A stretch of 64,000 nucleotides of DNA from the NCBI RefSeq assembly GCF_003002095.1, contig NZ_PVZC01000001.1, positions 1-64,000 on the forward strand, written 5' to 3'. Source of the stretch: Allonocardiopsis opalescens (GTDB lineage: Bacteria; Actinomycetota; Actinomycetes; Streptosporangiales; Streptosporangiaceae). Below, one piece after another: positions 1-64,000 of this stretch. Position numbers and translations under genes: made by a program. Within the stretch, counting starts at the first letter, position 1. Every line of letters starts with the position of its first letter. The notes beneath the pieces were generated by a model. It saw only the letters and a program-made list of their open reading frames with translations. It was not told the origin of the DNA and did no database searches.

Positions 1-96
1 GCAATACACCGCCACACTGCCAAGACCCGCATCCCGGCACGCCCGCACCACCCGCACCGCGATCTCACCACGGTTAGCGATCAGCACCTTGCGCAC
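1..96 (-). CDS. Acyl-CoA carboxylase biotin carboxylase subunit, N-terminal fragment (runs off left edge)
   Basis: Only the first 32 codons are inside the window. They read [20 protein letters not shown] and onward, the near-invariant N-terminus of biotin carboxylase domains (ATP-dependent carboxylation of biotin). In actinomycetes this alpha subunit also carries the biotin carrier domain and pairs with the beta and epsilon subunits, both found at 2.8-5.1 kb on the same strand. The GTG start is supported by an AGGGAGGG ribosome-binding site about 8 bases upstream. The family assignment is firm; the remainder of the gene cannot be seen. Confidence 0.9.
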
Positions 97-472
97 GGTT
101 CACACCCTCCCTGGCGGCCCTGGCGAGCGGCGGCCGCCCTCGGCCACCCCAGGAGTCTACGACCGCGCACCCCGGCCCGATGGGGCGGCACAGTGTCCCG
201 GGGCGCTGAACACCATCGCGCTGACGTCGCCCGATGCCGTCCGCCCTCGGCCTCCGTGCCCCGAACCCGCCACTGGCAGCCGCTTGCAGCCCAGGATGCC
301 GACCTTCCCGGCCAGGGCCGGATGTCCCTTCAAACGGCAGAATCGCTGGACGGTCCGTCACCGCACGGGGACCATTGAACGCGCCAACAGCTCCCGGACA
401 GCATCCGGCCGCTCCAGGATCCAAGTGAATGAAAACGGCGCCGATACCAGATGGAAGCGCTGGTCAAAAAGG
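97..472. other. Intergenic region with biotin carboxylase promoter side and probable CRISPR leader
   Basis: This stretch of about 375 bases separates the leftward biotin carboxylase gene from the CRISPR array. No convincing gene is seen; the open frames here are GC-driven. The last 50 bases before the first repeat (about 420-472) are the most A-rich part (tgaatgaaaacggc, tggtcaaaaag). That position and composition fit the leader of a type I-E array, which lies on the side where repeats are best conserved. Confidence 0.5.
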
Positions 473-1110
473 GTGCGCCCCGCACGAGCGGGGATGGTCT
501 CTGATCGCGCCGACTGCCAGGATCGGGCCTGTGGTGCGCCCCGCACGAGCGGGGATGGTCTCCTGGACGGCCTGTTCCGCATCGAACTCGACGGTGCGCC
601 CCGCACGAGCGGGGATGGTCCGCACGCTGGCGACGCCAGCGGCCAGGAGTGCGTGTGCGCCCCGCACGAGCGGGGATGGTCCGAGGTGGACCGTGACCAC
701 GCCCGCAGCGAGCTGGTGCGCCCCGCACGAGCGGGGATGGTCCCTGCTCGTCCACCCAGTACGCCATCAGGCCGCGGTGCGCCCCGCACGAGCGGGGATG
801 GTCCGGTGAGGAGGGACTGACGAGACGCCCACACACCGTGCGCCCCGCACGAGCGGGGATGGTCCGGGGATGCGGGCCTTGCTCTCAGGATGGTTCGTAG
901 TGCGCCCCGCACGAGCGGGGATGGTCCCCCCGAGGTCGCCACCGCACTGGGCAGCGCCCGGTGCGCCCCGCACGAGCGGGGATGGTCCCCCGTTGCTGGT
1001 CTCCAGCAGCGTCTTCAGCTCGTGCGCCCCGCACGGGCGGGGATGGTCCCCTCGGCGGCGGCGACGCGGTCGAGCTGACCGTGTGCGCCCCGCACGCGCA
1101 GGCAGGAACC
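473..1110 (+). CRISPR. Type I-E-like CRISPR array, 11 repeats and 10 spacers, no cas genes in window
   Basis: A 28-base repeat (GTGCGCCCCGCACGAGCGGG followed by GATGGTCC) starts at 473, 534, 594, 655, 716, 777, 838, 900, 961, 1022 and 1083. The core is a hairpin, CCCCGC-ACGA-GCGGGG. Spacers are 32-34 bases: eight are 33, the second is 32 and the seventh 34. Repeats 1 and 2 end in T instead of C, repeat 10 has A to G in the loop, and the last repeat (1083-1110) has a degenerate 3' half. Decay at the right end and the A-rich left flank place the leader on the left, so transcription is rightward. Repeat sequence and length match the I-E class common in actinomycetes. No cas gene lies anywhere in the window. 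Confidence 0.97.
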
Positions 1111-1173
1111 AGAAGCCGGCATCAGGCCGCTGACCTGGTTGATACGTGGGATGTCGGGTCCCGTAGCGGGGTT

Positions 1174-1191
1174 CGGCCCGTGAGAGGGCCG
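1174..1191. other. Short hairpin downstream of the CRISPR array
   Basis: A perfect 6-base inverted repeat, CGGCCC-GTGAGA-GGGCCG, lies 64 bases past the last repeat, between the array and the convergent small genes. It could end array or small-gene transcripts, but it has no T tract and is short for this GC content. Confidence 0.3.
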
Positions 1192-1317
1192 CGCCTGCGG
1201 GACGCGGCGTCAAGCGCCCGCCCGCGAAGCAGCCGGACGCTTGACGTTCGGGGCGCCGCTCGTCGCCCACCGGCCGCGACGGCCGTCACGAATCGGTGTC
1301 ACAACCCGTGACCGTTC

Positions 1318-1455
1318 TCAGTTCGTCGTCGGCTTCCCGGCTCCTGGGCACATGCCGCGCGAGCCGGGCGCCTGATGCTGCGGAGTGGTCGTCGCCTCGC
1401 CCACGTACACGCCGCAGTCCGGACACTTGGCCGACAGAATGTAGTCGAGTCTCAT
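1318..1455 (-). CDS. Small hypothetical protein with CxxC motif (45 aa)
   Basis: The protein begins MRLDYILSAKCPDCGVYVGE and has one CPDC knuckle plus a later lone Cys, so it could be a half zinc ribbon. Its ATG overlaps the stop of the upstream 167-residue gene (ATGA arrangement at 1452-1455), which implies translational coupling and is the main reason to believe it is real. A longer in-frame start up to 1533 would run inside the upstream gene and is not favoured. I do not recognise a family. It sits beside the CRISPR array, on the opposite strand. Confidence 0.55.
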   Translation of the reverse strand: MRLDYILSAKCPDCGVYVGEATTTPQHQAPGSRGMCPGAGKPTTN

Positions 1456-1955
1456 ACCGCCTCCAGGGGCTTGAACGCCGAGGACGCGGAAGGCTCCTCT
1501 CCGGCCCGCAGCGCGTGGAGGAAGTACAGCCACGACTTGGCGCCGTTGTGGAACACCACTTCCACCCCGGCCGGTTTCGTGCTGACCGGGTCCGCCGACA
1601 GTGCGCCGAGCGCCTTGATCTCGGTGTTGCCGGAGTTGGCGATCAGGGCCAGCAGGTAGCCTTCCACGTCCACGATCCGTACCCGGCCGCTCATCGTCTG
1701 CAACTCGTACGGTGTCGCCGCGGCGGGCGGCTCGCCGTGCTCGATCCGCTCGGGCTCGCTGAACGGGTTGCCCCCGGGCGGTGAGATCGCGACGGCTTGC
1801 AGGAACACCCGGGCGTCGTTGCTGAACCTCAGCATCAGGCCGAACCGCCGGTCGGCGTCGCCCAGTTCCTCAAAGGTCCGAGTCTCCGAGACCACCGGAG
1901 AGGCGTCGGCCACGACCAGGTCGCGAACGAACGGAATGAAGCGGTGAAGACGCAT
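1452..1955 (-). CDS. Hypothetical protein (167 aa)
   Basis: The protein starts MRLHRFIPFVRDLVVADASP and has ordinary globular composition with no membrane segment or signal peptide. The middle region (FGLMLRFSNDARVFLQAVAI, then VRIVDVEGYLLALIANSG) looks like beta-strand repeats. The C-terminus is Ala/Glu-rich. An AGGGTG ribosome-binding site lies about 8 bases before the ATG. It forms a two-gene unit with the 45-residue CxxC protein downstream. I do not recognise the family. Its place between a CRISPR array and interrupted acc genes suggests an accessory gene. Confidence 0.7.
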   Translation of the reverse strand: MRLHRFIPFVRDLVVADASPVVSETRTFEELGDADRRFGLMLRFSNDARVFLQAVAISPPGGNPFSEPERIEHGEPPAAATPYELQTMSGRVRIVDVEGYLLALIANSGNTEIKALGALSADPVSTKPAGVEVVFHNGAKSWLYFLHALRAGEEPSASSAFKPLEAV

Positions 1956-2051
1956 GCCAGCACCCTACGGGGTTTCCGCCGCTGGAAACCTCATCCCTGG
2001 GACGTTCCTGCACGTCGGGCAATCGGTTGCCGCCGTCGCTCCACTGGGTGT

Positions 2052-2474
2052 TCAGGCGGTCCAGCCCAAGCGGCCGCGGACGGCGGCCGCGATGTGGTGG
2101 CGCCACAGCCAGGCCGGGAGTCGGTGGCGCGGGACGTAGGTCCACAGGTCGTCGTCGGCTTCGTTGCCTCGTGGGTGGGCGCGCAGCAGGTCCAGGCAGC
2201 GGCGGTCGGCTGTGCGGTGCAGGCGGGCGGTGTGGGCCAACGCGACGACGCCTTGGCGGCGCAGGTTCGGGTCCGCGGCGGCCAGGGCGCGGGCGACGCG
2301 GGGCAGCACCTTGTGCGGGTCGGGGTGGTGCAGCGCGAGTGCGATGACCGCGACCCCGGCTCCGGGGGCGCCGCGGTCGAGTGCGGCATCGACCTCCGCC
2401 GGGTCGGGTGACCAGTCGAGCGGCTGGTAGACGCGCCGGGGCCGGTCGCGATCCAGGTCTTCGGGCGGTTCCAC
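2052..2474 (-). CDS. HEAT-repeat-like helical protein (140 aa)
   Basis: From the GTG at 2474 the product is 140 residues. Its centre reads as paired amphipathic helices: GVAVIALALHHPDPHKVLPR, then AADPNLRRQGVVALAHTARL, then a third pair ending in LLRAHPRGNEADDDLWTY. This pattern resembles short HEAT-like repeats, which usually bind proteins. Similar lone proteins occur next to toxin or regulatory genes in actinomycetes, but no partner is visible here. Upstream in-frame sequence is Arg/Pro-rich and probably untranslated. No strong ribosome-binding site precedes the GTG, so the start is uncertain. Confidence 0.6.
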   Translation of the reverse strand: MEPPEDLDRDRPRRVYQPLDWSPDPAEVDAALDRGAPGAGVAVIALALHHPDPHKVLPRVARALAAADPNLRRQGVVALAHTARLHRTADRRCLDLLRAHPRGNEADDDLWTYVPRHRLPAWLWRHHIAAAVRGRLGWTA

Positions 2475-2767
2475 GGGGCGAGCGTAGTCGTGAGCGGCGC
2501 GGCGTACGGGGGGTGGCCGGAAGGCGGGCGGGCTCGGCCCTCGGGGGCGCCGGGCCGGGGAGCCGTCCGCGTGGTGCGCGAGGCGGTGGCCGCCGAGCGT
2601 CCGAGAGCGCCGCGCGGCCACAGCATCGGCGGCCGCGCCGGGCCGGACGGACGACGCCTTGCCCCGGCGGCGCTCCGCTCGGCCGGACGGCGAAGGCCGC
2701 CTGCGCTTTCAACGCCCCAGTCCGCCCGCAGCGGAACGGGCGGTTCCGTCGGGCCCGCCCCGGCGCG
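2475..2767. other. Intergenic region downstream of accE
   Basis: This stretch of 293 bases lies between the HEAT-like gene and the end of accE. A weak inverted repeat, CCGCCC (2722-2727) with GGGCGG (2738-2743), could help end accE transcription. Open frames here have Arg/Gly/Ala-rich, low-complexity translations and are not called as genes. Confidence 0.35.
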
Positions 2768-3013
2768 CTAGCGGGGCCAGGCGCTGGCGCGCCAGGCGCC
2801 GGGGCCGGGGTGGAGGGCGGGGCGGGTCAGGCGGGAGCGGTCGCGCCAGGCGGAGGCCGGGCGCTCGCGGGTGTCGGACGCGCCCCGGGCCGCGCGGGAG
2901 CGGGCGGTCAGGGTCAGCGCGGCGACGAGGGCCGCGATCTCCTCCGGGGCCAGTTCGCCCCGGACCACCCGCAGGAACGGAGCGCCCGCCGGTGCGGACT
3001 CGTGATCATCCAC
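2768..3013 (-). CDS. accE: Acyl-CoA carboxylase epsilon subunit
   Basis: AccE is a small actinomycete-specific subunit that tightens the assembly of alpha and beta subunits of acyl-CoA carboxylase. The 81-residue product shows both family hallmarks: FLRVVRGELAPEEIAALVAA near the N-terminus, and the C-terminal GPGAWRASAWPR. The GTG start has a GAGAGGGA ribosome-binding site about 9 bases upstream. It follows pccB on the same strand, but 483 bases separate the two genes, so it may have its own promoter. A run of DnaA boxes lies in that gap. Confidence 0.9.
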   Translation of the reverse strand: MDDHESAPAGAPFLRVVRGELAPEEIAALVAALTLTARSRAARGASDTRERPASAWRDRSRLTRPALHPGPGAWRASAWPR

Positions 3014-3496
3014 CGTCGTGTCCCTCTCAACTCGGCCGCTTCCGGGCCGGTCCCCACCCTGTGGACGAATTCGGGCAGCCGAGATCGTACACGTGGGGGG
3101 AAACCCCTTGATTCAAGCCTGGCATAAGGCGTCACCTGCGGAGAAGTCTCTGCGGGCGGGCTGTGGACAGCTGTGGACAAGGCTGTGGATAACGTGTGGA
3201 CAGCGTGCTCGGGACGGTGTGCGGACGCCCGGTGCGCCGGATTCCGAACCGGGGTGGTCGGCCGCCTCGGTGCCGCTTCCGTTCTTCGTCCGATCGGGCC
3301 ATGAGCGGCCTCGTCCCACCACGCCGCTCAAACCGTCCGCCGGTTCCTCGCGAGACGCCGTCCACCCGTCCCTCGGGGCTCTGCGCAGGAGCCGCTCTTC
3401 CGGTCCACCAGCTCCGGGCAGACGCCGACCCGGACCTCGAAATCCTCGCGCAGGGCGGAGCTGAGCCCGTCCCGTCCGCCGACCGGCCCACCCGTC
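3014..3496. other. Intergenic region between pccB and accE containing DnaA boxes
   Basis: This stretch of 483 bases has no supportable gene. Its notable content is the DnaA-box run at 3162-3203, plus one looser match, TGTGGACGA, at 3060-3068, nearer the accE start. It is unusually long for two genes that normally sit close together, and probably holds the accE promoter. Confidence 0.6.
3162..3203 (+). promoter_or_regulatory. Four in-phase DnaA-box-like sites
   Basis: Four 9-mers in the same orientation start at 3162, 3172, 3184 and 3195: TGTGGACAG, TGTGGACAA, TGTGGATAA and TGTGGACAG. Read on the other strand, the second and third are TTGTCCACA and TTATCCACA, the preferred actinomycete and general DnaA boxes; the others differ at one end base. 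Spacings of 10, 12 and 11 bases put all four on about the same helical face, as expected for cooperative binding. The sequence is seen directly; DnaA binding is inferred. No origin genes (dnaA, dnaN) are nearby, so titration or control of accE is more likely than an origin. Confidence 0.65.
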
Positions 3497-5101
3497 TCAA
3501 AGCGGGATATTGCCATGCTTCTTCGCCGGGAGCGTCTTCCTCTTGTTGCGGAGGGCGCGCAGGGCCCGGGTGATCTGGACGCGGGTCTCCGACGGGAGGA
3601 TGACGGCGTCGACGTAGCCGCGCTCGGCGGCGCTGTACGGGTTGGCCAGGGTGTCCTCGTACTCCTGGATCAGCCGGGCGCGTTCGGCCTCGGGGTCGTC
3701 GGCGGCGGCGAGGGTCCTGCGGTGCAGGATGTTCACGGCGCCCTGCGCGCCCATGACCGCGATCTGGGCGGTGGGCCAGGCGAGGTTGACGTCGGCGCCC
3801 AGGTGCTTGGAGCCCATCACGTCGTAGGCGCCGCCGTACGCCTTCCTGGTGATGATGGTGACCAGCGGGACGGTCGCCTCGGCGTAGGCGTAGATCAGCT
3901 TGGCGCCGCGCCGGATGATGCCGTTCCACTCCTGGTCGGTGCCGGGCAGGAAGCCGGGCACGTCCACGAAGGTCAGCACCGGCAGGTTGAAGGCGTCGCA
4001 GGTGCGCACGAAGCGGGCCGCCTTCTCGGAGGCGTCGATGTCGAGCGTGCCCGCGAAGCTCATCGGCTGGTTGGCCACCACGCCCACCGGGTGCCCCTCC
4101 ACCCGGCCGAAGCCCACCACGATGTTCGGCGCGAACTGCGCGTGCACCTCCAGGAAGTCGGCGTCGTCCAAGACGTGCTCGACGACCGTGCGCATGTCGT
4201 AGGGCTGGTTGGCGGAGTCGGGGATGAAGGTGTCCAGCTCCCGGTCCTCGTCGGTGGTCTCCAGCACCGCGTCGACGGGCTCGACGGGCGGGTCCTCCAG
4301 GTTGTTGGCGGGCAGGAAGGACAGCAGCGACCTGACGTAGTCGATCGCGTCCTGCTCGCCGTCGGCCATGTAGTGCGCGACGCCGGACCGGGTGTTGTGC
4401 GACCGCGCGCCGCCCAGCTCCTCGAAGCCGACGTCCTCTCCGGTGACGGTCTTGATCACGTCGGGCCCGGTGATGAACATGTGCGAGGTCTGGTCGGCCA
4501 TCACGATGAAGTCGGTGATCGCCGGCGAGTACACGGCGCCGCCCGCGCACGGGCCCAGCACCAGCGAGATCTGCGGGATGACGCCCGAGGCGTGCACATT
4601 GCGCTTGAAGATCTCCGCGTACAGCCCGAGCGCGACCACACCCTCCTGGATCCGCGCGCCGCCGGAGTCGTTGATGCCGACGATCGGGCAGCCCGTCTTC
4701 AGCGCGTGGTCCATCACCTTGACGATCTTCTCGCCGAAGACCTCGCCCAGTGAGCCGCCGAACACGGTGAAGTCCTGGCTGAAGACCGCGACCGGCCGCC
4801 CGTCGACGGTGCCGTGGCCGGTGACGACCCCGTCGCCGAACGGGCGGTTGCCCTGCTGGCCGAAGTCGTGCGCGCGGTGCCGGGCCAGCCCGTCGAACTC
4901 CACGAAGGAGCCGGGGTCGAGGAAGGCGTCGATGCGCTCGCGGGCGGTCATCTTGCCCTTGGCGTGCTGCTTGTCCACCGCACGCGCCGAACCGGCGTGC
5001 ACCGCCTCGTAGCGGCGCCGCTCCAGGTCGGCGAGCTTCCCGGCCGTGGTGTGGATGTCGATCCGGTCGGCCGGCAGCGGTTCGGGAGCCTCGGTAGCCA
5101 T
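3497..5101 (-). CDS. pccB: Propionyl-CoA carboxylase beta (carboxyltransferase) subunit
   Basis: This 534-residue protein moves the carboxyl group from carboxybiotin to an acyl-CoA, giving methylmalonyl-CoA (or malonyl-CoA). Both crotonase-like halves are present. [13 protein letters not shown] (about residues 142-154) is the N-terminal oxyanion region, and [20 protein letters not shown] (417-436) is the C-terminal one. Asp427 in GGAYDVM corresponds to the Asp that makes Streptomyces PccB prefer propionyl-CoA; acetyl-CoA-using AccB has Ile there. With AccE and the biotin carboxylase to the left it forms the carboxylase complex, and birA at 17.6 kb would biotinylate it. The length is normal for the family. 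Confidence 0.95.
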
Positions 5102-5144
5102 GGCCGACAGCGTATCGAGCCCGCTCCCCGGGCACCCCGGCAGC

Positions 5145-5684
5145 TCAGGCCCGCCGGTACGCGGTGCCGGCCCGGTCCCGCACCAGCAGGCCCTCGTCCA
5201 CCAGGGCGCGGCGCAGCCGCGGGACGTCGTCGAACCAGCGCCGGCACACCTCGTTCACCTGCGGCTCGGTGTAGGACTCGCCCGGCGGGAACGACTCCGC
5301 CACCACCGCCAGCACCCGGGCGCGCACCGCCGGGTCGCGCGGGACGGACCGCAGCCGCCCCTCGTGGACGTGGCCGCCGCTGCCGCCGCGCTGCCCCGTG
5401 CGCAGCGCTTCGGCGCGGGCCGCCTCGCGGAAGGACTCCGCCCGCACCGTGTGGCCGCCGGTCCGCTCGTCGCGGGCGGCCAGGCCGCCGCTCACCAGCC
5501 GGTGCAGTGCGGCGGCCGCCGCCGCCGGACGCAGTCCGGCGCGTTCGGCCACCTCGGAGGCGGTGGTGGCCCCGAGCACCAGGGCGGCGAAGGCCGCCCG
5601 GCGGTCCGGCTCGGCCAGCAGCCCGGCCAGGGCGCCGCCGGAAGGGGAACGCGTCTGCGGTACGGTCGCGGATTCCGTCGCCAT
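5145..5684 (-). CDS. DUF2087-type DNA-binding regulator
   Basis: The first half is a winged-helix-like domain ([20 protein letters not shown] then [19 protein letters not shown]), and the second half resembles DUF2087, containing [20 protein letters not shown] and [20 protein letters not shown]. Proteins of this design are predicted transcription factors of unknown ligand. The ATG at 5684 is chosen over an upstream in-frame ATG because a GGAGG site sits 8 bases before it, giving 179 residues. It lies 43 bases upstream of pccB on the same strand and may be co-transcribed with it. Confidence 0.8.
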
Positions 5685-5792
5685 CAGGGCACCTCCAGAG
5701 CAGTCGGGTCGTCCTCCACCGATAACACGGGCGCGCACGCCACCGGAACCGGTTATTCGGCGGTCACGGCCCGGCCGCGCCGGGACCGGCGA

Positions 5793-8474
5793 TCACCGCC
5801 CGGACGCGTCCGCCTCGCTCGGCCCCGCCGCGCCCCCCGGGCCGCCCAGCAGGGCGGACAGGTCCTGGCGGCCCTTGGCGCCGAGTTTGGCGTAGGCGCG
5901 GTGCAGGTGGTTGTCGACGGTGCGGGCGGCCAGGCCGAGGCGTTCGGCGATCTCGGTGGTGCGCAGGCCGGCCGCGGCGAGCCGGGCGATCTCCAGTTCC
6001 CTGCGGGTCAGCTCGGGGGCGCGCAGGGCGGCCAGTGCCGGGGTGTCGACCCCGGGGCAGCGGCCGGCGGCCAGGGCGGCGCGGGCGGCCGAGGCGCGGG
6101 CGGCGCCCTGGCGGCCGGCCAGCCGGTGCGCGGCCGAGGCGCGCGCCGCCGCCTCGGCGGCCGGCAGGTCCGCGCCCAGCTTCTCGAAGGCGGCGGCCAC
6201 CCGGTCCAGGCCGGCGCCGTCGCGGTCCGCGGCGGCCCGGGCGTGCTCGGCGTACAGGCGGGCCGGCGCCCCGCCGACGCCGGCGGCGGCCGCCGCCAGC
6301 CGGTCGGCGACCAGGCGGGGCCGGCCCAGCCGGACCACGTCGTGCAGCGCGATCAGCTCGTAGCCGACCGCACCCTCGGCCTGGGCGCGGGCCGCGCAGT
6401 CCAGGGCGTGGTCCACGCCCGCGGCGGTGTCGCCGCCCATCGCCAGCACCCAGGTGCCGGCCAGCTCGCCCCACAGGGTGAACAGGTCCAGGCCGCGCCG
6501 CCGGGCGGCCCGGGCGTCGGCCAGCGCCCGCCCGGCCAGGGCGTGGTCGCCGGCCAGCGCGGCGGCGTGCGCCAGCTCGGCATTGACCAGGAAGCCCAGG
6601 CCCGGCTGGGCGGCGCCGAGCGCGCGGCCCTCGCCGAGCGTCCTGACGGCCTCGGCCGCCCGGCCGCGCAAGCGTGCGAGCTGCCCGGACATGAAGCAGC
6701 TCGCCACCGCGAGCAGTTCGGAGCCGCCGGGGCCCGCCGCCTCCACACCCTGGCGCACCCCCTCGGCCACCGCCGCCGCCTCCGGGAGGTCCCCGGCCAG
6801 CACATGCGTGTAGTACTCGGCCATCCGCAGCGTGCCGTCCAGCCACGGGGACGCCGCCCGGCCCGACGCCACCAGCTCCCGGCCCCGCCCGGCGGCGGCC
6901 AGCGCCGCCGCCGGCCGGCCGCGGCAGGCGTGGGCGAAGGCGCCGGCCAGGTGGGCGTGCGCTGCGTGCTCGGCGCCCGGCTCCCCGGCCAGCAGTCCGT
7001 CCAGCACCTCCAGGCCGCGCCGGGTCTGCCCGGTCAGCACCAGCACGGTGCCGTGCAGCATCCGCAGCAGCTCGCGGGCGTCCGGCGCGGTGGCGGCCGG
7101 CACCACCGCGTCCAGCAGGTCCAGCGCCTCCGCCGGACGGTCCAGGCCGTAGAACAGGTTCGAGGCGCGGGCGGCCACCCCCGCCGCCCACTCCTGCTGC
7201 GAGGCGGGCTCGGCCGACAGCAGGTCCAGCGCCGACTCGGCCTCCCGCTCCTGGGCGGCCGCCACGTGCGCGTCCGCCAGCAGCCGCACCGCCTCGTCGC
7301 CCCCGCCGGCCTGCACGGCGGCCCGGGCGAGCCGCTGGGTCAGCCGCAGGTCGAAGCCGGTCCAGGCGTGCCGGGCCGCGCGCAGCATCAGCCCGGGGTC
7401 GACGGCGCCGCCGCTGTCCAGCCGCCACAGCGCCACCCGCAGCGCGTCGTCGCGCCGCCGCGCCCCCAGCCCCTCGACCAGCTCGGCCAGCTCGCGGCGG
7501 CGGGCCCGGCCCCGGGTCACCGGCATGGTGGCCCGGATCGCCTCGGCGTGCAGCGGATGGCCCAGCCGCACCTCCACCCGGCGGTCCTCCTCCCCGCGCT
7601 CGCCGCGGTCCACCCAGACCAGGCCCTGCACTTCCAGCCGCTCCACCGCCTCCGGCGGCACCGCCCGCTCCAGCAGCGCCAGGCCGACGGTGCCCGCGCA
7701 GGCCAGCAGCTCCAGCGCGTGCCGCTCGGCCCCCTCCAGCCGGTCCAGCCGGGCGCCGATCAGCTCCAGCAGCCGCGGGGCGAGCGCCCACGGCCCGTCC
7801 CAGCCCCAGCCGCCGCCGTGCCGGCGCAGCGCGCCCGACTCGCGGCCGGCGGCCACGGTCTCGCGCAGGAACAGCGGATTGCCCAGGGTGGTCCGCCACA
7901 GCCGCGCCCGGGTGGCGGAGTCGACGGGGGCGTCCAGGGCGGCGGCGAGCACCCGCTCCATCTCCTCGCGGGTCAGCGGGCCCAGCTCCACCCGGGCCAC
8001 CGGGCCGTCCCGCCAGAGCGCGGCCAGCGACTCGGCGACGGGCTCGCCGGTCCGCACCGTGCCGAGCAGCCGGGCCCGCCCCGTGCGCACCAGCTGCCCG
8101 AGCAGGGCGGCCGAGTGCCCGTCCAGCAGGTGGGCGTCGTCGGCCTCCACCAGCAGCGGCCGCGGATCGACGGGGTCCAGCAGCGCCTCGGCGGCCGCCC
8201 GCAGCGGGTTGCCGCCGGTCAGCGCGGGCAGGTCGGCGGGCAGCAGCCCGGACAGCGCGCCGAAGGGCACGGAGGCGGTGCCCGGATCGGCCATGGCTCG
8301 CCTGACCAGGAAGCGGGCCGGGCCGGCCAGCGCCAGCGCCTCGCGGACCAGCCGGGACTTGCCCACCCCCGCCGCCCCCGCCACGACGGCGCCCCCGCCC
8401 GGCTCCGCGGTGAGCGCCTCGACGACGCGGGAGAGCGCGGCGGTGCGGCCCACGAACGGCCAGTCGGCGCTCAC
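5793..8474 (-). CDS. Large ATP-binding LuxR-family (LAL) transcriptional regulator
   Basis: The 893-residue protein has the three-part layout of LAL regulators. At the N-terminus is an AAA/STAND ATPase with Walker A GAAGVGKSRLV (about 33-43) and Walker B LLVEADDAH. A long Ala/Leu-rich helical middle follows, of TPR type. At the C-terminus is a LuxR helix-turn-helix, LTRRELEIARLAAAGLRTTE with TVDNHLHRAYAKLG. Family members sense a ligand and activate nearby or distant operons. The start is GTG and the ribosome-binding site is weak. It is a single gene, and neither flanking gene suggests a target. Confidence 0.92.
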   Translation of the reverse strand: MSADWPFVGRTAALSRVVEALTAEPGGGAVVAGAAGVGKSRLVREALALAGPARFLVRRAMADPGTASVPFGALSGLLPADLPALTGGNPLRAAAEALLDPVDPRPLLVEADDAHLLDGHSAALLGQLVRTGRARLLGTVRTGEPVAESLAALWRDGPVARVELGPLTREEMERVLAAALDAPVDSATRARLWRTTLGNPLFLRETVAAGRESGALRRHGGGWGWDGPWALAPRLLELIGARLDRLEGAERHALELLACAGTVGLALLERAVPPEAVERLEVQGLVWVDRGERGEEDRRVEVRLGHPLHAEAIRATMPVTRGRARRRELAELVEGLGARRRDDALRVALWRLDSGGAVDPGLMLRAARHAWTGFDLRLTQRLARAAVQAGGGDEAVRLLADAHVAAAQEREAESALDLLSAEPASQQEWAAGVAARASNLFYGLDRPAEALDLLDAVVPAATAPDARELLRMLHGTVLVLTGQTRRGLEVLDGLLAGEPGAEHAAHAHLAGAFAHACRGRPAAALAAAGRGRELVASGRAASPWLDGTLRMAEYYTHVLAGDLPEAAAVAEGVRQGVEAAGPGGSELLAVASCFMSGQLARLRGRAAEAVRTLGEGRALGAAQPGLGFLVNAELAHAAALAGDHALAGRALADARAARRRGLDLFTLWGELAGTWVLAMGGDTAAGVDHALDCAARAQAEGAVGYELIALHDVVRLGRPRLVADRLAAAAAGVGGAPARLYAEHARAAADRDGAGLDRVAAAFEKLGADLPAAEAAARASAAHRLAGRQGAARASAARAALAAGRCPGVDTPALAALRAPELTRRELEIARLAAAGLRTTEIAERLGLAARTVDNHLHRAYAKLGAKGRQDLSALLGGPGGAAGPSEADASGR

Positions 8475-8588
8475 GCGCGCAGGATAACAAGGGACGCCCG
8501 GCCCGCCGGTGGAATCCGGCGGACCCGGGACGGCATCGTCAGGTGGCGGACGGCGGGGCGCCGCGGCCCCGCCGTGCGGCCGGGCGGC

Positions 8589-10688
8589 TCAGCCCGGCTC
8601 GCGCAGTGCGTACAGGTTGAAGCCGACCGGCTGCTGCGCGGTGAAGACGCAGGCGTCGTGGCTGTAGGTGCCGCCCGGGCAGAAGCCGTGGCCCCAGGTG
8701 TAGACCATGTCCACCGGGCCCAGCACCACCTGCTCGCCCTGGGTCATCTCGTAGACGCAGTCCACGCCCGAACCGCCGTAGGGCTTGGTGCACGCGCCCA
8801 GGTAGACGCCGCCGACCGTCACGTCCACACCGCCGTCGGACTCCGGCGACAGGTGGACGACCAGCTCGTACACCTCGGGGGCGGCCGGCTCGACCACCTG
8901 GGGAACCTCCGGCTCGGCGGGCGGGGCCTCCGGCTCGGGCGGGACCTCCGGCTCGCCGCCCGTGCCGCCGCCGGCTCCGCCGGTGCCGCCACCGCCGGCA
9001 CCACTGCCGTCGGTGCCGCCGCCCGAGCCCTCGGTGCGACCACCGCCGCCGGAACCGCCCTCCTCCGGATCGCCGGTCTCCTCGGTGCGCTCCTCCGGCT
9101 CGCTCTGCTCGCTCGCCGCGCCGCCGCCCGGCACCGGGGAGCCGTTCCCGGACCGCGGCGCGGGATCGGGCCCCGGCAGCCATTCCGGCAGATCCGGCAG
9201 CCAGCCGCCGCCTCCGCCCTCCGCCCCGGACTCTTCGGGCAGCGGGCCGCCGGAGCCGCTCGGGCTCCCGGACGCGATCCCGCCCGGCAGGCCGAAGGCG
9301 AACAGCAGGCCGCCCAGCAGCATCATCAGCAGCAGCGCCCCGCCCAGTCCGGGGCCGCGCCCGGACCGCGCCTTTACCCGGCTCCGGCCCGCCGGGGCGG
9401 GCGGCGCGGGGACCGGCCGGGGCAGCCCGGGACCCCGCGGCGGCGCAGGACGCCGGCCCGGGGCGCCGGGGCCGGACGGCATCTCGGCGGTCTCCTTCCC
9501 ATCCGCCTTGCCGTTCGGCCCCGCCTTGCCGTTCGGCCCCGCCTTGCCTTCCGGCCCCGCCTTGCCTCCCGGTTCGCCTCCCGGCTCCGCTTTGCCGCCT
9601 GGCTCGGCTCTGCCTCCCGGCTCCGCCCCGGACTCCGATTTCGCCTCGGTCTCCGGCTCCGCCCCGGCTTCGGGCTTCGCCTTCGTCCCCGGCTCCGCGT
9701 CGAGCCCCGGCTCGGTCTTGGTCCCCGGCTCCGCGTCGAGCCCCGGCTCGGTCTTGGTCCCCGGCTCCGCCTCGAACCCCGGCTCGGTCTTGGCCGCCGC
9801 CTCCGCCAGGCCCGTCTCGTTCGCCACCAGCTCCAGCCGCTCGTCCAGCCGGGCGGCGGCCTCGGGGGAGAGGACGAACGGGAGGACGCGCACCGCCTCC
9901 ATCAGCTGGCGCCGCTCGCCGCGTGCCCGGCACTCCTCGCACCGGCGCAGGTGGGCGGCGATCCCCTCCAGGTGCTTCGCCGGGATCGAACCCGCCGGGT
10001 CGCGCGCCCCGGCGGCCAGGTCCAGCAGGGCCGTCAGCTCCGGGCAGCGCTCGACCGCCAGCCCCGGATCGTTGGCCTCGATCCTGGCCACCTCGTCCAC
10101 GTCCGCGCGCAGCATGACCCGCAGCGCGCCGACCAGCTGGGCGTAGCCCCGGCTCCTGGCCTTGTCCCGGGCGGCGGTGGTGCCGCGTGCGGCGCCGGCC
10201 GCGCCGTCCAGGTCGCGCCGGAGCAGGTCCTCGATCAGCTCGCGGGTCCGCGGCGTCAGGTGGGCCATCGCCCGCTCCACCAGGCGCCGGGCGCGGCGGT
10301 CCCTGGCCTGCCGGAACTGGTCGGCGAGGAAGGACAGGTCCTGGGGGTCCACCTCGCCCAGCGGCACGGCGGCCGGGCGGTGGTACCGGCGGCAGGCGCG
10401 GATGGCGGCGGTCCGCGCGTAGCCGCCGAAGTTGTCGAGGGCTTCGCCCCGGTCGCGCTTGTTGCGCAGCGCGACCAGCAGCCGCTCGGCGGTGTCGCCC
10501 AGGGCGTCCTCCACGGCCGCCGCGTCGTCGCGCAGCTCGGTGGCGCAGATCCGGGCCAGCACGGGCCGGTGCGCCTGGAACAGCTCCACGAAGGCGTCCG
10601 ACCAGGCGGACTCGGGGGTGTCCCGGCGCAGCAGCATGCCGATCAGCGCGTTCTCGCGCTCCGGGGTGAGTGGGGTGCGGGCGGTCAT
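8589..10688 (-). CDS. ECF-type sigma factor fused to zinc-finger, membrane helix and extracellular domain
   Basis: The 699-residue product joins parts that are usually separate. Residues 25-105 resemble sigma region 2 (ALGDTAERLLVALRNKRDRG, NFGGYARTAAIRACRRYHR) and 138-192 resemble region 4 (VERAMAHLTPRTRELIEDLL). Residues 246-253 (HLRRCEEC) match the H-x3-C-x2-C of zinc-binding anti-sigma factors. A Pro/Glu/Lys/Gly linker with 12-residue repeats spans about 299-445, then one membrane helix (448-467, GGALLLMMLLGGLLFAFGLP). A Gly/Glu-rich outer linker leads to a C-terminal domain with three Cys. The ATG at 10688 has GGAGGTG upstream. This is an ECF52-like architecture: probably a membrane-tethered, self-regulated sigma factor. 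Confidence 0.85.
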   Translation of the reverse strand: MTARTPLTPERENALIGMLLRRDTPESAWSDAFVELFQAHRPVLARICATELRDDAAAVEDALGDTAERLLVALRNKRDRGEALDNFGGYARTAAIRACRRYHRPAAVPLGEVDPQDLSFLADQFRQARDRRARRLVERAMAHLTPRTRELIEDLLRRDLDGAAGAARGTTAARDKARSRGYAQLVGALRVMLRADVDEVARIEANDPGLAVERCPELTALLDLAAGARDPAGSIPAKHLEGIAAHLRRCEECRARGERRQLMEAVRVLPFVLSPEAAARLDERLELVANETGLAEAAAKTEPGFEAEPGTKTEPGLDAEPGTKTEPGLDAEPGTKAKPEAGAEPETEAKSESGAEPGGRAEPGGKAEPGGEPGGKAGPEGKAGPNGKAGPNGKADGKETAEMPSGPGAPGRRPAPPRGPGLPRPVPAPPAPAGRSRVKARSGRGPGLGGALLLMMLLGGLLFAFGLPGGIASGSPSGSGGPLPEESGAEGGGGGWLPDLPEWLPGPDPAPRSGNGSPVPGGGAASEQSEPEERTEETGDPEEGGSGGGGRTEGSGGGTDGSGAGGGGTGGAGGGTGGEPEVPPEPEAPPAEPEVPQVVEPAAPEVYELVVHLSPESDGGVDVTVGGVYLGACTKPYGGSGVDCVYEMTQGEQVVLGPVDMVYTWGHGFCPGGTYSHDACVFTAQQPVGFNLYALREPG
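9685..9792. repeat. Three tandem 36-bp repeats inside the sigma-fusion linker
   Basis: Copies start at 9685, 9721 and 9757. The first two are identical and the third has two substitutions. On the coding strand each encodes the 12-residue unit K-T-E-P-G-(L/F)-(D/E)-A-E-P-G-T. The repeat stays in frame, so copy number can change linker length without breaking the gene. Confidence 0.9.
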
Positions 10689-10801
10689 GACGACACCTCC
10701 GCGGCGTGCTCGGAGCCGACGCCGGCGGCCGGCCCGGCCGGCCGGCCCGACGGCACCGGATCCACCAGGGTCTCCATGAGGGGGACGAGGAAGGCACTCA
10801 T
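10685..10801 (-). CDS. Small ORF (38 aa) translationally coupled to the sigma-fusion gene
   Basis: The predicted peptide begins MSAFLVPLMETLVDPVPSGR and ends AAEVSS. Its TGA overlaps the ATG of the sigma-fusion gene (TCATGA), and a GAAGGGAAAG ribosome-binding site precedes its own ATG. Coupling and spacing suggest it is translated and could act as a leader ORF or small partner protein. No family is recognised, and the alternative is untranslated leader sequence. Confidence 0.5.
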   Translation of the reverse strand: MSAFLVPLMETLVDPVPSGRPAGPAAGVGSEHAAEVSS

Positions 10802-10909
10802 CGCGCTTTCCCTTCGGTCGGGACGCGCCGCGGTGGCGCGCTCTGTTGTCCAAAGAGAGGCGCCGCCGCCCGGTTTCCTGACAAAACGCAGGTCAGCGGC
10901 CTGACGGGG

Positions 10910-11518
10910 TCAGAGGAAGCGGGGGAAGTACTCCTCGTACACGAAGATCCCGGAGCCGGAGTCGAAGGCGGCGGGGAAGTGGAAGATGTGGTCCTCCGCC
11001 GGGCAGTGCGTCACCTCGCGGCCGTTGCCCATGAAGAACAGCGCCCGGCAGCCGACGCAGCGCCGCCAGCCGCCCTGCTTGGCGAAGCCCGACAGCGGGG
11101 CCAGGAGATTGGACTCGATCCGGAAGGTGCGCACGGACGGGGTGTGCCCGGCCGAGTTGTTCGGGCAGACGCCCGGCCCGCCGCCGAAGAAGGCGCCCTT
11201 GCAGGTCTGGCACCACTTCAGCGCCAGCATGCCGAAGGAGTCCTGGCCGGGGGCCGGCCGCTCGTCCACGAACCAGTAGTGGGCGCTGCCGTCCTGCTGG
11301 TGGTTGTGGTCCCACCAGTGGTGCACCGGGCAGTGCCCGTTGTCTCCGCCGAAGGCGAACCACATGCCCTGGCAGCGGCCGCACCAGCGGAAACCCGTGT
11401 CGGTGCCGGCGGCGGCCGGCGCGGCTGCCGTGCCCAGGGCCAGGCCGGTGCCGGCCAGCAGGGCGGTGGCGATCAGCGCTCTGCGGTCCAGCACCCGCTC
11501 GTCGGATCGGGCGTCCAC
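10910..11518 (-). CDS. Exported Cys/Trp-rich protein with three WC-x2-C repeats
   Basis: The GTG at 11518 is chosen because GGAGGTG lies 5 bases upstream, giving 202 residues. The N-terminus has a twin-Arg motif and hydrophobic stretch (DRRALIATALLAGTGLALGT) followed by AAAPAAAG, which suggests Tat or Sec export. The mature part has three related units, each with a C-x2-C, aromatic residues and a further Cys/His: RWCGRCQGMWFAF with HCPVHHWW, KWCQTCKGAFFGGG with VCPN, and RRCVGCRALFFMGNG with HCPAEDH. Such repeats suggest metal binding or disulfides in a secreted beta-rich protein. Function is unknown. Confidence 0.75.
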   Translation of the reverse strand: MDARSDERVLDRRALIATALLAGTGLALGTAAAPAAAGTDTGFRWCGRCQGMWFAFGGDNGHCPVHHWWDHNHQQDGSAHYWFVDERPAPGQDSFGMLALKWCQTCKGAFFGGGPGVCPNNSAGHTPSVRTFRIESNLLAPLSGFAKQGGWRRCVGCRALFFMGNGREVTHCPAEDHIFHFPAAFDSGSGIFVYEEYFPRFL

Positions 11519-11756
11519 GGGCACCTCCACGCCGCTCGGCACGTCCTTGCGGGCAGGCTGCCACCGCGGCGGGGACCTGTCGTGAGCAGTGCGGTACTCA
11601 ATTCGCCTCCAGCCCTGGCCGCTTCAGGCCGCCGCCGGACGGCTCCACCGCCCGACGCCGTGCGCCGCCCGTCCCGCCACGCCCGGGAACCCGTACACGG
11701 CGCCCGGAAGCGGCCCAACCGAGCGAAGCGCGCCGAATTGCGGTAACACTGGCAGC

Positions 11757-12545
11757 ATGACCCCAGACACCGAGGTCGCGCCCGCGGTCCAAGCGCGGGG
11801 GCTCACCAAGCGGTTCGGCGCCAAGACCGCCGTCGGCGGCGTCGACCTCGACATCCCGCGGGGCAGCTTCTTCGGCCTGGTCGGCCCCAACGGCGCGGGC
11901 AAGACCACCAGCATGTCGATGATGACCGGCCTGCTGCGGCCCGACTCCGGCACGGTCCGCATCCTCGGCCAGGACGTCTGGCGCGACCCCGTCGGCATCA
12001 AGTCGCGGGTCGGCGTGCTGCCCGAGGGGCTGCGGCTGTTCGAGCGGCTGTCCGGCCGCGAGCTGATCGGCTACACCGGGCGGCTGCGGGGTCTGGCCGC
12101 CGACGTGGTCGGGCTGCGCGGCGGCGAGCTGCTGTCCGTGCTCGGGCTGACCGCCGACGCCGACAAGCTGGTGGTCGACTACTCCACCGGCATGCGCAAG
12201 AAGATCGCGCTGGCCGCCGCGCTGCTGCACAACCCCGAGGTCCTCTTCCTGGACGAGCCCTTCGAAGGCGTCGACCCGGTGTCGGCCGGCACCATCCGCG
12301 AGGTGCTGCACCGCTTCACCCGCTCCGGCTCCACCGTGATCTTCTCCAGCCACGTGATGGAGCTGGTGGAGCAGCTGTGCGACCACCTCGCGGTCATCAA
12401 CCACGGCCGCGTGGTCGCGGCCGGCCCGCTGGACGCGGTGCGCGGCGGCGCCTCGCTGCACCAGGCGTTCCTGTCCCTGGTCGGGGTGGCCCCGCGCGGC
12501 GACGGCGAGGAGGAACTGGCGTGGCTTGGGTCTTCGTCCGGCTGA
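11757..12545 (+). CDS. ABC transporter ATP-binding protein
   Basis: This 262-residue ATPase has Walker A GPNGAGKTT, signature YSTGMRKK and Walker B VLFLDEPFEGVDPVSAGTIR, in the layout of ABC-2-type exporter ATPases. It would power the membrane protein encoded by the next gene, whose start lies 25 bases inside this one. The longer in-frame upstream extension is Arg/Pro-rich and is rejected in favour of the ATG at 11757. The substrate is not evident. Confidence 0.92.
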   Translation: MTPDTEVAPAVQARGLTKRFGAKTAVGGVDLDIPRGSFFGLVGPNGAGKTTSMSMMTGLLRPDSGTVRILGQDVWRDPVGIKSRVGVLPEGLRLFERLSGRELIGYTGRLRGLAADVVGLRGGELLSVLGLTADADKLVVDYSTGMRKKIALAAALLHNPEVLFLDEPFEGVDPVSAGTIREVLHRFTRSGSTVIFSSHVMELVEQLCDHLAVINHGRVVAAGPLDAVRGGASLHQAFLSLVGVAPRGDGEEELAWLGSSSG

Positions 12546-14110
12546 AGGTCAGCCTGATCGCCGGCTCCCTGCGCGGCTCCACCGGCCGCACGATCGGCTT
12601 CGTGGCCGGCCTGGTGCTCGCCGCCGCGCTGGGCATCGGCGGCTTCGTGCTCACCTCGATGATGCGCCTGATCCCCGAGCAGGCCGAGCACGTCGGCGTG
12701 CTGCTGAGCTTCTTCCTGGTGGCGTCGTGGATCGCGCTGCCGCTGATCCGCTTCGGGGTGGACGAGACCCTGGATCCCACCCGGCTGGCGCTGCTGCCGA
12801 TCCGGCCGCTCACCGCCGCCGTCGGGCTGCTGGCCGCCTCGGCCACCGGGCCGGTGCCCATCGCCTGCCTGCTGGTGCTGCTCGGCATGGCGGTCGGCCT
12901 GTCCGGCGGCCCGCTGTCGATCGTGGTGGGCGTGCTGGCTGCGCTGTGCGTCTTCGCGCTGTGCATCGTGGGCAGCCGCGCCGTGACCGTCTCCATGGCC
13001 GGGCTGCTGCGCAGCCGCCGGGGCGGCGACATCGCGCTGCTGGCGGGCGTCGGGGTGTTCGTCGCCTTCCAGTTCGCCAATATCGCGCTGCAGCGGGCCA
13101 GCTTCGGCGACACCACCGCCTTCCTCGCCGAGTTCGCCGAGCCGCTGAGCTGGACGCCGCCCGGTATGGCCGCCGCCGCGATCACCGCCGCTCGCGACGG
13201 CCGGCCGCTCGCCTCGGCCGCCCTGCTCGCGGCGGCGGTCGGCACCGTGCTGCTGCTCGGCTGGTGGTGGCACCGGCTGCTGGCCCGCTCGCTGGTCACC
13301 TACGACGCCTCCACCCAGAGCGGCGGCACCCGCCGCGGCGCCGGCTTCGGCACCCGCATCCCGTGGGTGTCGGCGCGCACGGCGGGCGCGGCCGCACGCG
13401 AACTCCGCTACGCCTGGCGCGACCCCCGCCGCAAGGCCAACTGGATCATGGCCCTGGTGGTGGCCGGGATCGTGGTCTTCAGCACCACCGGCGCGGTCGC
13501 CGACGCGATCGACCTCCAGACGATGGTGCTCACCATCTCCGTCACCGCCACGATCGTGGGCATGCAGGGCGCCAACCAGTTCGGCCAGATCGGCGGCTCA
13601 CTGTGGATGCAGGCCGTCGCCACCGAGCGGCTTGACCAGGTGCGGGCCGACGTGGCGGGGGTGAACCTCGCCATCGCGATCATCGGCGTCCCCATCCTGG
13701 TGCTGGTCGCGGCGGCGATGGCCGTGGTGTCGGGGGAGTACGCCGCGCTGCCCGGCACGCTGGCGGCCGGGCTGGCCGTGGGGGGCGTCGCGCTCGGCCT
13801 GGCCAACCTGGCCAGCGTCTACATCCCGTACCGGCTGCCCGAGCGGCGCAGCAACCCCTTCGCCGGACCCAGCGGCGGGCAGGGCCTGACCATCATGCTG
13901 GGCAGCATGGTCTCGCTGCTCGGCACCGCCCTGCTGTCCACACCGGTCACCTACGCGGTGCTGAACCTGGACGAGGGCTACGGCCCGCTGCTGCTGGCCG
14001 CCGGCGCCTGCTACGGCGCGGCGGTCGCCTGGGCAGGACGCCGGCTCACCGGGCGGCGCGCCTACGCGCGCTACCCCGAACTGCTCGCCGACCTGGCCCG
14101 GGCGAGCTGA
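12521..14110 (+). CDS. ABC transporter permease (529 aa)
   Basis: The GTG at 12521 sits 7 bases after AGGAGG and overlaps the ATPase gene. The protein is strongly hydrophobic with roughly 12 membrane segments, beginning with GFVAGLVLAAALGIGGFVLT and ending with LLLAAGACYGAAVAWAG. A cytoplasmic loop in the middle is charged (GTRRGAGFGTRIPWVSARTA). It resembles large two-half ABC-2-type permeases of actinomycetes. Together with the preceding ATPase it makes an exporter of unknown substrate. Confidence 0.88.
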   Translation: MAWVFVRLKVSLIAGSLRGSTGRTIGFVAGLVLAAALGIGGFVLTSMMRLIPEQAEHVGVLLSFFLVASWIALPLIRFGVDETLDPTRLALLPIRPLTAAVGLLAASATGPVPIACLLVLLGMAVGLSGGPLSIVVGVLAALCVFALCIVGSRAVTVSMAGLLRSRRGGDIALLAGVGVFVAFQFANIALQRASFGDTTAFLAEFAEPLSWTPPGMAAAAITAARDGRPLASAALLAAAVGTVLLLGWWWHRLLARSLVTYDASTQSGGTRRGAGFGTRIPWVSARTAGAAARELRYAWRDPRRKANWIMALVVAGIVVFSTTGAVADAIDLQTMVLTISVTATIVGMQGANQFGQIGGSLWMQAVATERLDQVRADVAGVNLAIAIIGVPILVLVAAAMAVVSGEYAALPGTLAAGLAVGGVALGLANLASVYIPYRLPERRSNPFAGPSGGQGLTIMLGSMVSLLGTALLSTPVTYAVLNLDEGYGPLLLAAGACYGAAVAWAGRRLTGRRAYARYPELLADLARAS

Positions 14111-14116
14111 GCCGCG

Positions 14117-14135
14117 CCGGGCGCGCCGCGCCCGG
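14117..14135. terminator. Hairpin after the ABC transporter operon
   Basis: A perfect 9-base inverted repeat, CCGGGCGCG-C-CGCGCCCGG, starts 7 bases past the permease stop. As usual in very GC-rich genomes there is no T tract. It separates the transporter from ppc. Confidence 0.55.
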
Positions 14136-14231
14136 AGAAGCCCGCCGCACCGAGAGTTCTTCCGCACGTCACCACCGGTTCGCCGACCGCGCCCCGCAAT
14201 GGTCTGGACCACGCTCGCTAAGGTGATCGGT

Positions 14232-16925
<2,694 letters not shown>

Positions 16926-16943
16926 CGGAAGGGGACGGGGCGG

Positions 16944-17564
16944 ATGGGCAAGGTCTACCAGCGCATCGAGGGGCGGCTGCGCGCCTTCATCGAGGGCCAG
17001 CCGGTCTTCTTCACCGCCAGCGCGCCGCTGTCGGCCGACGGGAGCGTCAACCTCTCGCCCAAGGGCCGCTCGGGCACGCTGGCGGTGCTGGACGAGCGCA
17101 CCCTGGCCTACCTGGACTTCGGCGGCAGCCACGCCGAGACCATCGCGCACCTGCGCGAGAACGGCCGCATCACCCTGATGTGGTGCGCCTTCACCGGCCC
17201 GCCCACCGTGGTGCGGGTGCACGGCCGCGGCGAGCCGGTCTTCCGCGACGACCCGCGCTGGCCGGAGCTGCTGGCCCGCTTCCCGCCCGAGGCCGACGGC
17301 GACGGGCTGCGCGCGATCATCGTGGTCGCCGCCGAGCGGATCAGCGACAGCTGCGGCTACGCCGTGCCGCTGATGGAGTACCAGGGCGACCGCGAGCTGC
17401 ACCGCCGCCACTTCGGCCGCAAGACCGACGAGGAGTTCGCCGCCTACTGCGCGAAGAAGGAATTCAACGGCACCAGCGTCGACGGCCTGCCGGCCCTTCC
17501 GCTGCCGTTGCCACCCCGCCCTGAGGCGCCGGGCGGGGCGCGGCGGGTCGGCACGGCAGAATAG
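16944..17564 (+). CDS. Pyridoxamine 5'-phosphate oxidase-fold flavin protein
   Basis: The 206-residue product has the split-barrel FMN-binding fold of the PPOX superfamily. Visible motifs are FIEGQPVFFTASAPLSADGS and VNLSPKGRSGTLAVLDERTL near the N-terminus, and MWCAFTGPPTVVRVHGRG in the middle. The Pro-rich tail is likely disordered. The subgroup looks like stand-alone actinomycete proteins of unknown substrate rather than PdxH. It starts 18 bases after ppc, with GGAAGGGGA as ribosome-binding site, so it is probably co-transcribed with ppc. Confidence 0.88.
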   Translation: MGKVYQRIEGRLRAFIEGQPVFFTASAPLSADGSVNLSPKGRSGTLAVLDERTLAYLDFGGSHAETIAHLRENGRITLMWCAFTGPPTVVRVHGRGEPVFRDDPRWPELLARFPPEADGDGLRAIIVVAAERISDSCGYAVPLMEYQGDRELHRRHFGRKTDEEFAAYCAKKEFNGTSVDGLPALPLPLPPRPEAPGGARRVGTAE

Positions 17565-17569
17565 GCCCC

Positions 17570-18418
17570 ATGACCTCTCCCTGGGCCGAGCTGGACCGGC
17601 CGCCGCTGCGGGCCGAGCCGCTGCGGCGGGCGCTGGTGCGCGACGGCGAGATGTGGACCGACATCCAGGTGGTCGGCAGCACCGGCTCCACCAACACCGA
17701 CCTCGCCGAGCTGGCCCGCTCCGGCGCGGCCGAGGGCAGCGTGCTGGTGGCCGAGGAGCAGACCCGGGGGCGGGGGCGGCTGGACCGCGGCTGGGTGGCG
17801 CCGCCGCGTGCGGCGCTGATGCTGTCGGTGCTGGTGCGGCCCGCCGCCGTGCCGCCGGAACGGCGCGGCTGGCTGCCGCTGCTGGCCGGCGTGGCCATGG
17901 TGCGGGCGCTGCGCCGGGTCGCCGAGGTGCGCGCCGTGCTGAAGTGGCCCAACGACATCATGCTCAACGGGCGCAAGCTCGCCGGCATCCTGGCCGAGCA
18001 GTCGGCCGGCGCCGTCGTCATCGGCCTGGGCCTCAACGTCCACACCCGCGCCGAGGAGCTGCCGGCGCCCACCGCCACCTCGCTGGCGGCCGAGAGCGCG
18101 CCGGTCACCGACCGCGACCCGCTGCTCCGCGCCTACCTGCGCGCCTTCGCCGAGCTGTACCTGCCGCTGCGCGCCGTCGACGGCGACGCCGAGCTGTCGG
18201 GACTGCTCGCCGAGTACCGGGAGCTGTGCGACACCATCGGCCGCGAGGTGCGGGTGATGCTGCCGGGCGGCGGCGAGCTGACCGGCACCGCCGCCGAGGT
18301 CGACACCACCGGCAGGCTGGTCGTCCGGGGCCCCTCGGGGGAGCGGGCGCTGAGCGCCGGCGATGTGGTGCATGTGCGCGGCTCCCGCGATGACTCCCCC
18401 CGGCGTGCGGATACGTGA
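17570..18418 (+). CDS. birA: Biotin--[acetyl-CoA-carboxylase] ligase
   Basis: The enzyme makes biotinyl-AMP and transfers biotin to the carrier lysine of carboxylases such as the acyl-CoA carboxylase alpha subunit. The motifs are TGSTNTDLAELARSGA, EEQTRGRGRLDRGWVAPP and KWPNDIMLNGRKLAGILAEQ. There is no N-terminal helix-turn-helix, so this is the monofunctional (class I) form that does not repress biotin genes. The C-terminal domain (LTGTAAEVDTTGRLVV) is present. In streptomycetes birA likewise lies near the acc genes and the adenylate cyclase gene. Confidence 0.95.
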   Translation: MTSPWAELDRPPLRAEPLRRALVRDGEMWTDIQVVGSTGSTNTDLAELARSGAAEGSVLVAEEQTRGRGRLDRGWVAPPRAALMLSVLVRPAAVPPERRGWLPLLAGVAMVRALRRVAEVRAVLKWPNDIMLNGRKLAGILAEQSAGAVVIGLGLNVHTRAEELPAPTATSLAAESAPVTDRDPLLRAYLRAFAELYLPLRAVDGDAELSGLLAEYRELCDTIGREVRVMLPGGGELTGTAAEVDTTGRLVVRGPSGERALSAGDVVHVRGSRDDSPRRADT

Positions 18419-18431
18419 CAAAATCGCCGGT

Positions 18432-18965
18432 ATGGCGATTCGCGACCGGGACCTGGCCGAGGACGAAGAGATCCTCCGCACCATCAGGCAGCACTGGACC
18501 ACCCTGGTGGCCGAGTTCGTGCTGCTGCTGCTCGTGGCCGCGGTCGCGGGCGTGCTGCTGTGGCTGCTGCCCTACGGCCAGCCCTGGGCCCTCCCGGCGA
18601 TGTGGGTCATCCTCGCCCTGGCCGCGGTCGCGGCCTGCTGGCTGTGGCTGCTGCCCATGCTCAGCTGGTGGAGCACCGTCTACGTGCTCACCAACCGGCG
18701 GCTGGTCAAGCGGTACGGCATCATCGTCCGCAACGGCCGCGACATCCCGCTCACCCGGGTCAACGACGTCGCCTTCAGCGCGCACCTGCTCGACCGCCTG
18801 CTCGGCCACGGCACCCTGGTGGTCTCCTCGGCCTCGGAGAACTCCGGCATGGTGCTCAAGCACGTCCCCGACGTCGAGCACGTCCAGAGCCTCATCTACC
18901 AGGCCGTCGACGAGGAGCAGCAGCGCTACCGGCAGGGCGAGGCGCCGCCGCCCGCCCGGCCCTGA
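18432..18965 (+). CDS. PH-domain membrane protein
   Basis: The ATG at 18432 gives 177 residues. Two membrane segments (FVLLLLVAAVAGVLLWLLPY and MWVILALAAVAACWLWLLPM) are followed by a bacterial PH-like domain with the typical core TVYVLTNRRLVKRYGIIVRN and DIPLTRVNDVAF. The tail is Gln/Pro-rich. Members of this family are common in actinomycetes and their role is unknown, probably scaffolding at the membrane. It begins 13 bases after birA and is probably in the same operon as cyaA. Confidence 0.85.
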   Translation: MAIRDRDLAEDEEILRTIRQHWTTLVAEFVLLLLVAAVAGVLLWLLPYGQPWALPAMWVILALAAVAACWLWLLPMLSWWSTVYVLTNRRLVKRYGIIVRNGRDIPLTRVNDVAFSAHLLDRLLGHGTLVVSSASENSGMVLKHVPDVEHVQSLIYQAVDEEQQRYRQGEAPPPARP

Positions 18966-19002
18966 CGGCGGCCCGGATGCCTGAGCCCCGAGGGGAGCGC
19001 GG

Positions 19003-19989
19003 ATGACGGAGCGCCCGGACAGCGAGCGGATCGAGGAGATCCTGCTGGGCGGGCGGCCCCGCTATACCCGTCGCGAGGTGGCCGAGCTGGCCGGGGTCTC
19101 CCCGGACATCGCCGCCCGGCTCTGGCAGGCGCTCGGCTTCGCCACCCTCCCCGACGAGCTGGGCGCGTTCACCGACCGCGACGTGGAGAACCTCCGCAAT
19201 GTCGGCGGGCTGATCGAGCGGGGCGTGCTGGACGACGACGCCGCCGTCCGGCTGGCCCGCGCGCTCGGCCAGACCATGGCCCGGCTGGCCGAGTGGCAGG
19301 TGGACATCCTGACCACCGTGCTGCTCGACCGCGACGCCCCGGCCGACGACGAGAACATCGGCGAGCTGATGGCCCTCACCGAGCACCTGCTGCCCGAGAT
19401 GGAGGTCTTCCTCCGCTACGCCTGGCGCCGCCAGCTGGCCGCCTCGGCCAAGCGGATGCTGCTGCTCGCCGACCGCAACACCGACGTCGCGGTGAACAGG
19501 ATGCCCATCGTGGTGGGCTTCGCCGACCTGGTCTCCTTCACCAGCCTCAGCCGGGAGCTGGACGAGTACGCCTTCGCCGAGATGATCGAGAGCTTCGAGG
19601 TCACCGCCGCCGACATCGTGGCGGGCTGCGGCGGACGCATGGTCAAGACCCTCGGCGACGAGGTGCTGTTCGTCAGCAACACCCCGGCCGAGGGCGCCGA
19701 GATCGCGCTGCGGCTGGCCGAGCGGATCCAGACCCACACCGAGCTGCCCGACGTCCGGGTCGGCCTCGCGCTGGGCCCGGTGCTGCCGCTGATGGGCGAC
19801 GTGTACGGCATCACGGTGAACCGCGCCAGCCGGCTCACCACCTTCGCCCGCCCCGGCACCGTCCTCACCGACGACGCCATGGCCCGCAAGCTGGCCGGCA
19901 GCCGCAACTTCGTCGCCGTGCGCATCCTGCCCCGCCGCGCCCACGGCATCGGCACCATCCAGCCCTACGTGCTGCGCCGGCGCGTCTGA
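19003..19989 (+). CDS. cyaA: Class III adenylate cyclase
   Basis: The C-terminal half is a nucleotide cyclase domain: GFADLVSFTSLSREL carries the first metal-binding Asp, GGRMVKTLGDEVLFVSNTP the second region, and VYGITVNRASRLTTFARPGT the transition-state Asn/Arg. The N-terminal half (YTRREVAELAGVSPDIAARL and FTDRDVENLRNVGGLIERGV) matches the regulatory domain of the mycobacterial Rv1264 type, known there to sense pH. It is therefore likely a soluble, self-regulated cAMP synthase. It follows birA and the PH-domain gene, as in streptomycete genomes, with GAGGGGAG before the ATG. Confidence 0.92.
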   Translation: MTERPDSERIEEILLGGRPRYTRREVAELAGVSPDIAARLWQALGFATLPDELGAFTDRDVENLRNVGGLIERGVLDDDAAVRLARALGQTMARLAEWQVDILTTVLLDRDAPADDENIGELMALTEHLLPEMEVFLRYAWRRQLAASAKRMLLLADRNTDVAVNRMPIVVGFADLVSFTSLSRELDEYAFAEMIESFEVTAADIVAGCGGRMVKTLGDEVLFVSNTPAEGAEIALRLAERIQTHTELPDVRVGLALGPVLPLMGDVYGITVNRASRLTTFARPGTVLTDDAMARKLAGSRNFVAVRILPRRAHGIGTIQPYVLRRRV

Positions 19990-20046
19990 GCGGCACGGAT
20001 CGGCGGCTCTTCTGGCGGTTCGCCACCGCGGCGGCGCCCGGACGGG

Positions 20047-20065
20047 TTAGCTTAGGTTCACCTAA
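20047..20065 (+). promoter_or_regulatory. Iron box (IdeR/DmdR-type operator)
   Basis: The sequence TTAGCTTAGGTTCACCTAA matches the 19-base actinomycete iron box TTAGGTTAGSCTAACCTAA at 16 positions and contains the symmetrical core TTAGGTTCACCTAA. It ends 27 bases before the methyltransferase ATG. Iron-loaded IdeR/DmdR would be expected to repress from this site. Confidence 0.75.
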
Positions 20066-20092
20066 ACGCGTCGCGCATGTGGAGGTGGCCGG

Positions 20093-21142
20093 ATGTCCTG
20101 GGGGGACGAAGGGCAGGTGGGGGAGGCGCGGGGCCGCGGCCTGGTGCTGCGGCTCGCCTTCGGCGCGATGGGCGCCCGGGTGGTGGGGCTGGCGACCGAG
20201 CTGGGGCTGCCCGACTCCATCGGCGATGCCGAGCGGACCGCCGCGGAGCTGGCCGCCGAACTCGACCTTCCCGAGGCGAACCTGAACCGGCTGCTGCGGG
20301 CCATGGCGGCGCTGGAGCTGCTGACCGAGACCGCGCCGGGCCGCTTCGTGCTCGCCCCGGCGGGCGCCGTGCTCCGCACCGACCGGCCCGACTCCATCCA
20401 CTCCTTCGTCCGGATGTTCACCGACAGCACGATGGTGCGGGCCTGGGAGCGGCTGGAGTACAGCGTGCGCACCGGCCGGACCGCCTTCGACGAGGTGTTC
20501 GGCACCGACTTCTTCGACCACCTCAAGGGCGATGCCGAGCTGTCGGCCCTGTTCAACGCGGCGATGAGCCAGGGCAGCCGGCGCACGGCCGCCCTGCTGC
20601 CCGAGCACGTGGACTTCGGCCGCTTCGGCACCGTCACCGACGTCGGCGGCGGGGACGGCACCCTGCTCGCCGCCGTGCTGCGCGCGGTGCCCGCCCTGCG
20701 CGGCACGGTCTTCGACACGGCCGAGGGCGGCGCGCAGGCCGCCGCCACCCTGGAGCGGGCCGGGGTGGCCGACCGCGCCGCGGTGGCCGTCGGCGACTTC
20801 TTCGCCGGGGTGCCGGCCGGCGCCGACGCCTACCTGCTCAAGAGCATCGTGCACGACTGGGACGACGAGCGCGCCGCGAGCATCCTCGGCCACTGCGGCC
20901 GGGGCCTGGCCGAGGGCGGGCGGGTGCTGATCGTAGAGCCGGTGCTGCCGGACACCGTGCGCCCCGACATCTCGCCGACCCTCTACCTGAGCGATCTGAA
21001 CATGCTGGTGAACGTGGGCGGCTTGGAGCGCACCCGCGCCGACTTCGAGGCGCTGTGCACCCGCGCGGGCCTCGCGGTGGACCGGGTGGTGGCGCTGCCG
21101 CCGGAGTCGGGCTTCTGCGTGATCGAGGCGGTGCCGGCCTGA
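20093..21142 (+). CDS. SAM-dependent O-methyltransferase, iron-box controlled
   Basis: The 349-residue protein has the two-domain layout of plant-type/polyketide O-methyltransferases. An N-terminal dimerisation/winged-helix domain (GLPDSIGDAERTAAELAAEL, NRLLRAMAALELLTE) precedes a Rossmann domain with SAM loop VTDVGGGDGTLLAAVL and catalytic-region LKSIVHDWDDERAASIL. Such enzymes methylate small aromatic or polyketide substrates. No secondary-metabolite cluster is nearby, which is odd. An iron box just upstream implies expression during iron starvation. GGAGGTGG precedes the ATG. Confidence 0.88.
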   Translation: MSWGDEGQVGEARGRGLVLRLAFGAMGARVVGLATELGLPDSIGDAERTAAELAAELDLPEANLNRLLRAMAALELLTETAPGRFVLAPAGAVLRTDRPDSIHSFVRMFTDSTMVRAWERLEYSVRTGRTAFDEVFGTDFFDHLKGDAELSALFNAAMSQGSRRTAALLPEHVDFGRFGTVTDVGGGDGTLLAAVLRAVPALRGTVFDTAEGGAQAAATLERAGVADRAAVAVGDFFAGVPAGADAYLLKSIVHDWDDERAASILGHCGRGLAEGGRVLIVEPVLPDTVRPDISPTLYLSDLNMLVNVGGLERTRADFEALCTRAGLAVDRVVALPPESGFCVIEAVPA

Positions 21143-21158
21143 GCGCGCCGGGCGCGGG

Positions 21159-21656
21159 CTAGGTCGGGTCGGGCATGTCCTCGCCGGGCGCCTCGGTGAG
21201 CCGGGCCAGGTAGAGCTGTTCGCCGAGGCGTTCGAGGAGTTCCAGCTCGGTCTGCAGGTAGTCGATGTGCTCCTCCTCGTCGGCCAGGATCTCCTCGAAG
21301 ATGCGGGCCGAGGTCACGTCGCCGCGCGAGCGCATCAGCTCGATGCCGCCGCGCAGCCGGACGATGGCCTCCTCCTCGATGACCATGTCGGAGCGCAGCT
21401 GCTCGCCGATGGTCTGCCCGATCCGCAGGGTGCCCAGCCGCTGGTAGTTCGGCAGGCCCTCCAGGAAGAGGATGCGGTCGGTGAGCCGTTCGGCGTGCTG
21501 CATCTCCTCGAAGGACTCCTCCCGGGTGTGCTTGGCGATCCGGGTGAGTCCCCAGTTCTGCTGCATCTTGGCGTGCAGGAAGTACTGGTTGATGGCGGTG
21601 AGTTCGGCGGTGAGCTGCTCGTTGAGCAGGCTGATGACGTCGGAGTCGCCTTGCAT
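21159..21656 (-). CDS. bfr: Bacterioferritin
   Basis: This is an iron-storage protein that oxidises Fe(II) at a dinuclear centre and stores it in a 24-mer. The 165-residue chain carries the expected ligands: LTAELTAINQYFLHAKMQQN, FEEMQHAERL and ILADEEEHIDYLQTELELL. Met in YFLHAKMQ-type sequence fits haem-binding bacterioferritins. The ATG at 21656 has GGGGGA upstream, and the longer Cys/Pro-rich extension is rejected. It lies downstream of bfd on the same strand, and the iron box before bfd may control both. Confidence 0.94.
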   Translation of the reverse strand: MQGDSDVISLLNEQLTAELTAINQYFLHAKMQQNWGLTRIAKHTREESFEEMQHAERLTDRILFLEGLPNYQRLGTLRIGQTIGEQLRSDMVIEEEAIVRLRGGIELMRSRGDVTSARIFEEILADEEEHIDYLQTELELLERLGEQLYLARLTEAPGEDMPDPT

Positions 21657-21779
21657 CTCGTCCCCCGGTCGAGGCGGTCGCGGACAGTGGCAGCGCGAAC
21701 ACGGAGTGCTGCCCGGATGCCCGCATCCAATCACAGCGCCCCGGCCGAATCACTGCGCCCGGCCGGGCGGGGGCGCGGC

Positions 21780-21968
21780 TCAGCCGCCGAGGGCGGGCGC
21801 CGGCGCGGGCTCGCCCTCGCGGACCAGCGAGGAGATGCGCCGGATGCACGACCCGCAGCCCGCGCGCATGCCGCAGGCGCGGCGGACCTCGCGGGTCGAG
21901 CACGCGCCGGAGGCGATGTGCTCGCGCACCTCGTCCTCGGTGACGGCGTGGCAGACGCAGGCGTACAT
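21780..21968 (-). CDS. bfd: Bacterioferritin-associated ferredoxin (2Fe-2S)
   Basis: Bfd passes electrons to bacterioferritin so that stored iron can be released. The 62-residue protein reads MYACVCHAVTEDEVREHI and later RACGMRAGCGSCIRRI, giving the C-x-C and C-x4-C-x2-C pattern of the Bfd [2Fe-2S] fold. It is upstream of bfr with 123 bases between. An iron box lies 19-37 bases before its ATG, so it should be repressed when iron is plentiful. Confidence 0.92.
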   Translation of the reverse strand: MYACVCHAVTEDEVREHIASGACSTREVRRACGMRAGCGSCIRRISSLVREGEPAPAPALGG

Positions 21969-21986
21969 GGGGGGAGTGCCCTTTCT

Positions 21987-22005
21987 TTAGGCAAGGCTCC
22001 CCTAA
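21987..22005 (-). promoter_or_regulatory. Iron box upstream of bfd
   Basis: TTAGGCAAGGCTCCCCTAA fits the 19-base iron box at 15 positions, with intact TTAGG and CCTAA arms. It lies between the bfd start and the divergent sequence to the right. This is the second such site in 2 kb. Confidence 0.7.
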
Positions 22006-22105
22006 GTTATCTGATGGACATTCCGGGCGCAATGCTCGATCCGCCCAGCTCAGCGGGTGTGACCGGTGTCGCTCCGCGACCCGCGGAGCGCCCGTCGGCG
22101 CCGCC

Positions 22106-22549
22106 TCAGGGCGGTGATCGGAACTGGCCGCGCTCCGCGCCGAGGTAGCGCCCCCGCGGCCGGTCGGCGTCGGAGCGGCCGCGGGTCACCAGCGCCCACA
22201 CCCCGATCAGCACCACCAGAGTGCCGAGCACCGACGCGCACGACGTGGCGGCCCGCACCCACAGGGGCACCGCCGCTCCCGGCACCGGCAGCTCGAAGGT
22301 GACGACCAGCAGAGCGAAAAGGGGCGAGGAGCCGGCCACCACGATCGCGCTCCACCACGCCCCCGCGGTCTCCGACGCCATCAGGTAGACCATCGCCAGC
22401 CCGCAGAAGACGATTCCGCACAGCCGCACCACGCCCAGGTAGGGCGCGGCACTGAAGCCGGCGCCGGCCGTCAGCGCGGCCAGCACCAGGATCTGCGCCA
22501 GCAGCACCGCGGCGACGGCTCGGGCGACGGACGGCGAAGGGGCGGGCAC
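22106..22549 (-). CDS. Small integral membrane protein (147 aa)
   Basis: The GTG at 22549 is set by a GGAGGT site 8 bases upstream; longer in-frame starts are Arg/Ser-rich. The product has four predicted membrane helices (AVAAVLLAQILVLAALTAGA, GVVRLCGIVFCGLAMVYLMA, AIVVAGSSPLFALLVVTFEL, SCASVLGTLVVLIGVWALVT) and a basic C-terminal tail. No family is recognised. It is transcribed divergently from the response regulator gene, so the two share a regulatory region. Confidence 0.75.
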   Translation of the reverse strand: MPAPSPSVARAVAAVLLAQILVLAALTAGAGFSAAPYLGVVRLCGIVFCGLAMVYLMASETAGAWWSAIVVAGSSPLFALLVVTFELPVPGAAVPLWVRAATSCASVLGTLVVLIGVWALVTRGRSDADRPRGRYLGAERGQFRSPP

Positions 22550-22600
22550 GCGGAACCTCCGAAACGTGCGGGATGTCCCTATCGAGAGTGGCGGCTTCGC

Positions 22601-22617
22601 GGTCAACCCTTGGTCAA
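22601..22617 (+). promoter_or_regulatory. GGTCAA direct repeats, 11-bp spacing, upstream of the response regulator
   Basis: GGTCAA occurs at 22601-22606 and 22612-22617, one helical turn apart. OmpR-family regulators often bind such in-phase direct repeats. The pair lies about 50 bases before the regulator ATG and 50 bases from the divergent membrane gene, so autoregulation of both is plausible. This is inference only. Confidence 0.4.
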
Positions 22618-22667
22618 ACGGCGCGCATCGCCGGGGAAACCTTGGACATCGACTTACGATCAGCATC

Positions 22668-23336
<669 letters not shown>

Positions 23337-23346
23337 CCGCCCGGTA

Positions 23347-23373
23347 CCGGCCGCCGGACCCTCCGGCGGCCGG
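23347..23373. other. Strong hairpin between response regulator and kinase genes
   Basis: A perfect 12-base inverted repeat, CCGGCCGCCGGA-CCC-TCCGGCGGCCGG, sits in the 70-base gap. It may partly end transcription or stabilise the upstream message, giving more regulator than kinase. Confidence 0.6.
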
Positions 23374-23406
23374 ACCGCGGCCGCCGGCGGCCCCTGAGGA
23401 GGACGA

Positions 23407-24690
23407 ATGCGCAGGCGCCTGCTGCTGTCCACCCTCGCGGTCACCAGCATCGCGGTACTGCTGCTGGGCATCCCGCTGGCCTTCGTCATCCCGCGGCTGA
23501 TCTACGAGGAGAACGAGCAGCAGCTCGAACAGGAGGCGACCGCGATCGCCGCCGACCTGGACACCCGCACCATCTCCGCGGCGCCGATCGACACCAACCG
23601 GCTCACCCGCGCCTACCCGGACCGCTCCATCACCATCCAGCCCCCGCACGACGCGCCGCCCGTGACCGCGGGCATGCCCGCCGAGGACGGGATGCTCTCG
23701 GAGCAGGCGATGACCGAGGGCGGCACGGAGGTGACCGTGAGCCGCAGCTCGGAGGAGATCCGCGAGGAGGTCGCCAGCTCGCTGCTGCTGGTGCTCTCCC
23801 TCGCCCTGCTGGCCGTCGGCGTCGCGGTGGGCCTGGCCGTGCTGATGGCGCGCCGGCTCACCCTGCCGCTGATGGACCTGGCGATCACGGCCGAGCGGCT
23901 CGGCTCGGGCGCGGCGGAGCCGGTCGGCCACCGCTACGGCGTGGTCGAACTCGACCAGGTCGCCCAGGGCCTGGACCGCAGCGCCGAACGGCTGTCCAGC
24001 CTGATCGCGGCCGAGCGCGACTTCGCCACCGACGCCTCCCACCAGCTGCGCACCCCGCTCACCGCCCTGTCGATGCGGCTGGAGGAGATCATCGCCGAGG
24101 CCGGTGACAACGAGGTGGTGCGCGAGGAGGCCGAGGCGGCGCTGGCGCAGAGCGAGCGGCTGGCCGCCGTGGTCGAGCACCTGCTCGGCCGGGCGCGCCG
24201 CGCCCAGGAGCAGGCCGCGGCCCCCGTCGCGATCGACCCGGTGCTGGAACAGATCCTGTCGGACTGGGAGCCGGTCTACCGCCGGGCCGGCCGGGAGCTG
24301 CGGCTGGTCGGCGAGGAGGGCCTGGTCGCGGTGACCAGCGAGGACGGCCTGTCCCAGATCCTCACCACCTTCGCCGACAACGGCTTCCGGCACGGCGACG
24401 GCACCGTCACGGTGCAGACCTCGTCCACCGACGGCTCGGTGGTCATCGAGTTCAGCGACGAGGGCGAGGGGGTCTCCGAGGAGCTGGCCGGGCGCATCTT
24501 CGAGCGGCACGTCAGCGGGCACGGCGGCACCGGGCTGGGCCTGGCGCTGGCCCGGCGCACGGCCGAGGCCGACGGCGGGCGGGTGGAGCTGCTGCGGCGG
24601 CGCCCCGCGGTGTTCGCGGTCTTCCTGCGGCGCCAGGGCGCCGGGGCGACCGGGGACGGAGAGGACCCCGGGCTGACCGGCCCGACCTGA
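23407..24690 (+). CDS. Sensor histidine kinase
   Basis: The 427-residue kinase has two membrane helices (about 7-29 and 126-148) around an extracytoplasmic segment of about 95 residues, then a HAMP region (MARRLTLPLMDLAITAERLG). The phospho-acceptor is in FATDASHQLRTPLTALSMRL. The ATPase domain has ILTTFADNGFRHGDG (N box), DEGEGVSEELAGRIFERHVS and GGTGLGLALARRTAEADGG. It should phosphorylate the regulator encoded upstream. AGGAGGACGA precedes the ATG. The signal sensed is unknown. Confidence 0.94.
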   Translation: MRRRLLLSTLAVTSIAVLLLGIPLAFVIPRLIYEENEQQLEQEATAIAADLDTRTISAAPIDTNRLTRAYPDRSITIQPPHDAPPVTAGMPAEDGMLSEQAMTEGGTEVTVSRSSEEIREEVASSLLLVLSLALLAVGVAVGLAVLMARRLTLPLMDLAITAERLGSGAAEPVGHRYGVVELDQVAQGLDRSAERLSSLIAAERDFATDASHQLRTPLTALSMRLEEIIAEAGDNEVVREEAEAALAQSERLAAVVEHLLGRARRAQEQAAAPVAIDPVLEQILSDWEPVYRRAGRELRLVGEEGLVAVTSEDGLSQILTTFADNGFRHGDGTVTVQTSSTDGSVVIEFSDEGEGVSEELAGRIFERHVSGHGGTGLGLALARRTAEADGGRVELLRRRPAVFAVFLRRQGAGATGDGEDPGLTGPT

Positions 24691-24699
24691 GCGGCCGGC

Positions 24700-25221
24700 T
24701 CAGGCCGCCTCGGCCTCGGCGTCGGCCTCCGGCCCCGCCGCGGCGCCCTGCCGCGGGCCGGTCCTGGCGCCCGCCGTCTCGCCCCGGCCCGCGGCCGGGG
24801 CCAGGAAGACGAAGCGCTTGTAGGACCAGTAGCGGAAGAGGGTGCCCAGCGCGGTGCCGGCGATATTGGCGATGTTCGACGCGACCACGCTGGTCAGCCC
24901 GGCCACATCGCTCGACAGCCACAGGCAGGCCATCGTGATGAGGTAGCCGACCACGTTGAACACGAAGAACAGCGCGTACTCGCGGGCCAGCCCGGAGCGC
25001 TCGCGGTGCCGGAAGGTCCAGAAGCGGTGCCCGACGAAGGTGACGCAGGTGGCGACCACGATGGCGATGGTCTGGCTCGCGTACGGCCCGGTGCCCGAGA
25101 GCACCAGCGCGTTCACCAGCAGCGTCTGGACGACGAACGCGATTCCGCCGACCACGCCGAACTTGCCCAGTTCGTGGATGAGATGGGCGAACCTGCGATA
25201 CAGGCTCAGCAGAGGTCTCAC
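24700..25221 (-). CDS. GtrA-family membrane protein
   Basis: GtrA proteins have four membrane helices and are thought to help move lipid-linked sugars across the membrane. Here the helices are seen in KFGVVGGIAFVVQTLLVNAL, TIAIVVATCVTFVGHRFWTF, YALFFVFNVVGYLITMACLW and NIANIAGTALGTLFRYWSYK, with the usual FVGHRFWTF and FRYWSYKRFVF motifs. The C-terminal tail is Ala/Glu-rich. It ends 9 bases from the convergent kinase gene. The link to the sugar-polymer genes further right is plausible but distant. Confidence 0.9.
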   Translation of the reverse strand: MRPLLSLYRRFAHLIHELGKFGVVGGIAFVVQTLLVNALVLSGTGPYASQTIAIVVATCVTFVGHRFWTFRHRERSGLAREYALFFVFNVVGYLITMACLWLSSDVAGLTSVVASNIANIAGTALGTLFRYWSYKRFVFLAPAAGRGETAGARTGPRQGAAAGPEADAEAEAA

Positions 25222-25454
25222 TGCTCCGGTGGGTCCTTTCCGCCGGCTGACGCCGGGTGGGCATGCCCGTTCCCTCAGTCTGCCAGGCGGGGCTGACCGG
25301 CTCGGGTGTGCGATAGCGCCGAATATCTCACAACCCGGCCGGTCCCGTCCGGGAGCTCCGATGGAACATGGGGCCCTGTTGGCCGAGAGTTCGACCGCAG
25401 TTGGCGAAGCCCGGCGGAGTGATCAGGGCCGGGCCTGCGGCTAGGCTTCCTGCC

Positions 25455-26618
25455 GTGAGTGAGCATGCGGGAATGCCCGTGGTCGGGATGGTGGGCGCCG
25501 GCCAGCTGGCCAGGATGACCCAGCAGGCGGCGATCGCCCTGGGGGTGCGGCTGCGGGTCATGTCGCCCGACGGCGCGCAGAGCGCTGACGCCGTCGTCCC
25601 CGGCGTCGCGCTGGGCGACCACCGCTCCCTGCCCGACCTGCTGGCCTTCGGCCGCACCGTCGACGTGGTCACCTTCGACCACGAGCACGTCCCCACCGAG
25701 CACCTGGCCGCCCTGGAGCAGGCCGGGGCCGCGGTGCGGCCCGGCGGGCACGCCCTGCTGTTCGCCCAGGACAAGTCGGCCATGCGCCGCCGCCTCGCCG
25801 AGCTGGCCGCGCCCGTGCCGCGCTGGCGCGCCGTCGCCACCCCGGCCGACGTCGACGCGCTGGCCGAGCAGACCGGCTGGCCGGTGGTGCTGAAGGCGGC
25901 CCGCGGCGGCTACGACGGCCGGGGCGTGTGGGTCTGCGAGACCCGCGACGACGCCAAGCGGCTGGTCACCGAGATCCAGGCGGCCGGCACCGAGCTGCTG
26001 GCCGAGGAGCGGGTCGACTTCACCCGAGAGCTGGCCGCCGTCGTCGCCCGCTCCCCCTACGGCCAGGCCGCCGCCTACCCGGTGGTGGAGACGGTGCAGC
26101 GCGAGGGGATCTGCCGCGAGGTCATCGCCCCGGCGCCCGGGCTGGCCGAGGAGACCGCCCTGGCCGCGCAGCGGCTCGCGCTGCGGCTCGCCGACGAGCT
26201 GGACGTCACCGGCCTGCTCACCGTGGAGCTGTTCGAGACCCGCGGCGGCATCGTCGTCAACGAGCTGGCCATGCGCCCGCACAACTCCGCGCACTGGACC
26301 ATCGACGGCGCCCGCACCTCCCAGTTCGAGCAGCACCTGCGCGCCGTGCTCGACCTGCCCCTCGGCTCGACCGCCCCGCTGGCCCCCTACACCGTGATGG
26401 CGAACCTGCTCGGCGGCCGCGACGCCGACGTCTACAGCCGCTACACCCACGTGATGGCCCGCGACCCCGGCGCCAAGGTGCACTTCTACGGCAAGGAGGT
26501 GCGGCCCGGCCGCAAGATCGGGCATGTCACCGTGCTCGGCGACGACCTCGCCGACCTGCTCGAACGCGCCCGCCACGCCGTCGACTACCTCAACGCCGAC
26601 CGCTACCTGAAGGGCTGA
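25455..26618 (+). CDS. purK: N5-carboxyaminoimidazole ribonucleotide synthase
   Basis: PurK uses ATP and bicarbonate to carboxylate aminoimidazole ribonucleotide in purine synthesis. The 387-residue ATP-grasp protein shows VVGMVGAGQLARMTQQAAIA, VVLKAARGGYDGRGVWV and VNELAMRPHNSAHWTIDGAR. The GTG at 25455 fits the family N-terminus. PurE, the next enzyme, starts 3 bases after its stop. Confidence 0.96.
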   Translation: MSEHAGMPVVGMVGAGQLARMTQQAAIALGVRLRVMSPDGAQSADAVVPGVALGDHRSLPDLLAFGRTVDVVTFDHEHVPTEHLAALEQAGAAVRPGGHALLFAQDKSAMRRRLAELAAPVPRWRAVATPADVDALAEQTGWPVVLKAARGGYDGRGVWVCETRDDAKRLVTEIQAAGTELLAEERVDFTRELAAVVARSPYGQAAAYPVVETVQREGICREVIAPAPGLAEETALAAQRLALRLADELDVTGLLTVELFETRGGIVVNELAMRPHNSAHWTIDGARTSQFEQHLRAVLDLPLGSTAPLAPYTVMANLLGGRDADVYSRYTHVMARDPGAKVHFYGKEVRPGRKIGHVTVLGDDLADLLERARHAVDYLNADRYLKG

Positions 26619-26621
26619 GCC

Positions 26622-27149
26622 ATGGCAGGGCCTGATGTGCCGCCGCTGGTCGGCGTGGTGATGGGCAGCGACTCCGACTGGCCGGTGATGCGCGCCGCCA
26701 CCGAGGCGCTGGCCGAGTTCGACGTCCCCTTCGAGGCCGACGTCGTCTCCGCACACCGGATGCCGCACGAGATGATCGCCTACGGCGAGCGCGCCGCCGA
26801 ACGCGGCCTGCGGGTCGTCATCGCCGGCGCCGGCGGAGCCGCCCACCTGCCCGGTATGCTCGCCGCCGTCACTCCGCTCCCCGTCATCGGCGTGCCGGTG
26901 CCGCTGAAGAACCTGGACGGCCTGGACTCCCTGCTGTCCATCGTGCAGATGCCCGCCGGCGTCCCGGTGGCCACCGTCGCCGTCGGCAACGCCCGCAACG
27001 CCGGCCTGCTCGCCGTCCGCATCCTCGCCGCCGCCGACGACGCCCTCCGCGCCCGGATGACCGAGTTCCAGCACGAGCTGCGCCGCCAGGCCCACGCCAA
27101 GGGCGAGCGCCTGCGCGCCGAGGTCAGCCCCCCGGTCCCCGGTAGCTGA
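26622..27149 (+). CDS. purE: 5-(carboxyamino)imidazole ribonucleotide mutase
   Basis: This is a class I PurE that moves the carboxyl group made by PurK to give carboxyaminoimidazole ribonucleotide. The motifs are [41 protein letters not shown] and [20 protein letters not shown]. The gene forms a tight operon with purK. Its last 26 bases overlap the end of the convergent XRE regulator gene. Confidence 0.96.
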
Positions 27150-27363
27150 GCAGGTCGCCCGGCTGGCACTCCAGGACCTCGCACAGCTTCACCAGGGTGG
27201 AGAAGCGGATCGCCTTGACGTGCCCGTTCTTCAGCAGGGACAGGTTCACCACGGTGACGCGCACCCGGTGCGAAAGCTCCGTCAGGGTCATGCCCCGCGC
27301 GGCCAGGACCTCGTCGAGGTGCACTTCGATCCGGTGACCGGAGTCGGGCTCCGCCGGCGACAT
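27124..27363 (-). CDS. Small XRE-family (Cro/CI-type) regulator
   Basis: The 79-residue protein is almost entirely one helix-turn-helix domain: [20 protein letters not shown], then [20 protein letters not shown] and [18 protein letters not shown]. This is the YozG-like group usually paired with a DUF2975 membrane protein. Its ATG shares one base with the stop of the DUF2975 gene, so the two are translationally coupled. It most likely binds the palindromes at 28048-28095. The 3' end overlaps purE on the other strand. Confidence 0.92.
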
Positions 27364-28037
27364 CAGACGATCCCCTCCAGTTCCGCGCGCATCCGGGCGC
27401 CGCGCCGCACCACCTCGGCGACGGCCAGCAGCGCGAAACCGACCACCAGCGCGGCGGCCGCGCCGGTGGCGTCCGGCAGGGTACCGCCCGGATGGCTGCC
27501 GGCCGGGGCGACCAGCGGCCACAGCGCGGTGTAGCAGACCAGGGTGAGGGCGAGCTGCCCGATGGCGCCGCCCAGGGCCAGGCCGCCGCAGCGGCGCAGC
27601 CCGTGCACGGTGGCGGCGGAGAACAGGTCGCGGTCCGAGCCGACCCGGTTCACCAGCCGGTAGAGCAGCACCAGGACGACCAGCGCGACCGCGAGGCCGG
27701 GCAGGGTCACCAGTGCGGTGACCGCGGCCAGTCCCGGCTGCGCGGACGACTCCGGCCGGACCGCGACCGAACCGCCGGTCACCCCGGTGGGTCCGTCGGC
27801 GGCCGAGACGGCCGCCTGGGCGTATCCGTCGGGGACCGCCCGCGCGGCCGCCTCGGCGGCGACCGGTACCGGCATCTCGATCACGGGCGGCCCGGCATTG
27901 GCCGCCACCGCGATGGCCTGCACCGCGGCGAGCGCGGTGAGCGGCACGGCGGCGATGAGGCCGAGCACCACGACCACCTGGAACAGGCCGAGCCACTTCG
28001 CGGGGACCGGACCCGGCTCCGGTTCGTCGTCGACCAT
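27363..28037 (-). CDS. DUF2975 membrane protein
   Basis: The 224-residue protein has four membrane segments: WLGLFQVVVVLGLIAAVPLT, LPGLAVALVVLVLLYRLVNR, LALGGAIGQLALTLVCYTAL and AAALVVGFALLAVAEVVRRG. An outer loop of about 75 residues follows the first helix. RDLFSAATVHGLRRCG after helix two is typical of DUF2975. The family is nearly always paired with a small XRE regulator, as here; the protein may control that regulator from the membrane, but this is not proven. A perfect AAGGAGG lies before the ATG. Confidence 0.9.
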   Translation of the reverse strand: MVDDEPEPGPVPAKWLGLFQVVVVLGLIAAVPLTALAAVQAIAVAANAGPPVIEMPVPVAAEAAARAVPDGYAQAAVSAADGPTGVTGGSVAVRPESSAQPGLAAVTALVTLPGLAVALVVLVLLYRLVNRVGSDRDLFSAATVHGLRRCGGLALGGAIGQLALTLVCYTALWPLVAPAGSHPGGTLPDATGAAAALVVGFALLAVAEVVRRGARMRAELEGIV

Positions 28038-28047
28038 GACGCCTCCT

Positions 28048-28095
28048 TATCGACTGTCGATATTATCGAGAATCGTAAATATCGATAATCGATAT
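28048..28095 (-). promoter_or_regulatory. Palindromic AT-rich operator cluster upstream of the DUF2975-XRE pair
   Basis: Two perfect palindromes flank a related imperfect one: TATCGA-CTG-TCGATA at 28048-28062 and ATATCGAT-A-ATCGATAT at 28079-28095, with TTATCGAGAATCGTAA between. All share the TATCGA half-site. The cluster begins 11 bases upstream of the DUF2975 ATG and is strikingly AT-rich for this genome, so it likely contains the promoter and binding sites for the XRE protein. Confidence 0.75.
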
Positions 28096-28202
28096 GTCAA
28101 CGCCGAAGCCGCGCCTCCGGGCCGGTCCGGCGGCGGCCGCTGGTAGGTTCCTGTCCAGTTCCCGGCCGGCCCCCGAGCGCGGGCCCGATCGAAGGAGTGC
28201 CC

Positions 28203-28790
28203 GTGGCAAGCAGCGGCAAGGGGTCCCGGCGCGTCTGGGCGGCCGGGCTCGCGGCGGCGGCGCTGGCGGCCGCGGCCGGGTGCGGGGCCGGCGGTGCGGC
28301 CGGCGAGGGGGCGCCCTCGGCCGCGCCCACCGTGCCGACGGCCTCGCCCGAGGTGTCGGCGAGTGCGGAGCCCTCGGACGAGCCGTCCGGGGAGGCGTCC
28401 GAGGAGTCCGGCGGCGGTGAGTCCGCCGTGCAGGCGCTGGAGGCCGACGGCTCCTGCGGCCTGGTCGACAACCCCGGCGCCGGCGCGGGCGGCGGCGCCT
28501 CGCAGGCGCCGTCCAACACCGGCGAGGTGCTGAACCCGGCCGACTACGAGCAGTTCAAGGTCTGGATCGACAGCGGCGAGGTCGGCTGCGAAGAGGCGCT
28601 GCTGGTGGTGGAATCCTACTACCACGAGCCGCCGGACGCGGCGCAGGGCGACAGCGGGATCACCGAGGTCGACGGCTGGCTGTGCGGCGCCGTCACCCAG
28701 CCCATCACCGGCGTGGCCGGCCGCATCGCCGGCTGCCAGTCCGACGAGGGCTACATCGTCGTGACCACGCCGGACGCCTGGAGTCTGTGA
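28203..28790 (+). CDS. Putative secreted lipoprotein
   Basis: From the GTG at 28203 (GAAGGAG 5 bases upstream) the 195-residue product has a signal peptide ending in a lipobox-like LAAAAGC with Cys27. A Ser/Glu/Ala/Pro-rich spacer follows, then a small domain with four Cys (SCGLVDN, VGCEEALLVVESYY, WLCGAVTQP, AGCQSDEGYIVV). The domain ends in a strand pair common in actinomycete exported proteins. Function is unknown. It ends exactly where the convergent CoA-binding gene ends. Confidence 0.8.
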   Translation: MASSGKGSRRVWAAGLAAAALAAAAGCGAGGAAGEGAPSAAPTVPTASPEVSASAEPSDEPSGEASEESGGGESAVQALEADGSCGLVDNPGAGAGGGASQAPSNTGEVLNPADYEQFKVWIDSGEVGCEEALLVVESYYHEPPDAAQGDSGITEVDGWLCGAVTQPITGVAGRIAGCQSDEGYIVVTTPDAWSL

Positions 28791-29198
28791 CTAGCCCCGC
28801 AGCCTCGGGTATTCGATGGCCGGGCAGCGGTCCATGATCATTTCGAGGCCGGCGGCGCGGACGCGGCCGGCCGCCGCCTCGTCGATGACGCCGAGCTGGA
28901 ACCACACCGCCCGCGCGCCGATGGCCACGGCCTCGTCGGCGGCCTCGCCGGCCTGCTCGGAGCGGCGGAACACGTCGACCACGTCGACGGGGAAGGGGAT
29001 CTCCGCCAGCGAGGCGTAGCCGCGCTCGCCGTGCACGGTGGCGGCGGTGGGGTGCACCGGCACGATGCGCTTGCCGATGCTCTGGAGGAAGCGGGCGACA
29101 CCGTGGGCCGGGCGGGCCGGATTGGCTCCGAGCCCGACCACGGCCCACGTGGTGGAATCCTGCAGCACCCGCCGGACGGCGGCGTCGGTGTCGGTCAT
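28791..29198 (-). CDS. CoA-binding protein (YccU-like)
   Basis: The 135-residue Rossmann-fold protein reads TWAVVGLGANPARPAHGVAR, then IVPVHPTAATVHGERGYASL and VDVFRRSEQAGEAADEAVAI, with VWFQLGVIDEAAAGRVRAAG before the conserved MDRCPAIEYPRL end. That series identifies the stand-alone CoA_binding family, which binds CoA or a similar nucleotide; the biological role is unsettled. The ATG at 29198 is the natural start. Confidence 0.9.
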   Translation of the reverse strand: MTDTDAAVRRVLQDSTTWAVVGLGANPARPAHGVARFLQSIGKRIVPVHPTAATVHGERGYASLAEIPFPVDVVDVFRRSEQAGEAADEAVAIGARAVWFQLGVIDEAAAGRVRAAGLEMIMDRCPAIEYPRLRG

Positions 29199-29247
29199 GC
29201 CGTGATCAACACGGCCCCGGCGGCGGGTGTTCCGGCGCGGGCGCGGC

Positions 29248-30579
29248 TCAGGGCCGGCCCAGCGCGCGGTAGGTCCAGCCGGCCTCGCGCCAGCGCTCCG
29301 GGTCGAGCGCGTTGCGGCCGTCGACCATCGCGCGGGTGGCCACGACCTTGGCCAGCACGTTCGGGTCGGCCTCCCGGAACTCCTGCCACTCGGTGAGCAG
29401 CAGCACCACGCTGGCGTCGGACGCGGCGGCCAGCATCGTGTCGGCGTAGTCCAGGTCCGGGTGCGCCCGGCGGGCGTTCTCCAGCGCCGCGGGGTCGTAC
29501 ACGGTGACCCGGGCGCCCTGGCCGCGGATCTTGGCGGCCACGTCGAGCGCGGGAGAGTCGCGGATGTCGTCGGAGTTCGGCTTGAAGGCCGCGCCCAGCA
29601 CACCCACCACGGCCCCCTCGAAGGAGCCGCCGACCAGCTCCCTGGCCAGGTCGACCATGCGCGCACGGCGCCGCTGGTTGATCGCGTCGACCTCGCGCAG
29701 GAAGGACAGCGCCGGCTCGACGCCCAGCTCGTCGGCGCGGGCCATGAAGGCGCGGATGTCCTTGGGCAGGCAGCCGCCGCCGAAGCCCAGGCCGGGGCCG
29801 AGGAACTTGCCGCCGATGCGGTCGTCGTAGGACAGCGCCAGCGAGAGCTTGGTCACGTCGGAGCCGGTGGCCTCGCAGACCTCCGCCATGGCGTTGATGA
29901 AGGAGATCTTGGTGGCGAGGAAGGCGTTCGCGGAGACCTTGACCAGTTCGGCCGTCTGGAAGTCGGCCACCACGAACGGGGTCTCGTCGGCGATCTGGGT
30001 GGCGTACACCTCGCGCAGCAGCGCCTCGGCGCGGCCGTCGCGCACGCCGATCACGATCCGGTCGGGGTGCAGGGTGTCCTGCACCGCGAAGCCCTCGCGC
30101 AGGAACTCCGGGTTCCAGGCCAGTTCGGCCTCGGCGCCGGCCGGAGCCGCGGCCGCGATCCGCTCGGCCAGCGCGGCCGCCGTGCCGACGGGCACCGTGG
30201 ACTTGCCGACGATGAGCGACGGACGGGTCAGCAGCGGGGCGAGCGCGTCGACGGCGCTGTGCACGTAGCGCAGGTCGGCGGCCCCGGAGTCGTCGCGCTG
30301 CGGCGTGCCGACGCACAGGAAGTGGACGTCGGCGAACTCCGCGATCTCGGCGAAGTCGGTGGTGAACCGGAGCCGCCCGCTGGCCAGCCCCCGGCGCAGC
30401 ACCTCCTCCAGGCCGGGCTCGTAGAAGGGCAGATTGCCGGCTGCGAGGCGTTCGATCTTCGCTGCGTCAACGTCAAGGGCCAGCACCTCGAACCCGAGGT
30501 CCGCCATGCAGGCGGCGTGGGTCGCCCCGAGGTAGCCCGTACCGATGACGGAGAGCCGAAGCTTGTGCTGAGCTGCCAA
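29248..30579 (-). CDS. ugd: UDP-glucose 6-dehydrogenase
   Basis: The enzyme oxidises UDP-glucose to UDP-glucuronate using NAD. The protein has the N-terminal NAD fold SVIGTGYLGATHAACMADLG, the specificity region FINAMAEVCEATGSDVTKLS and catalytic Cys in GPGLGFGGGCLPKDIRAFM. The C-terminal domain contains GAAFKPNSDDIRDSPALDVA. I place the start at TTG 30579, where homologues begin, with GGAAGGGGAT upstream; longer GTG starts are possible. UDP-glucuronate would feed envelope polymer synthesis to the right. Confidence 0.9.
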   Translation of the reverse strand: MAAQHKLRLSVIGTGYLGATHAACMADLGFEVLALDVDAAKIERLAAGNLPFYEPGLEEVLRRGLASGRLRFTTDFAEIAEFADVHFLCVGTPQRDDSGAADLRYVHSAVDALAPLLTRPSLIVGKSTVPVGTAAALAERIAAAAPAGAEAELAWNPEFLREGFAVQDTLHPDRIVIGVRDGRAEALLREVYATQIADETPFVVADFQTAELVKVSANAFLATKISFINAMAEVCEATGSDVTKLSLALSYDDRIGGKFLGPGLGFGGGCLPKDIRAFMARADELGVEPALSFLREVDAINQRRRARMVDLARELVGGSFEGAVVGVLGAAFKPNSDDIRDSPALDVAAKIRGQGARVTVYDPAALENARRAHPDLDYADTMLAAASDASVVLLLTEWQEFREADPNVLAKVVATRAMVDGRNALDPERWREAGWTYRALGRP

Positions 30580-30833
30580 GGAGGTATCCCCTTCCCTGAA
30601 CGACACCGCTCGGCGCGTGGGCGGCTCTTCAGTGGTCGGTGTGGAGTATGTCGGATGAACTGCCCTCAACCATGCCATCTACCCGCAGGGGCCAGGACAC
30701 CGGGACAGGGGCGAGACTGTAGCGGCCGCAGGTGACCACGGCCCCAACGGAAGATCACGATCCGGCGACGCGCCGTGTCCGTCGGCCGGGCGCCGGCCGA
30801 CGCGGCTACCCGTCGGTAGCTTACGATCGTGAC

Positions 30834-32000
30834 ATGACGCTCGACTCCGCCTTCCGCACCACCGAAGAGCACGACCTGCTCCGCGAGACCGTCCGCGCCC
30901 TCGCCGACGACAAGATCGCGCCCAGGGCCGGCGAGATCGACGAGACCGGCGAGTTCCCCTGGGACGTCCACCAGGCGCTGGTCCAGTCCGACCTGCACGC
31001 CCCGCACATCCCCGAGAGCTACGGCGGCGCCGGCGCCGACGCGCTCGCCACCGTCATCGTCATCGAGGAGGTGGCGCGGGCCTGCGCCTCGTCCTCGCTG
31101 ATCCCCGCCGTCAACAAGCTCGGCACGGTGCCGCTGCTGCTCAGCGGCTCCGAGGAGCTGAAGGCGAAGTACCTCACCCCCGTCGCGGCCGGCGAGGGCA
31201 TGTTCAGCTACGGCCTGTCGGAGCCCGAGGCGGGCAGCGACGCCGCCGCCATGCGCACCCGCGCGGTGCGCGACGGCGACCACTACGTGCTCAACGGCGT
31301 CAAGCGCTGGATCACCAACGCGGGGGTCTCCCGCTTCTACACGGTGATGGCGGTCACCGACCCCGACCAGGGCGCGCGGGGCATCTCCGCCTTCGTGGTG
31401 GAGGAGGGCGACGAGGGCTTCTCCGTGGGCGCGCTGGAGAAGAAGCTCGGCATCAAGGGCTCGCCCACCCGCGAGCTCTACTTCGACGACTGCCGCATCC
31501 CGGCCGACCGGATGATCGGCGCGGAGGGCACCGGCTTCAAGACCGCGCTGGCGACCCTGGACCACACCCGGGTCACCATCGCGGCGCAGGCCCTCGGCAT
31601 CGCCCAGGGCGCCCTCGACCACGCCACCGGCTACGTCAAGGAGCGCAAGCAGTTCGGCCGGCCCATCGCCGACTTCCAGGGGCTCCAGTTCATGCTGGCC
31701 GACATGGCCATGAAGCTGGCCGCCGCCCGCCAGCTCACCTACGCCGCCGCCGCGCGCTCCGAGCGGGCCATGAACGGCGCCGCCGACCCCGAGCTGACCT
31801 TCATGTCCTCGGCGGCCAAGTGCTTCGCCTCCGACACCGCGATGGAGGTCACCACCGACGCCGTGCAGCTGCTCGGCGGCTACGGCTACACCCGCGACTT
31901 CCCGCTGGAGCGGATGATGCGCGACGCCAAGATCACCCAGATCTACGAGGGCACCAACCAGATCCAGCGGGTGGTCATGGCCCGGCAGCTGCTGAAGTAG
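30834..32000 (+). CDS. Acyl-CoA dehydrogenase
   Basis: This 388-residue FAD enzyme introduces the alpha-beta double bond into acyl-CoA. The motifs are YGLSEPEAGSDAAAMRTRAV, WITNAGVSRFYTVMAV, AAQALGIAQGALDHATGYVK and ERKQFGRPIADFQGLQFMLA. The catalytic Glu is in QIYEGTNQIQRVVMARQLL. The start MTLDSAFRTTEEHDLLRETV is typical. Substrate chain length cannot be told from sequence; similarity is to short or branched-chain enzymes. It is transcribed divergently from ugd. Confidence 0.94.
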   Translation: MTLDSAFRTTEEHDLLRETVRALADDKIAPRAGEIDETGEFPWDVHQALVQSDLHAPHIPESYGGAGADALATVIVIEEVARACASSSLIPAVNKLGTVPLLLSGSEELKAKYLTPVAAGEGMFSYGLSEPEAGSDAAAMRTRAVRDGDHYVLNGVKRWITNAGVSRFYTVMAVTDPDQGARGISAFVVEEGDEGFSVGALEKKLGIKGSPTRELYFDDCRIPADRMIGAEGTGFKTALATLDHTRVTIAAQALGIAQGALDHATGYVKERKQFGRPIADFQGLQFMLADMAMKLAAARQLTYAAAARSERAMNGAADPELTFMSSAAKCFASDTAMEVTTDAVQLLGGYGYTRDFPLERMMRDAKITQIYEGTNQIQRVVMARQLLK

Positions 32001-32019
32001 CCACCGGGATCCGGATGAA

Positions 32020-32051
32020 GAGGGCTCCGCCGGTCCTGCGGCGGAGCCCTC
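32020..32051. terminator. Bidirectional terminator hairpin
   Basis: A perfect 13-base stem GAGGGCTCCGCCG with loop GTCCTG lies between two convergent genes (ends at 32000 and 32069). It can serve both strands. Confidence 0.85.
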
Positions 32052-32068
32052 GGGCGTGCGGCGCGCGG

Positions 32069-33724
32069 CTAGGGCTCGCGGCGGCGCAGGTCGGGGCGGG
32101 TGGTGGGCTTGCGCTCCGGCTCGGCCGGGGCGTCGGGCTCGTCGGCGGGCTCGGTGACCGGGGCCCAGCCGGAGTCGTCGGCCTCCGCCCACTCGGGCCG
32201 GCCCACCTGGAGCGGGCTGTCGGTGGTGGGCGGCGGGGTGTCGTCGGGCGGGTAGGCGGTGGCGGGCCGCTCGGCGGCGCGGGGGCCGCGCGGCCGGGGC
32301 GGCGGGGTGGACTCGCCGTACGGCTGGAAGGGCCGCCACGACGGCTGCTCGCCGGAGGCGCCCGCCGGGCGCTCGGCCTGGCCCGCGGCCGGGCCGGGGA
32401 GCGGGCCCGCGCCGGGCGGGCGGACCCAGGAGCCGGTGTCGGGCGCGGGGGTGTTCCACGACGGCGCGGGGGAGCCGCCCGGCTCGCTCCAGGGGTCGGT
32501 GCCCGGCCGCTGCCCGGACGGCGGCGTGGGCTCGGTGCGCGGCGCCGGATCGGCCGCCCAGCCGGGCTCGCCGCCGGTGCCGGGAGCCGCCTCGGTGCGG
32601 GCGGCGGCCGGGGCGGCGGGGGTGGGCTCGCCGCCGACCGGGGCCTCGGCACCCTGGCCGGAGGGCTGCGGAGCGGGGGGCCGCGGGGACTCGGGCGGCG
32701 CGGCCGCGGCGCCGGACCAGCCTTCCTCGCCGCCCGCCGGAGCGCCCGACCAGGCGCCGGTGCCCGACGCGGGGGTGGAGTCGTCCCAGGCGGCCGGCGC
32801 CGGGGCGCCCGGCTCCGCGCCGGGCGCGGCGCCGGCCGGCTGCGGCTCGGGGCCGAGGTCGTATTCGGACCGGTGCCGGGCCGGCGGCCGCTCGGGGGTG
32901 AGGTCGTATTCGGACCGGTGTCCGGCGGGCGGCGCGGACTCCGGGCTCACGTCGTACTCGGACCGCTGCCCGGCCGGGGCGGCGCCGGGCGCGGCGGCCG
33001 GCGGCTCGGGCGCTTCGTAGCGCTGCGGCCGGTAGGGCAGCGGCTCGGGCGGGGGGTCGAGGGCGGCGGCGCCGCGCTGCCAGGGGTCGAAGTCCGCGGC
33101 GTCGTCGCGGGCGCCCTGCCGGGGCGCGCCCTCCCAGGGGTCGGGCAGCACGCCCGTGGCGACCGGCGACTGCGGGCCGGAGGCGGCCTGCTCGACGGGG
33201 CGCTGCCCGCCTGGGCCCGCCGCGGCGGCCTGCGGACCCGATGGGGCGAAACCGGGGTGGCCGCCCGTGTGGGGGCCGGTGTGCGGTCCCGGCTGCCACT
33301 CGGCCGGGGCCTGCGGCACGGTGCTGGGCGCCGAGCGCCAGCGGTTCGGCGGCAGGGCCGAGGCGATCAGCGCCGCGCCGAGCACGACGTGGCCGAGGGC
33401 GTTCGGGGTGGCGGCGACGGCGCCCGGGAGCAGGCTGACGACCAGGTCGTTGTAGGCGAGCAGGAACTGGAAGGAGCCGGTGGCCACCAGCCAGCCGGCC
33501 CCGACGACCAGCAGCGGGATCCCGCACAGCAGGGCCGCCAGCGGCGAGATCCTGCTGCCCGCCAGCAGCCCGGCGATGACGCCGACGAGCGCCCACTGCA
33601 CGGCGATGACGGCCATCCCGGTCGACTCGCCGCCGATGACCCGGGCGACGGGCGTCTCCGCGATCACGTAGATGAGCGGAGCCGCGACCGGCCCGACCAG
33701 CGCACCGATCAGATGTCGAGCCAT
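32069..33724 (-). CDS. Membrane protein with long Pro/Gly/Glu-rich cytoplasmic tail and RSEYD repeats
   Basis: From the ATG at 33724 the protein is 551 residues. The first 135 or so contain four membrane helices (LIGALVGPVAAPLIYVIAET, GMAVIAVQWALVGVIAGLLA, LLCGIPLLVVGAGWLVATGS, GHVVLGAALIASAL) ending PPNRWRSAP. The other 415 residues are Pro/Gly/Ala/Glu-rich and probably disordered, with three copies of RSEYD (GQRSEYDVSPE, GHRSEYDLTPE, RHRSEYDLGPE). The membrane part is related to the next gene (GSRISPLAALLCG against GSRLSPVAALVSG). No known family; RSEYD may be a Tyr phosphorylation or binding motif. A GTG at 33736 is an alternative start. Confidence 0.8.
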   Translation of the reverse strand: MARHLIGALVGPVAAPLIYVIAETPVARVIGGESTGMAVIAVQWALVGVIAGLLAGSRISPLAALLCGIPLLVVGAGWLVATGSFQFLLAYNDLVVSLLPGAVAATPNALGHVVLGAALIASALPPNRWRSAPSTVPQAPAEWQPGPHTGPHTGGHPGFAPSGPQAAAAGPGGQRPVEQAASGPQSPVATGVLPDPWEGAPRQGARDDAADFDPWQRGAAALDPPPEPLPYRPQRYEAPEPPAAAPGAAPAGQRSEYDVSPESAPPAGHRSEYDLTPERPPARHRSEYDLGPEPQPAGAAPGAEPGAPAPAAWDDSTPASGTGAWSGAPAGGEEGWSGAAAAPPESPRPPAPQPSGQGAEAPVGGEPTPAAPAAARTEAAPGTGGEPGWAADPAPRTEPTPPSGQRPGTDPWSEPGGSPAPSWNTPAPDTGSWVRPPGAGPLPGPAAGQAERPAGASGEQPSWRPFQPYGESTPPPRPRGPRAAERPATAYPPDDTPPPTTDSPLQVGRPEWAEADDSGWAPVTEPADEPDAPAEPERKPTTRPDLRRREP

Positions 33725-33842
33725 ACCGACTACCACCGCCTTGCCGCAGTGACCGAATTGTCCGAGTGATCAAACGTAGTGGATCCGGTATCCGCGCGGT
33801 AGCCGTTCGTGGCGGCCCCGCCGGGCGGGCGCGCCCGTCCGG

Positions 33843-34568
33843 CTACGGGCGCTCGTCGTCGCGGCGGAACTTCAGGGTGCTGCCGGACTCGGCGTCGGCC
33901 TCACCGTCGGCGCCGACCGGGCGGGGCATCGCCCGGCTGGCCGACCAGTGCTCGGCGTCGCCGGGGTCGAAGGCGGGCTGCGGGCCGGTGCCCGGGCCGC
34001 CGCGCTCGGCGCGCCGGTAGCCGCCCGGCTCGCCCTCGGCCTCGCCGTAGGGCGCGGCGGCGGGCGCGGTGCCCGGGTACGGCGGGGGCGTGCCGTCGCG
34101 GTCGGTGTATCCGGCGTAGCCGCGGGGAAGGGCCGGGGCGGCCGAGGACCGCCAGCGGCTGGGGAACAGGGCGCTGACGAGGAGGATCCCGCCGACCGCC
34201 GGCGCGAACATGATGATGCTGCCCGCCCCCGTCTCGATGACGGCCAGCGGGACCGGCAACCGGTCGAAGTCGATCAGCGAGGCCGGGAAGAAGTAGTCGC
34301 GGGCGACGAACTGGTAGCCGATTAGAGCCATGAATGCCGTTCCGGAGACCAGCGCGGCCACGGGCGACAGCCGGGAGCCGGCCACCAGCGCGGTCATCGC
34401 CCCGAACACCAGCAGCAAAACGATCGCGCCGACCAGCGTGCCGTCGTAGGCGAGCCTGGTGAAGGCCTGGTAGCTCAGGCCGTAGCCGGCCGCCAGCAGC
34501 ACCCACAGCACCGGGGTGATGACCACCCCCACCAGGAACCCGAGCAGGTGGCGCAGCGCTGGGGGCAT
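33843..34568 (-). CDS. Membrane protein, shorter paralogue of the RSEYD-repeat protein
   Basis: The 241-residue protein has four membrane helices (LLGFLVGVVITPVLWVLLAA, LVGAIVLLLVFGAMTALVAG, VSGTAFMALIGYQFVARDYF, IIMFAPAVGGILLVSALFPS) ending SRWRSSAAPALP, like its neighbour. A tail of about 85 residues contains YAGYTDRDGTPPPYPGTA. AGGAGA lies 8 bases before the ATG. The two genes look like a tandem duplication. They lie between LCP and acyl-CoA dehydrogenase genes, suggesting an envelope role, but the function is unknown. Confidence 0.8.
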   Translation of the reverse strand: MPPALRHLLGFLVGVVITPVLWVLLAAGYGLSYQAFTRLAYDGTLVGAIVLLLVFGAMTALVAGSRLSPVAALVSGTAFMALIGYQFVARDYFFPASLIDFDRLPVPLAVIETGAGSIIMFAPAVGGILLVSALFPSRWRSSAAPALPRGYAGYTDRDGTPPPYPGTAPAAAPYGEAEGEPGGYRRAERGGPGTGPQPAFDPGDAEHWSASRAMPRPVGADGEADAESGSTLKFRRDDERP

Positions 34569-34614
34569 GGCGTTCTCCTAGCGGTGGAACCGGTGGGCCG
34601 CGGCTGGTCGGGCC

Positions 34615-34637
34615 GGCCGCCGCGCCGGGCGGCGGCC
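34615..34637 (-). terminator. Hairpin just after the LCP gene
   Basis: A 9-base stem GGCCGCCGC-GCCGG-GCGGCGGCC ends 3 bases from the LCP stop codon. It separates the LCP gene from the downstream membrane protein gene on the same strand. Confidence 0.6.
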
Positions 34638-34640
34638 TAC

Positions 34641-36119
34641 CTAGGCACAGACGTTATCTGTGGCCGTGGCGGCTTGGATACCTCCCGAACCGGCCGAATC
34701 CGGCGCCGCCGCCTCGACCGCCCGGACCCCCTGGTAGTCGGGGCCGAGTACCACCTCGACGCCGTCGCCCAGCTCGCCGGCCCGCTCCAGCCGCGAGCCG
34801 GGCAGCGCGGCCGCCACCGTGCGCGCGGAGTCGGCCCGGTGCGCGGCGTGGCGCACCACGGTCTGCTCGACGGTGCCGCCCACCCAGTTGTCGGCCGGCA
34901 CCGGCACGTTGAACCCGGCCGCGCGCAGCTCCTCGTCGGCGCGGGCGCCCAGCCCCTGGATGCCGGCCCCGTTGCGCACCTGGACGGTGATGTCCGCGGG
35001 CGGCACGATCAGCTCGGGCGCCGCCTGCGCCGGCTCCTCGGCCGCGCCGCCCGCCTGGGCGGCGGCCGGCGGCGAGGGCTCGGCCAGCGGCTCGTCCCTG
35101 GAGATCCGCCCGAACAGCTCGCGGGCCGCCTCGGTGTCCCACAGCACCGCCGACTCGCCGGTAGGGGCGGTGAAGTCGGTCTGGGCGGCCGGGACGGTGG
35201 TGAAGGTGACGTCGTCCATGGAGACCGAGCGCAGCTGGTTGCCCAGTTCGAGCAGGGCGCCGCCGGTCAGGCCATCGTCCACCGTCACGGTCTGCAGGAC
35301 GGTCTCGCTGAAGGCGGTGAAGCGGGCCGGGTCGCTCAGGGTGCGGGTGTCGGTGGCCGCCTCCAGCAGCGCGGAGATGAAGCGCTGCTGCCGGTCGATG
35401 CGGTCGAGGTCGCCGCCCGCGGTGCTGCGGGTGCGCACGTAGGCCAGCGCGCCCGCGCCGTCGACCACATGGGTGCCGGCCGGCAGCTGGAGGCCGGACC
35501 TGGGGTCGGAGATCGGCTCGGGCAGGCAGATCCGCACCCCGCCGAGCGCGTCCACGACCCGCAGGAAGCCGAGGAAGTTCACCTCCGCGTAGTGGTCGAT
35601 GCGCACGCCGGTGGCCCGCTCGACGGTCTGCACCGCCAGCTGCGGGCCGCCGAAGGAGTAGGCGGCGTTGATCTTGGCGGGGCCGTGTCCGGGGATGGTG
35701 ACCCACGAGTCGCGCGGCAGCGCCACCACGCTGATCGCGTCGCGCTCGCGGTTGAGGTGCACCAGCATCATCGTGTCGGTGCGCGCGCCGCCCTCGTCGC
35801 GGCCGAGGTTGAGCCGGTCCAGCTCCTCGCGGGTCAGCCCGGAGCGGTCGTCGGCGCCCACCAGCAGGAAGGTCAGCGCGCCGCGCGGGCCGTCCTCAGG
35901 GCGGTCGCCCAGCGCGCCGAAGGGGTCGATGCGGTCCAGCCGCCCCGACGCCCAGCCGGTGAAGGCCCAGGCACCGCCCGAGGCCAGCAGCACCAGCGCC
36001 GACATCACGGCGGCGGTCGTCAGCAGCATTCGCCGCCGGTACGCCTGCCGAGCCGGTACGATCCAGCGTGAACCGCCACGGGACCGGTTCGGGGCGGCGC
36101 CGGAGCGGGGTTCGCTCAT
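34641..36119 (-). CDS. LytR-CpsA-Psr (LCP) family ligase with LytR C-terminal domain
   Basis: LCP proteins transfer lipid-linked glycopolymers to peptidoglycan outside the membrane. Here a basic cytoplasmic N-terminus and one membrane helix (MLLTTAAVMSALVLLASGGA) precede the LCP domain: LTFLLVGADDRSG, MMLVHLNRERDAISVVALPRD, PAKINAAYSFGGPQLAVQTV and AYVRTRSTAGGDLDRIDRQQ with the lipid-phosphate Arg residues. A second LytR_C domain (ITVQVRNGAGIQGLGARADE) follows. Start MSEPRSG at 36119 gives 492 residues; a GTG 12 bases earlier is possible. A second LCP protein is encoded at 57 kb. Confidence 0.93.
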   Translation of the reverse strand: MSEPRSGAAPNRSRGGSRWIVPARQAYRRRMLLTTAAVMSALVLLASGGAWAFTGWASGRLDRIDPFGALGDRPEDGPRGALTFLLVGADDRSGLTREELDRLNLGRDEGGARTDTMMLVHLNRERDAISVVALPRDSWVTIPGHGPAKINAAYSFGGPQLAVQTVERATGVRIDHYAEVNFLGFLRVVDALGGVRICLPEPISDPRSGLQLPAGTHVVDGAGALAYVRTRSTAGGDLDRIDRQQRFISALLEAATDTRTLSDPARFTAFSETVLQTVTVDDGLTGGALLELGNQLRSVSMDDVTFTTVPAAQTDFTAPTGESAVLWDTEAARELFGRISRDEPLAEPSPPAAAQAGGAAEEPAQAAPELIVPPADITVQVRNGAGIQGLGARADEELRAAGFNVPVPADNWVGGTVEQTVVRHAAHRADSARTVAAALPGSRLERAGELGDGVEVVLGPDYQGVRAVEAAAPDSAGSGGIQAATATDNVCA

Positions 36120-36269
36120 CTGTGTGGTCACCCCCCGCGGAGCCCTGCGTCACTTGTCCTGAGCTGTCCGTAGGGTAGCGCGGCGCCCCCGCGCGGCCCC
36201 GTCATGGCGGGCGGCCCGCGCGTGGCGCGCGGCCCTCGGACGCCGCCACGCGCGAGAGAGACGGGACGG

Positions 36270-37385
36270 ATGGCTGTGGACGGTCAGGACCCCGGCGCCG
36301 GTTCGCACGACCGGACGCGGCAGTGGCCGCCGGTCTCGGTGATCATGCCGGTGCTCAACGAGGAGGCCCACCTCGCCGCCGCGGTCGGCCGCGTGCTGGC
36401 GCAGGACTACCCCGGCGAGCTGGAAATCGTGCTGGCGGTCGGCCCCTCGCGCGACCGCACCGAGCGGCTCGCGGCCGAACTGGCGGCGGACGACCCCCGG
36501 GTGCGGGTGGTGCCCAACCCCTCGGGCCGCACCCCCGCCGCGCTGAACGCCGCCATCGGCGCCTCCTCCCACCCCGTGGTGGCCCGCGTCGACGGCCACG
36601 CGCTGATGCCCGCCGACTACCTGCGGGTGGCCGTGCGCACCCTGCGCGAGACCGGCGCCGACAACGTCGGCGGGATCATGGCGGCCGAGGGCGTCACCCC
36701 CTTCCAGCAGGCGGTGGCCCGGGCGATGACCTCGCCGGTCGGGGTCGGCAGCGCCCGCTTCCACACCGGCGGCGAGCCCGGCGCCGTCGACACCGTCTAC
36801 CTGGGGGTCTTCCGCCGGGCCGCGCTCGAACGCGTCGGCGGCTACGACGAGGCCTTCCTGCGCGCCCAGGACTGGGAGATGAACCACCGCATCCGGGCCG
36901 GCGGCGGCACCGTGTGGTTCCAGCCGAAGATGCGCGTCACCTACCGGCCGCGGCCCACCGTGCGGGCGCTGGCCCGCCAGTACTTCCACTACGGCCGCTG
37001 GCGGCGGGTGGTGGCCCGCCAGCACAAGGGCACCATCAACCCGCGCTACCTGGCGCCGCCGCTGCTGGTCCTCGCGCTGCTGGCCGGCACGCTGGCCGGA
37101 GCGGCCGGGCTGGCGGCCGGCTGGTGGCCGGCGCTGCTGGGCTTCGCGGCGCCCGCCGGCTACCTGCTCGCGGTACTGGCCGCCTCGGCCGCCGTCGGCC
37201 GGGGCCTGAAGGGCACGGCCCGGCTGTGGCTGCCGGTGGCCGTCGTCACCATGCACCTGTCCTGGGGCACCGGCTTCCTGACCAGCCCGCCCGGCCTGGG
37301 CGCCGACTCCCGCATCGCCAGGGGCGCGGCGGGCGGCGGCACCGACCAGGCCGGCACGGGCCGCGCCAACGCGGCCAGCGCCTGA
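36270..37385 (+). CDS. Family 2 glycosyltransferase, ExoA-like
   Basis: The 371-residue protein has a GT2 domain (VSVIMPVLNEEAHLAAAVGR, VVPNPSGRTPAALNAAIGAS, ARVDGHALMPADYLRVAV) with the DxH in place of DxD, as in the succinoglycan ExoA group. Acceptor-site FLRAQDWEMNHRIRAGGGTV follows. Three membrane helices end the protein (LLVLALLAGTLAGAAGLAAG and two more). It probably adds a sugar to a lipid-linked chain at the inner membrane face. The ATG at 36270 is chosen over an upstream Arg-rich extension. It lies divergent from the LCP gene. Confidence 0.88.
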   Translation: MAVDGQDPGAGSHDRTRQWPPVSVIMPVLNEEAHLAAAVGRVLAQDYPGELEIVLAVGPSRDRTERLAAELAADDPRVRVVPNPSGRTPAALNAAIGASSHPVVARVDGHALMPADYLRVAVRTLRETGADNVGGIMAAEGVTPFQQAVARAMTSPVGVGSARFHTGGEPGAVDTVYLGVFRRAALERVGGYDEAFLRAQDWEMNHRIRAGGGTVWFQPKMRVTYRPRPTVRALARQYFHYGRWRRVVARQHKGTINPRYLAPPLLVLALLAGTLAGAAGLAAGWWPALLGFAAPAGYLLAVLAASAAVGRGLKGTARLWLPVAVVTMHLSWGTGFLTSPPGLGADSRIARGAAGGGTDQAGTGRANAASA

Positions 37386-37392
37386 GGCGCCC

Positions 37393-38133
37393 TCAGCCGA
37401 TCCGGCCGCGCAGCAGCGCCTCGGCGACCGCCAGGTCGCCCGGGGTGGTGATCTTGAGATTGCTCTCGCTGCCCGGCACGACGTGCACGCCGACCTCGGG
37501 CAGGTAGCGCAGCACCACACCGCAGTCGTCGGTAGCCAGCAGCCCGGGATCGGCCATCGCCAGCCGGTAGGCCCGCTGCACGGTGGTGAGGTGGAAGCCC
37601 TGCGGGGTCTGCACCCGGCGCAGCCGGGAGCGGTCGGGCACCTGGGTGATCACCTCGCCGTCGTCGTCGGCGCGCACCTCGATGACCGTGTCGGTGGAGG
37701 GGACCGCCACCCCGACGGCGCGGTGCCGCCGCAGCGCCGCCACGCACCGGTCGATGGTGGCGGTGTCGACCAGCGGCCGCACGGCGTCGTGCAGCAGCAC
37801 GTTCACCCGCTCCGGCGGGATGCCGGCCGACTTGGCGACGTCGGCGGCGGCGGTGATCGCCAGCCACGAGGTGCGGGTGCGGTCGGTGCCCCCGGCCAGC
37901 ACCCGGCGCACCTTGGTGTAGCGGGCCGCGATCCGCTCCGCCTCGGTGAGGTGGTCGCCGACCATCAGCACCACCACGTCGTCGACGGCCTCGGCCTGGT
38001 CGAAGGCTGCCACGCTGTGCTCGATGATCGGCCGTCCGGCCAGTTCGAGCAGCTGCTTGGGCCGGTGGTGGCCCATCCGGGCCCCGACACCCCCGGCCAG
38101 CACGGCAGCGATCGTGCGGCGGCTCTCGGTCAC
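37393..38133 (-). CDS. IspD/TarI-family cytidylyltransferase
   Basis: This family attaches CMP to a phosphorylated polyol: IspD to methylerythritol phosphate (isoprenoids), TarI to ribitol phosphate (teichoic acid). The 246-residue protein has AAVLAGGVGARMGHHRPKQL, NVLLHDAVRPLVDTATIDRC and RLRRVQTPQGFHLTTVQRAY. Motifs alone do not separate the two. IspD genes normally lie next to ispF or carD, absent here, while TagGH-type exporter genes start 426 bases away, so I favour a teichoic acid role. The start is GTG at 38133 with AAGGGG upstream. The gene ends 7 bases from the convergent glycosyltransferase gene. Confidence 0.88.
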   Translation of the reverse strand: MTESRRTIAAVLAGGVGARMGHHRPKQLLELAGRPIIEHSVAAFDQAEAVDDVVVLMVGDHLTEAERIAARYTKVRRVLAGGTDRTRTSWLAITAAADVAKSAGIPPERVNVLLHDAVRPLVDTATIDRCVAALRRHRAVGVAVPSTDTVIEVRADDDGEVITQVPDRSRLRRVQTPQGFHLTTVQRAYRLAMADPGLLATDDCGVVLRYLPEVGVHVVPGSESNLKITTPGDLAVAEALLRGRIG

Positions 38134-38559
38134 GCGTCGCCCCTTCACGTCGTCGTCAGCCCGCACGCGCCGCGCGGGCGGGCGCGTCCGCAGGCGTTCG
38201 GACGGCGTATCGGCAGCGTAACGGCTCAGGGCGCCGGGCCGCGGCCGAACACGGCACCGTCTCGGACGCGGGAAAACGCGCGCAATGCGAACAAGGCGCC
38301 CGGCGGCGGCGTGCACAGGGGCGGTTTCGGATAACGAAAACCCCACTCACTGACGAACCGGGGCTAGCCGCTCGGGGTCCGCCGGTACAGTTAGGGGGCT
38401 CACGTAAGGGGCTCACGGACATCGGCGCGCGAGGACCCGGCCACCGGACTCGCGCCGCGTGCACCCGTCCCGCGCCCGGTGCGGCGCGCCGGCACGGCGC
38501 GACGGCATCCGATGAACGCGAACCCCACCCGCTCACAGCGCGTCCCATGGAGTGGCCCG
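38134..38559. other. Divergent promoter region between cytidylyltransferase and TagG-like gene
   Basis: This stretch of 426 bases has no convincing gene. It contains two direct repeats of GGGGCTCACG (38395-38404 and 38408-38417, 13 bases apart) preceded by a relatively AT-rich part (cggataacgaaaacccc at 38328-38344). It should hold promoters for both directions. An in-frame ATG at 38512 could extend the TagG-like protein by 16 residues. Confidence 0.5.
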
Positions 38560-39435
38560 GTGCCCCAGATCACGGCGTCATACGCGACATCGCAACCAAA
38601 GAAGGCGGCGGGGTCCAGGGCCTCCAGGACCATCGCCATCTGGCAGAGCCGCCAGGTGCTGAACCTGCTGGTCGGACGCGACCTCAAGGTGAAGTACCAG
38701 TCGTCGCTGCTCGGCTACGCGTGGTCGCTGCTGGAGCCGCTGGCGCTGGCCGGCATCTACTTCTTCGTCTTCGGGCTGATCTTCAACACCCGGGCGCTGC
38801 CCGAGGGGGTCGACGCCCCGGGCGGCTACATCCTCTACCTGATCGCCGGCATCCTGCCGTGGATGTGGTTCAGCACCGTGCTCAGCGACTCCACCCGCTC
38901 GCTGATGTCGCAGGCGAAGCTGATCACCACGATGAAGGTGCCGCGCGAGATCTTCCCGCTGGCCACCGTCTGCACCAAGGGCGTGGAGTACCTGCTCACC
39001 CTGCCGATCCTCGCCCTGTTCGCGCTCGGCTCCGGCGGGCAGTGGACGTGGAACCTGCTGTACCTCCCGCTCGCCGTCGTGCTCCAGTTCGTCTTCCTGC
39101 TGGGGGTGGCACTGCTGCTCTCCTCGATCACCGTGGTGCTGCGCGACGTGCAGCGGATCATGCGGATCGTCAGCCGGGTGCTGTTCTACGCCACCCCGCT
39201 GCTGTACCCCGCGCACATGCTGCTGGAATCCGACCGCTTCCCTGAGTGGTTCAAGGTGGTCTACGAGGCGAACCCGATCGTGGGCATCATCGAGCTGCAC
39301 CACGCCGTGTGGTTCCCGATGCTGGTGCCGCCGGGGCCGTACCTGGCGAGCACGGTCGTCGGGACCCTGCTGATCTTCGCCCTGGGCTGGTGGACCTTCC
39401 GCCGCCTCGAACCGGCCGTGTTGAAGGAGCTGTAA
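38560..39435 (+). CDS. ABC-2-type polysaccharide/teichoic acid export permease (TagG-like)
   Basis: From the GTG at 38560, which has GGAG 7 bases upstream, the protein is 291 residues. IAIWQSRQVLNLLVGRDLKV and KYQSSLLGYAWSLLEPLALA are the standard N-terminal motif of TagG/KpsM-type permeases. Six membrane helices follow and the end is GWWTFRRLEPAVLKEL. It would pair with the ATPase 4 bases downstream to export a lipid-linked glycopolymer. Confidence 0.92.
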   Translation: MPQITASYATSQPKKAAGSRASRTIAIWQSRQVLNLLVGRDLKVKYQSSLLGYAWSLLEPLALAGIYFFVFGLIFNTRALPEGVDAPGGYILYLIAGILPWMWFSTVLSDSTRSLMSQAKLITTMKVPREIFPLATVCTKGVEYLLTLPILALFALGSGGQWTWNLLYLPLAVVLQFVFLLGVALLLSSITVVLRDVQRIMRIVSRVLFYATPLLYPAHMLLESDRFPEWFKVVYEANPIVGIIELHHAVWFPMLVPPGPYLASTVVGTLLIFALGWWTFRRLEPAVLKEL

Positions 39436-39439
39436 GCAG

Positions 39440-40366
39440 ATGGCTGAGCCGATCATCCAGGCACGCGACATCGGCGTGAAGTTCGCCATCAACCGCCGGC
39501 GCAAGCTCTCCACCCGGGAGCTGTTCATCCACGGCTTCCGGCGCCAGCCCAAGGGCGAGTTCTGGGCGCTGCGCGACCTCTCCTTCGACATCGCCCCCGG
39601 CGACTGCGTGGGCATCATCGGCCGCAACGGCACCGGCAAGTCCACTCTGCTCAAGGTGATCGCGGGCGTGCTGATGCCCGACGAGGGCTCGGTCGCGGTG
39701 CACGGCCGGGTCGCGCCGCTGCTGGAGCTGCGGGCCGGCTTCTCCAACGACCTCACCGGCCGGGAGAACATCCGGCTGGTCGGCTCGCTGCACGGCATGA
39801 GCCAGCGCATGCTGGACGAGCGCTTCGACGAGATCGTGGAGTTCTCCGAGGTCGGCGATTTCATCGACACCCCCGTCAAGCACTACTCCAGCGGTATGCG
39901 GGTGCGGCTGGGCTTCGCGCTCATCTCGCAGCTGGAGCACCCGATCATGCTGGTGGACGAGGTGCTCGCGGTGGGCGACCGCGCCTTCAAGAAGAAGTGC
40001 TACGACGCCATCGAGAAGATGCTGGCGGGCGGGCGCACCATGGTGCTGGTGTCGCACAACGACTCCGACCTCAAGCGCTTCTGCAACCGGGGCCTGTACA
40101 TCAAGGCGGGCCGGATGGAGGTCGACGGCACCCTCAAGGAGGCGCTGGAGACCTACCACGCCGACTCCGACTCCGACACCAAGAAGGCCAAGGCCAAGGC
40201 GGCGGGCACCGCCCCGGCCAAGAAGGACGGCGAGGCCAAGGGGGCCGCGGCCGGGAACGGCGCGAAGCCGGCCGGCTCCGCCGCCAAGGAAGATGCCGCC
40301 AAGGACGGTGCCGCCGCGGATGACGCCGCCAAGGAGAAGGAGCGGGCCCAGGGCACCGCGGGCTGA
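39440..40366 (+). CDS. Polysaccharide/teichoic acid export ATPase (TagH-like) with Lys/Ala-rich tail
   Basis: The 308-residue ATPase shows the family feature FWALRDLSFDIAPGDCVGII, Walker A GRNGTGKSTLLKVIAGV, signature HYSSGMRVRLGFAL and Walker B IMLVDEVLAVGDRAF. After about residue 235 a tail of some 70 residues is rich in Lys, Ala, Asp and Glu (KKAKAKAAGTAPAKKDGEAK), unlike the carbohydrate-binding tails of Wzt proteins. It probably forms a helical or disordered extension. The gene follows the permease directly with AAGGAG as ribosome-binding site. Confidence 0.92.
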   Translation: MAEPIIQARDIGVKFAINRRRKLSTRELFIHGFRRQPKGEFWALRDLSFDIAPGDCVGIIGRNGTGKSTLLKVIAGVLMPDEGSVAVHGRVAPLLELRAGFSNDLTGRENIRLVGSLHGMSQRMLDERFDEIVEFSEVGDFIDTPVKHYSSGMRVRLGFALISQLEHPIMLVDEVLAVGDRAFKKKCYDAIEKMLAGGRTMVLVSHNDSDLKRFCNRGLYIKAGRMEVDGTLKEALETYHADSDSDTKKAKAKAAGTAPAKKDGEAKGAAAGNGAKPAGSAAKEDAAKDGAAADDAAKEKERAQGTAG

Positions 40367-40390
40367 GGCCCGCCCCCGGGCGGCGCCGCG

Positions 40391-40430
40391 CACCGCGCCG
40401 CCCGGCGGCGCACCGCGCCGCCCGGCGGCG
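40391..40430. repeat. Two tandem 20-bp repeats downstream of tagH
   Basis: The unit CACCGCGCCGCCCGGCGGCG occurs twice without gap and is followed by a related partial copy. Each unit contains the inverted repeat CGCCGCC/GGCGGCG, so the block can fold as a GC-rich hairpin and may end the TagGH transcript. Confidence 0.7.
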
Positions 40431-40564
40431 CGCCGCACGGCGCGGCCTGCGTAATCGCCCCGATCGGCCGCCCGCTGGTGCAGACTGTTGATCCGCATAC
40501 CTGCGCGCCGTGCGACCGGCCACCCGGGCCGGCCCGCGCCGGCCGGGCTCTTTCGGAGGCGCCC

Positions 40565-42250
40565 ATGACTCTGGCGCTGGTGATCGCGACCACCGCCTCG
40601 GGCGGCGCGGCGCCCGGGGCGCCGAGCCCCGCCCCTCCGTCCGAACACGTGGCCGCCCGCGCGGCCGCCGCCGCACCGGTTTCCGCGCGCCCGTCGGCCG
40701 CCCCGGCGGCGCTGGCCGCCCGCCGGGCGCCCGCCCCCGCCGCCGAGCCCACCGCCGCGCTGCCGCTGCCGGCCGCACTCGCCATCGGCCGCGGCTGCGT
40801 CCCGGTGGCGCGCCCCGACGCGCCGCCGCGCGCCGCCGCCGGACTGACCCTGCTCGGCCGGCTCTGCGGCCAACTCGAAGCGCTCGACGTGCGCGACACC
40901 TTCGTCATCGTCCGGCCCGAGCAGGCCAAGCGCTTCCGCGCCTACTGCCACGACCTGGTGGAGTCGGCCGACCTCGCCGACGACCTGCGGGTGGTCGCCC
41001 GGCTGGCCCGCACCGCGGCCGAGCCCGTGGTGGTGCTCAACGGCGACCTGGTCGCGCACGCCGACGCGCTGGACCGGCTGGTGCGGCCCGGGGCCGGGCC
41101 CGAGCCCCGGTGCGCCGCGCTCACCGACCGCGGCCCGGCGGTGCCCGGCGCGCCGGTGCGCGGCGAGGCGGGCGCGATCACCGAGGCGGGCTCCGGCTAC
41201 CACCGGGTGGACCGCCCCACCGGCAGCTTCCGCGGCGCGCTGCGCGTCTCCGCCGAAGGGCTGGCGGCGCTGGCCGACGCGGCCGAGGAGCTGGCCGAGC
41301 GGCTGCGGCGCACCCCGTTCGGCGCCTCCCGGCCCGGCCCCCAGGACGCGCTCACCCCGCTGCGCCCCGGCCAGGCCAGGGGCGCCCGCGCCGACGACGC
41401 CGTCGCGCTGCTGCTGGCCGGCCTGGTCGGCGGCGCGGGCCGCGTCGCCGCCGTCGACGTCCAGGGCCTGCCCACCGCCCGGGTCACCGACGCCGCCGCG
41501 GCCCGCGAGATGGTGGAGCGGCTGGACGCCTGCGACGACGCGCGGATCCGGCTGGACCGCGCCGCGCCGCCCGACGGCTCGCCCGTCGCCGCGTACCTGC
41601 TGCCGTGGCTCGCCCGCCCGCTGACCCGCGCGGCGGCGCGCCGGCGGCTCAGCCCGCACCAACTGAGCTGGATCTCGCTGTGGACGGCCGGGCTGGCCGC
41701 CGCCTGGATCTCGGTCGGCGACCGCACCGGGCTGCTGGTGGGCGCCGCGCTGCTGTGCGCCGTCGCGGTACTCGACTGCACCGACGGGCGGCTGGCCCGC
41801 TACACCGGCCGCGACGACGCGCTGATGCGCTGGCTGGAGCCGCTGCTGGACGCGGCCAAGGAGGCGGTCGTACTGGCCGGTGTGGCGCTGGGCGCGGGCG
41901 GCCTGGCCGGCCCGGCCGCGGCCACGGCCTGGTCGCTGGCGGCCGCCGTCCTGGTGGTGCGCGGGCTGGCCGAGATGATCGCCTACTCGGCCCATTCGGC
42001 CCGGATGGCCGACCCGGGCCGCGCCCGGGCGCCGGCCCCGGCCTCGTGGGCGCTCGCGGGCGGCACGCCGGTGGTGCGGGCCGGGCGGGCGGTGCTCGCG
42101 GTGCTGTCCCTGCCGCGCACCGAGCGGCTGCTGCTGATCGCCGCCACGCTCGCCGTCTGGAACCCGTATGTGACCTTGGTCACTGTGCTCTGCTGGAGTC
42201 TGCTCGCGACCTCGGCCGGCCTCGCGGTGCGGCTGCGGCGCGCCGGATGA
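40565..42250 (+). CDS. Nucleotidyltransferase-like domain fused to CDP-alcohol phosphotransferase
   Basis: The 561-residue protein starts at ATG 40565 (GGAGG 6 bases upstream). Residues about 60-240 look like a degenerate nucleotidyltransferase (LTLLGRLCGQLEALDVRDTF, VVVLNGDLVAHADALDRLV). The second part is a membrane CDP-alcohol phosphotransferase: D404-C-T-D-G-R-L-A-R412, then E425 and D429. In the family pattern D-x2-D-G-x2-A-R-x8-G-x3-D-x3-D, the Gly is Met421 and the third Asp is Glu425. About six membrane helices follow. The same domain pair occurs in the CTP:inositol-phosphate enzymes that make di-inositol phosphate. Activity here is uncertain. Confidence 0.85.
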   Translation: MTLALVIATTASGGAAPGAPSPAPPSEHVAARAAAAAPVSARPSAAPAALAARRAPAPAAEPTAALPLPAALAIGRGCVPVARPDAPPRAAAGLTLLGRLCGQLEALDVRDTFVIVRPEQAKRFRAYCHDLVESADLADDLRVVARLARTAAEPVVVLNGDLVAHADALDRLVRPGAGPEPRCAALTDRGPAVPGAPVRGEAGAITEAGSGYHRVDRPTGSFRGALRVSAEGLAALADAAEELAERLRRTPFGASRPGPQDALTPLRPGQARGARADDAVALLLAGLVGGAGRVAAVDVQGLPTARVTDAAAAREMVERLDACDDARIRLDRAAPPDGSPVAAYLLPWLARPLTRAAARRRLSPHQLSWISLWTAGLAAAWISVGDRTGLLVGAALLCAVAVLDCTDGRLARYTGRDDALMRWLEPLLDAAKEAVVLAGVALGAGGLAGPAAATAWSLAAAVLVVRGLAEMIAYSAHSARMADPGRARAPAPASWALAGGTPVVRAGRAVLAVLSLPRTERLLLIAATLAVWNPYVTLVTVLCWSLLATSAGLAVRLRRAG

Positions 42251-42269
42251 CGGCGGGAGGACGACCCTG

Positions 42270-42860
42270 GTGACGGCCGGACCCGCGCTCGGGATCAGCG
42301 ACTTCCGCGACGACGGCTACGTCAGCGGCCGGCTCGGCCGGCTCACCGCCGGCCAGCTGCCGCCGCTGCTGCCCTGCCTGGCCGGCGCGCTGGTCACCGG
42401 GGTGCTCTCCGTCACCGGCTGGGTGGACCCCTCGGGCATGTCGATCGTCGGCTCGCTGCTGGCCCCGGTCGCGGCGCTGCTGCTGGCCGGGGTGGGCTCG
42501 CGCCATCCGCACGACGGGCGGCACGACTGGCTGGTGCCGCCGCTGCTGTGCGGCACGGAGTGCCTGTACCTGCTCGCGCTCGGCCTGGGCGGCGGGGTAC
42601 CGCCGCCGGTGGTGTTCCTGCTGCTGGCCGCGGTGGTCGCCCGCCACCTCGACGTGGTGCTGCGCGCCCGGCTCGGCCTGCGGCCGGCGCCGTGGGCGGC
42701 CGCCGCCGCGCTGGGGTGGGACGGGCGGATGCTGACGGTCGCCGTGCTCGGGTTGGCGGGCTGGCTGCCCTTCGCGTACGGTTCACTGGCCGGTTACCTT
42801 TGGTTCATGCTCGTCTGGGAAGCGACCACGAGCTGGCTGGCGACTCCGCGCACGGAGTGA
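42270..42860 (+). CDS. DUF5941-like integral membrane protein
   Basis: The 196-residue protein starts at GTG with GGGAGGA 7 bases upstream and begins GISDFRDDGYVSGRLGRLTA. Five or so membrane helices follow, with RHPHDGRHDWLVPPLLCGTE and RLGLRPAPWAAAAALGWDGR between them and WEATTSWLATP at the end. It resembles the DUF5941 region that in streptomycetes is joined to a CDP-alcohol phosphotransferase; here it is a separate gene 19 bases downstream of one. It may be an accessory subunit of that enzyme. Confidence 0.8.
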   Translation: MTAGPALGISDFRDDGYVSGRLGRLTAGQLPPLLPCLAGALVTGVLSVTGWVDPSGMSIVGSLLAPVAALLLAGVGSRHPHDGRHDWLVPPLLCGTECLYLLALGLGGGVPPPVVFLLLAAVVARHLDVVLRARLGLRPAPWAAAAALGWDGRMLTVAVLGLAGWLPFAYGSLAGYLWFMLVWEATTSWLATPRTE

Positions 42861-43002
42861 GCCGGCCGGAGCCCGCCCGGCGTCCTGAGGCGGGCGGAGC
42901 CCCGCCGGACACCGGCACCACGGCCCGACCGGCGACCCTAGCGCCGCGCCGAGCGTGCCCGCTTCCGCGCGCCGGCCCGATCACGAGGAGTTGAAGCAGG
43001 CC

Positions 43003-43734
43003 ATGCTCGGAATGGTGCTTGCGGCGGGAGCCGGCCGACGGCTGCGCCCCTATACCGACACGCTGCCCAAGGCGCTGGTGCCGGTGGACGGGGAGACCAC
43101 CATCCTGGACATCGCCCTGCGCAACCTGGCCGAGGTCGAGTTGACCGACGTCGTCATCGTCGTCGGCTACCGGGCCGAGGCCGTCCGCGAGCGCAAGGAG
43201 GCGCTGGAGCGCCGCTACGGCGTGCGCCTCACCCTCGTGCACAACGACAAGGCCGAGGAGTGGAACAACGCCTACTCCATGTGGCTGGCCCGCGAGTACT
43301 TCGCCGAGGGCCTGCTGATGGTCAACGGCGACACCGTGCACCCGGTCGGCGTCGAGCGCACCCTGCTGGGGGCGCGCGGACCGCAGCTGCTGCTGGCCGT
43401 CGACGACGTCAAGCCGCTGGCCGACGAGGAGATGAAGGTCGTCCTCGGCGACGACGGCTCGCTGGCGCGCATCACCAAGCTGATGGACCCGGCCACCGCG
43501 AACGGCGAGTACATCGGCGCGAGCCTGATCGAGCCCGAGGCCGCCACCGCGCTCGCCGACGCCCTGGAGGCCGTCTGGCGGCGCGACCCGAACCTCTACT
43601 ACGAAGACGGCTACCAGGAGCTGGTCGACCGGGGCGGCAAGATCGCGGTCGCGCCGATCGGCGCGGTCGACTGGGTCGAGGTCGACAACCACGACGACCT
43701 GCGGCGCGCCCGGGAGATCGCATGCCGCTACTAG
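43003..43734 (+). CDS. CTP-type sugar/polyol-phosphate nucleotidyltransferase
   Basis: The 243-residue protein has the Rossmann nucleotidyltransferase core MVLAAGAGRRLRPYTDTLPK, LVHNDKAEEWNNAYSMWLAR, LLMVNGDTVHPVGVERTLLG and the late VDWVEVDNHDDLRRAREIA. The NNAYSMWLA and VEVDNHDDL motifs are found in LicC-like and inositol-phosphate cytidylyltransferases. It likely makes a CDP-activated alcohol used by one of the neighbouring CDP-alcohol phosphotransferases. The ATG at 43003 is used; the upstream in-frame extension lacks support. The next gene overlaps by 13 bases. Confidence 0.87.
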   Translation: MLGMVLAAGAGRRLRPYTDTLPKALVPVDGETTILDIALRNLAEVELTDVVIVVGYRAEAVRERKEALERRYGVRLTLVHNDKAEEWNNAYSMWLAREYFAEGLLMVNGDTVHPVGVERTLLGARGPQLLLAVDDVKPLADEEMKVVLGDDGSLARITKLMDPATANGEYIGASLIEPEAATALADALEAVWRRDPNLYYEDGYQELVDRGGKIAVAPIGAVDWVEVDNHDDLRRAREIACRY

Positions 43735-44786
43735 CCCGCATGGTGACCGCGCCGCTCGCCATCGACGTGCGCAGGGGCGCCATCGCGGACCTCGGCACCG
43801 TGCTCGCGGACCGCAGGATCGCCACCGAGGGCCGGATCGCGATCGCGGTCGGCCCCGGCCAGGGCGAGCGGATCGTGGCCGACCTGGACCTGCCCAAGTG
43901 CGAGGTGTTCAAGGTCGCCGACGGCCGCGTCGACACCGCCGACGAGCTGGGCCGTGCGCTGCGTTCCGGCTCCTTCGAGGCGGTGGCCGGCATCGGCGGC
44001 GGCAAGACCATCGACGTGACGAAGTACGCCGCGTCCATGGCCGGCATCCCGATGGTCGCGGTGGCCACCAACCTCTCCCACGACGGCATCGCCTCCCCGG
44101 TCAGCTCACTGGAGCACGAGAGCGGGAAGGGCTCCTACGGCGTCACCATGCCGATCGCCGTCGTCGTCGACACCGACTACGTGCGATCGGCCCCGCAGCG
44201 GCTGGTCCGCTCCGGCGTGGGCGACGCCGTGAGCAACCTGTCGGCCATCGCCGACTGGGAGCTGGCCGGGCGCGAGAACGGCGAGCCCGTCGACGGCATG
44301 GCCGTCACCCTCGCCCGGGTGGCCGCCGAGGCGGTGCTGCACCGCCCCGACGGCGTCGGCTCCGAGCCCTTCCTGACCGCGCTGGCCGAGGCGCTGGTGC
44401 TGTCGGGCATGGCCATGTCCGTCGCCGGCTCCAGCCGCCCGTGCAGCGGCTCCTGCCACGAGCTGCTGCACGCCGTCGACCAGCTGTTCCCGGGCACCAG
44501 CAACCACGGCGAGCTGGCCGGCATCGGCGCCCTGTTCAGCTTCCACCTGCGCGCGGAGTACCTCGGCGAGGCCGGGCGGCTCGAGGAGATCCGCGCCTGC
44601 CTGATCCGGCACGAGCTGCCGCTGCTCCCGGGCGACGTCGGCCTGGACGACGAGAGCTTCGCCGCGGCCGTGCGCTTCGCCCCCGAGACCCGCCCGGGCC
44701 GGTACACGGTCCTCGAACACTTGAACCTGTCCGAATCCGACATCGAGCGCAGCGTGGCGAGCTATGTCAAGAATCTCGGTCGCTGA
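43722..44786 (+). CDS. Glycerol-1-phosphate dehydrogenase-like (iron/zinc alcohol dehydrogenase family)
   Basis: The 354-residue protein belongs to the EgsA/AraM group, which reduces dihydroxyacetone phosphate to sn-glycerol 1-phosphate, the backbone stereoisomer of archaeal lipids. NAD-binding GIGGGKTIDVTKYAA and LSHDGIASPVSSLE are present, and Asp168 (GVGDAVSN), His246 (GSCHELLHA) and His262 (SNHGELAGI) fit the metal ligands. It overlaps both neighbours, a nucleotidyltransferase and a CDP-alcohol phosphotransferase, so its product alcohol phosphate is likely CDP-activated and transferred. The exact substrate is inferred. Confidence 0.88.
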   Translation: MPLLARMVTAPLAIDVRRGAIADLGTVLADRRIATEGRIAIAVGPGQGERIVADLDLPKCEVFKVADGRVDTADELGRALRSGSFEAVAGIGGGKTIDVTKYAASMAGIPMVAVATNLSHDGIASPVSSLEHESGKGSYGVTMPIAVVVDTDYVRSAPQRLVRSGVGDAVSNLSAIADWELAGRENGEPVDGMAVTLARVAAEAVLHRPDGVGSEPFLTALAEALVLSGMAMSVAGSSRPCSGSCHELLHAVDQLFPGTSNHGELAGIGALFSFHLRAEYLGEAGRLEEIRACLIRHELPLLPGDVGLDDESFAAAVRFAPETRPGRYTVLEHLNLSESDIERSVASYVKNLGR

Positions 44787-45534
44787 GGTCCGCGCCAAGG
44801 GGCAGCCGCCCGGGCTGACCAGCAGGACCAACGAGGAGCACTGGGCCGGGCGGCTGTACATGCGGGCGATCTCGCCCTACGTCAGCGCCGTTTTCATCCG
44901 CCTCGGCGTGCCGCCCAACCCGATCACCTTCCTGATGATGGGATGCGGGGTACTGGCCGGCGCGGTCGCCGCCTTCGGCGGCCTGTGGGCCGCCGTCGCC
45001 GCCGTGCTGGCCGTGCAGCTCTACCTGCTGCTGGACTGCTCCGACGGCGAGGTCGCCCGCTTCACCGGCCGCACCAGCGCGACCGGCGTGTTCCTGGACC
45101 GCATCGGCCACTACTTCGCCGAGATCGCGCTGCTGATCGGACTCGGCGTGCGGGCGCAGGGCGCCTGGGAGCCGGGCGGCTGGGTGGTCGCCGGCATGGC
45201 GGCGGCGCTCGGCGCGGCGCTGATCAAAGTGGAGACCGACAACGTCGTGGTGGCGCGGGCCAAGGCCGGACTCCCCGGCGAACCGCCCGACACCGCGCTG
45301 CGGCCGCGCTCCGGCGCGCTGAGCCGGCTCCGGTCGATCGCGTCGGCGGTCGGCCTGCACCGGATCATCGGCGCCGTGGAGCTGTCGCTGCTGCTGCTGG
45401 CCGCCGCGGTGGTCGACGCGGTCCGCGGCGACCTGCTCGCCACGCAGGCGCTGACCGCGCTGGTGCTCGCGGTGGCCGTACTCCAGACGGTGCTGCACCT
45501 GGTCGCGATCCTGGCCTCGCGCCGACTCGGCTGA
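44764..45534 (+). CDS. CDP-alcohol phosphatidyltransferase family protein
   Basis: The 256-residue membrane enzyme has D91-C-S-D94-G-E-V-A-R99, Gly108 and Asp112, but His116 replaces the last Asp of the family motif; the sequence GVFLDRIGHY is characteristic of an actinomycete subgroup. LGVPPNPITFLMMGCGVLAG is the typical entry helix. It would transfer an alcohol phosphate from its CDP derivative to a lipid or another polyol. The ATG lies inside the preceding gene (23-base overlap), so the three genes from 43003 form one coupled unit. Confidence 0.88.
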   Translation: MSRISVAEVRAKGQPPGLTSRTNEEHWAGRLYMRAISPYVSAVFIRLGVPPNPITFLMMGCGVLAGAVAAFGGLWAAVAAVLAVQLYLLLDCSDGEVARFTGRTSATGVFLDRIGHYFAEIALLIGLGVRAQGAWEPGGWVVAGMAAALGAALIKVETDNVVVARAKAGLPGEPPDTALRPRSGALSRLRSIASAVGLHRIIGAVELSLLLLAAAVVDAVRGDLLATQALTALVLAVAVLQTVLHLVAILASRRLG

Positions 45535-45665
45535 CGGCCGCGCTGCTAGGCGGAACCGCCCCCCAGAGTTAACCTGAACGGGAAATTGCCCGAACAGCAG
45601 GCGGCTATCATGTGGCCGTCGCGTTAAGAGTCGAGGTGATCGAGGTTCTCACCGGTGTACGTACG

Positions 45666-46523
45666 ATGAACGTCTCGTGCGTCGTGCTGACCATGGGGGA
45701 CCGGCCGGCGGAACTGGCCAGGGCCGTGCGCAGCGTCCTCGACCAGGAGGGCACCGACGTCGAGGTCGTGGTGGTGGGGAACGGCGCCGAGGTGCCCGAG
45801 CAGCCGGACGACGTGATCACCGTGCGGCTGCCGGAGAACGTCGGGATCCCCGCGGGACGCAACCAGGGCGTCAAGGCCGCCACCGGCGACGTGATCCTCT
45901 TCCTCGACGACGACGGCTGGTACCGCTCCCGCGAACTCGCCGCCTACGTCCGCGACCGTTTCGCCGCCGACCCCGGCCTCGGCGCCGTCTCCTTCCGCGT
46001 CGCCGACCCGCACGGCGGCCCCGACCAGCGCCGCCACGTGCCCAGACTCCGCGCCGGCGACCCCGAGCGCTCCAGCGAGGTCACCACCTTCCTCGGCGGC
46101 GCCTGCGCCATCAGGCGCGCCGCCTTCGAACAGGCCGGCGGCCTCCCCGAGGAGTTCTTCTACGCCCACGAGGAGAGCGACCTCGCCTGGCGCCTCCTGG
46201 ACGCCGGCTTCCGCATCGAGTACGACGCCGCCGCCGTCATGTACCACCCGGCCCTGCCCCCCACCCGCCACGCCGACTTCTACCGCCTCAACGCCCGCAA
46301 CCGCGTCTGGCTCGCCCGCCGCAACCTCCCCTGGCTCCTGGCCGTCCCGTACCTGGCCGTATGGACCCTCATCACCCTCGCCCGCGAACGCTCCGCCCCG
46401 TCCCTGCGCGCCTGGTTCGCCGGCTTCCGCGAAGGCTGGCGCACCTCCCCGGGGCCCCGCCGCCCGATCTCCTGGCGCACGGCCTGGCGGATGACGCGGT
46501 TGGGGCGTCCGCCGATCGTGTGA
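45666..46523 (+). CDS. Family 2 glycosyltransferase
   Basis: The 285-residue protein has a GT2 A-type fold with SCVVLTMGDRPAELARAVRS, NVGIPAGRNQGVKAATGDVI and metal-binding Asp residues in LFLDDDGWY. The acceptor region reads FFYAHEESDLAWRLLDAGFR. It resembles rhamnosyl or galactofuranosyl transferases. A hydrophobic segment near the C-terminus (LLAVPYLAVWTLITLA) may anchor it to the membrane. The ATG at 45666 is set by the fold start. It probably belongs to the same operon as the CDP-alcohol genes, after a gap of 131 bases. Confidence 0.88.
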   Translation: MNVSCVVLTMGDRPAELARAVRSVLDQEGTDVEVVVVGNGAEVPEQPDDVITVRLPENVGIPAGRNQGVKAATGDVILFLDDDGWYRSRELAAYVRDRFAADPGLGAVSFRVADPHGGPDQRRHVPRLRAGDPERSSEVTTFLGGACAIRRAAFEQAGGLPEEFFYAHEESDLAWRLLDAGFRIEYDAAAVMYHPALPPTRHADFYRLNARNRVWLARRNLPWLLAVPYLAVWTLITLARERSAPSLRAWFAGFREGWRTSPGPRRPISWRTAWRMTRLGRPPIV

Positions 46524-46618
46524 CTACGAAGCGCGACTGATCCGTCACGGAAGTGTCGCATTTGCCTGCGAGCGGCCCGTGGCGGACCATAGGGTTGCGG
46601 CGGCAGGGAGGAGCGCTC

Positions 46619-47212
46619 ATGACTGCGGTTATGCCCGAGCGAGAAGTGCACATCGAGGGTGTCATCAGCTCGATGCGGGACCTCGCCGCGCGGCTCAGCG
46701 AGATCCAGGGCCTCCGAGTGGAGATCATCGGAGGAAACATCCTCGTGTCGCCGACACCGTCGTTCAAGCACGGGAAAATCGTGCTCCAGCTCATTCGGCA
46801 GCTTGACCCGCAGCTCCCCGCTGATCGCATGCCCCAGCCGAGCTATTCGGTCGAATCCGTCGAAGACGACGAGGACTACTGCTCGCCGGACCTGATGATC
46901 GTGCCTGAGGAGCTGGGAGACGAAGAAGGCTGGTTGGCCCCCGCCGATATCGTCGACATGGCGGTGGAAGTCGTCTCCAAGGGCAACGTTCCGGCGGACA
47001 CGACGCTTAAGCCTCGCGCTTACGCCCGCTGGGGAATTCCCATTTATCTGATGATCGACCCTCGTAACGGCGATATCGTGCTCTACTCCGATCCAGTGGA
47101 CGGTCGCTACCGCGGACGGCACGATTACACTTTCGGTGACACGGTGACCCTGCCCGCACCGCTGGCCGGCATCTCGATCGAGTCGAAGGAGTTCCCCAGG
47201 TACGGGGGATGA
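46619..47212 (+). CDS. Uma2-family (DUF820) putative endonuclease
   Basis: The 197-residue protein has the restriction-endonuclease-like fold of the Uma2 family: VEIIGGNILVSPTPSFKHGK, DEDYCSPDLMIVPEE (Asp of the catalytic core), then DMAVEVVSKGN (Glu) and LKPRAYARWGIPIYLMIDPR. GGGAGGAG lies 6 bases before the ATG. Uma2 proteins are common in actinomycetes and cyanobacteria, often in many copies, and their biological role is unclear. It interrupts the polymer genes and may be a mobile addition. The next small reading frame starts at its stop codon. Confidence 0.88.
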   Translation: MTAVMPEREVHIEGVISSMRDLAARLSEIQGLRVEIIGGNILVSPTPSFKHGKIVLQLIRQLDPQLPADRMPQPSYSVESVEDDEDYCSPDLMIVPEELGDEEGWLAPADIVDMAVEVVSKGNVPADTTLKPRAYARWGIPIYLMIDPRNGDIVLYSDPVDGRYRGRHDYTFGDTVTLPAPLAGISIESKEFPRYGG

Positions 47213-47448
47213 GCAGGCCAGATAGGGGAGACGTGGCAGACACGTTCACGGACGCCCTGCTGACCTCCGAAGAAACCGCGCGGCACCTGCGGATCCCGCC
47301 GTCCACGCGGTACGGCCGGCTGAGTGGTTCCTGGACCGCTGCGTCGGCAAGGGCGTCGCACAGTGCGAGCTGTCCCACTACCGTGCGGAAGTGCGGGTCT
47401 GGTGGGTGGGCGGGGTGGTTTCGGCGGCCCACTGCTCCAGTTGCTTGA
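47209..47448 (+). pseudogene. Degenerate excisionase-type helix-turn-helix fragment
   Basis: The frame starts ATG overlapping the Uma2 stop and reads MSRPDRGDVADTFTDALLTS then EETARHLRIPPSTRYGRLSG. This matches the first helices of MerR/excisionase-type HTH_17 proteins (LLTSEEAARYL-IPPSTLYxW pattern). After residue 40 the translation turns into Ser/Ala/Arg-rich text with no family likeness and runs into the end of the convergent glycosyltransferase gene. It is probably a truncated remnant, but a short real protein is not excluded. Confidence 0.4.
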
Positions 47449-48517
47449 CGAAGTGGCGGGCCTGGACGGGCCAGTGGTAGTTGGCGCGGGCGGTGCGGTA
47501 GCCGGTGTCGGCGAGGCGGAGGCGGAGGGCGGGGTCGTCGCGGAGGCGGAGGACGGCCTCGGTGGCGGCGGCGGGGTCCTCGAAGGGGACGACGATGCCG
47601 GACGGGGTGCGGGAGTCGTCGTCGGGGGCGACGATGCGGACGGCCGGGGGGTTGGGGGTGGTGATCACCGGGAGGCGGTGCGCCATGTACTCCAGGACCT
47701 TGGTGGGCAGGGAGTGGCGGTAGTTGGGGGCGTCGTGCAGGAGGCTGAGGCCGGCCAGGGAGCCTTCCAGCATGCGCAGGGCCTGGTCGTTGCCGACGAA
47801 GCCGTGCCAGCGGACCGAGCCGGCGCGGTGGGCGTCCTGGAGGGGGCCCTGGACGTCGGGGTCGGCGGAGCCGACGATGTCGACGGAGACGCCCTCGGGG
47901 GCCAGGCGGCGGCCCAGCTCGACCAGGTCCAGGGCACCGCGCACGCGGGAGAGGGCGCCCAGGTAGCTGACGCGGTCGGCGGCCGGGGCGGGCGGCGGGG
48001 TGTCGGGCACGTAGGTGGTGTTGGGCACCACCGGGTGGTGGCCGCCGAAGCGCTCGCGGTAGCCGTCCTCGGCGAGCAGCAGGTGCATGCGCTGCTCGGC
48101 CAGGCGCTCGGCGAGCCGCACCGGCACGGCCAGGGGTCTGCGCAGCCACGGCGGTACCCACGGCTTGGTGAGGATCGCGGCGGCGGTGTCCTCGTGGACG
48201 TCCCAGACCACCGGGGGGCGGTTGCGCCGCGGCGGCAGGGCGAGCAGCAGCTCGGGGTCGTGGAAGAGCAGCAGGTCGGCGTCGCGCACCGCGCGGGCGA
48301 GCAGCACCCGGGCCGCCCGCAGGGCCGTCAGCCGCCGCCGGCCGTGCGCCCGCGGCACGTCGATGGCGCGCAGCTCCGGCCACGGGGTGACCTGGCGGGC
48401 GCGGAACGGCGCCAGGTAGGTGATCTGGTGGCCCGCGTCGAGGAGCGCGCGGATCTGCCGGTGCAGGATCCGGGCGTCCTCAGGATGGTGGACCACCGTG
48501 GCGACGACGACATGCAT
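47378..48517 (-). CDS. Family 4-like glycosyltransferase
   Basis: The 379-residue GT-B protein has an N-terminal domain (MHVVVATVVHHPEDARILHR, LLLFHDPELLLAL, VWDVHEDTAAAIL) and a C-terminal sugar-nucleotide domain (VSYLGALSRVRGALDLVELG, VRWHGFVGNDQALRMLEGSL, SLPTKVLEYMAHRLPVITTP). The pattern fits GT4 enzymes acting on lipid-linked sugars in capsule or teichoic acid synthesis. It is 78 bases downstream of the UDP-ManNAc dehydrogenase gene on the same strand. Its C-terminus overlaps the HTH fragment on the other strand. Confidence 0.88.
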   Translation of the reverse strand: MHVVVATVVHHPEDARILHRQIRALLDAGHQITYLAPFRARQVTPWPELRAIDVPRAHGRRRLTALRAARVLLARAVRDADLLLFHDPELLLALPPRRNRPPVVWDVHEDTAAAILTKPWVPPWLRRPLAVPVRLAERLAEQRMHLLLAEDGYRERFGGHHPVVPNTTYVPDTPPPAPAADRVSYLGALSRVRGALDLVELGRRLAPEGVSVDIVGSADPDVQGPLQDAHRAGSVRWHGFVGNDQALRMLEGSLAGLSLLHDAPNYRHSLPTKVLEYMAHRLPVITTPNPPAVRIVAPDDDSRTPSGIVVPFEDPAAATEAVLRLRDDPALRLRLADTGYRTARANYHWPVQARHFVKQLEQWAAETTPPTHQTRTSAR

Positions 48518-48595
48518 ACCTGCTACCGACCCTCCCAGCCGCGGCCCGCCGGGTTCGGCGGCACCGCCAGGTGCGTTCGGCGTCGGCGGGACGTG

Positions 48596-49936
48596 CTACA
48601 GGACTTCGATCCCGGGACGCAGCTTCAGTTGGCCGCGCGGCTCGCCGGAGGTGGCCGGCGCGGCGCCGGCCGCGGCACGCGGCAGCACGCCGCGGGTGTC
48701 GAGCAGTAGAGCCACGCGCTCGTTCGTCAACACTTCCGGTGTATAGACGCGGTGGTCGGTCACCAGGATGGCAAGATCAGCCGTGGAAAGCGCCTCGTCC
48801 AGGTCGGTGATGCGCTCGACCGGCTCGTCGTCGACCATCCAGTCGGACACCATCGGGTCGTGGTAGGCCAGCCGGGCGCCCTTGCGCAGCAGCTTGCGGG
48901 CCAGCGGCCGGGCCGGCGACTCGCGCTGGTCGGCGATGTCGGCCTTGTAGGTGACGCCGAGCAGCACCACCCGGCTGCCGTTGAGCGAGCGGCCCGCGCC
49001 GTTGAGGAGGTCTTGGGCCCGCTGCGCCACGTAGGAGGGCATCCGGGCGTTCACCTCCTGGGCCAGCTCCACGAAGCGGAACGGGTAGCCCAGGGTGCGC
49101 ACCTTGTAGGAGAGGTAGTTGGGGTCGATCGGGATGCAGTGGCCGCCCACCCCGGGGCCGGGGTAGAACGCCTGGAAGCCGAAGGGCTTGGTGGCGGCCA
49201 GCGCGATGGAGTCCCACAGGTCGATGCCGAGCTCCTGGCAGAACACCGCCATCTCGTTGACGAGCGCGATGTTGACGTGCCGGTAGGTGTTCTCCAGCAG
49301 CTTGGCCATCTCGGCCTCGTGGGTGCCCCTGGCCCGCACCACGGTGTGCACGAAGCGGCCGTAGAAGGCGGCCGCCGCCTCGGTGCAGTCGGGCGTCATG
49401 CCGCCGACGACCTTCGGGGTGTTGGCCACACCGTAGGTGGGGTTGCCCGGGTCGATGCGCTCGGGCGAGAAGGCGAGGTTGAAGTCGAGGCCCGCGGTGA
49501 GCCCGGACTTCTCCAGCAGCGGCCGCAGCACCTCCTCGGTGGTGCCCGGGTAGGTGGTCGACTCCAGCACCACCAGGGTGCCGCGCACCAGGTGGGACGC
49601 GACCATCGTGCCGGCCGCGGTGACCGCGGTGAGGTCGGGCCCGCCCTCGGTGGACAGCGGGGTGGGCACGCAGATCACGATCGCGGCGGCCCGGCCCAGC
49701 ACGGCGGGGTCGGTGGTGGCGGTGAAGCCCGCGGCGAGCATGGCGGCGACGTCGTCGTCGGAGACGTCGTCGACATGCGAGACGCCGGACGACAGGCCGT
49801 TCACCACCCGCTCGCTGAGGTCCAGGCCGACCGTGCGCAGGCCCGCCCGGCTCGCCTCGCGGACCAGCGGAAGCCCGACGTACCCCAGGCCGATGACCAC
49901 CAGGTCGACCTCGGCGGAGTCAGTGCGAGAACTCAC
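48596..49936 (-). CDS. wecC: UDP-N-acetyl-D-mannosamine dehydrogenase (WecC-like)
   Basis: This is an NAD-dependent four-electron oxidation of UDP-ManNAc (or UDP-GlcNAc) to the uronic acid. The 446-residue protein has DLVVIGLGYVGLPLVREASR, VLESTTYPGTTEEVLRPLLE, AEMAKLLENTYRHVNIALVN, catalytic Cys in GPGVGGHCIPIDPNYLSY and GVTYKADIADQRESPARPLA. The VGGHCIPIDP form is that of the WecC/Cap5O group rather than UDP-glucose enzymes. The likely substrate donor, UDP-GlcNAc 2-epimerase, is encoded at 51.8 kb. GTG start with GAGGTGG 5 bases upstream. Confidence 0.93.
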   Translation of the reverse strand: MSSRTDSAEVDLVVIGLGYVGLPLVREASRAGLRTVGLDLSERVVNGLSSGVSHVDDVSDDDVAAMLAAGFTATTDPAVLGRAAAIVICVPTPLSTEGGPDLTAVTAAGTMVASHLVRGTLVVLESTTYPGTTEEVLRPLLEKSGLTAGLDFNLAFSPERIDPGNPTYGVANTPKVVGGMTPDCTEAAAAFYGRFVHTVVRARGTHEAEMAKLLENTYRHVNIALVNEMAVFCQELGIDLWDSIALAATKPFGFQAFYPGPGVGGHCIPIDPNYLSYKVRTLGYPFRFVELAQEVNARMPSYVAQRAQDLLNGAGRSLNGSRVVLLGVTYKADIADQRESPARPLARKLLRKGARLAYHDPMVSDWMVDDEPVERITDLDEALSTADLAILVTDHRVYTPEVLTNERVALLLDTRGVLPRAAAGAAPATSGEPRGQLKLRPGIEVL

Positions 49937-50014
49937 CCGGCCACCTCACTTTCACCCTTGAATGCCCCCGTGGGCTGCACACTCGCCGCCGAGCGGCGCG
50001 GAGCGCCCCATAGC

Positions 50015-51745
50015 TCACCTTGCCACGGGCCTAAGTGAGTTATACGCGTCGAGGTAGGTCGTGGCCGCTTTCCGCCACGTGCGATCAGCGTCAACTTTAC
50101 GCTGCGCAGCGCGTCCGTAAGCCTGACGCAGTTCCGGACTATAGATGAGCCGTTCGAGCGTGTCGGCCCAGCCTTCGGCGTCTTCGGGCGGAATTAACTC
50201 TCCGGTCACCCCGTGTTCGACCAGTTCGGCAAGGGCGGCGACGTCGCTGGCCACGACGGGCAGCCCGCCGGCCATCGCCTCCACCGGCTTGAGCGGGGTG
50301 ACCAGCCGGCACACCCGCGCGCCGGTGCGCGGCACCGCGAAGAGGTCGAGCACGGCGTGGTAGCGCCGCACCTCCCCGGCCGGCACCCGGCCGGGGAACA
50401 CGGCGTGCTCGCCGAGGCCGAGGTCCTGGGCCCGCCGCCGCAGCGCGCCCAGCTCCGGGCCGTCGCCGACGATCAGCACCCGGGCCGGGGCGCCGCGCTT
50501 GCGCAGCAGCGCCAGCGCGTCGATCAGGGTGTCCAGGCCCTCGTGCGGATAGCAGGTGGTGGTGGTGCCGATCACCACGTCGTCGGGGGCGAAGCCCAGC
50601 TCGGTGCGGAGCGCGGAGCCGTCGGGCAGCGGGGTGCGGAACTGGTCCTCGACCGCGTTGGGCACCACCAGCACCTTGGCGGGGTCGACGCCGCGGCCCG
50701 CGATCTCGGCGCGCATCGCCTCCCCGAGCGTGACGACCAGGTCGGCCGCGCGCATCGCCGCCGTCTCGCGGGCGCGCTCGCCGACGTAGAAGGGGTCGGA
50801 GGTGGTGCGGGCGGGGTCGCGCGACAGCCAGGACTCCTCCAGGAAGCCCCGCACCTCGTACACCACCGGCAGGCCGTAGCGGCGGCCCAGCGCCAGCGCC
50901 AGCGCGGCGTTGCCGTGGTTGCTGGCGGCGTGCAGCACCGAGGGGCGGACCCGCTCCACCAGCCGCCCGGCCAGCCGCAGCCCCTCGCGCAGCGCCTCGG
51001 CGTCGTCGCGCGGCGCCCGCCACGGCAGCAGGTGGTGGTAGTCGACGCCGTCCAGCACCAGGTGGGGGCGGGTGTCGGCGATGCCCTTGGTCAGCGGGAA
51101 GCCCAGCCGGGTGGCGACGTGCGGTTGCAGCCCCGCCTCGGCCTGCGCCCGCACGATGCGGTGGGTGCGCTGGGTGTAGCCGGCATTGACGTGCGGGAGG
51201 GAGTTGGTGACCAGGTGCAGCACCCGGGTGGCCTCCGGCTCGAAGGCGCCGCCGCCCGGCCGCCCGGCCCGCTCGGGCACGGCGGCCAGCCACGGCTCCA
51301 CCCCGGCGGGCCCGGCCGCGGCCTCCGCCGCCGTGCCCTCGTCCCGCGCGCCGCCCTGGGCGGCCAGGCGCAGCCGCAGCCGCTCGCGGGCGCGCCCGGC
51401 CGGCAGCCGGCGCACCAGCGGGGCGGCGGCGTCGGGCCGCTCGACGGCGAGGGTGAACGCGGCCAGCCTGGCCAGCCGCCTGGGACGGGCGCCGCGGGCG
51501 GCGGAGTCGACCAGCGACAAGGCCTCCTGGCGCGCGCCTTCGTCCCAGCGGGCGTAAGCTGCGGCCAGCGCCCCTGAGCGGTTGAGCAGCCCGCGGGCCC
51601 GCCGCCTCGGGCCGCCGGGCAGCAGCCGCAGCGCGAGCAGCGGCAGCCGCGCGGGCTCGGCCCGGGCGTGCCGCCACGCCAGGGTCGCGGTGAACACGCC
51701 TGCCTTGGCTATCCGGTGAAGCCCCACAGTCCCGAATACAATCAC
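50015..51745 (-). CDS. Family 4-like glycosyltransferase with long N-terminal extension
   Basis: From GTG 51745 the protein is 576 residues. The first 170 or so are Ala/Arg/Leu-rich helices (LARLAAFTLAVERPDAAAPL) of unknown role. A GT4-type enzyme follows: VLHLVTNSLPHVNAGYTQRT, GLPVVYEVRGFLEESWLSRD, VVTLGEAMRAEIAGRGVDPA, VVIGTTTTCYPHEGLDTLID and TPLKPVEAMAGGLPVVASDV. It probably extends the ManNAcA-containing polymer. Its start is only 16 bases from the divergent wecB start. A GTG at 51727 is an alternative start. Confidence 0.85.
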   Translation of the reverse strand: MIVFGTVGLHRIAKAGVFTATLAWRHARAEPARLPLLALRLLPGGPRRRARGLLNRSGALAAAYARWDEGARQEALSLVDSAARGARPRRLARLAAFTLAVERPDAAAPLVRRLPAGRARERLRLRLAAQGGARDEGTAAEAAAGPAGVEPWLAAVPERAGRPGGGAFEPEATRVLHLVTNSLPHVNAGYTQRTHRIVRAQAEAGLQPHVATRLGFPLTKGIADTRPHLVLDGVDYHHLLPWRAPRDDAEALREGLRLAGRLVERVRPSVLHAASNHGNAALALALGRRYGLPVVYEVRGFLEESWLSRDPARTTSDPFYVGERARETAAMRAADLVVTLGEAMRAEIAGRGVDPAKVLVVPNAVEDQFRTPLPDGSALRTELGFAPDDVVIGTTTTCYPHEGLDTLIDALALLRKRGAPARVLIVGDGPELGALRRRAQDLGLGEHAVFPGRVPAGEVRRYHAVLDLFAVPRTGARVCRLVTPLKPVEAMAGGLPVVASDVAALAELVEHGVTGELIPPEDAEGWADTLERLIYSPELRQAYGRAAQRKVDADRTWRKAATTYLDAYNSLRPVAR

Positions 51746-51761
51746 GTCCTGAGGAGTCCCG

Positions 51762-52916
51762 ATGCCGGCCTCGTGGCCCCATGCGGAAATCGTGCACGTC
51801 GTTGGCGCCCGCCCTAACTTCGTCAAGGCGGCGCCCGTCGTGGCGGCGCTGGCCCGGCGCGGACACGCCCAGCGGGTGGTCCACACCGGCCAGCACTACG
51901 ACGACCGGATGTCGGCGGTCTTCTTCCGCGAGCTCGGGCTGCCCCGCCCCGACGTCGACCTCGGCGTGGGCTCGGGCAGCCATGGCGAGCAGACGGCCGC
52001 CTTGTTGATCGGCCTTGAACGGGAGTTCGCCGCCCGTTCACCTGCCTTTGTCATCGTCTACGGCGACGTGAACTCCACACTCGCCGCCGCGCTGGTGGCC
52101 GCCAAGCTGCACATCCCCGTCGCGCACGTCGAGGCGGGGCTGCGCTCGTTCGACTGGACGATGCCGGAGGAGGTCAACCGCCGGCTGACCGACCAGCTGT
52201 CGCGGCTCCTCTTCGCCACCAGCCCCGAGGCCGTGGGCCACCTCGCCAACGAGGGCGTCGACGTCGACCGGGTGCACTTCGTCGGCAACCCGATGATCGA
52301 CACCCTGCTGGCCAACCTCGACCGCTTCGACCCGGCCGCGGTGCGCGCCGCCCACGAGCTGCCCGAGCGCTACGTCGCCGCCACCCTGCACCGCCCCGCC
52401 AACGTCGACGACCCCGAGGTCGCCGCCCGGCTGGTCGCGCGGCTGCACGAGGTGGCCGACACCGTCGACATCGTGATGCCGGTCCACCCGCGCGGCCGGG
52501 CCGCCTTCCTCGCCGCCGGGCTCGACCGCCACCCCCGGGTGCGGCTGCTCGACCCGCTCGGCTACATCGAGTTCGTGGCGCTGGTGCGCGGCGCCGCCGC
52601 CGTGGTCACCGACTCCGGCGGGGTGCAGGAGGAGACCACCATGCTGGGCGTGCCCTGCCTGACCCTGCGCCCCAACACCGAGCGGCCGATCACCATCACT
52701 CACGGCACCAACCAGCTCATCACCGAGGCGGAACTGCCCGCCTCGGTGGCCAAGGTGCTCGCCGACGGCCGCCGCAGGGCCGCCGACCCGGGCGCCTCCG
52801 ACACACCGCCGCTGTGGGACGGGCGCGCGGGAGAGCGCATCGCCGCTATCGTCAGCGCCGAACTGGTCGGTCCCGACGGGGCGGCGGCCGCCCCCTCGGG
52901 CGCCGCCGGTTCCTAG
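51762..52916 (+). CDS. wecB: UDP-N-acetylglucosamine 2-epimerase (non-hydrolysing)
   Basis: The enzyme interconverts UDP-GlcNAc and UDP-ManNAc. The 384-residue protein has HVVGARPNFVKAAPVVAALA, VIVYGDVNSTLAAALVAAKL, VAHVEAGLRSFDWTMPEEVN, VHFVGNPMIDTLL and VVTDSGGVQEETTMLGVPCL. GAGGAG lies 6 bases before the ATG. With the WecC-like dehydrogenase it would supply ManNAc and ManNAcA units. It is transcribed divergently from the adjoining glycosyltransferase. Confidence 0.95.
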   Translation: MPASWPHAEIVHVVGARPNFVKAAPVVAALARRGHAQRVVHTGQHYDDRMSAVFFRELGLPRPDVDLGVGSGSHGEQTAALLIGLEREFAARSPAFVIVYGDVNSTLAAALVAAKLHIPVAHVEAGLRSFDWTMPEEVNRRLTDQLSRLLFATSPEAVGHLANEGVDVDRVHFVGNPMIDTLLANLDRFDPAAVRAAHELPERYVAATLHRPANVDDPEVAARLVARLHEVADTVDIVMPVHPRGRAAFLAAGLDRHPRVRLLDPLGYIEFVALVRGAAAVVTDSGGVQEETTMLGVPCLTLRPNTERPITITHGTNQLITEAELPASVAKVLADGRRRAADPGASDTPPLWDGRAGERIAAIVSAELVGPDGAAAAPSGAAGS

Positions 52917-52972
52917 CGGGGGCCGCGCCGGCTTCCTGAGGGGGTCCGTACCAGGTGGAGGAAGCGACACCG

Positions 52973-54637
52973 ATGTCCGAGCAGTCCGACACGTCGGCGA
53001 TCGAGCGCCGTCAGCGGGAGCGCATGGAGCGCGCGCTGGCCGACCGCGACGCCCGGATACACGAACTCCAGGTGCGGCTGGCCGCCCTGGAGGGGTCGGC
53101 GTCGCTGGCGGTCGGCCGGGTGCTGACCGAGGCGGCCCGGCGGCCGCGCCGGCTGCCGCGGCTGCCCGGCGACCTCTTCCGGCTGTGGCGCGGCAAGGGC
53201 CGCGGCGCGGCCTCCCCGCCGCCGCCCCCCGACCGGCCCGGCTTCGTCGGCTACGACGAGGACCGCCTGCTCGTCGGCTACCCCGGCCCGCCGCCGGAGC
53301 GGCTGGTCGTGGCCGGCGTGCTCGGCCCGGGCCTGCGCGACATGCTCGACCCCTACGTGCACCTGGTGCCGCTGCTGCCGCACGACGCCGGAGTGGTCTT
53401 CGACGCCGTCGAGGTCGACCTGGTGCTCGTCACCGCCTCGGCCGCCTCGGTCGGCTCCCCGTGGAACCACCTCGGCGACCCCGCCGCCCTCGACCGCACC
53501 CGCGCGCTGGGCCGGGTGCTGGCCTCGGCGCGCGGCCGCGGCGTGCCGACGGTGCTGTGGCAGGACGCCGGCGCCCCGCCCGGGCTGGCCACCCTCGACT
53601 TCGACCACGTCGAGCACGACGACTGCGGTGTGGCGCTGCACGTGTTCAACCCCGTCGCGCTGGACGCCGGCCGCGAGCGCGCCCCGCTGTACGCGGGGCC
53701 CGGCTCGGCGCTGTCGGCCGCGCCGCTGGCCGAACTCCGCGAGCGCGGCGACCTCACCGCCCTCGACCCGCCGTGGCCCGGGCTGGCCGCGCTGCTGCGC
53801 CGGCACACCCTGGCCCTCGGCCTGGACCCGGTGCGCACCGTCCAGCACCTCGCCAGCGGCTCCCGGGTGGTGGCGCTGGGCGCCAGGCCCCGGGGCATCG
53901 GCACCGACGGCGTGCCCGGCGAGGTGCTGCGCTCCGTCGACGACCCCGCCAAGGTCGCGCCCGAACTGGCCGCCGCCCGGGCCGAGCCGCCGGTGGGCGC
54001 CGACGAACTGCGCGCCACCCTGCGCGCGCTCTTCCTGCGCGCCGCCACCCCCGTGCGGCTGTCCGGGCTGCTGGCGCGGGCCGGGCTCACCGAGGCCGCC
54101 GAGCAGGTGCTGTCCGGGCGACGGGTGGCCGTGCTGGCCAGGCCCGCCGACGAAACCGAGGCCGAGCGGCTGGCCGACGACCTCGTCGCCCAGCTGCACC
54201 AGCCCGCCGAACTGGTGGTGCCCGCCGCCGCCGACTTCGCCGCCTTCGACCGGCTGCGCTCGCGCGGCGTGACGGTGCGGCAGGCCGCCGAGGCGCCCGC
54301 CGACGGCGACGCCGAACCCGCCCCCTGGGCGGCGCTGGCCGAGGCCGCCGCCGCGGAGTGGGTGGCGCCCTGGCACGGCGGCCAGGCCGCCCGCTGGGCG
54401 CCCGGGCACCTCGCCGACATGGTCTGCGCCGGGGAGTGCTCGGCGGCCGATGCCATCGGGCCCGCCCTGCTACCGTTGGACGCCTCCGGCTGGGACGCGG
54501 CCGTCGACTACGCTTTCACCGGCGCCGTCGAACCGGCCCTGATCCGGCGCACGCTGGCGCGAAAGCCGACCCCGCCCTCGGAGTGGGGCCGGCACGGAGC
54601 CCGGCTGCTGGCCCTCGCCCTGGAGCGACCCAACTGA
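52973..54637 (+). CDS. Hypothetical glycopolymer-locus protein with N-terminal coiled coil
   Basis: The 554-residue product starts with a charged helix likely to form a coiled coil (RQRERMERALADRDARIHEL, QVRLAALEG), followed by a basic Pro-rich linker. The rest has alternating strands and helices such as ERLVVAGVLGPGLRDMLDPY and VPTVLWQDAGAPPGLATLDF. The pattern is reminiscent of GT-B proteins, including a terminal segment WVAPWHGGQAARWAPGHLAD. No clear catalytic motif is seen. It lies between wecB and a tandem glycosyltransferase on the same strand, so it may be a glycosyltransferase-like or scaffold protein. Confidence 0.7.
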   Translation: MSEQSDTSAIERRQRERMERALADRDARIHELQVRLAALEGSASLAVGRVLTEAARRPRRLPRLPGDLFRLWRGKGRGAASPPPPPDRPGFVGYDEDRLLVGYPGPPPERLVVAGVLGPGLRDMLDPYVHLVPLLPHDAGVVFDAVEVDLVLVTASAASVGSPWNHLGDPAALDRTRALGRVLASARGRGVPTVLWQDAGAPPGLATLDFDHVEHDDCGVALHVFNPVALDAGRERAPLYAGPGSALSAAPLAELRERGDLTALDPPWPGLAALLRRHTLALGLDPVRTVQHLASGSRVVALGARPRGIGTDGVPGEVLRSVDDPAKVAPELAAARAEPPVGADELRATLRALFLRAATPVRLSGLLARAGLTEAAEQVLSGRRVAVLARPADETEAERLADDLVAQLHQPAELVVPAAADFAAFDRLRSRGVTVRQAAEAPADGDAEPAPWAALAEAAAAEWVAPWHGGQAARWAPGHLADMVCAGECSAADAIGPALLPLDASGWDAAVDYAFTGAVEPALIRRTLARKPTPPSEWGRHGARLLALALERPN

Positions 54638-54904
54638 ACCGATTCCGGGCAGGGGCGACCCGGGGGGAGTGCGGTCCCCCACTCACGATCCTTCCGTGCC
54701 GCGCCCGCCACGGGTACCGGCCACCGGCGGGTTGTGGACGGCCCGCCCGGCGCCGGGGCGGCTGTGGACGACCGATTGACGAAGACCGGACGAGCCTGAC
54801 GGGAACCGGCCGGCCGAAGGGCGCGGCCGGGCCCGCCCGCCGCCCGGGGCCGCCCCGGAGGGTCGGAGCGGCCGCCACCCCGAGCTGGTGCTGAAAGGAC
54901 GGAT

Positions 54905-57115
54905 GTGACCGCAGAAGGCCCCCGGCGCCCCGGCCCGCGCGCCGTCGTCTACGGCGACGTCGACCTGAACATCATCGACGGCTCGGCGATCTGGGCGCAG
55001 TCCATGACGCAGGCGCTCGCCGAGGCCGGCTGCGAGGTCACGCTGGTGCTCAAGGCGCCGGTGCGCACCCCCAGGCTGGTCGACCCGCTCACCCGCGTCC
55101 CCGGCGTCACGGTGGTCCGCCCGCACGAGGAGGGCCTGCTGCCCGACCTCGGCGAGCGGCTCACCCCCGAGCAGGCCGTCGCCCTGCTGGCCCGGATGGA
55201 CGCCGAGCGCCCCTTCGACCTGGTCGTGGTGCGCGGCAGCCGGCTGGCCGAGCGCGCCGCCGCCGAGGAGTCGCTGCGCGGCCGGCTGTGGACCTACCTC
55301 ACCGACGTGCCGCAGACCCTGTCCGGACTCACCCCCGACGCGGTGGCCGGGCTCACCGCCATCGCGCACGCCTCCCGCTACCTGCTCTGCCAGACCGAGG
55401 AGCTGCGCTGCTTCCTGGAGCAGGCCGTGCCCGCCGCCTGCGGCAAGTGCGTGCTGTTCCCTCCGGTCGTGGTGCTGCCCGAGGGCGTGGCCGGGCCCGG
55501 GCAGGCCGACGACCCGCTCACCCTCGTCTACACCGGCAAGTTCGCGCCCGCCTGGAACACCCTGGAGATGACCGAGCTGCCCGGGCTGCTCGGCGACCGG
55601 GGCGTGCGCGCCGAACTGCACATGATCGGCGACAAGATCCACGGCTCCGACCGCGACTGGGCCAAGAAGATGCGCGTCGCGCTGGAGAGCACCCCCGGGG
55701 TGGTCTGGCACGGCGGCCACTCCCGCGAGGACGCCCTGCGCATGTCGGCGCAGCGCGCCGTCGGGCTGTCCTGGCGGGCCCCCGAACTCGACGCCAGCCT
55801 CGAACTGTCCACCAAGGTGCTGGAGCTGGGCGCGCTCGGCCTGCCGGTGGTGCTCAACCGCACCCCCATGCACGAGCGGCTGCTCGGCGCCGACTACCCG
55901 CTGTACGCCGGGGCCGACGCCACCTCGGTGGCCGACGTGCTGGCCCGCGCCCGCGACCCCCAGGTGTACCGGCGGGCCGCCGACGCCTGCGCGCGGGCCG
56001 CCGCCGACTTCACCCTCGGCCGCGCCGCCGAGCGGCTGCGCGGCTACCTCGACCGCGCGCTGCCCGCGCTGTCCGGCCGCAACGCCGCCCTGCCGAGCGA
56101 GCCGCTGAAGGTCGTGGTGGCCGGGCACGAGCTGAAGTTCTTCACCCGGCTGCTCGAACACCTGCGCTCCCTGCCCGGGGTCGAGGTGCGGCTGGACCAG
56201 TGGACCGGCTTCAACGACCACGACGAGCCCGCCAGCCGCGCCCTCGCCGACTGGGCCGACGTGGTCATCTGCGAGTGGTGCGGGCCCAACGCCGTCTACT
56301 ACGCCCGGCACAAGCGCCCCGGCCAGCGGCTGCTGGTGCGGTTGCACCGCTTCGAGCTGTACTCGGAGTGGCCCAAGCGGCTGGCCGTCGAGAAGGTCGA
56401 CGCCGTCATCTGCGTCAGCCCGCACTACGCCGAGCTGACCCGCAGGCGCACCGGCTGGCCGGCCGAGAAGGTGCTGGTCGTGCCGAACTGGGTCGACACC
56501 GAGCAGCTCGACCGGCCCAAGCTGCCCGACGCCGAGTACGCCCTGGGCATCATCGGCATCGCGCCCTCCCGCAAGCGGCTGGACCGGGCGCTGGACGTGC
56601 TGGAGCGGCTGCGCCGCACCGACCCCCGCTTCATGCTGCACGTCAAGAGCAAGCTGCCGTGGGAGTACTGGTGGATCTGGAAGCGCAGCGAGGAGCGCGC
56701 CTACTTCGAGCGGGTCTTCCGCCGGATCCAGCGCAGCCCTGAGCTGTCGGGCGCGGTGGTCTTCGACCCCTTCGGCCCCGACGTCGCCGTGTGGCTGCGC
56801 CGGATCGGCTTCGTGCTGTCGACCAGCGACGACGAGAGCTTCCACCTGGCGCCCGCCGAGGGCATGGCCTCGGGCGCGGTCCCGGTGGTGCTGGCCTGGC
56901 CGGGCGCCGACACCATCTATGACGACCACTGGGTGCACGCCGACACCGACCAGGCCGCCGCCGCCATCGCCGACACCGTGCGCGGCGGCCGCTTCGACGC
57001 CGAGCGCGAGCTGGGCCGCGAGCAGGTGCGGGCCGCCTACGCGCTGGAGGGCGTCTGCGACCGCTGGACCGAGCTGGTGCGCGGCACCGCCCCGGCGGCC
57101 GCCGCCCGCGCCTGA
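54905..57115 (+). CDS. Tandem glycosyltransferase, two GT-B modules
   Basis: The 736-residue protein carries two GT4-like modules. Module one (residues 1-395) has VVYGDVDLNIIDGSAIWAQS, LVYTGKFAPAWNTLEMTELP, VVWHGGHSREDALRMSAQRA and LELSTKVLELGALGLPVVLN. Module two (about 400-736) has VVVAGHELKFFTRLLEHLRS, VICVSPHYAELTRRRTGWPA, LGIIGIAPSRKRLDRALDVL and SFHLAPAEGMASGAVPVVLA. Two active sites in one chain suit synthesis of a repeating polymer. The GTG start has AAAGGACGG upstream. It ends in a strong bidirectional terminator. Confidence 0.87.
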   Translation: MTAEGPRRPGPRAVVYGDVDLNIIDGSAIWAQSMTQALAEAGCEVTLVLKAPVRTPRLVDPLTRVPGVTVVRPHEEGLLPDLGERLTPEQAVALLARMDAERPFDLVVVRGSRLAERAAAEESLRGRLWTYLTDVPQTLSGLTPDAVAGLTAIAHASRYLLCQTEELRCFLEQAVPAACGKCVLFPPVVVLPEGVAGPGQADDPLTLVYTGKFAPAWNTLEMTELPGLLGDRGVRAELHMIGDKIHGSDRDWAKKMRVALESTPGVVWHGGHSREDALRMSAQRAVGLSWRAPELDASLELSTKVLELGALGLPVVLNRTPMHERLLGADYPLYAGADATSVADVLARARDPQVYRRAADACARAAADFTLGRAAERLRGYLDRALPALSGRNAALPSEPLKVVVAGHELKFFTRLLEHLRSLPGVEVRLDQWTGFNDHDEPASRALADWADVVICEWCGPNAVYYARHKRPGQRLLVRLHRFELYSEWPKRLAVEKVDAVICVSPHYAELTRRRTGWPAEKVLVVPNWVDTEQLDRPKLPDAEYALGIIGIAPSRKRLDRALDVLERLRRTDPRFMLHVKSKLPWEYWWIWKRSEERAYFERVFRRIQRSPELSGAVVFDPFGPDVAVWLRRIGFVLSTSDDESFHLAPAEGMASGAVPVVLAWPGADTIYDDHWVHADTDQAAAAIADTVRGGRFDAERELGREQVRAAYALEGVCDRWTELVRGTAPAAAARA

Positions 57116-57136
57116 GCGGGCCCCGGACACGCACGG

Positions 57137-57174
57137 CGCGGCCCCGCCGCCCCCGCGGGGGCGGCGGGGCCGCG
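57137..57174. terminator. 19-bp perfect palindrome between convergent genes
   Basis: CGCGGCCCCGCCGCCCCCG is followed directly by its exact reverse complement. It lies between the ends of the tandem glycosyltransferase (57115) and LCP gene (57181), so it should stop transcripts from both sides. There is no T tract. Confidence 0.85.
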
Positions 57175-57180
57175 GTGCGC

Positions 57181-58710
57181 TCACATGTTCGGCGCGAAGA
57201 TGTCCTCGGTCTCGCCCTCGCAGGGGTTGCCGCTGGCGTCGCGGCCCTCGATGTCCTCGGGGATGGTGGCCTGGTCGCCGCCACCGCCACCGTCTCCGCC
57301 CCCTCCGCCGGTGAGCCCGGTCCAGTCCTGCCCGATCACCAGCTCGACATTGCCCGGGCCGAGCGCGCTGGACGGCTCCTCGGCCGCCGCGCCGTCGACC
57401 TCGCCCGCCACGGTGGCGGCGGCCGACTCCTCGCCCGCCGCGTGCCGCACCGAGGTGGTGGCGACGCTGCCCTCGGGCGGGTTGCCGATCGTGCCGATGC
57501 CGTAGCCGCGTGCGGCCAGCTCGTCGGCGACCTGCTGGGCCAGCCCGGTCTGGCCGGAGCCGTTAAGGACCGAGACCACCAGGCCGGAGGGGTCGACCGT
57601 CTCGGTCGCCTCGGGCTCCGCGGAGGAACCGCCGCCGCCCCCGCCGGAGTCCTCCTCGCCCTCCTCCAGCGCCGCCTCGTCCACCTCGGTGTCGTTGGCG
57701 ATCGCGGCGAACAGCGCGTTGGCCTCGTCGGTGCGCCACACCACCCGGTTGGCGTCCATGGGGTCGGCGCCCCAGGGCACCGTGTAGAACTGGATGCTGC
57801 TCGCGTTCAGGCCGCCCAGCGAGCCGGCGATCTCCGCCATCGCGCCGAGGGTCAGCTCGTTGTCGAAGGAGATGGAGTTGGAGATCGCGGTCAGCAGGTC
57901 CAGCATCCGGGCCGGGTTGGTCAGGGTCTCGCTGCTGGTCACCTGTCTGGCCAGCGCGCCGAGGAACACCTGCTGCCGGCTGATCCGGTCGGTGTCGCTG
58001 CCGTCGCCCACCGCGTAGCGGGCGCGCACGAAGCCCAGCGCCTGCTCGCCGTTGAGGGTCTGCGGGCCGGCCTCCAGGTTCACATGGGCCCGCTCGTCGC
58101 GGATCGGGGTGGGGATGCACATCTCCACGCCGCCGATGGCGTCCACCATCTCGGTGAAGCCGGTGAAGTCGATGTGCACGAAGTGGTTGATGTAGATGTT
58201 CGTCAGCGACTCCACCGCGCGCACCACGCACGGCGGCCCGCCGTTGAACAGGGCGGTGTTGATCTGGGCGTACTGCGCCGGGGCGCCCGCGGTGCCCTCG
58301 TAGGGGTCGCAGGCCGGCAGCTGCACCATGGAGTCGCGCGGAAAGTTGATGAGGGTGATGCCCTGCCAGTCAGGGGAGATGTGCGCCAGCATCAGCGCGT
58401 CGGAGCGCTCGCCGACGGTGTCGGTGGCGCCGTACTGGGCGTTCTCGCCGCTGCGGCCGTCGGAGCCGATCAGCAGGATGTTCAGAGCCTCGCCGTACTG
58501 CTCCGGGCGGTCGTCACCGAGGGCGGCGTCCAGGTCGTGCTGGTCGACATTGCTGCGCAGTGAGAAGTAGAAGCCGTACGCCGACAGGCTGGCCGCGATC
58601 AGGACGCAGGTCATCACGACCGAGACCCAGCCAAAGATCCGCAGCCGGCGCTGGCGGCGTGCCTCGTGCACCTCCGCCGCGCGGTTGCGTGTTCGTCGTT
58701 TATCGGTCAC
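57181..58710 (-). CDS. LytR-CpsA-Psr (LCP) family ligase, second copy
   Basis: From GTG 58710 the protein is 509 residues. A basic cytoplasmic segment and helix (IFGWVSVVMTCVLIAASLSA) lead to an LCP domain: LNILLIGSDGRSG, ALMLAHISPDWQGITLINFP, RDSMVQLPACDPYEG, YAQINTALFNGGPPCVVRAV and FVRARYAVGDGSDTDRISRQ. Extra Cys residues (PACDP, GPPCV, EMCIP) may form disulfides. A LytR_C domain (LVVSVLNGSGQTGLAQQVAD) and a Gly-rich tail follow. It would attach the glycopolymer made by this locus to peptidoglycan. Confidence 0.93.
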   Translation of the reverse strand: MTDKRRTRNRAAEVHEARRQRRLRIFGWVSVVMTCVLIAASLSAYGFYFSLRSNVDQHDLDAALGDDRPEQYGEALNILLIGSDGRSGENAQYGATDTVGERSDALMLAHISPDWQGITLINFPRDSMVQLPACDPYEGTAGAPAQYAQINTALFNGGPPCVVRAVESLTNIYINHFVHIDFTGFTEMVDAIGGVEMCIPTPIRDERAHVNLEAGPQTLNGEQALGFVRARYAVGDGSDTDRISRQQVFLGALARQVTSSETLTNPARMLDLLTAISNSISFDNELTLGAMAEIAGSLGGLNASSIQFYTVPWGADPMDANRVVWRTDEANALFAAIANDTEVDEAALEEGEEDSGGGGGGSSAEPEATETVDPSGLVVSVLNGSGQTGLAQQVADELAARGYGIGTIGNPPEGSVATTSVRHAAGEESAAATVAGEVDGAAAEEPSSALGPGNVELVIGQDWTGLTGGGGGDGGGGGDQATIPEDIEGRDASGNPCEGETEDIFAPNM

Positions 58711-58738
58711 AGCGTTGACACTTCGCTCGGGACAGCGC

Positions 58739-59623
58739 TCAGCGCAGCTGTCGAACCGGGGCCGGGGGAGCAGATCCCCCGAGGGCACGTTCCAGAATCG
58801 CCGTAATCCGCTCGGAGCCGAATCGTGAGCCTAGCGCAGCCTGCGCAGTGGCCCGGGTCACGCCGGCGGGCCGCCCGGCGCCGGCCGTGCCGGGCGTGTC
58901 GGCATCCAGGAACAGCACCGAGGACGCCCCCGCCGCCAGCGGCGGCAGCAGCCAGTCCAGCGGCGGCGCGCCGCCCGGCGCCAGCAGCGGGGCGTGCGGG
59001 GAGTCCACCAGGGCGAGCCGGTCACCGGGCTCCAGGTTCCAGCGGGCCGCGGTCTCCGCCGCGCCGGCGGCCAGCCGCCCGGCCGACAGCACCTCGCCCG
59101 CCGCCTCCAGCGCGGGCGCGGCGGGATCGGCGGGGGCGGCGGAGGCGAAGTGGTCGCCGTGGCCGCGCACCTCGGCGGCGTAGTCGACCACGCCGGGGGG
59201 CGGGTCGGCCAGCGGCAGCCCGAGCGGGTGCAGGGAGAGGCCGACCAGGTCGCGGGCTGCCCGGCCCGCCGCCGAGCCGACCGCCCGGTCCAGGTTCGCG
59301 GGGCCCGCCACCAGCACGTCGACCGGCGCGGCCGGCTCGGGCTCGCCCTCGGGGGGCAGCGGCACCGCGGTCAGCCCCGCCGACCAGCAGGCCAGCAGCC
59401 ACGCGGCGCTCTGCCAGTGGACGGGCACCGCCAGCCCGACGCGGTCGCCGGGGTCGGCGGCCAGCTCGTCGACCAGGAAGTTCGCGGTCTTGGCCACCCA
59501 GTTGTCGAAGGTCGCGTAGGACAGCTCGATCCGGCCGGCGGAGTCGTGGCAGGTGAGGAAGGGGCGCCCCGGGTCGGCGCGCAGTGCGGCCCGCAGCAGG
59601 TCGGCGGGGGTGGAACCGGTCAC
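58739..59623 (-). CDS. TIGR03089-family protein (AMP-binding-enzyme-like)
   Basis: The 294-residue protein resembles the first part of acyl-adenylate-forming enzymes (PADLLRAALRADPGRPFLTC, ELSYATFDNWVAKTANFLVD, DPGDRVGLAVPVHWQSAAWL) but lacks the ATP-binding P-loop and the C-terminal domain. This is typical of the actinomycete TIGR03089 family, which is often found beside LCP genes and has no known activity. GTG at 59623 has AAAGGA 8 bases upstream. It is transcribed 28 bases upstream of the LCP gene on the same strand. Confidence 0.88.
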   Translation of the reverse strand: MTGSTPADLLRAALRADPGRPFLTCHDSAGRIELSYATFDNWVAKTANFLVDELAADPGDRVGLAVPVHWQSAAWLLACWSAGLTAVPLPPEGEPEPAAPVDVLVAGPANLDRAVGSAAGRAARDLVGLSLHPLGLPLADPPPGVVDYAAEVRGHGDHFASAAPADPAAPALEAAGEVLSAGRLAAGAAETAARWNLEPGDRLALVDSPHAPLLAPGGAPPLDWLLPPLAAGASSVLFLDADTPGTAGAGRPAGVTRATAQAALGSRFGSERITAILERALGGSAPPAPVRQLR

Positions 59624-59826
59624 CGGCCGTCCTTTCCGAACGACGGGGTCGTGCCGAGGGCGCTGAGAGCCGGGGGTGTCACCGGGGAACTCTAGTGCCC
59701 GCCCGGCCCACCGGATGTAAGGGCCGCTCGACATTTCTGTTACGAAGGGGGACGCCCGAGCGTAACGCCTCGTTGGCGCTGCGGTTGCGGCAGTGCCGAG
59801 CGGTGGTCGACTAGTGTGACGAACCG

Positions 59827-62004
59827 ATGTCTGTCACTCCTGGGCCGCCCGGTCCCGCGAGCGCGCCCGGCACCGTCGCCGGCGTGCGGCCGGCCGGCCC
59901 CGACGCCCTGGGCGCCGCCGCGCGGCCCGGCCGCACGCCCTCGCCCGGGCGGCTGCTGACCTTCGCCACCGCCGCGCCCGCCGTCGCGCTGTCCGCCTGG
60001 CTGGTGGCGGCGGTTCCGCTGCTGGCCCTCGGTGTGTTCACCCCCGTCATGGCCGCCGTCGTCGCGGGCCCCGCCGTGCTGCTGGCGCTGGCGCTGGCCG
60101 CGCGCTGGGCGCCGCGGCGGTCCGGGATCGAGGCGGGCGGCGGCTGGGACCGCTGGTGGCCGCTGCTGGCGCTGCTCGCGGTGGCCGTCGGCTTCACCGT
60201 GCTGCAGCTACTGCACGCCTCCGAGCAGATCGTGATCCGGCGCGACGCCGGCAGCTACGCCCAGTTCGGCAACTGGCTGGCCCTGCACGGCTCGCTGCCT
60301 GTCCCGCAGTACCGCGAGCTGATCGCCGGGGACGACCCCGCGCTCAGCTACCAGAGCCTGGCCTACTACCAGGTCGGCGACGTCATCTGGCCGCAGTTCA
60401 TGGCCGGGGTGCCGCTCACCCTGGCCATCGGCCACTGGATCGGCGGCGTCCACGGCATGCTCGCGGTCGCCCCGGTGCTGGGCGGCCTGGCGGTGCTGGC
60501 CTTCGGCGGGGTGGCCGCCCGGCTGGTCGGCCCGCGCTGGGCGCCGGTGGCCGCGCTGGCGCTGGCGGTCTGCCTGCCGCAGATGTGGGTCAGCCGCTCC
60601 ACCTACAGCGAGCCCGCCGCGCAGATCCTGCTGCTCGGCGGGATGGCGCTGGTCGTCGACGCGCTCGCGCCGGCGCCCCCCGGCGGGCGCCGCCGGATCC
60701 CGGCGGGCCCGGCGCTGGCCGCGCTGGGCGGCCTGGCGCTGGGCCTGAGCGTGGTGGTGCGCATCGACGGGCTGCGCGACATGCTGCCGGTGCTGCCGTT
60801 CATCGCGGTGCTGCTGCACGTCCAGCGGTCCCGCGCGCTCGCCCTGGCCGGCGGGCTCGCCGTCGGCGCCGGCTACGGCCTGGCCGCCGGCTACGGCCTG
60901 TCGCTGCCCTACCTCCAGCACCTGGCCGCCTCCGTGGTGCCGCTGCTGGTGGTGTGCGCGGCGGCGGTGCTGGCCAGCGCGGGGCTGGGCTGGGCCGTCG
61001 GCCGCTGGGGCCTGCCCGACCTGCGGCGCGGCCCGTGGGCAGGGATCGCGGCCGGCGCGGTGGTGGCGGTGATGGCGGCGCTCGCCGTCCGGCCGCTGCT
61101 GTACACCGCCCGCGGGCACGCCGAGCCCGCCGAGGGCACCCGCTCGCTGATCGGGCAGCTGCAGCAGATCGAGGGACTGCCCTTCGACCCCGACCGCACC
61201 TACGCCGAGTCAACCCTGAACTGGGTCGCCTGGTACGTCGGCGTGCCGGTGGTGGTGCTGGCCACGGCCGGGGCGGCGCTGGTGGCCTGGCGGCTGGTGC
61301 GCCGCCGCGACCTCGCCTGGGCGCTGCCGCTGCTGATGATGGCCTGGACGGTGGTCACCGTGCTGGTCCGCCCGGCCATCACCCCCGACCACCCGTGGGC
61401 CAGCCGGCGCCTGGTCGCGCTGGTGCTGCCCGCCTTCATCCTGCTGGCCGTCTGGGCGGTGGCGTCGGGGGTGCGCTGGCTGCGCGGGTCCGGCGCGGGC
61501 GCGCGGCTGTACGGAGCCGTCAGCGTGCTGGCCGTGGGCGCCGTCCTCGCCTCCACCGGCGCGGCGAGCGTGCCGCTGGTCTTCGCGCGCACCGACGCCG
61601 GCTCGGTGGCGGCCGTCGAGCGGCTGTGCGAGCGGATCGGGCCCGGCGCGAGCGTGCTGATGGTCGACGGCTACACCGCCGACCGCTTCAACCAGCTGGT
61701 GCGCGGGATGTGCGGGCTGCCGGTGGCGCGGCTGGCCGACGGCGTGCCCGCCGACCCGGCGACGGTGGCCCGGATCGCCGCCGAGATCCGCGAGCGCGGC
61801 CGCCGCCCGGTGATCGTCGGGGACGAGGAGGCGGACCTGCTGCCCTTCCTGCCGCCCGGCGCGAGCGCCGACCACGCCTTCGAGTTGCGCGGCCGCACCG
61901 ACGCGCTGATCCTGGAGGGACCCCCCGCCCGGACCGGCGAACTGGTCATGAACGTGTGGATCGCCGAGGTGCCGGAGTCCGCCGCTCCGGCGCCGTCGCC
62001 CTGA
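59827..62004 (+). CDS. GT-C-type integral membrane glycosyltransferase
   Basis: The 725-residue protein has about 12 membrane helices and a C-terminal extracytoplasmic domain (SVLMVDGYTADRFNQLVRGM). The first outer loop contains IRRDAGSYAQFGNWLALHGS, the Asp-containing segment typical of GT-C enzymes that use polyprenyl-phosphate sugars. It therefore probably adds sugars outside the membrane to the exported polymer or to proteins. The next gene encodes a matching polyprenyl-phosphate sugar synthase-like enzyme. The start ATG at 59827 precedes a Pro/Ala-rich cytoplasmic segment. Confidence 0.85.
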   Translation: MSVTPGPPGPASAPGTVAGVRPAGPDALGAAARPGRTPSPGRLLTFATAAPAVALSAWLVAAVPLLALGVFTPVMAAVVAGPAVLLALALAARWAPRRSGIEAGGGWDRWWPLLALLAVAVGFTVLQLLHASEQIVIRRDAGSYAQFGNWLALHGSLPVPQYRELIAGDDPALSYQSLAYYQVGDVIWPQFMAGVPLTLAIGHWIGGVHGMLAVAPVLGGLAVLAFGGVAARLVGPRWAPVAALALAVCLPQMWVSRSTYSEPAAQILLLGGMALVVDALAPAPPGGRRRIPAGPALAALGGLALGLSVVVRIDGLRDMLPVLPFIAVLLHVQRSRALALAGGLAVGAGYGLAAGYGLSLPYLQHLAASVVPLLVVCAAAVLASAGLGWAVGRWGLPDLRRGPWAGIAAGAVVAVMAALAVRPLLYTARGHAEPAEGTRSLIGQLQQIEGLPFDPDRTYAESTLNWVAWYVGVPVVVLATAGAALVAWRLVRRRDLAWALPLLMMAWTVVTVLVRPAITPDHPWASRRLVALVLPAFILLAVWAVASGVRWLRGSGAGARLYGAVSVLAVGAVLASTGAASVPLVFARTDAGSVAAVERLCERIGPGASVLMVDGYTADRFNQLVRGMCGLPVARLADGVPADPATVARIAAEIRERGRRPVIVGDEEADLLPFLPPGASADHAFELRGRTDALILEGPPARTGELVMNVWIAEVPESAAPAPSP

Positions 62005-62068
62005 GCCCCCGCCCGTCCGGGCCGCGCCGCCGCCCGCGCGGCGCTCCCGCCGAACCTGTGAGGCCCCG

Positions 62069-63013
62069 TTGAGTGACCCGGCACCCGAGCCGGCCGCACC
62101 GGCCGCGCCCGCTCCGCCCGCCGCCGAGCAGCCGCACGTCTCCGTCGTGCTGCCCTGCTACAACGAGCGCGACCACGTGGTCGCCGAGATCGAGCGGATC
62201 ACCGCCGCGCTGGACGCCAGCGGCCACGCCTACGAGCTGATCGCGATCGACGACGCCTCCACCGACGACACCCTCAGGCTGCTGCGGGAGAACGCGCCGC
62301 GCTTCCCCGCGGTGCGGGTGGTGGAGTTCCCCAGGAACGGCGGGGCCGGCACCGCGCGGCGGATCGGCAGCCAGATGGCGCGCGGCGACATCGTCGTCTG
62401 GACCGACGCCGACATGACCTACCCCAACGAGCGCATCCCCGAGCTGGTCGACCTGCTGGACAAGGACGAGCTGGTCGACCAGGTGGTCGGCGCCCGGCTG
62501 CGCGAGGAGGGCAGCCACCGGCTGCTGCGCATCCCGGCCAAGTGGGTGATCCGCAAGATCGCCGAGCGGCTGACCAACACCCGCATCCCCGACCTCAACT
62601 CCGGGCTGCGCGCCTTCCGGCGCGAGGCCGCGCGGCCGTACCTGCGGCTGCTGCCGCCCGGCTTCTCCTGCGTCACCACCCTCACGCTGGCCTTCCTGAG
62701 CAACCAGAAGGTCGTCACCTACCTGCCGATCGAGTACGCCAAGCGCTCCGGCACCTCGAAGTTCCGCTTCTTCACCGACGCCTACCGCTACATCCTCCAG
62801 GTGCTGCGGATGGTGATGTACTTCAACCCGCTCAAGCTGCTGATGCCGCCCGCGCTGCTGCTGCTCGGCACCGGCCTGGGCAAAGGCGTGTACGACGTGG
62901 TCTTCAACCCGGTGCGGATCGCCAACAACACGATCATCCTGTTCGTCACCGGAATGATCATCTTCTCGATGGCGCTGCTGGCCGACCTGATCGTGCGCTC
63001 CCGTGCCGAGTAG
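62069..63013 (+). CDS. Polyprenyl-phosphate glycosyltransferase (family 2, DPM1/GtrB-like)
   Basis: The 314-residue protein has the GT2 core VSVVLPCYNERDHVVAEIER, LIAIDDASTDDTLRLLRENA, GGAGTARRIGSQMARGDIVV and WTDADMTYPNERIPELVDLL. Specific to lipid-phosphate transferases are VVGARLREEGSHRLLRIPAK and DLNSGLRAFRREAARPYLRL. Two membrane helices end the chain. It would load a sugar on polyprenyl phosphate for the GT-C enzyme upstream. TTG start with GAGG 6 bases upstream. Confidence 0.9.
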   Translation: MSDPAPEPAAPAAPAPPAAEQPHVSVVLPCYNERDHVVAEIERITAALDASGHAYELIAIDDASTDDTLRLLRENAPRFPAVRVVEFPRNGGAGTARRIGSQMARGDIVVWTDADMTYPNERIPELVDLLDKDELVDQVVGARLREEGSHRLLRIPAKWVIRKIAERLTNTRIPDLNSGLRAFRREAARPYLRLLPPGFSCVTTLTLAFLSNQKVVTYLPIEYAKRSGTSKFRFFTDAYRYILQVLRMVMYFNPLKLLMPPALLLLGTGLGKGVYDVVFNPVRIANNTIILFVTGMIIFSMALLADLIVRSRAE

Positions 63014-64000
63014 CGCCGTCCGGCGGATCGCCCTGGTCGGACCGGCCCACCCGTACAAGGGCGGCGGCGCCGCGCACACCGGCGAGCTGGCGCACCGGCT
63101 GCGCGCCGCCGGGTACGACACCGGGATCGAGTCGTGGCGGGCGCAGTACCCGCGCATGCTCTACCCCGGGCGGCAGACGCTCGGCGAGCCGGACGGCCCC
63201 GCCTTCGAGCCCACCCGCCGCGAGCTGGCCTGGTACCGCCCCGACGGCTGGTGGCGGCGCGGCCGGGCGCTGGGGCGCGCGGCCGACCTGGTCGTGCTCA
63301 GCGTGCTGACGCCGCTCCAGGTGCCGCCGTACCTGGGGCTGCTGGCCGGCATCGGCGGGCGCGCCGAGACGCTGGCGCTCTGCCACAACGTGCTGCCGCA
63401 CGAGCGGCGCCGCTTCGACCCGGCGCTGATGCGGGCGCTGCTGCGCCGGGTGGACCGGGTGCTGGTGCACAGCGGCGAGCAGCGCGCGGCCGCCCTGCGG
63501 CTGGTGCCCGGGGCCCAGGTCGCGGCCGCCCCGCTGCCGCCGCACCTGCCCGCCGCCCCGCCCGCCGCGCCCCGCGACGGCGAGCCGCTGGGGCGGCTGC
63601 TCTTCTTCGGCATCGTCCGCCCCTACAAGGGCCTGGACGTGCTGCTGCGCGCGCTGGCCCAGGTGCCGGGCGTCGGGCTGACCGTCGCCGGGGAGTTCTG
63701 GGGCGGCACGGAGCCCGTCCGCGCGCAGCTGGCCGAGCTGGGCATCGCCGACCGGGTCGAGCTGCGCGACGGCTACCTCCCGGCGTCGCGGCTGCCCGAG
63801 CTGTTCGCCGCCGCCGACGCCCTGGTGCTGCCGTACCGCAGCGCCACCGCCTCGCAGAACGCCTGGCTCGGCCACGAGCACGGCCTGCCCGTCATCGCCA
63901 GCCGGGTCGGCACCTTCCCCGAGCAGATCCGCGACGGCGAGGACGGCCTGCTCGTCCCGCCCGGCGACGCCGACGCGCTGGCCGGTGCGATCGAGCGCTT
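63003..64000 (+). CDS. Family 4 glycosyltransferase, C-terminus beyond right edge
   Basis: The gene starts at GTG 63003 inside the end of the previous gene (11-base overlap) and is open to the window edge, 332 codons. It has the donor-side motifs of GT4 enzymes: IALVGPAHPYKGGGAAHTGE, TLALCHNVLPHERRRFDPAL, LLFFGIVRPYKGLDVLLRAL and GYLPASRLPELFAAADALVL. The late segment EHGLPVIASRVGTFPEQIRD carries the nucleotide-sugar-binding Glu region. It continues the polymer-assembly operon rightwards. Confidence 0.9.
   Translation, partial: MPSSAVRRIALVGPAHPYKGGGAAHTGELAHRLRAAGYDTGIESWRAQYPRMLYPGRQTLGEPDGPAFEPTRRELAWYRPDGWWRRGRALGRAADLVVLSVLTPLQVPPYLGLLAGIGGRAETLALCHNVLPHERRRFDPALMRALLRRVDRVLVHSGEQRAAALRLVPGAQVAAAPLPPHLPAAPPAAPRDGEPLGRLLFFGIVRPYKGLDVLLRALAQVPGVGLTVAGEFWGGTEPVRAQLAELGIADRVELRDGYLPASRLPELFAAADALVLPYRSATASQNAWLGHEHGLPVIASRVGTFPEQIRDGEDGLLVPPGDADALAGAIER

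Follow-up and report, generated by a model that had tools for sequence, protein, structure and literature searches.

A conserved actinobacterial gene set that looks like a mirror-image glycerol phosphate route for teichoic acid

What do the five neighbouring genes at 40565-45534 of the Allonocardiopsis opalescens window (the whole 64,000-nucleotide stretch analysed) make? A first-pass annotation saw here two CDP-alcohol transferases, a cytidylyltransferase and a glycerol-1-phosphate dehydrogenase (G1PDH), and suggested a teichoic acid or a lipid with an unusual backbone. The glycerol-1-phosphate form of glycerol phosphate is usually tied to archaea and, to our knowledge, CDP-sn-1-glycerol is thought to be absent from bacteria. 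All five open reading frames are where they had been placed:

40565..42250, plus strand: CDPOH1, a nucleotidyltransferase-fold domain joined to a CDP-alcohol phosphotransferase domain (ATG start, TGA stop)
42270..42860, plus strand: DUF5941 protein (GTG start, TGA stop; PF19365, 56 bits, cut-off 27)
43003..43734, plus strand: LicC-like (COG1213-type) cytidylyltransferase, proposed glycerol-1-phosphate cytidylyltransferase (ATG start, TAG stop; NTP_transferase, 48.5 bits, cut-off 21.2)
43722..44786, plus strand: AraM/EgsA-type G1PDH family protein (ATG start, TGA stop; Fe-ADH_2, 94.8 bits, cut-off 28)
44764..45534, plus strand: CDPOH2, CDP-alcohol phosphotransferase fold with His in place of the fourth signature Asp (ATG start, TGA stop; CDP-OH_P_transf, 27.5 bits, cut-off 22)

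The exact starts and stops bear out the overlap claimed for the last three genes, which amounts to 13 bases between the LicC-like gene and AraM and 23 bases between AraM and CDPOH2. With the ATG at 43722 as its start, AraM has the N-terminus MPLLARM, as in its homologues. The proposal that these three putative enzymes reduce, activate and transfer, in that order, is likewise supported.

The set lies inside a wall-glycopolymer island of LytR-CpsA-Psr (LCP) ligases, TagG/TagH and glycosyltransferases:

34641..36131, minus strand: LCP ligase with LytR_C domain (PF03816, 165.7 bits; PF13399, 65.1)
36204..37385, plus strand: GT2a, family 2 glycosyltransferase (PF00535, 80 bits)
37393..38346, minus strand: IspD-family cytidylyltransferase (PF01128, 166 bits)
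38479..39435, plus strand: TagG-like ABC-2 permease (PF01061, 43.6 bits)
39440..40366, plus strand: TagH-like ABC ATPase (NF010066 TagH, 173 bits, under the cut-off of 320)
45612..46523, plus strand: GT2b, family 2 glycosyltransferase conserved beside CDPOH2 (PF00535, 65.9 bits)
47378..48517, minus strand: family 1 glycosyltransferase (PF13692, 46.4 bits)
48596..49936, minus strand: UDP-sugar dehydrogenase (PF03721, PF00984, PF03720)
51762..52916, plus strand: UDP-N-acetylglucosamine 2-epimerase (PF02350, 342.6 bits)
57181..58788, minus strand: second LCP ligase with LytR_C domain (PF03816, 144.9 bits)

Among 65 full-length named loci, the LCP gene is present in 60, GT2a in 63, the TagG-like permease in 19 and the TagH-like ATPase in 20. 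A ribitol route through the IspD neighbour was considered and set aside: this is the sole strong IspD homologue in the genome, as in 4 of 4 same-family genomes tested. Because there is a single strong copy per genome, it is probably the enzyme of the MEP pathway rather than a dedicated TarI, and a conserved neighbour of the pathway.

The grouping is not due to chance, since the same gene order recurs across Streptosporangiales and in genomes of other orders and classes. Where the named loci allowed a test, AraM had the LicC-like gene beside it every time (78 of 78), CDPOH2 77 times out of 80 and GT2b 75 times out of 76. A close relative (G038) keeps CDPOH2, GT2b and TagGH, but its locus lacks LicC and its genome gave no AraM match. 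Elsewhere, DUF5941 is fused to CDPOH1 (PF01066) at locus L230, where the fused gene adjoins TagF and TagGH (genome G260); a CDP-alcohol transferase sits between AraM and a WecG/TagA gene (G062, L157); and, in a distant class, TagF is divergent (head-to-head) from LicC-AraM, with no CDPOH2 found at that locus (G177, L160). Four other genomes with an AraM of the G177 type or related to it (L225-L228) showed no TagF within the stretches around their loci.

The G1PDH family assignment of AraM stands. Of the solved structures closest to it, three of the top four carry the G1PDH name, and it scores 241 bits against the NCBIfam G1PDH equivalog (positions 7-342 of 350), below the curated cut-off of 413. 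D165, H243 and H259 (numbering of alignment A2; add 3 for the ATG at 43722), which we take to be the metal ligands, are invariant in 14 of 14 aligned sequences and align to the solved G1PDHs; the (N/H)DG motif is conserved as well. H117 in this motif might have pointed to a new substrate, an idea we dropped because the solved G1PDH 5fb3, presumably the Pyrobaculum enzyme, carries the identical SHDG and orthologues alternate between H and N. Bacillus subtilis AraM, which goes with PcrB, belongs to the same bacterial G1PDH family; the window protein differs in having no PcrB and in being paired with a cytidylyltransferase.

For the LicC-like protein, the nearest solved structure is LicC itself (1jyk; 64 bits, E 1.3e-16, top of 14 matches), and this sequence relation places it in the LicC-type (COG1213) group. 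CpgD of Caulobacter resembles it as a COG1213 cytidylyltransferase active on a three-carbon phosphate, which it turns into CDP-glycerate; unlike the role proposed below, CpgD gives no product with glycerol-1-phosphate and belongs to a sphingolipid pathway, and COG1213 enzymes take varied phosphates (PMC12275187, from the accessible portion of that paper).

The description of the other two proteins as standard CDP-alcohol transferases is not supported, because CDPOH1 has lost signature residues in this genome and no CDPOH2 orthologue examined has the catalytic-base Asp. The class I signature has eight residues, D1xxD2GxxAR...GxxxD3xxxD4. In one Pfam search CDPOH1 matched no family at E<=0.001, and in the genome-wide search it reached 24.8 bits for CDP-OH_P_transf, just above the cut-off of 22. 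The predicted model of this protein resembles both nucleotidyltransferases and CDP-alcohol phosphotransferases; the top Foldseek hit is the Archaeoglobus IPCT-DIPPS fusion. The window copy has Met for G2 and Glu for D3 and is, judging by its sequence, degenerate. Of 97 loci with a CDPOH1-type match, 61 show the full motif, two of these 61 being weak paralogues; 7 of 104 matches had been left out as cross-hits to CDPOH2.

CDPOH2 has the expected fold (Z 17.6 to 4q7c, rmsd 3.4, 208 aligned), its closest relatives being AF2299 (Z 17.6) and IPCT-DIPPS (Z 16.0), and carries seven of the eight residues. Of 102 distinct orthologues, 86 have His at D4 and 16 have Ala, and 2 further ones have His; overall the catalytic-base Asp is missing in 104 of 104, a count that leaves out L157, whose match is a CDPOH1-like paralogue, and the duplicates L031 = L051 and L033 = L052. 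Every one of the 104 loci in the motif survey retains D1, D2, G1, Ala, Arg, G2 and D3, with D1, D2, G1 and Arg having been part of the search pattern met by every orthologue counted. R165 and R200 are invariant among the 21 sequences of alignment A3. As a control we took 52 distinct non-cluster motif rows, a hand-chosen part of the genome-wide CDP-OH_P_transf list: D4 is Asp in 50 of the 50 that have the G-D3 part, and the two that lack it look like a spurious frame (L144) or are degenerate (L197).

The accessible part of one structural study reports that Asp to Asn at the D4 place nearly abolishes PIP synthase, that AF2299 and DIPPS are said not to process lipids, and that soluble acceptors go with a six-helix core lacking additional C-terminal helices (PMC4634129). 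CDPOH2 has just such a core, with no extra C-terminal helices. Undecaprenyl phosphate, an acceptor suggested by the missing base, was therefore rejected: this helical core and the resemblance to AF2299 and DIPPS disfavour a lipid acceptor, and for this reason we keep a phosphate acceptor only for the base-less chain start discussed below. The Archaeoglobus proteins, which combine a nucleotidyltransferase with a CDP-alcohol phosphotransferase, rank high among the structures that resemble CDPOH1 and CDPOH2; the present locus differs from them in having LicC and CDPOH2 on two genes that flank a dehydrogenase gene, in the loss of D4 from CDPOH2 and in its wall-polymer neighbourhood.

Is a teichoic acid polymerase available? 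In this genome TagF is part of a 1256-aa GT2-TagF protein (contig C1, 1581512-1582576; PF04464, 355 bits), on the same contig as the locus and about 1.5 Mb away. At self-set E-value limits that are unequal among the three families (TagF E<=1e-30, AraM E<=1e-60, TagD E<=1e-25), a TagF-type polymerase was found in 20 of 296 actinobacterial genomes and missed in 276; 12 of the 20 have AraM without TagD, 5 TagD without AraM, 3 neither and none both (one-sided Fisher among the TagF genomes 0.0036, not corrected for kinship). The AraM-bearing genomes span five families (f1, f20, f25, f61, f66), with 8 of the 12 in one family, and the TagD-bearing ones four (f24, f38, f45, f59). Among the three with neither, a second IspD/TarI-like gene, as for ribitol, lies directly 3' of TagF in G316 and about 12 kb off in G230; the third is G313. 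G110, with TagD, also has such a second gene. TagF is missing from 20 of 32 AraM-bearing genomes (AraM E<=1e-60), and from G037.

TagD (TIGR01518) was over cut-off in 0 of 60 relatives (33 with weaker matches), the best match in this genome having E 1e-8. Families f20 and f25, by the look of them Streptomyces and a relative, include 9 genomes with TagF, and none of these has a TagD match at E<=1e-25. Strong TagF occurs in 12 of 21 genomes searched, all 12 of the window's family, with AraM and without TagD over cut-off; weak partial matches in G038-G040, though over cut-off, were not counted as TagF. The LCP and TagG/TagH neighbours, together with the presence of AraM or TagD but never both in the 20 TagF genomes, support the teichoic acid direction of the first-pass annotation.

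Because AraM and TagD exclude each other in the 20 TagF genomes and TagF is linked to LicC-AraM at L160, we infer that TagD is replaced by LicC-AraM, with CDP-sn-1-glycerol as the precursor that this pair would provide for a polymer of the teichoic acid type. In our judgement there is an even chance that the overlapping trio supplies the monomer and carries out the membrane transfer in such a wall pathway, starting from sn-glycerol-1-phosphate and with TagF extending the polymer. From its family and conserved residues, AraM would reduce dihydroxyacetone phosphate to sn-glycerol-1-phosphate. The LicC-like enzyme would turn this into CDP-sn-1-glycerol, as TagD in Bacillus activates glycerol-3-phosphate, and a TagF-type polymerase from elsewhere in the genome would, given its co-occurrence, extend the polymer. 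The weakest step is that of CDPOH2, which may use CDP-glycerol at the membrane, probably placing a starter or linking glycerol phosphate, with CDPOH1-DUF5941 joining in some genomes. GT2a and GT2b would add sugars and, by homology, TagG/TagH would export the product and LCP proteins attach it to peptidoglycan. The glycerol phosphate of the polymer is predicted to have the opposite stereochemistry to that of Bacillus wall teichoic acid. The Bacillus pathway (TagD, TagB, TagF, TagGH, LCP) shares with the locus TagG/TagH, LCP, the proposed CDP-activated glycerol phosphate and a TagF, here encoded elsewhere; it has TagD, whereas here none is over cut-off and a G1PDH-family protein, a LicC-like cytidylyltransferase and CDP-alcohol phosphotransferases are found instead.

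We counted several observations against this supply model: the AraM score under the G1PDH cut-off, the frequency of AraM without TagF, G038 without AraM and CDPOH2 without its base, as well as the distant TagF in this genome, L225-L228, G313, the rarity of TagF, the clustering in one family and the unequal E-value limits.

Other readings draw on the same genes. The trio might make CDP-sn-1-glycerol for CDPOH2 only, yielding a glycerophosphate glycolipid or linker exported by TagGH, with TagF polymers a separate matter; this suits the near-constant adjacency of CDPOH2 and GT2b, which TagF usually does not share, and the 20 of 32 AraM genomes without TagF, but the exclusion of TagD by AraM and the TagF-LicC-AraM linkage at L160, where CDPOH2 was not found, make it unlikely. 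We think it distinctly unlikely that AraM and the LicC-like enzyme act on a different keto-phosphate, giving a polymer or lipid whose phosphodiesters carry a polyol other than glycerol: the AraM score below the curated cut-off and the varied substrates of COG1213 enzymes, with CpgD inactive on glycerol-1-phosphate (PMC12275187, in part), would fit, against which stands the conservation of the (N/H)DG motif, shared as SHDG with 5fb3, and of the residues taken as metal ligands. CDPOH2 could also be a catalytically dead scaffold, with LicC-AraM alone mattering, as the replaced fourth Asp in 104 of 104 orthologues and the near-inactive PIP synthase mutant (PMC4634129, in part) would suggest; the retention of the other seven residues (four of them in the search pattern) and of R165 and R200 makes this quite improbable.

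Its closest folds and six-helix core, suited to soluble acceptors (PMC4634129, as far as accessible), would also allow CDPOH2 to work like DIPP synthase and join CDP-glycerol to a soluble polyol phosphate, giving a compatible solute such as di-glycerol-phosphate or glycerophosphoinositol; next to exporter, LCP and glycosyltransferase genes this is very improbable. The lipid that the first-pass annotation had offered as an alternative product finds no support in its archaeal form, an ether lipid on glycerol-1-phosphate made as by AraM and PcrB in Bacillus: AraM is of the right family, but none of the 21 genomes searched has PcrB over cut-off (5 of 14 controls do) and neither LicC nor CDPOH2 has a role in such a route, so that we find it scarcely credible. 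A phosphonate head group was also rejected, PEP mutase being under cut-off in the 21 genomes (best E in this genome 1.4e-6); this is weak evidence, since 0 of 14 controls were over cut-off either and G008 comes close (279 bits against 319.55).

Returning to the supply of CDP-sn-1-glycerol by LicC-AraM, a wider claim is possible, and more doubtful: that the wall teichoic acid of many actinobacteria is a mirror-image one, with AraM and the LicC-like enzyme providing CDP-sn-1-glycerol, a base-less CDP-alcohol phosphotransferase starting the chain, perhaps on a phosphate acceptor needing no deprotonation, and TagF extending it. The gene set, conserved in many actinobacteria including Streptomyces, looks like a mirror-image route to activated glycerol phosphate for teichoic acid. 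If so, an activated glycerol phosphate thought absent from bacteria would occur in many actinobacteria, and a CDP-alcohol transferase family would work without the standard catalytic base.

Literature searches returned nothing relevant for the gene names SCO6753-SCO6758, no match for DUF5941 and no report of a teichoic acid supply role for LicC-AraM. The synteny itself is in print: Streptomyces tagH-tagG-araM-CDP-alcohol genes, of the same kinds as ours, were described as a syntenic region and called teichoic acid biosynthesis-associated, and the accessible text mentions neither a mechanism, nor TagD replacement, nor D4 loss, all proposed or found here (PMC13118837). Another partly accessible study lists Streptomyces and Thermobifida as lipoteichoic acid makers and describes, in one Streptomyces, a polyglycerolphosphate lipoteichoic acid close to its wall teichoic acid, also a polyglycerolphosphate; it cites tagB/tagF orthologues from data not shown, and saw no clear-cut LtaS (PMC3196553). 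Yet the 12 genomes of the window's family with a strong TagF showed no TagD over cut-off.

The five genes that the first-pass annotation had recognized here were borne out, with the same families, by open reading frames and by Pfam and NCBIfam profile matches:

40565-42250: CDPOH1, a nucleotidyltransferase/CDP-alcohol transferase fusion
42270-42860: DUF5941-like protein
43003-43734: LicC-like nucleotidyltransferase
43722-44786: AraM, a protein of the glycerol-1-phosphate dehydrogenase (G1PDH) family
44764-45534: CDPOH2, a second CDP-alcohol transferase

The last three overlap, as it had also claimed, by 13 bases (LicC-like/AraM) and 23 bases (AraM/CDPOH2). All five lie in a wall-glycopolymer island: the neighbours are an LCP ligase, two family 2 glycosyltransferases (GT2a and GT2b), an IspD homologue and the exporter proteins TagG and TagH, with, further on, a family 1 glycosyltransferase, a UDP-sugar dehydrogenase, a UDP-GlcNAc 2-epimerase and a second LCP ligase. 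The IspD homologue (37393-38346) is the sole strong one of its genome, likewise in four genomes of the same family, while two or three are present per genome in the tested members of families f20 and f25. Elsewhere in the window, a tRNA-Pro (ggg) on the minus strand (15222-15297) lies within the span of a plus-strand ORF proposed by a heuristic gene caller (14199-16925).

Could AraM and LicC replace TagD, the glycerol-3-phosphate cytidylyltransferase, and supply CDP-sn-1-glycerol to a teichoic-acid-type polymer? AraM (our alignment A2, E<=1e-60), the polymerase TagF (PF04464, E<=1e-30) and TagD (TIGR01518, E<=1e-25) were each searched in the same 296 actinobacterial genomes, and were found in 32, 20 and 13, respectively; eight of the 13 TagD matches exceed the curated TIGR01518 cut-off. 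Among the 20 TagF genomes, 12 have AraM without TagD, five have TagD without AraM, none has both and three have neither (one-sided Fisher test for AraM versus TagD, 0.0036, kinship ignored). TagF is itself associated with AraM across the 296 genomes (2.2e-8, kinship again ignored), and eight of the 12 genomes with both belong to one family. Relaxing AraM to 1e-20 raises its count to 52, with none of the additional 20 among the TagF or TagD genomes. In 60 relatives of the window's genome, TagD never passes its cut-off and 33 give weaker matches; of 21 searched for TagF, the 12 with a strong match all have AraM.

Two of the three TagF genomes with neither supply gene carry an IspD/TarI-like gene, as expected for ribitol, either immediately after TagF (G316) or about 12 kb from it (G230); one TagD genome (G110) also has such a gene near TagF. 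The third is G313. Several observations argue against the replacement of TagD by LicC-AraM. AraM occurs without TagF in 20 of the 32 AraM genomes (E<=1e-60), TagF lies far from the window in the window's own genome, and one locus (L209, contig C22 of genome G038) keeps CDPOH2, GT2b and TagGH but lacks LicC and AraM, in a genome without any AraM match. A bacterial CDP-sn-1-glycerol route was not found in titles and abstracts among the openly licensed papers listed, although such work may exist; according to PMC8262930, bacteria likely lack CDP-1-Gro.

Physical links to TagF or other Tag genes exist in other genomes. In G177, from another class, TagF (PF04464, E 1.9e-93) is head-to-head with overlapping LicC and AraM genes; TagF is absent from the fetched stretches of four other genomes with this or a related type of AraM (L225-L228). 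In G260, a CDPOH1-DUF5941 fusion adjoins TagF and TagGH, and LicC-AraM is followed by a CDP-alcohol transferase that is not CDPOH2 and whose motif is intact (L161). In G062, an intact-motif CDP-alcohol transferase sits between AraM and a WecG/TagA-family gene.

Of 60 relatives, 39 have a strong AraM match and one further genome a weak match. Among the named-genome matches listed, the closest by AraM identity come from a Streptosporangiales MAG and from Nocardiopsaceae such as Nocardiopsis and Streptomonospora, a group to which the window's genome presumably belongs. Gene order was compared in the best 80 of at least 588 confirmed named stretches, hence in the closest loci only. In this sample, LicC adjoins AraM in 78 of 78 testable loci, CDPOH2 lies beside AraM in 77 of 80, as does GT2b in 75 of 76 testable loci. 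The 65 full-length loci among these best 80 of at least 588 frequently contain the IspD homologue (63), GT2a (63), DUF5941 (62) and LCP (60), and less often a strong CDPOH1 (38), TagH (20) and TagG (19). The same order recurs in f20 genomes, which we take to be Streptomyces (L162, L163, L166), and beyond the window's class (L154, L156, L228). Synteny of tagH, tagG, araM, a CDP-alcohol transferase and crtB in Streptomyces is already described in PMC13118837. In one Streptomyces-like genome (L163:14362-19501), TagH is followed by what appear by eye to be hopanoid squalene synthesis genes.

The best solved relatives of AraM are glycerol-1-phosphate dehydrogenases and 3ce9, labelled a glycerol dehydrogenase. 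The residues that we presume to be its metal ligands are invariant in an alignment of 14 orthologues (14/14). Its score falls below the curated cut-off of the G1PDH equivalog model, so that we infer this activity rather than assign it. An earlier phylogeny (PMC5059525) placed a Streptomyces protein among bacterial G1PDHs.

The predicted model of CDPOH2 (mean pLDDT 86) has a CDP-alcohol phosphotransferase fold, matching AF2299 (Z 17.6), IPCT-DIPPS (16.0) and PIP synthases (14.5 to 15.3). At the fourth signature position, 86 of 102 distinct orthologues have His and 16 have Ala (two further orthologues also have His), whereas in relatives all 50 of the other family members compared, a partial sample of the family matches, have Asp. 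PMC4634129 and PMC6506517 describe this Asp as the likely catalytic base, and its change to Asn nearly abolishes a PIP synthase. CDPOH2 might thus be a dead scaffold; the remaining signature residues are retained, however, which from sequence makes this less likely. A phosphate acceptor would presumably dispense with the base.

CDPOH1 had no Pfam match at E<=0.001, and its CDP-OH_P_transf domain scored marginally above the cut-off in a genome-wide profile search. Its model (mean pLDDT 70) matches the nucleotidyltransferases PntC (Z 19.1) and T. maritima IPCT (18.4), and both parts match AF2299 and the Archaeoglobus IPCT-DIPPS fusion. The ordinary nucleotidyltransferase signature was not seen by eye in the first domain of ten aligned sequences, and two signature residues of the window's copy are replaced (G2 by Met, D3 by Glu). 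Among 97 loci with a CDPOH1-type match, the motif is complete in 61 (two of them weak paralogues), absent in 32 and altered in four. These 32 include the copies found in Nocardiopsis and Streptomonospora, while AraM and CDPOH2 remain conserved; CDPOH1 looks to be decaying in the window's family.

A third type of CDP-alcohol transferase (motif near DCxDGKxARLKGTG) occurs in tandem on contig C9 of the window's genome (L150:6591-8853), and adjoins TagF or lies within about 2.3 kb of it in five other genomes (L176, L193-L196). In another class, a type I phosphodiesterase gene (PF01663) stands beside LicC-AraM (L158:7718-9325), so that CDP-glycerol may have other users.
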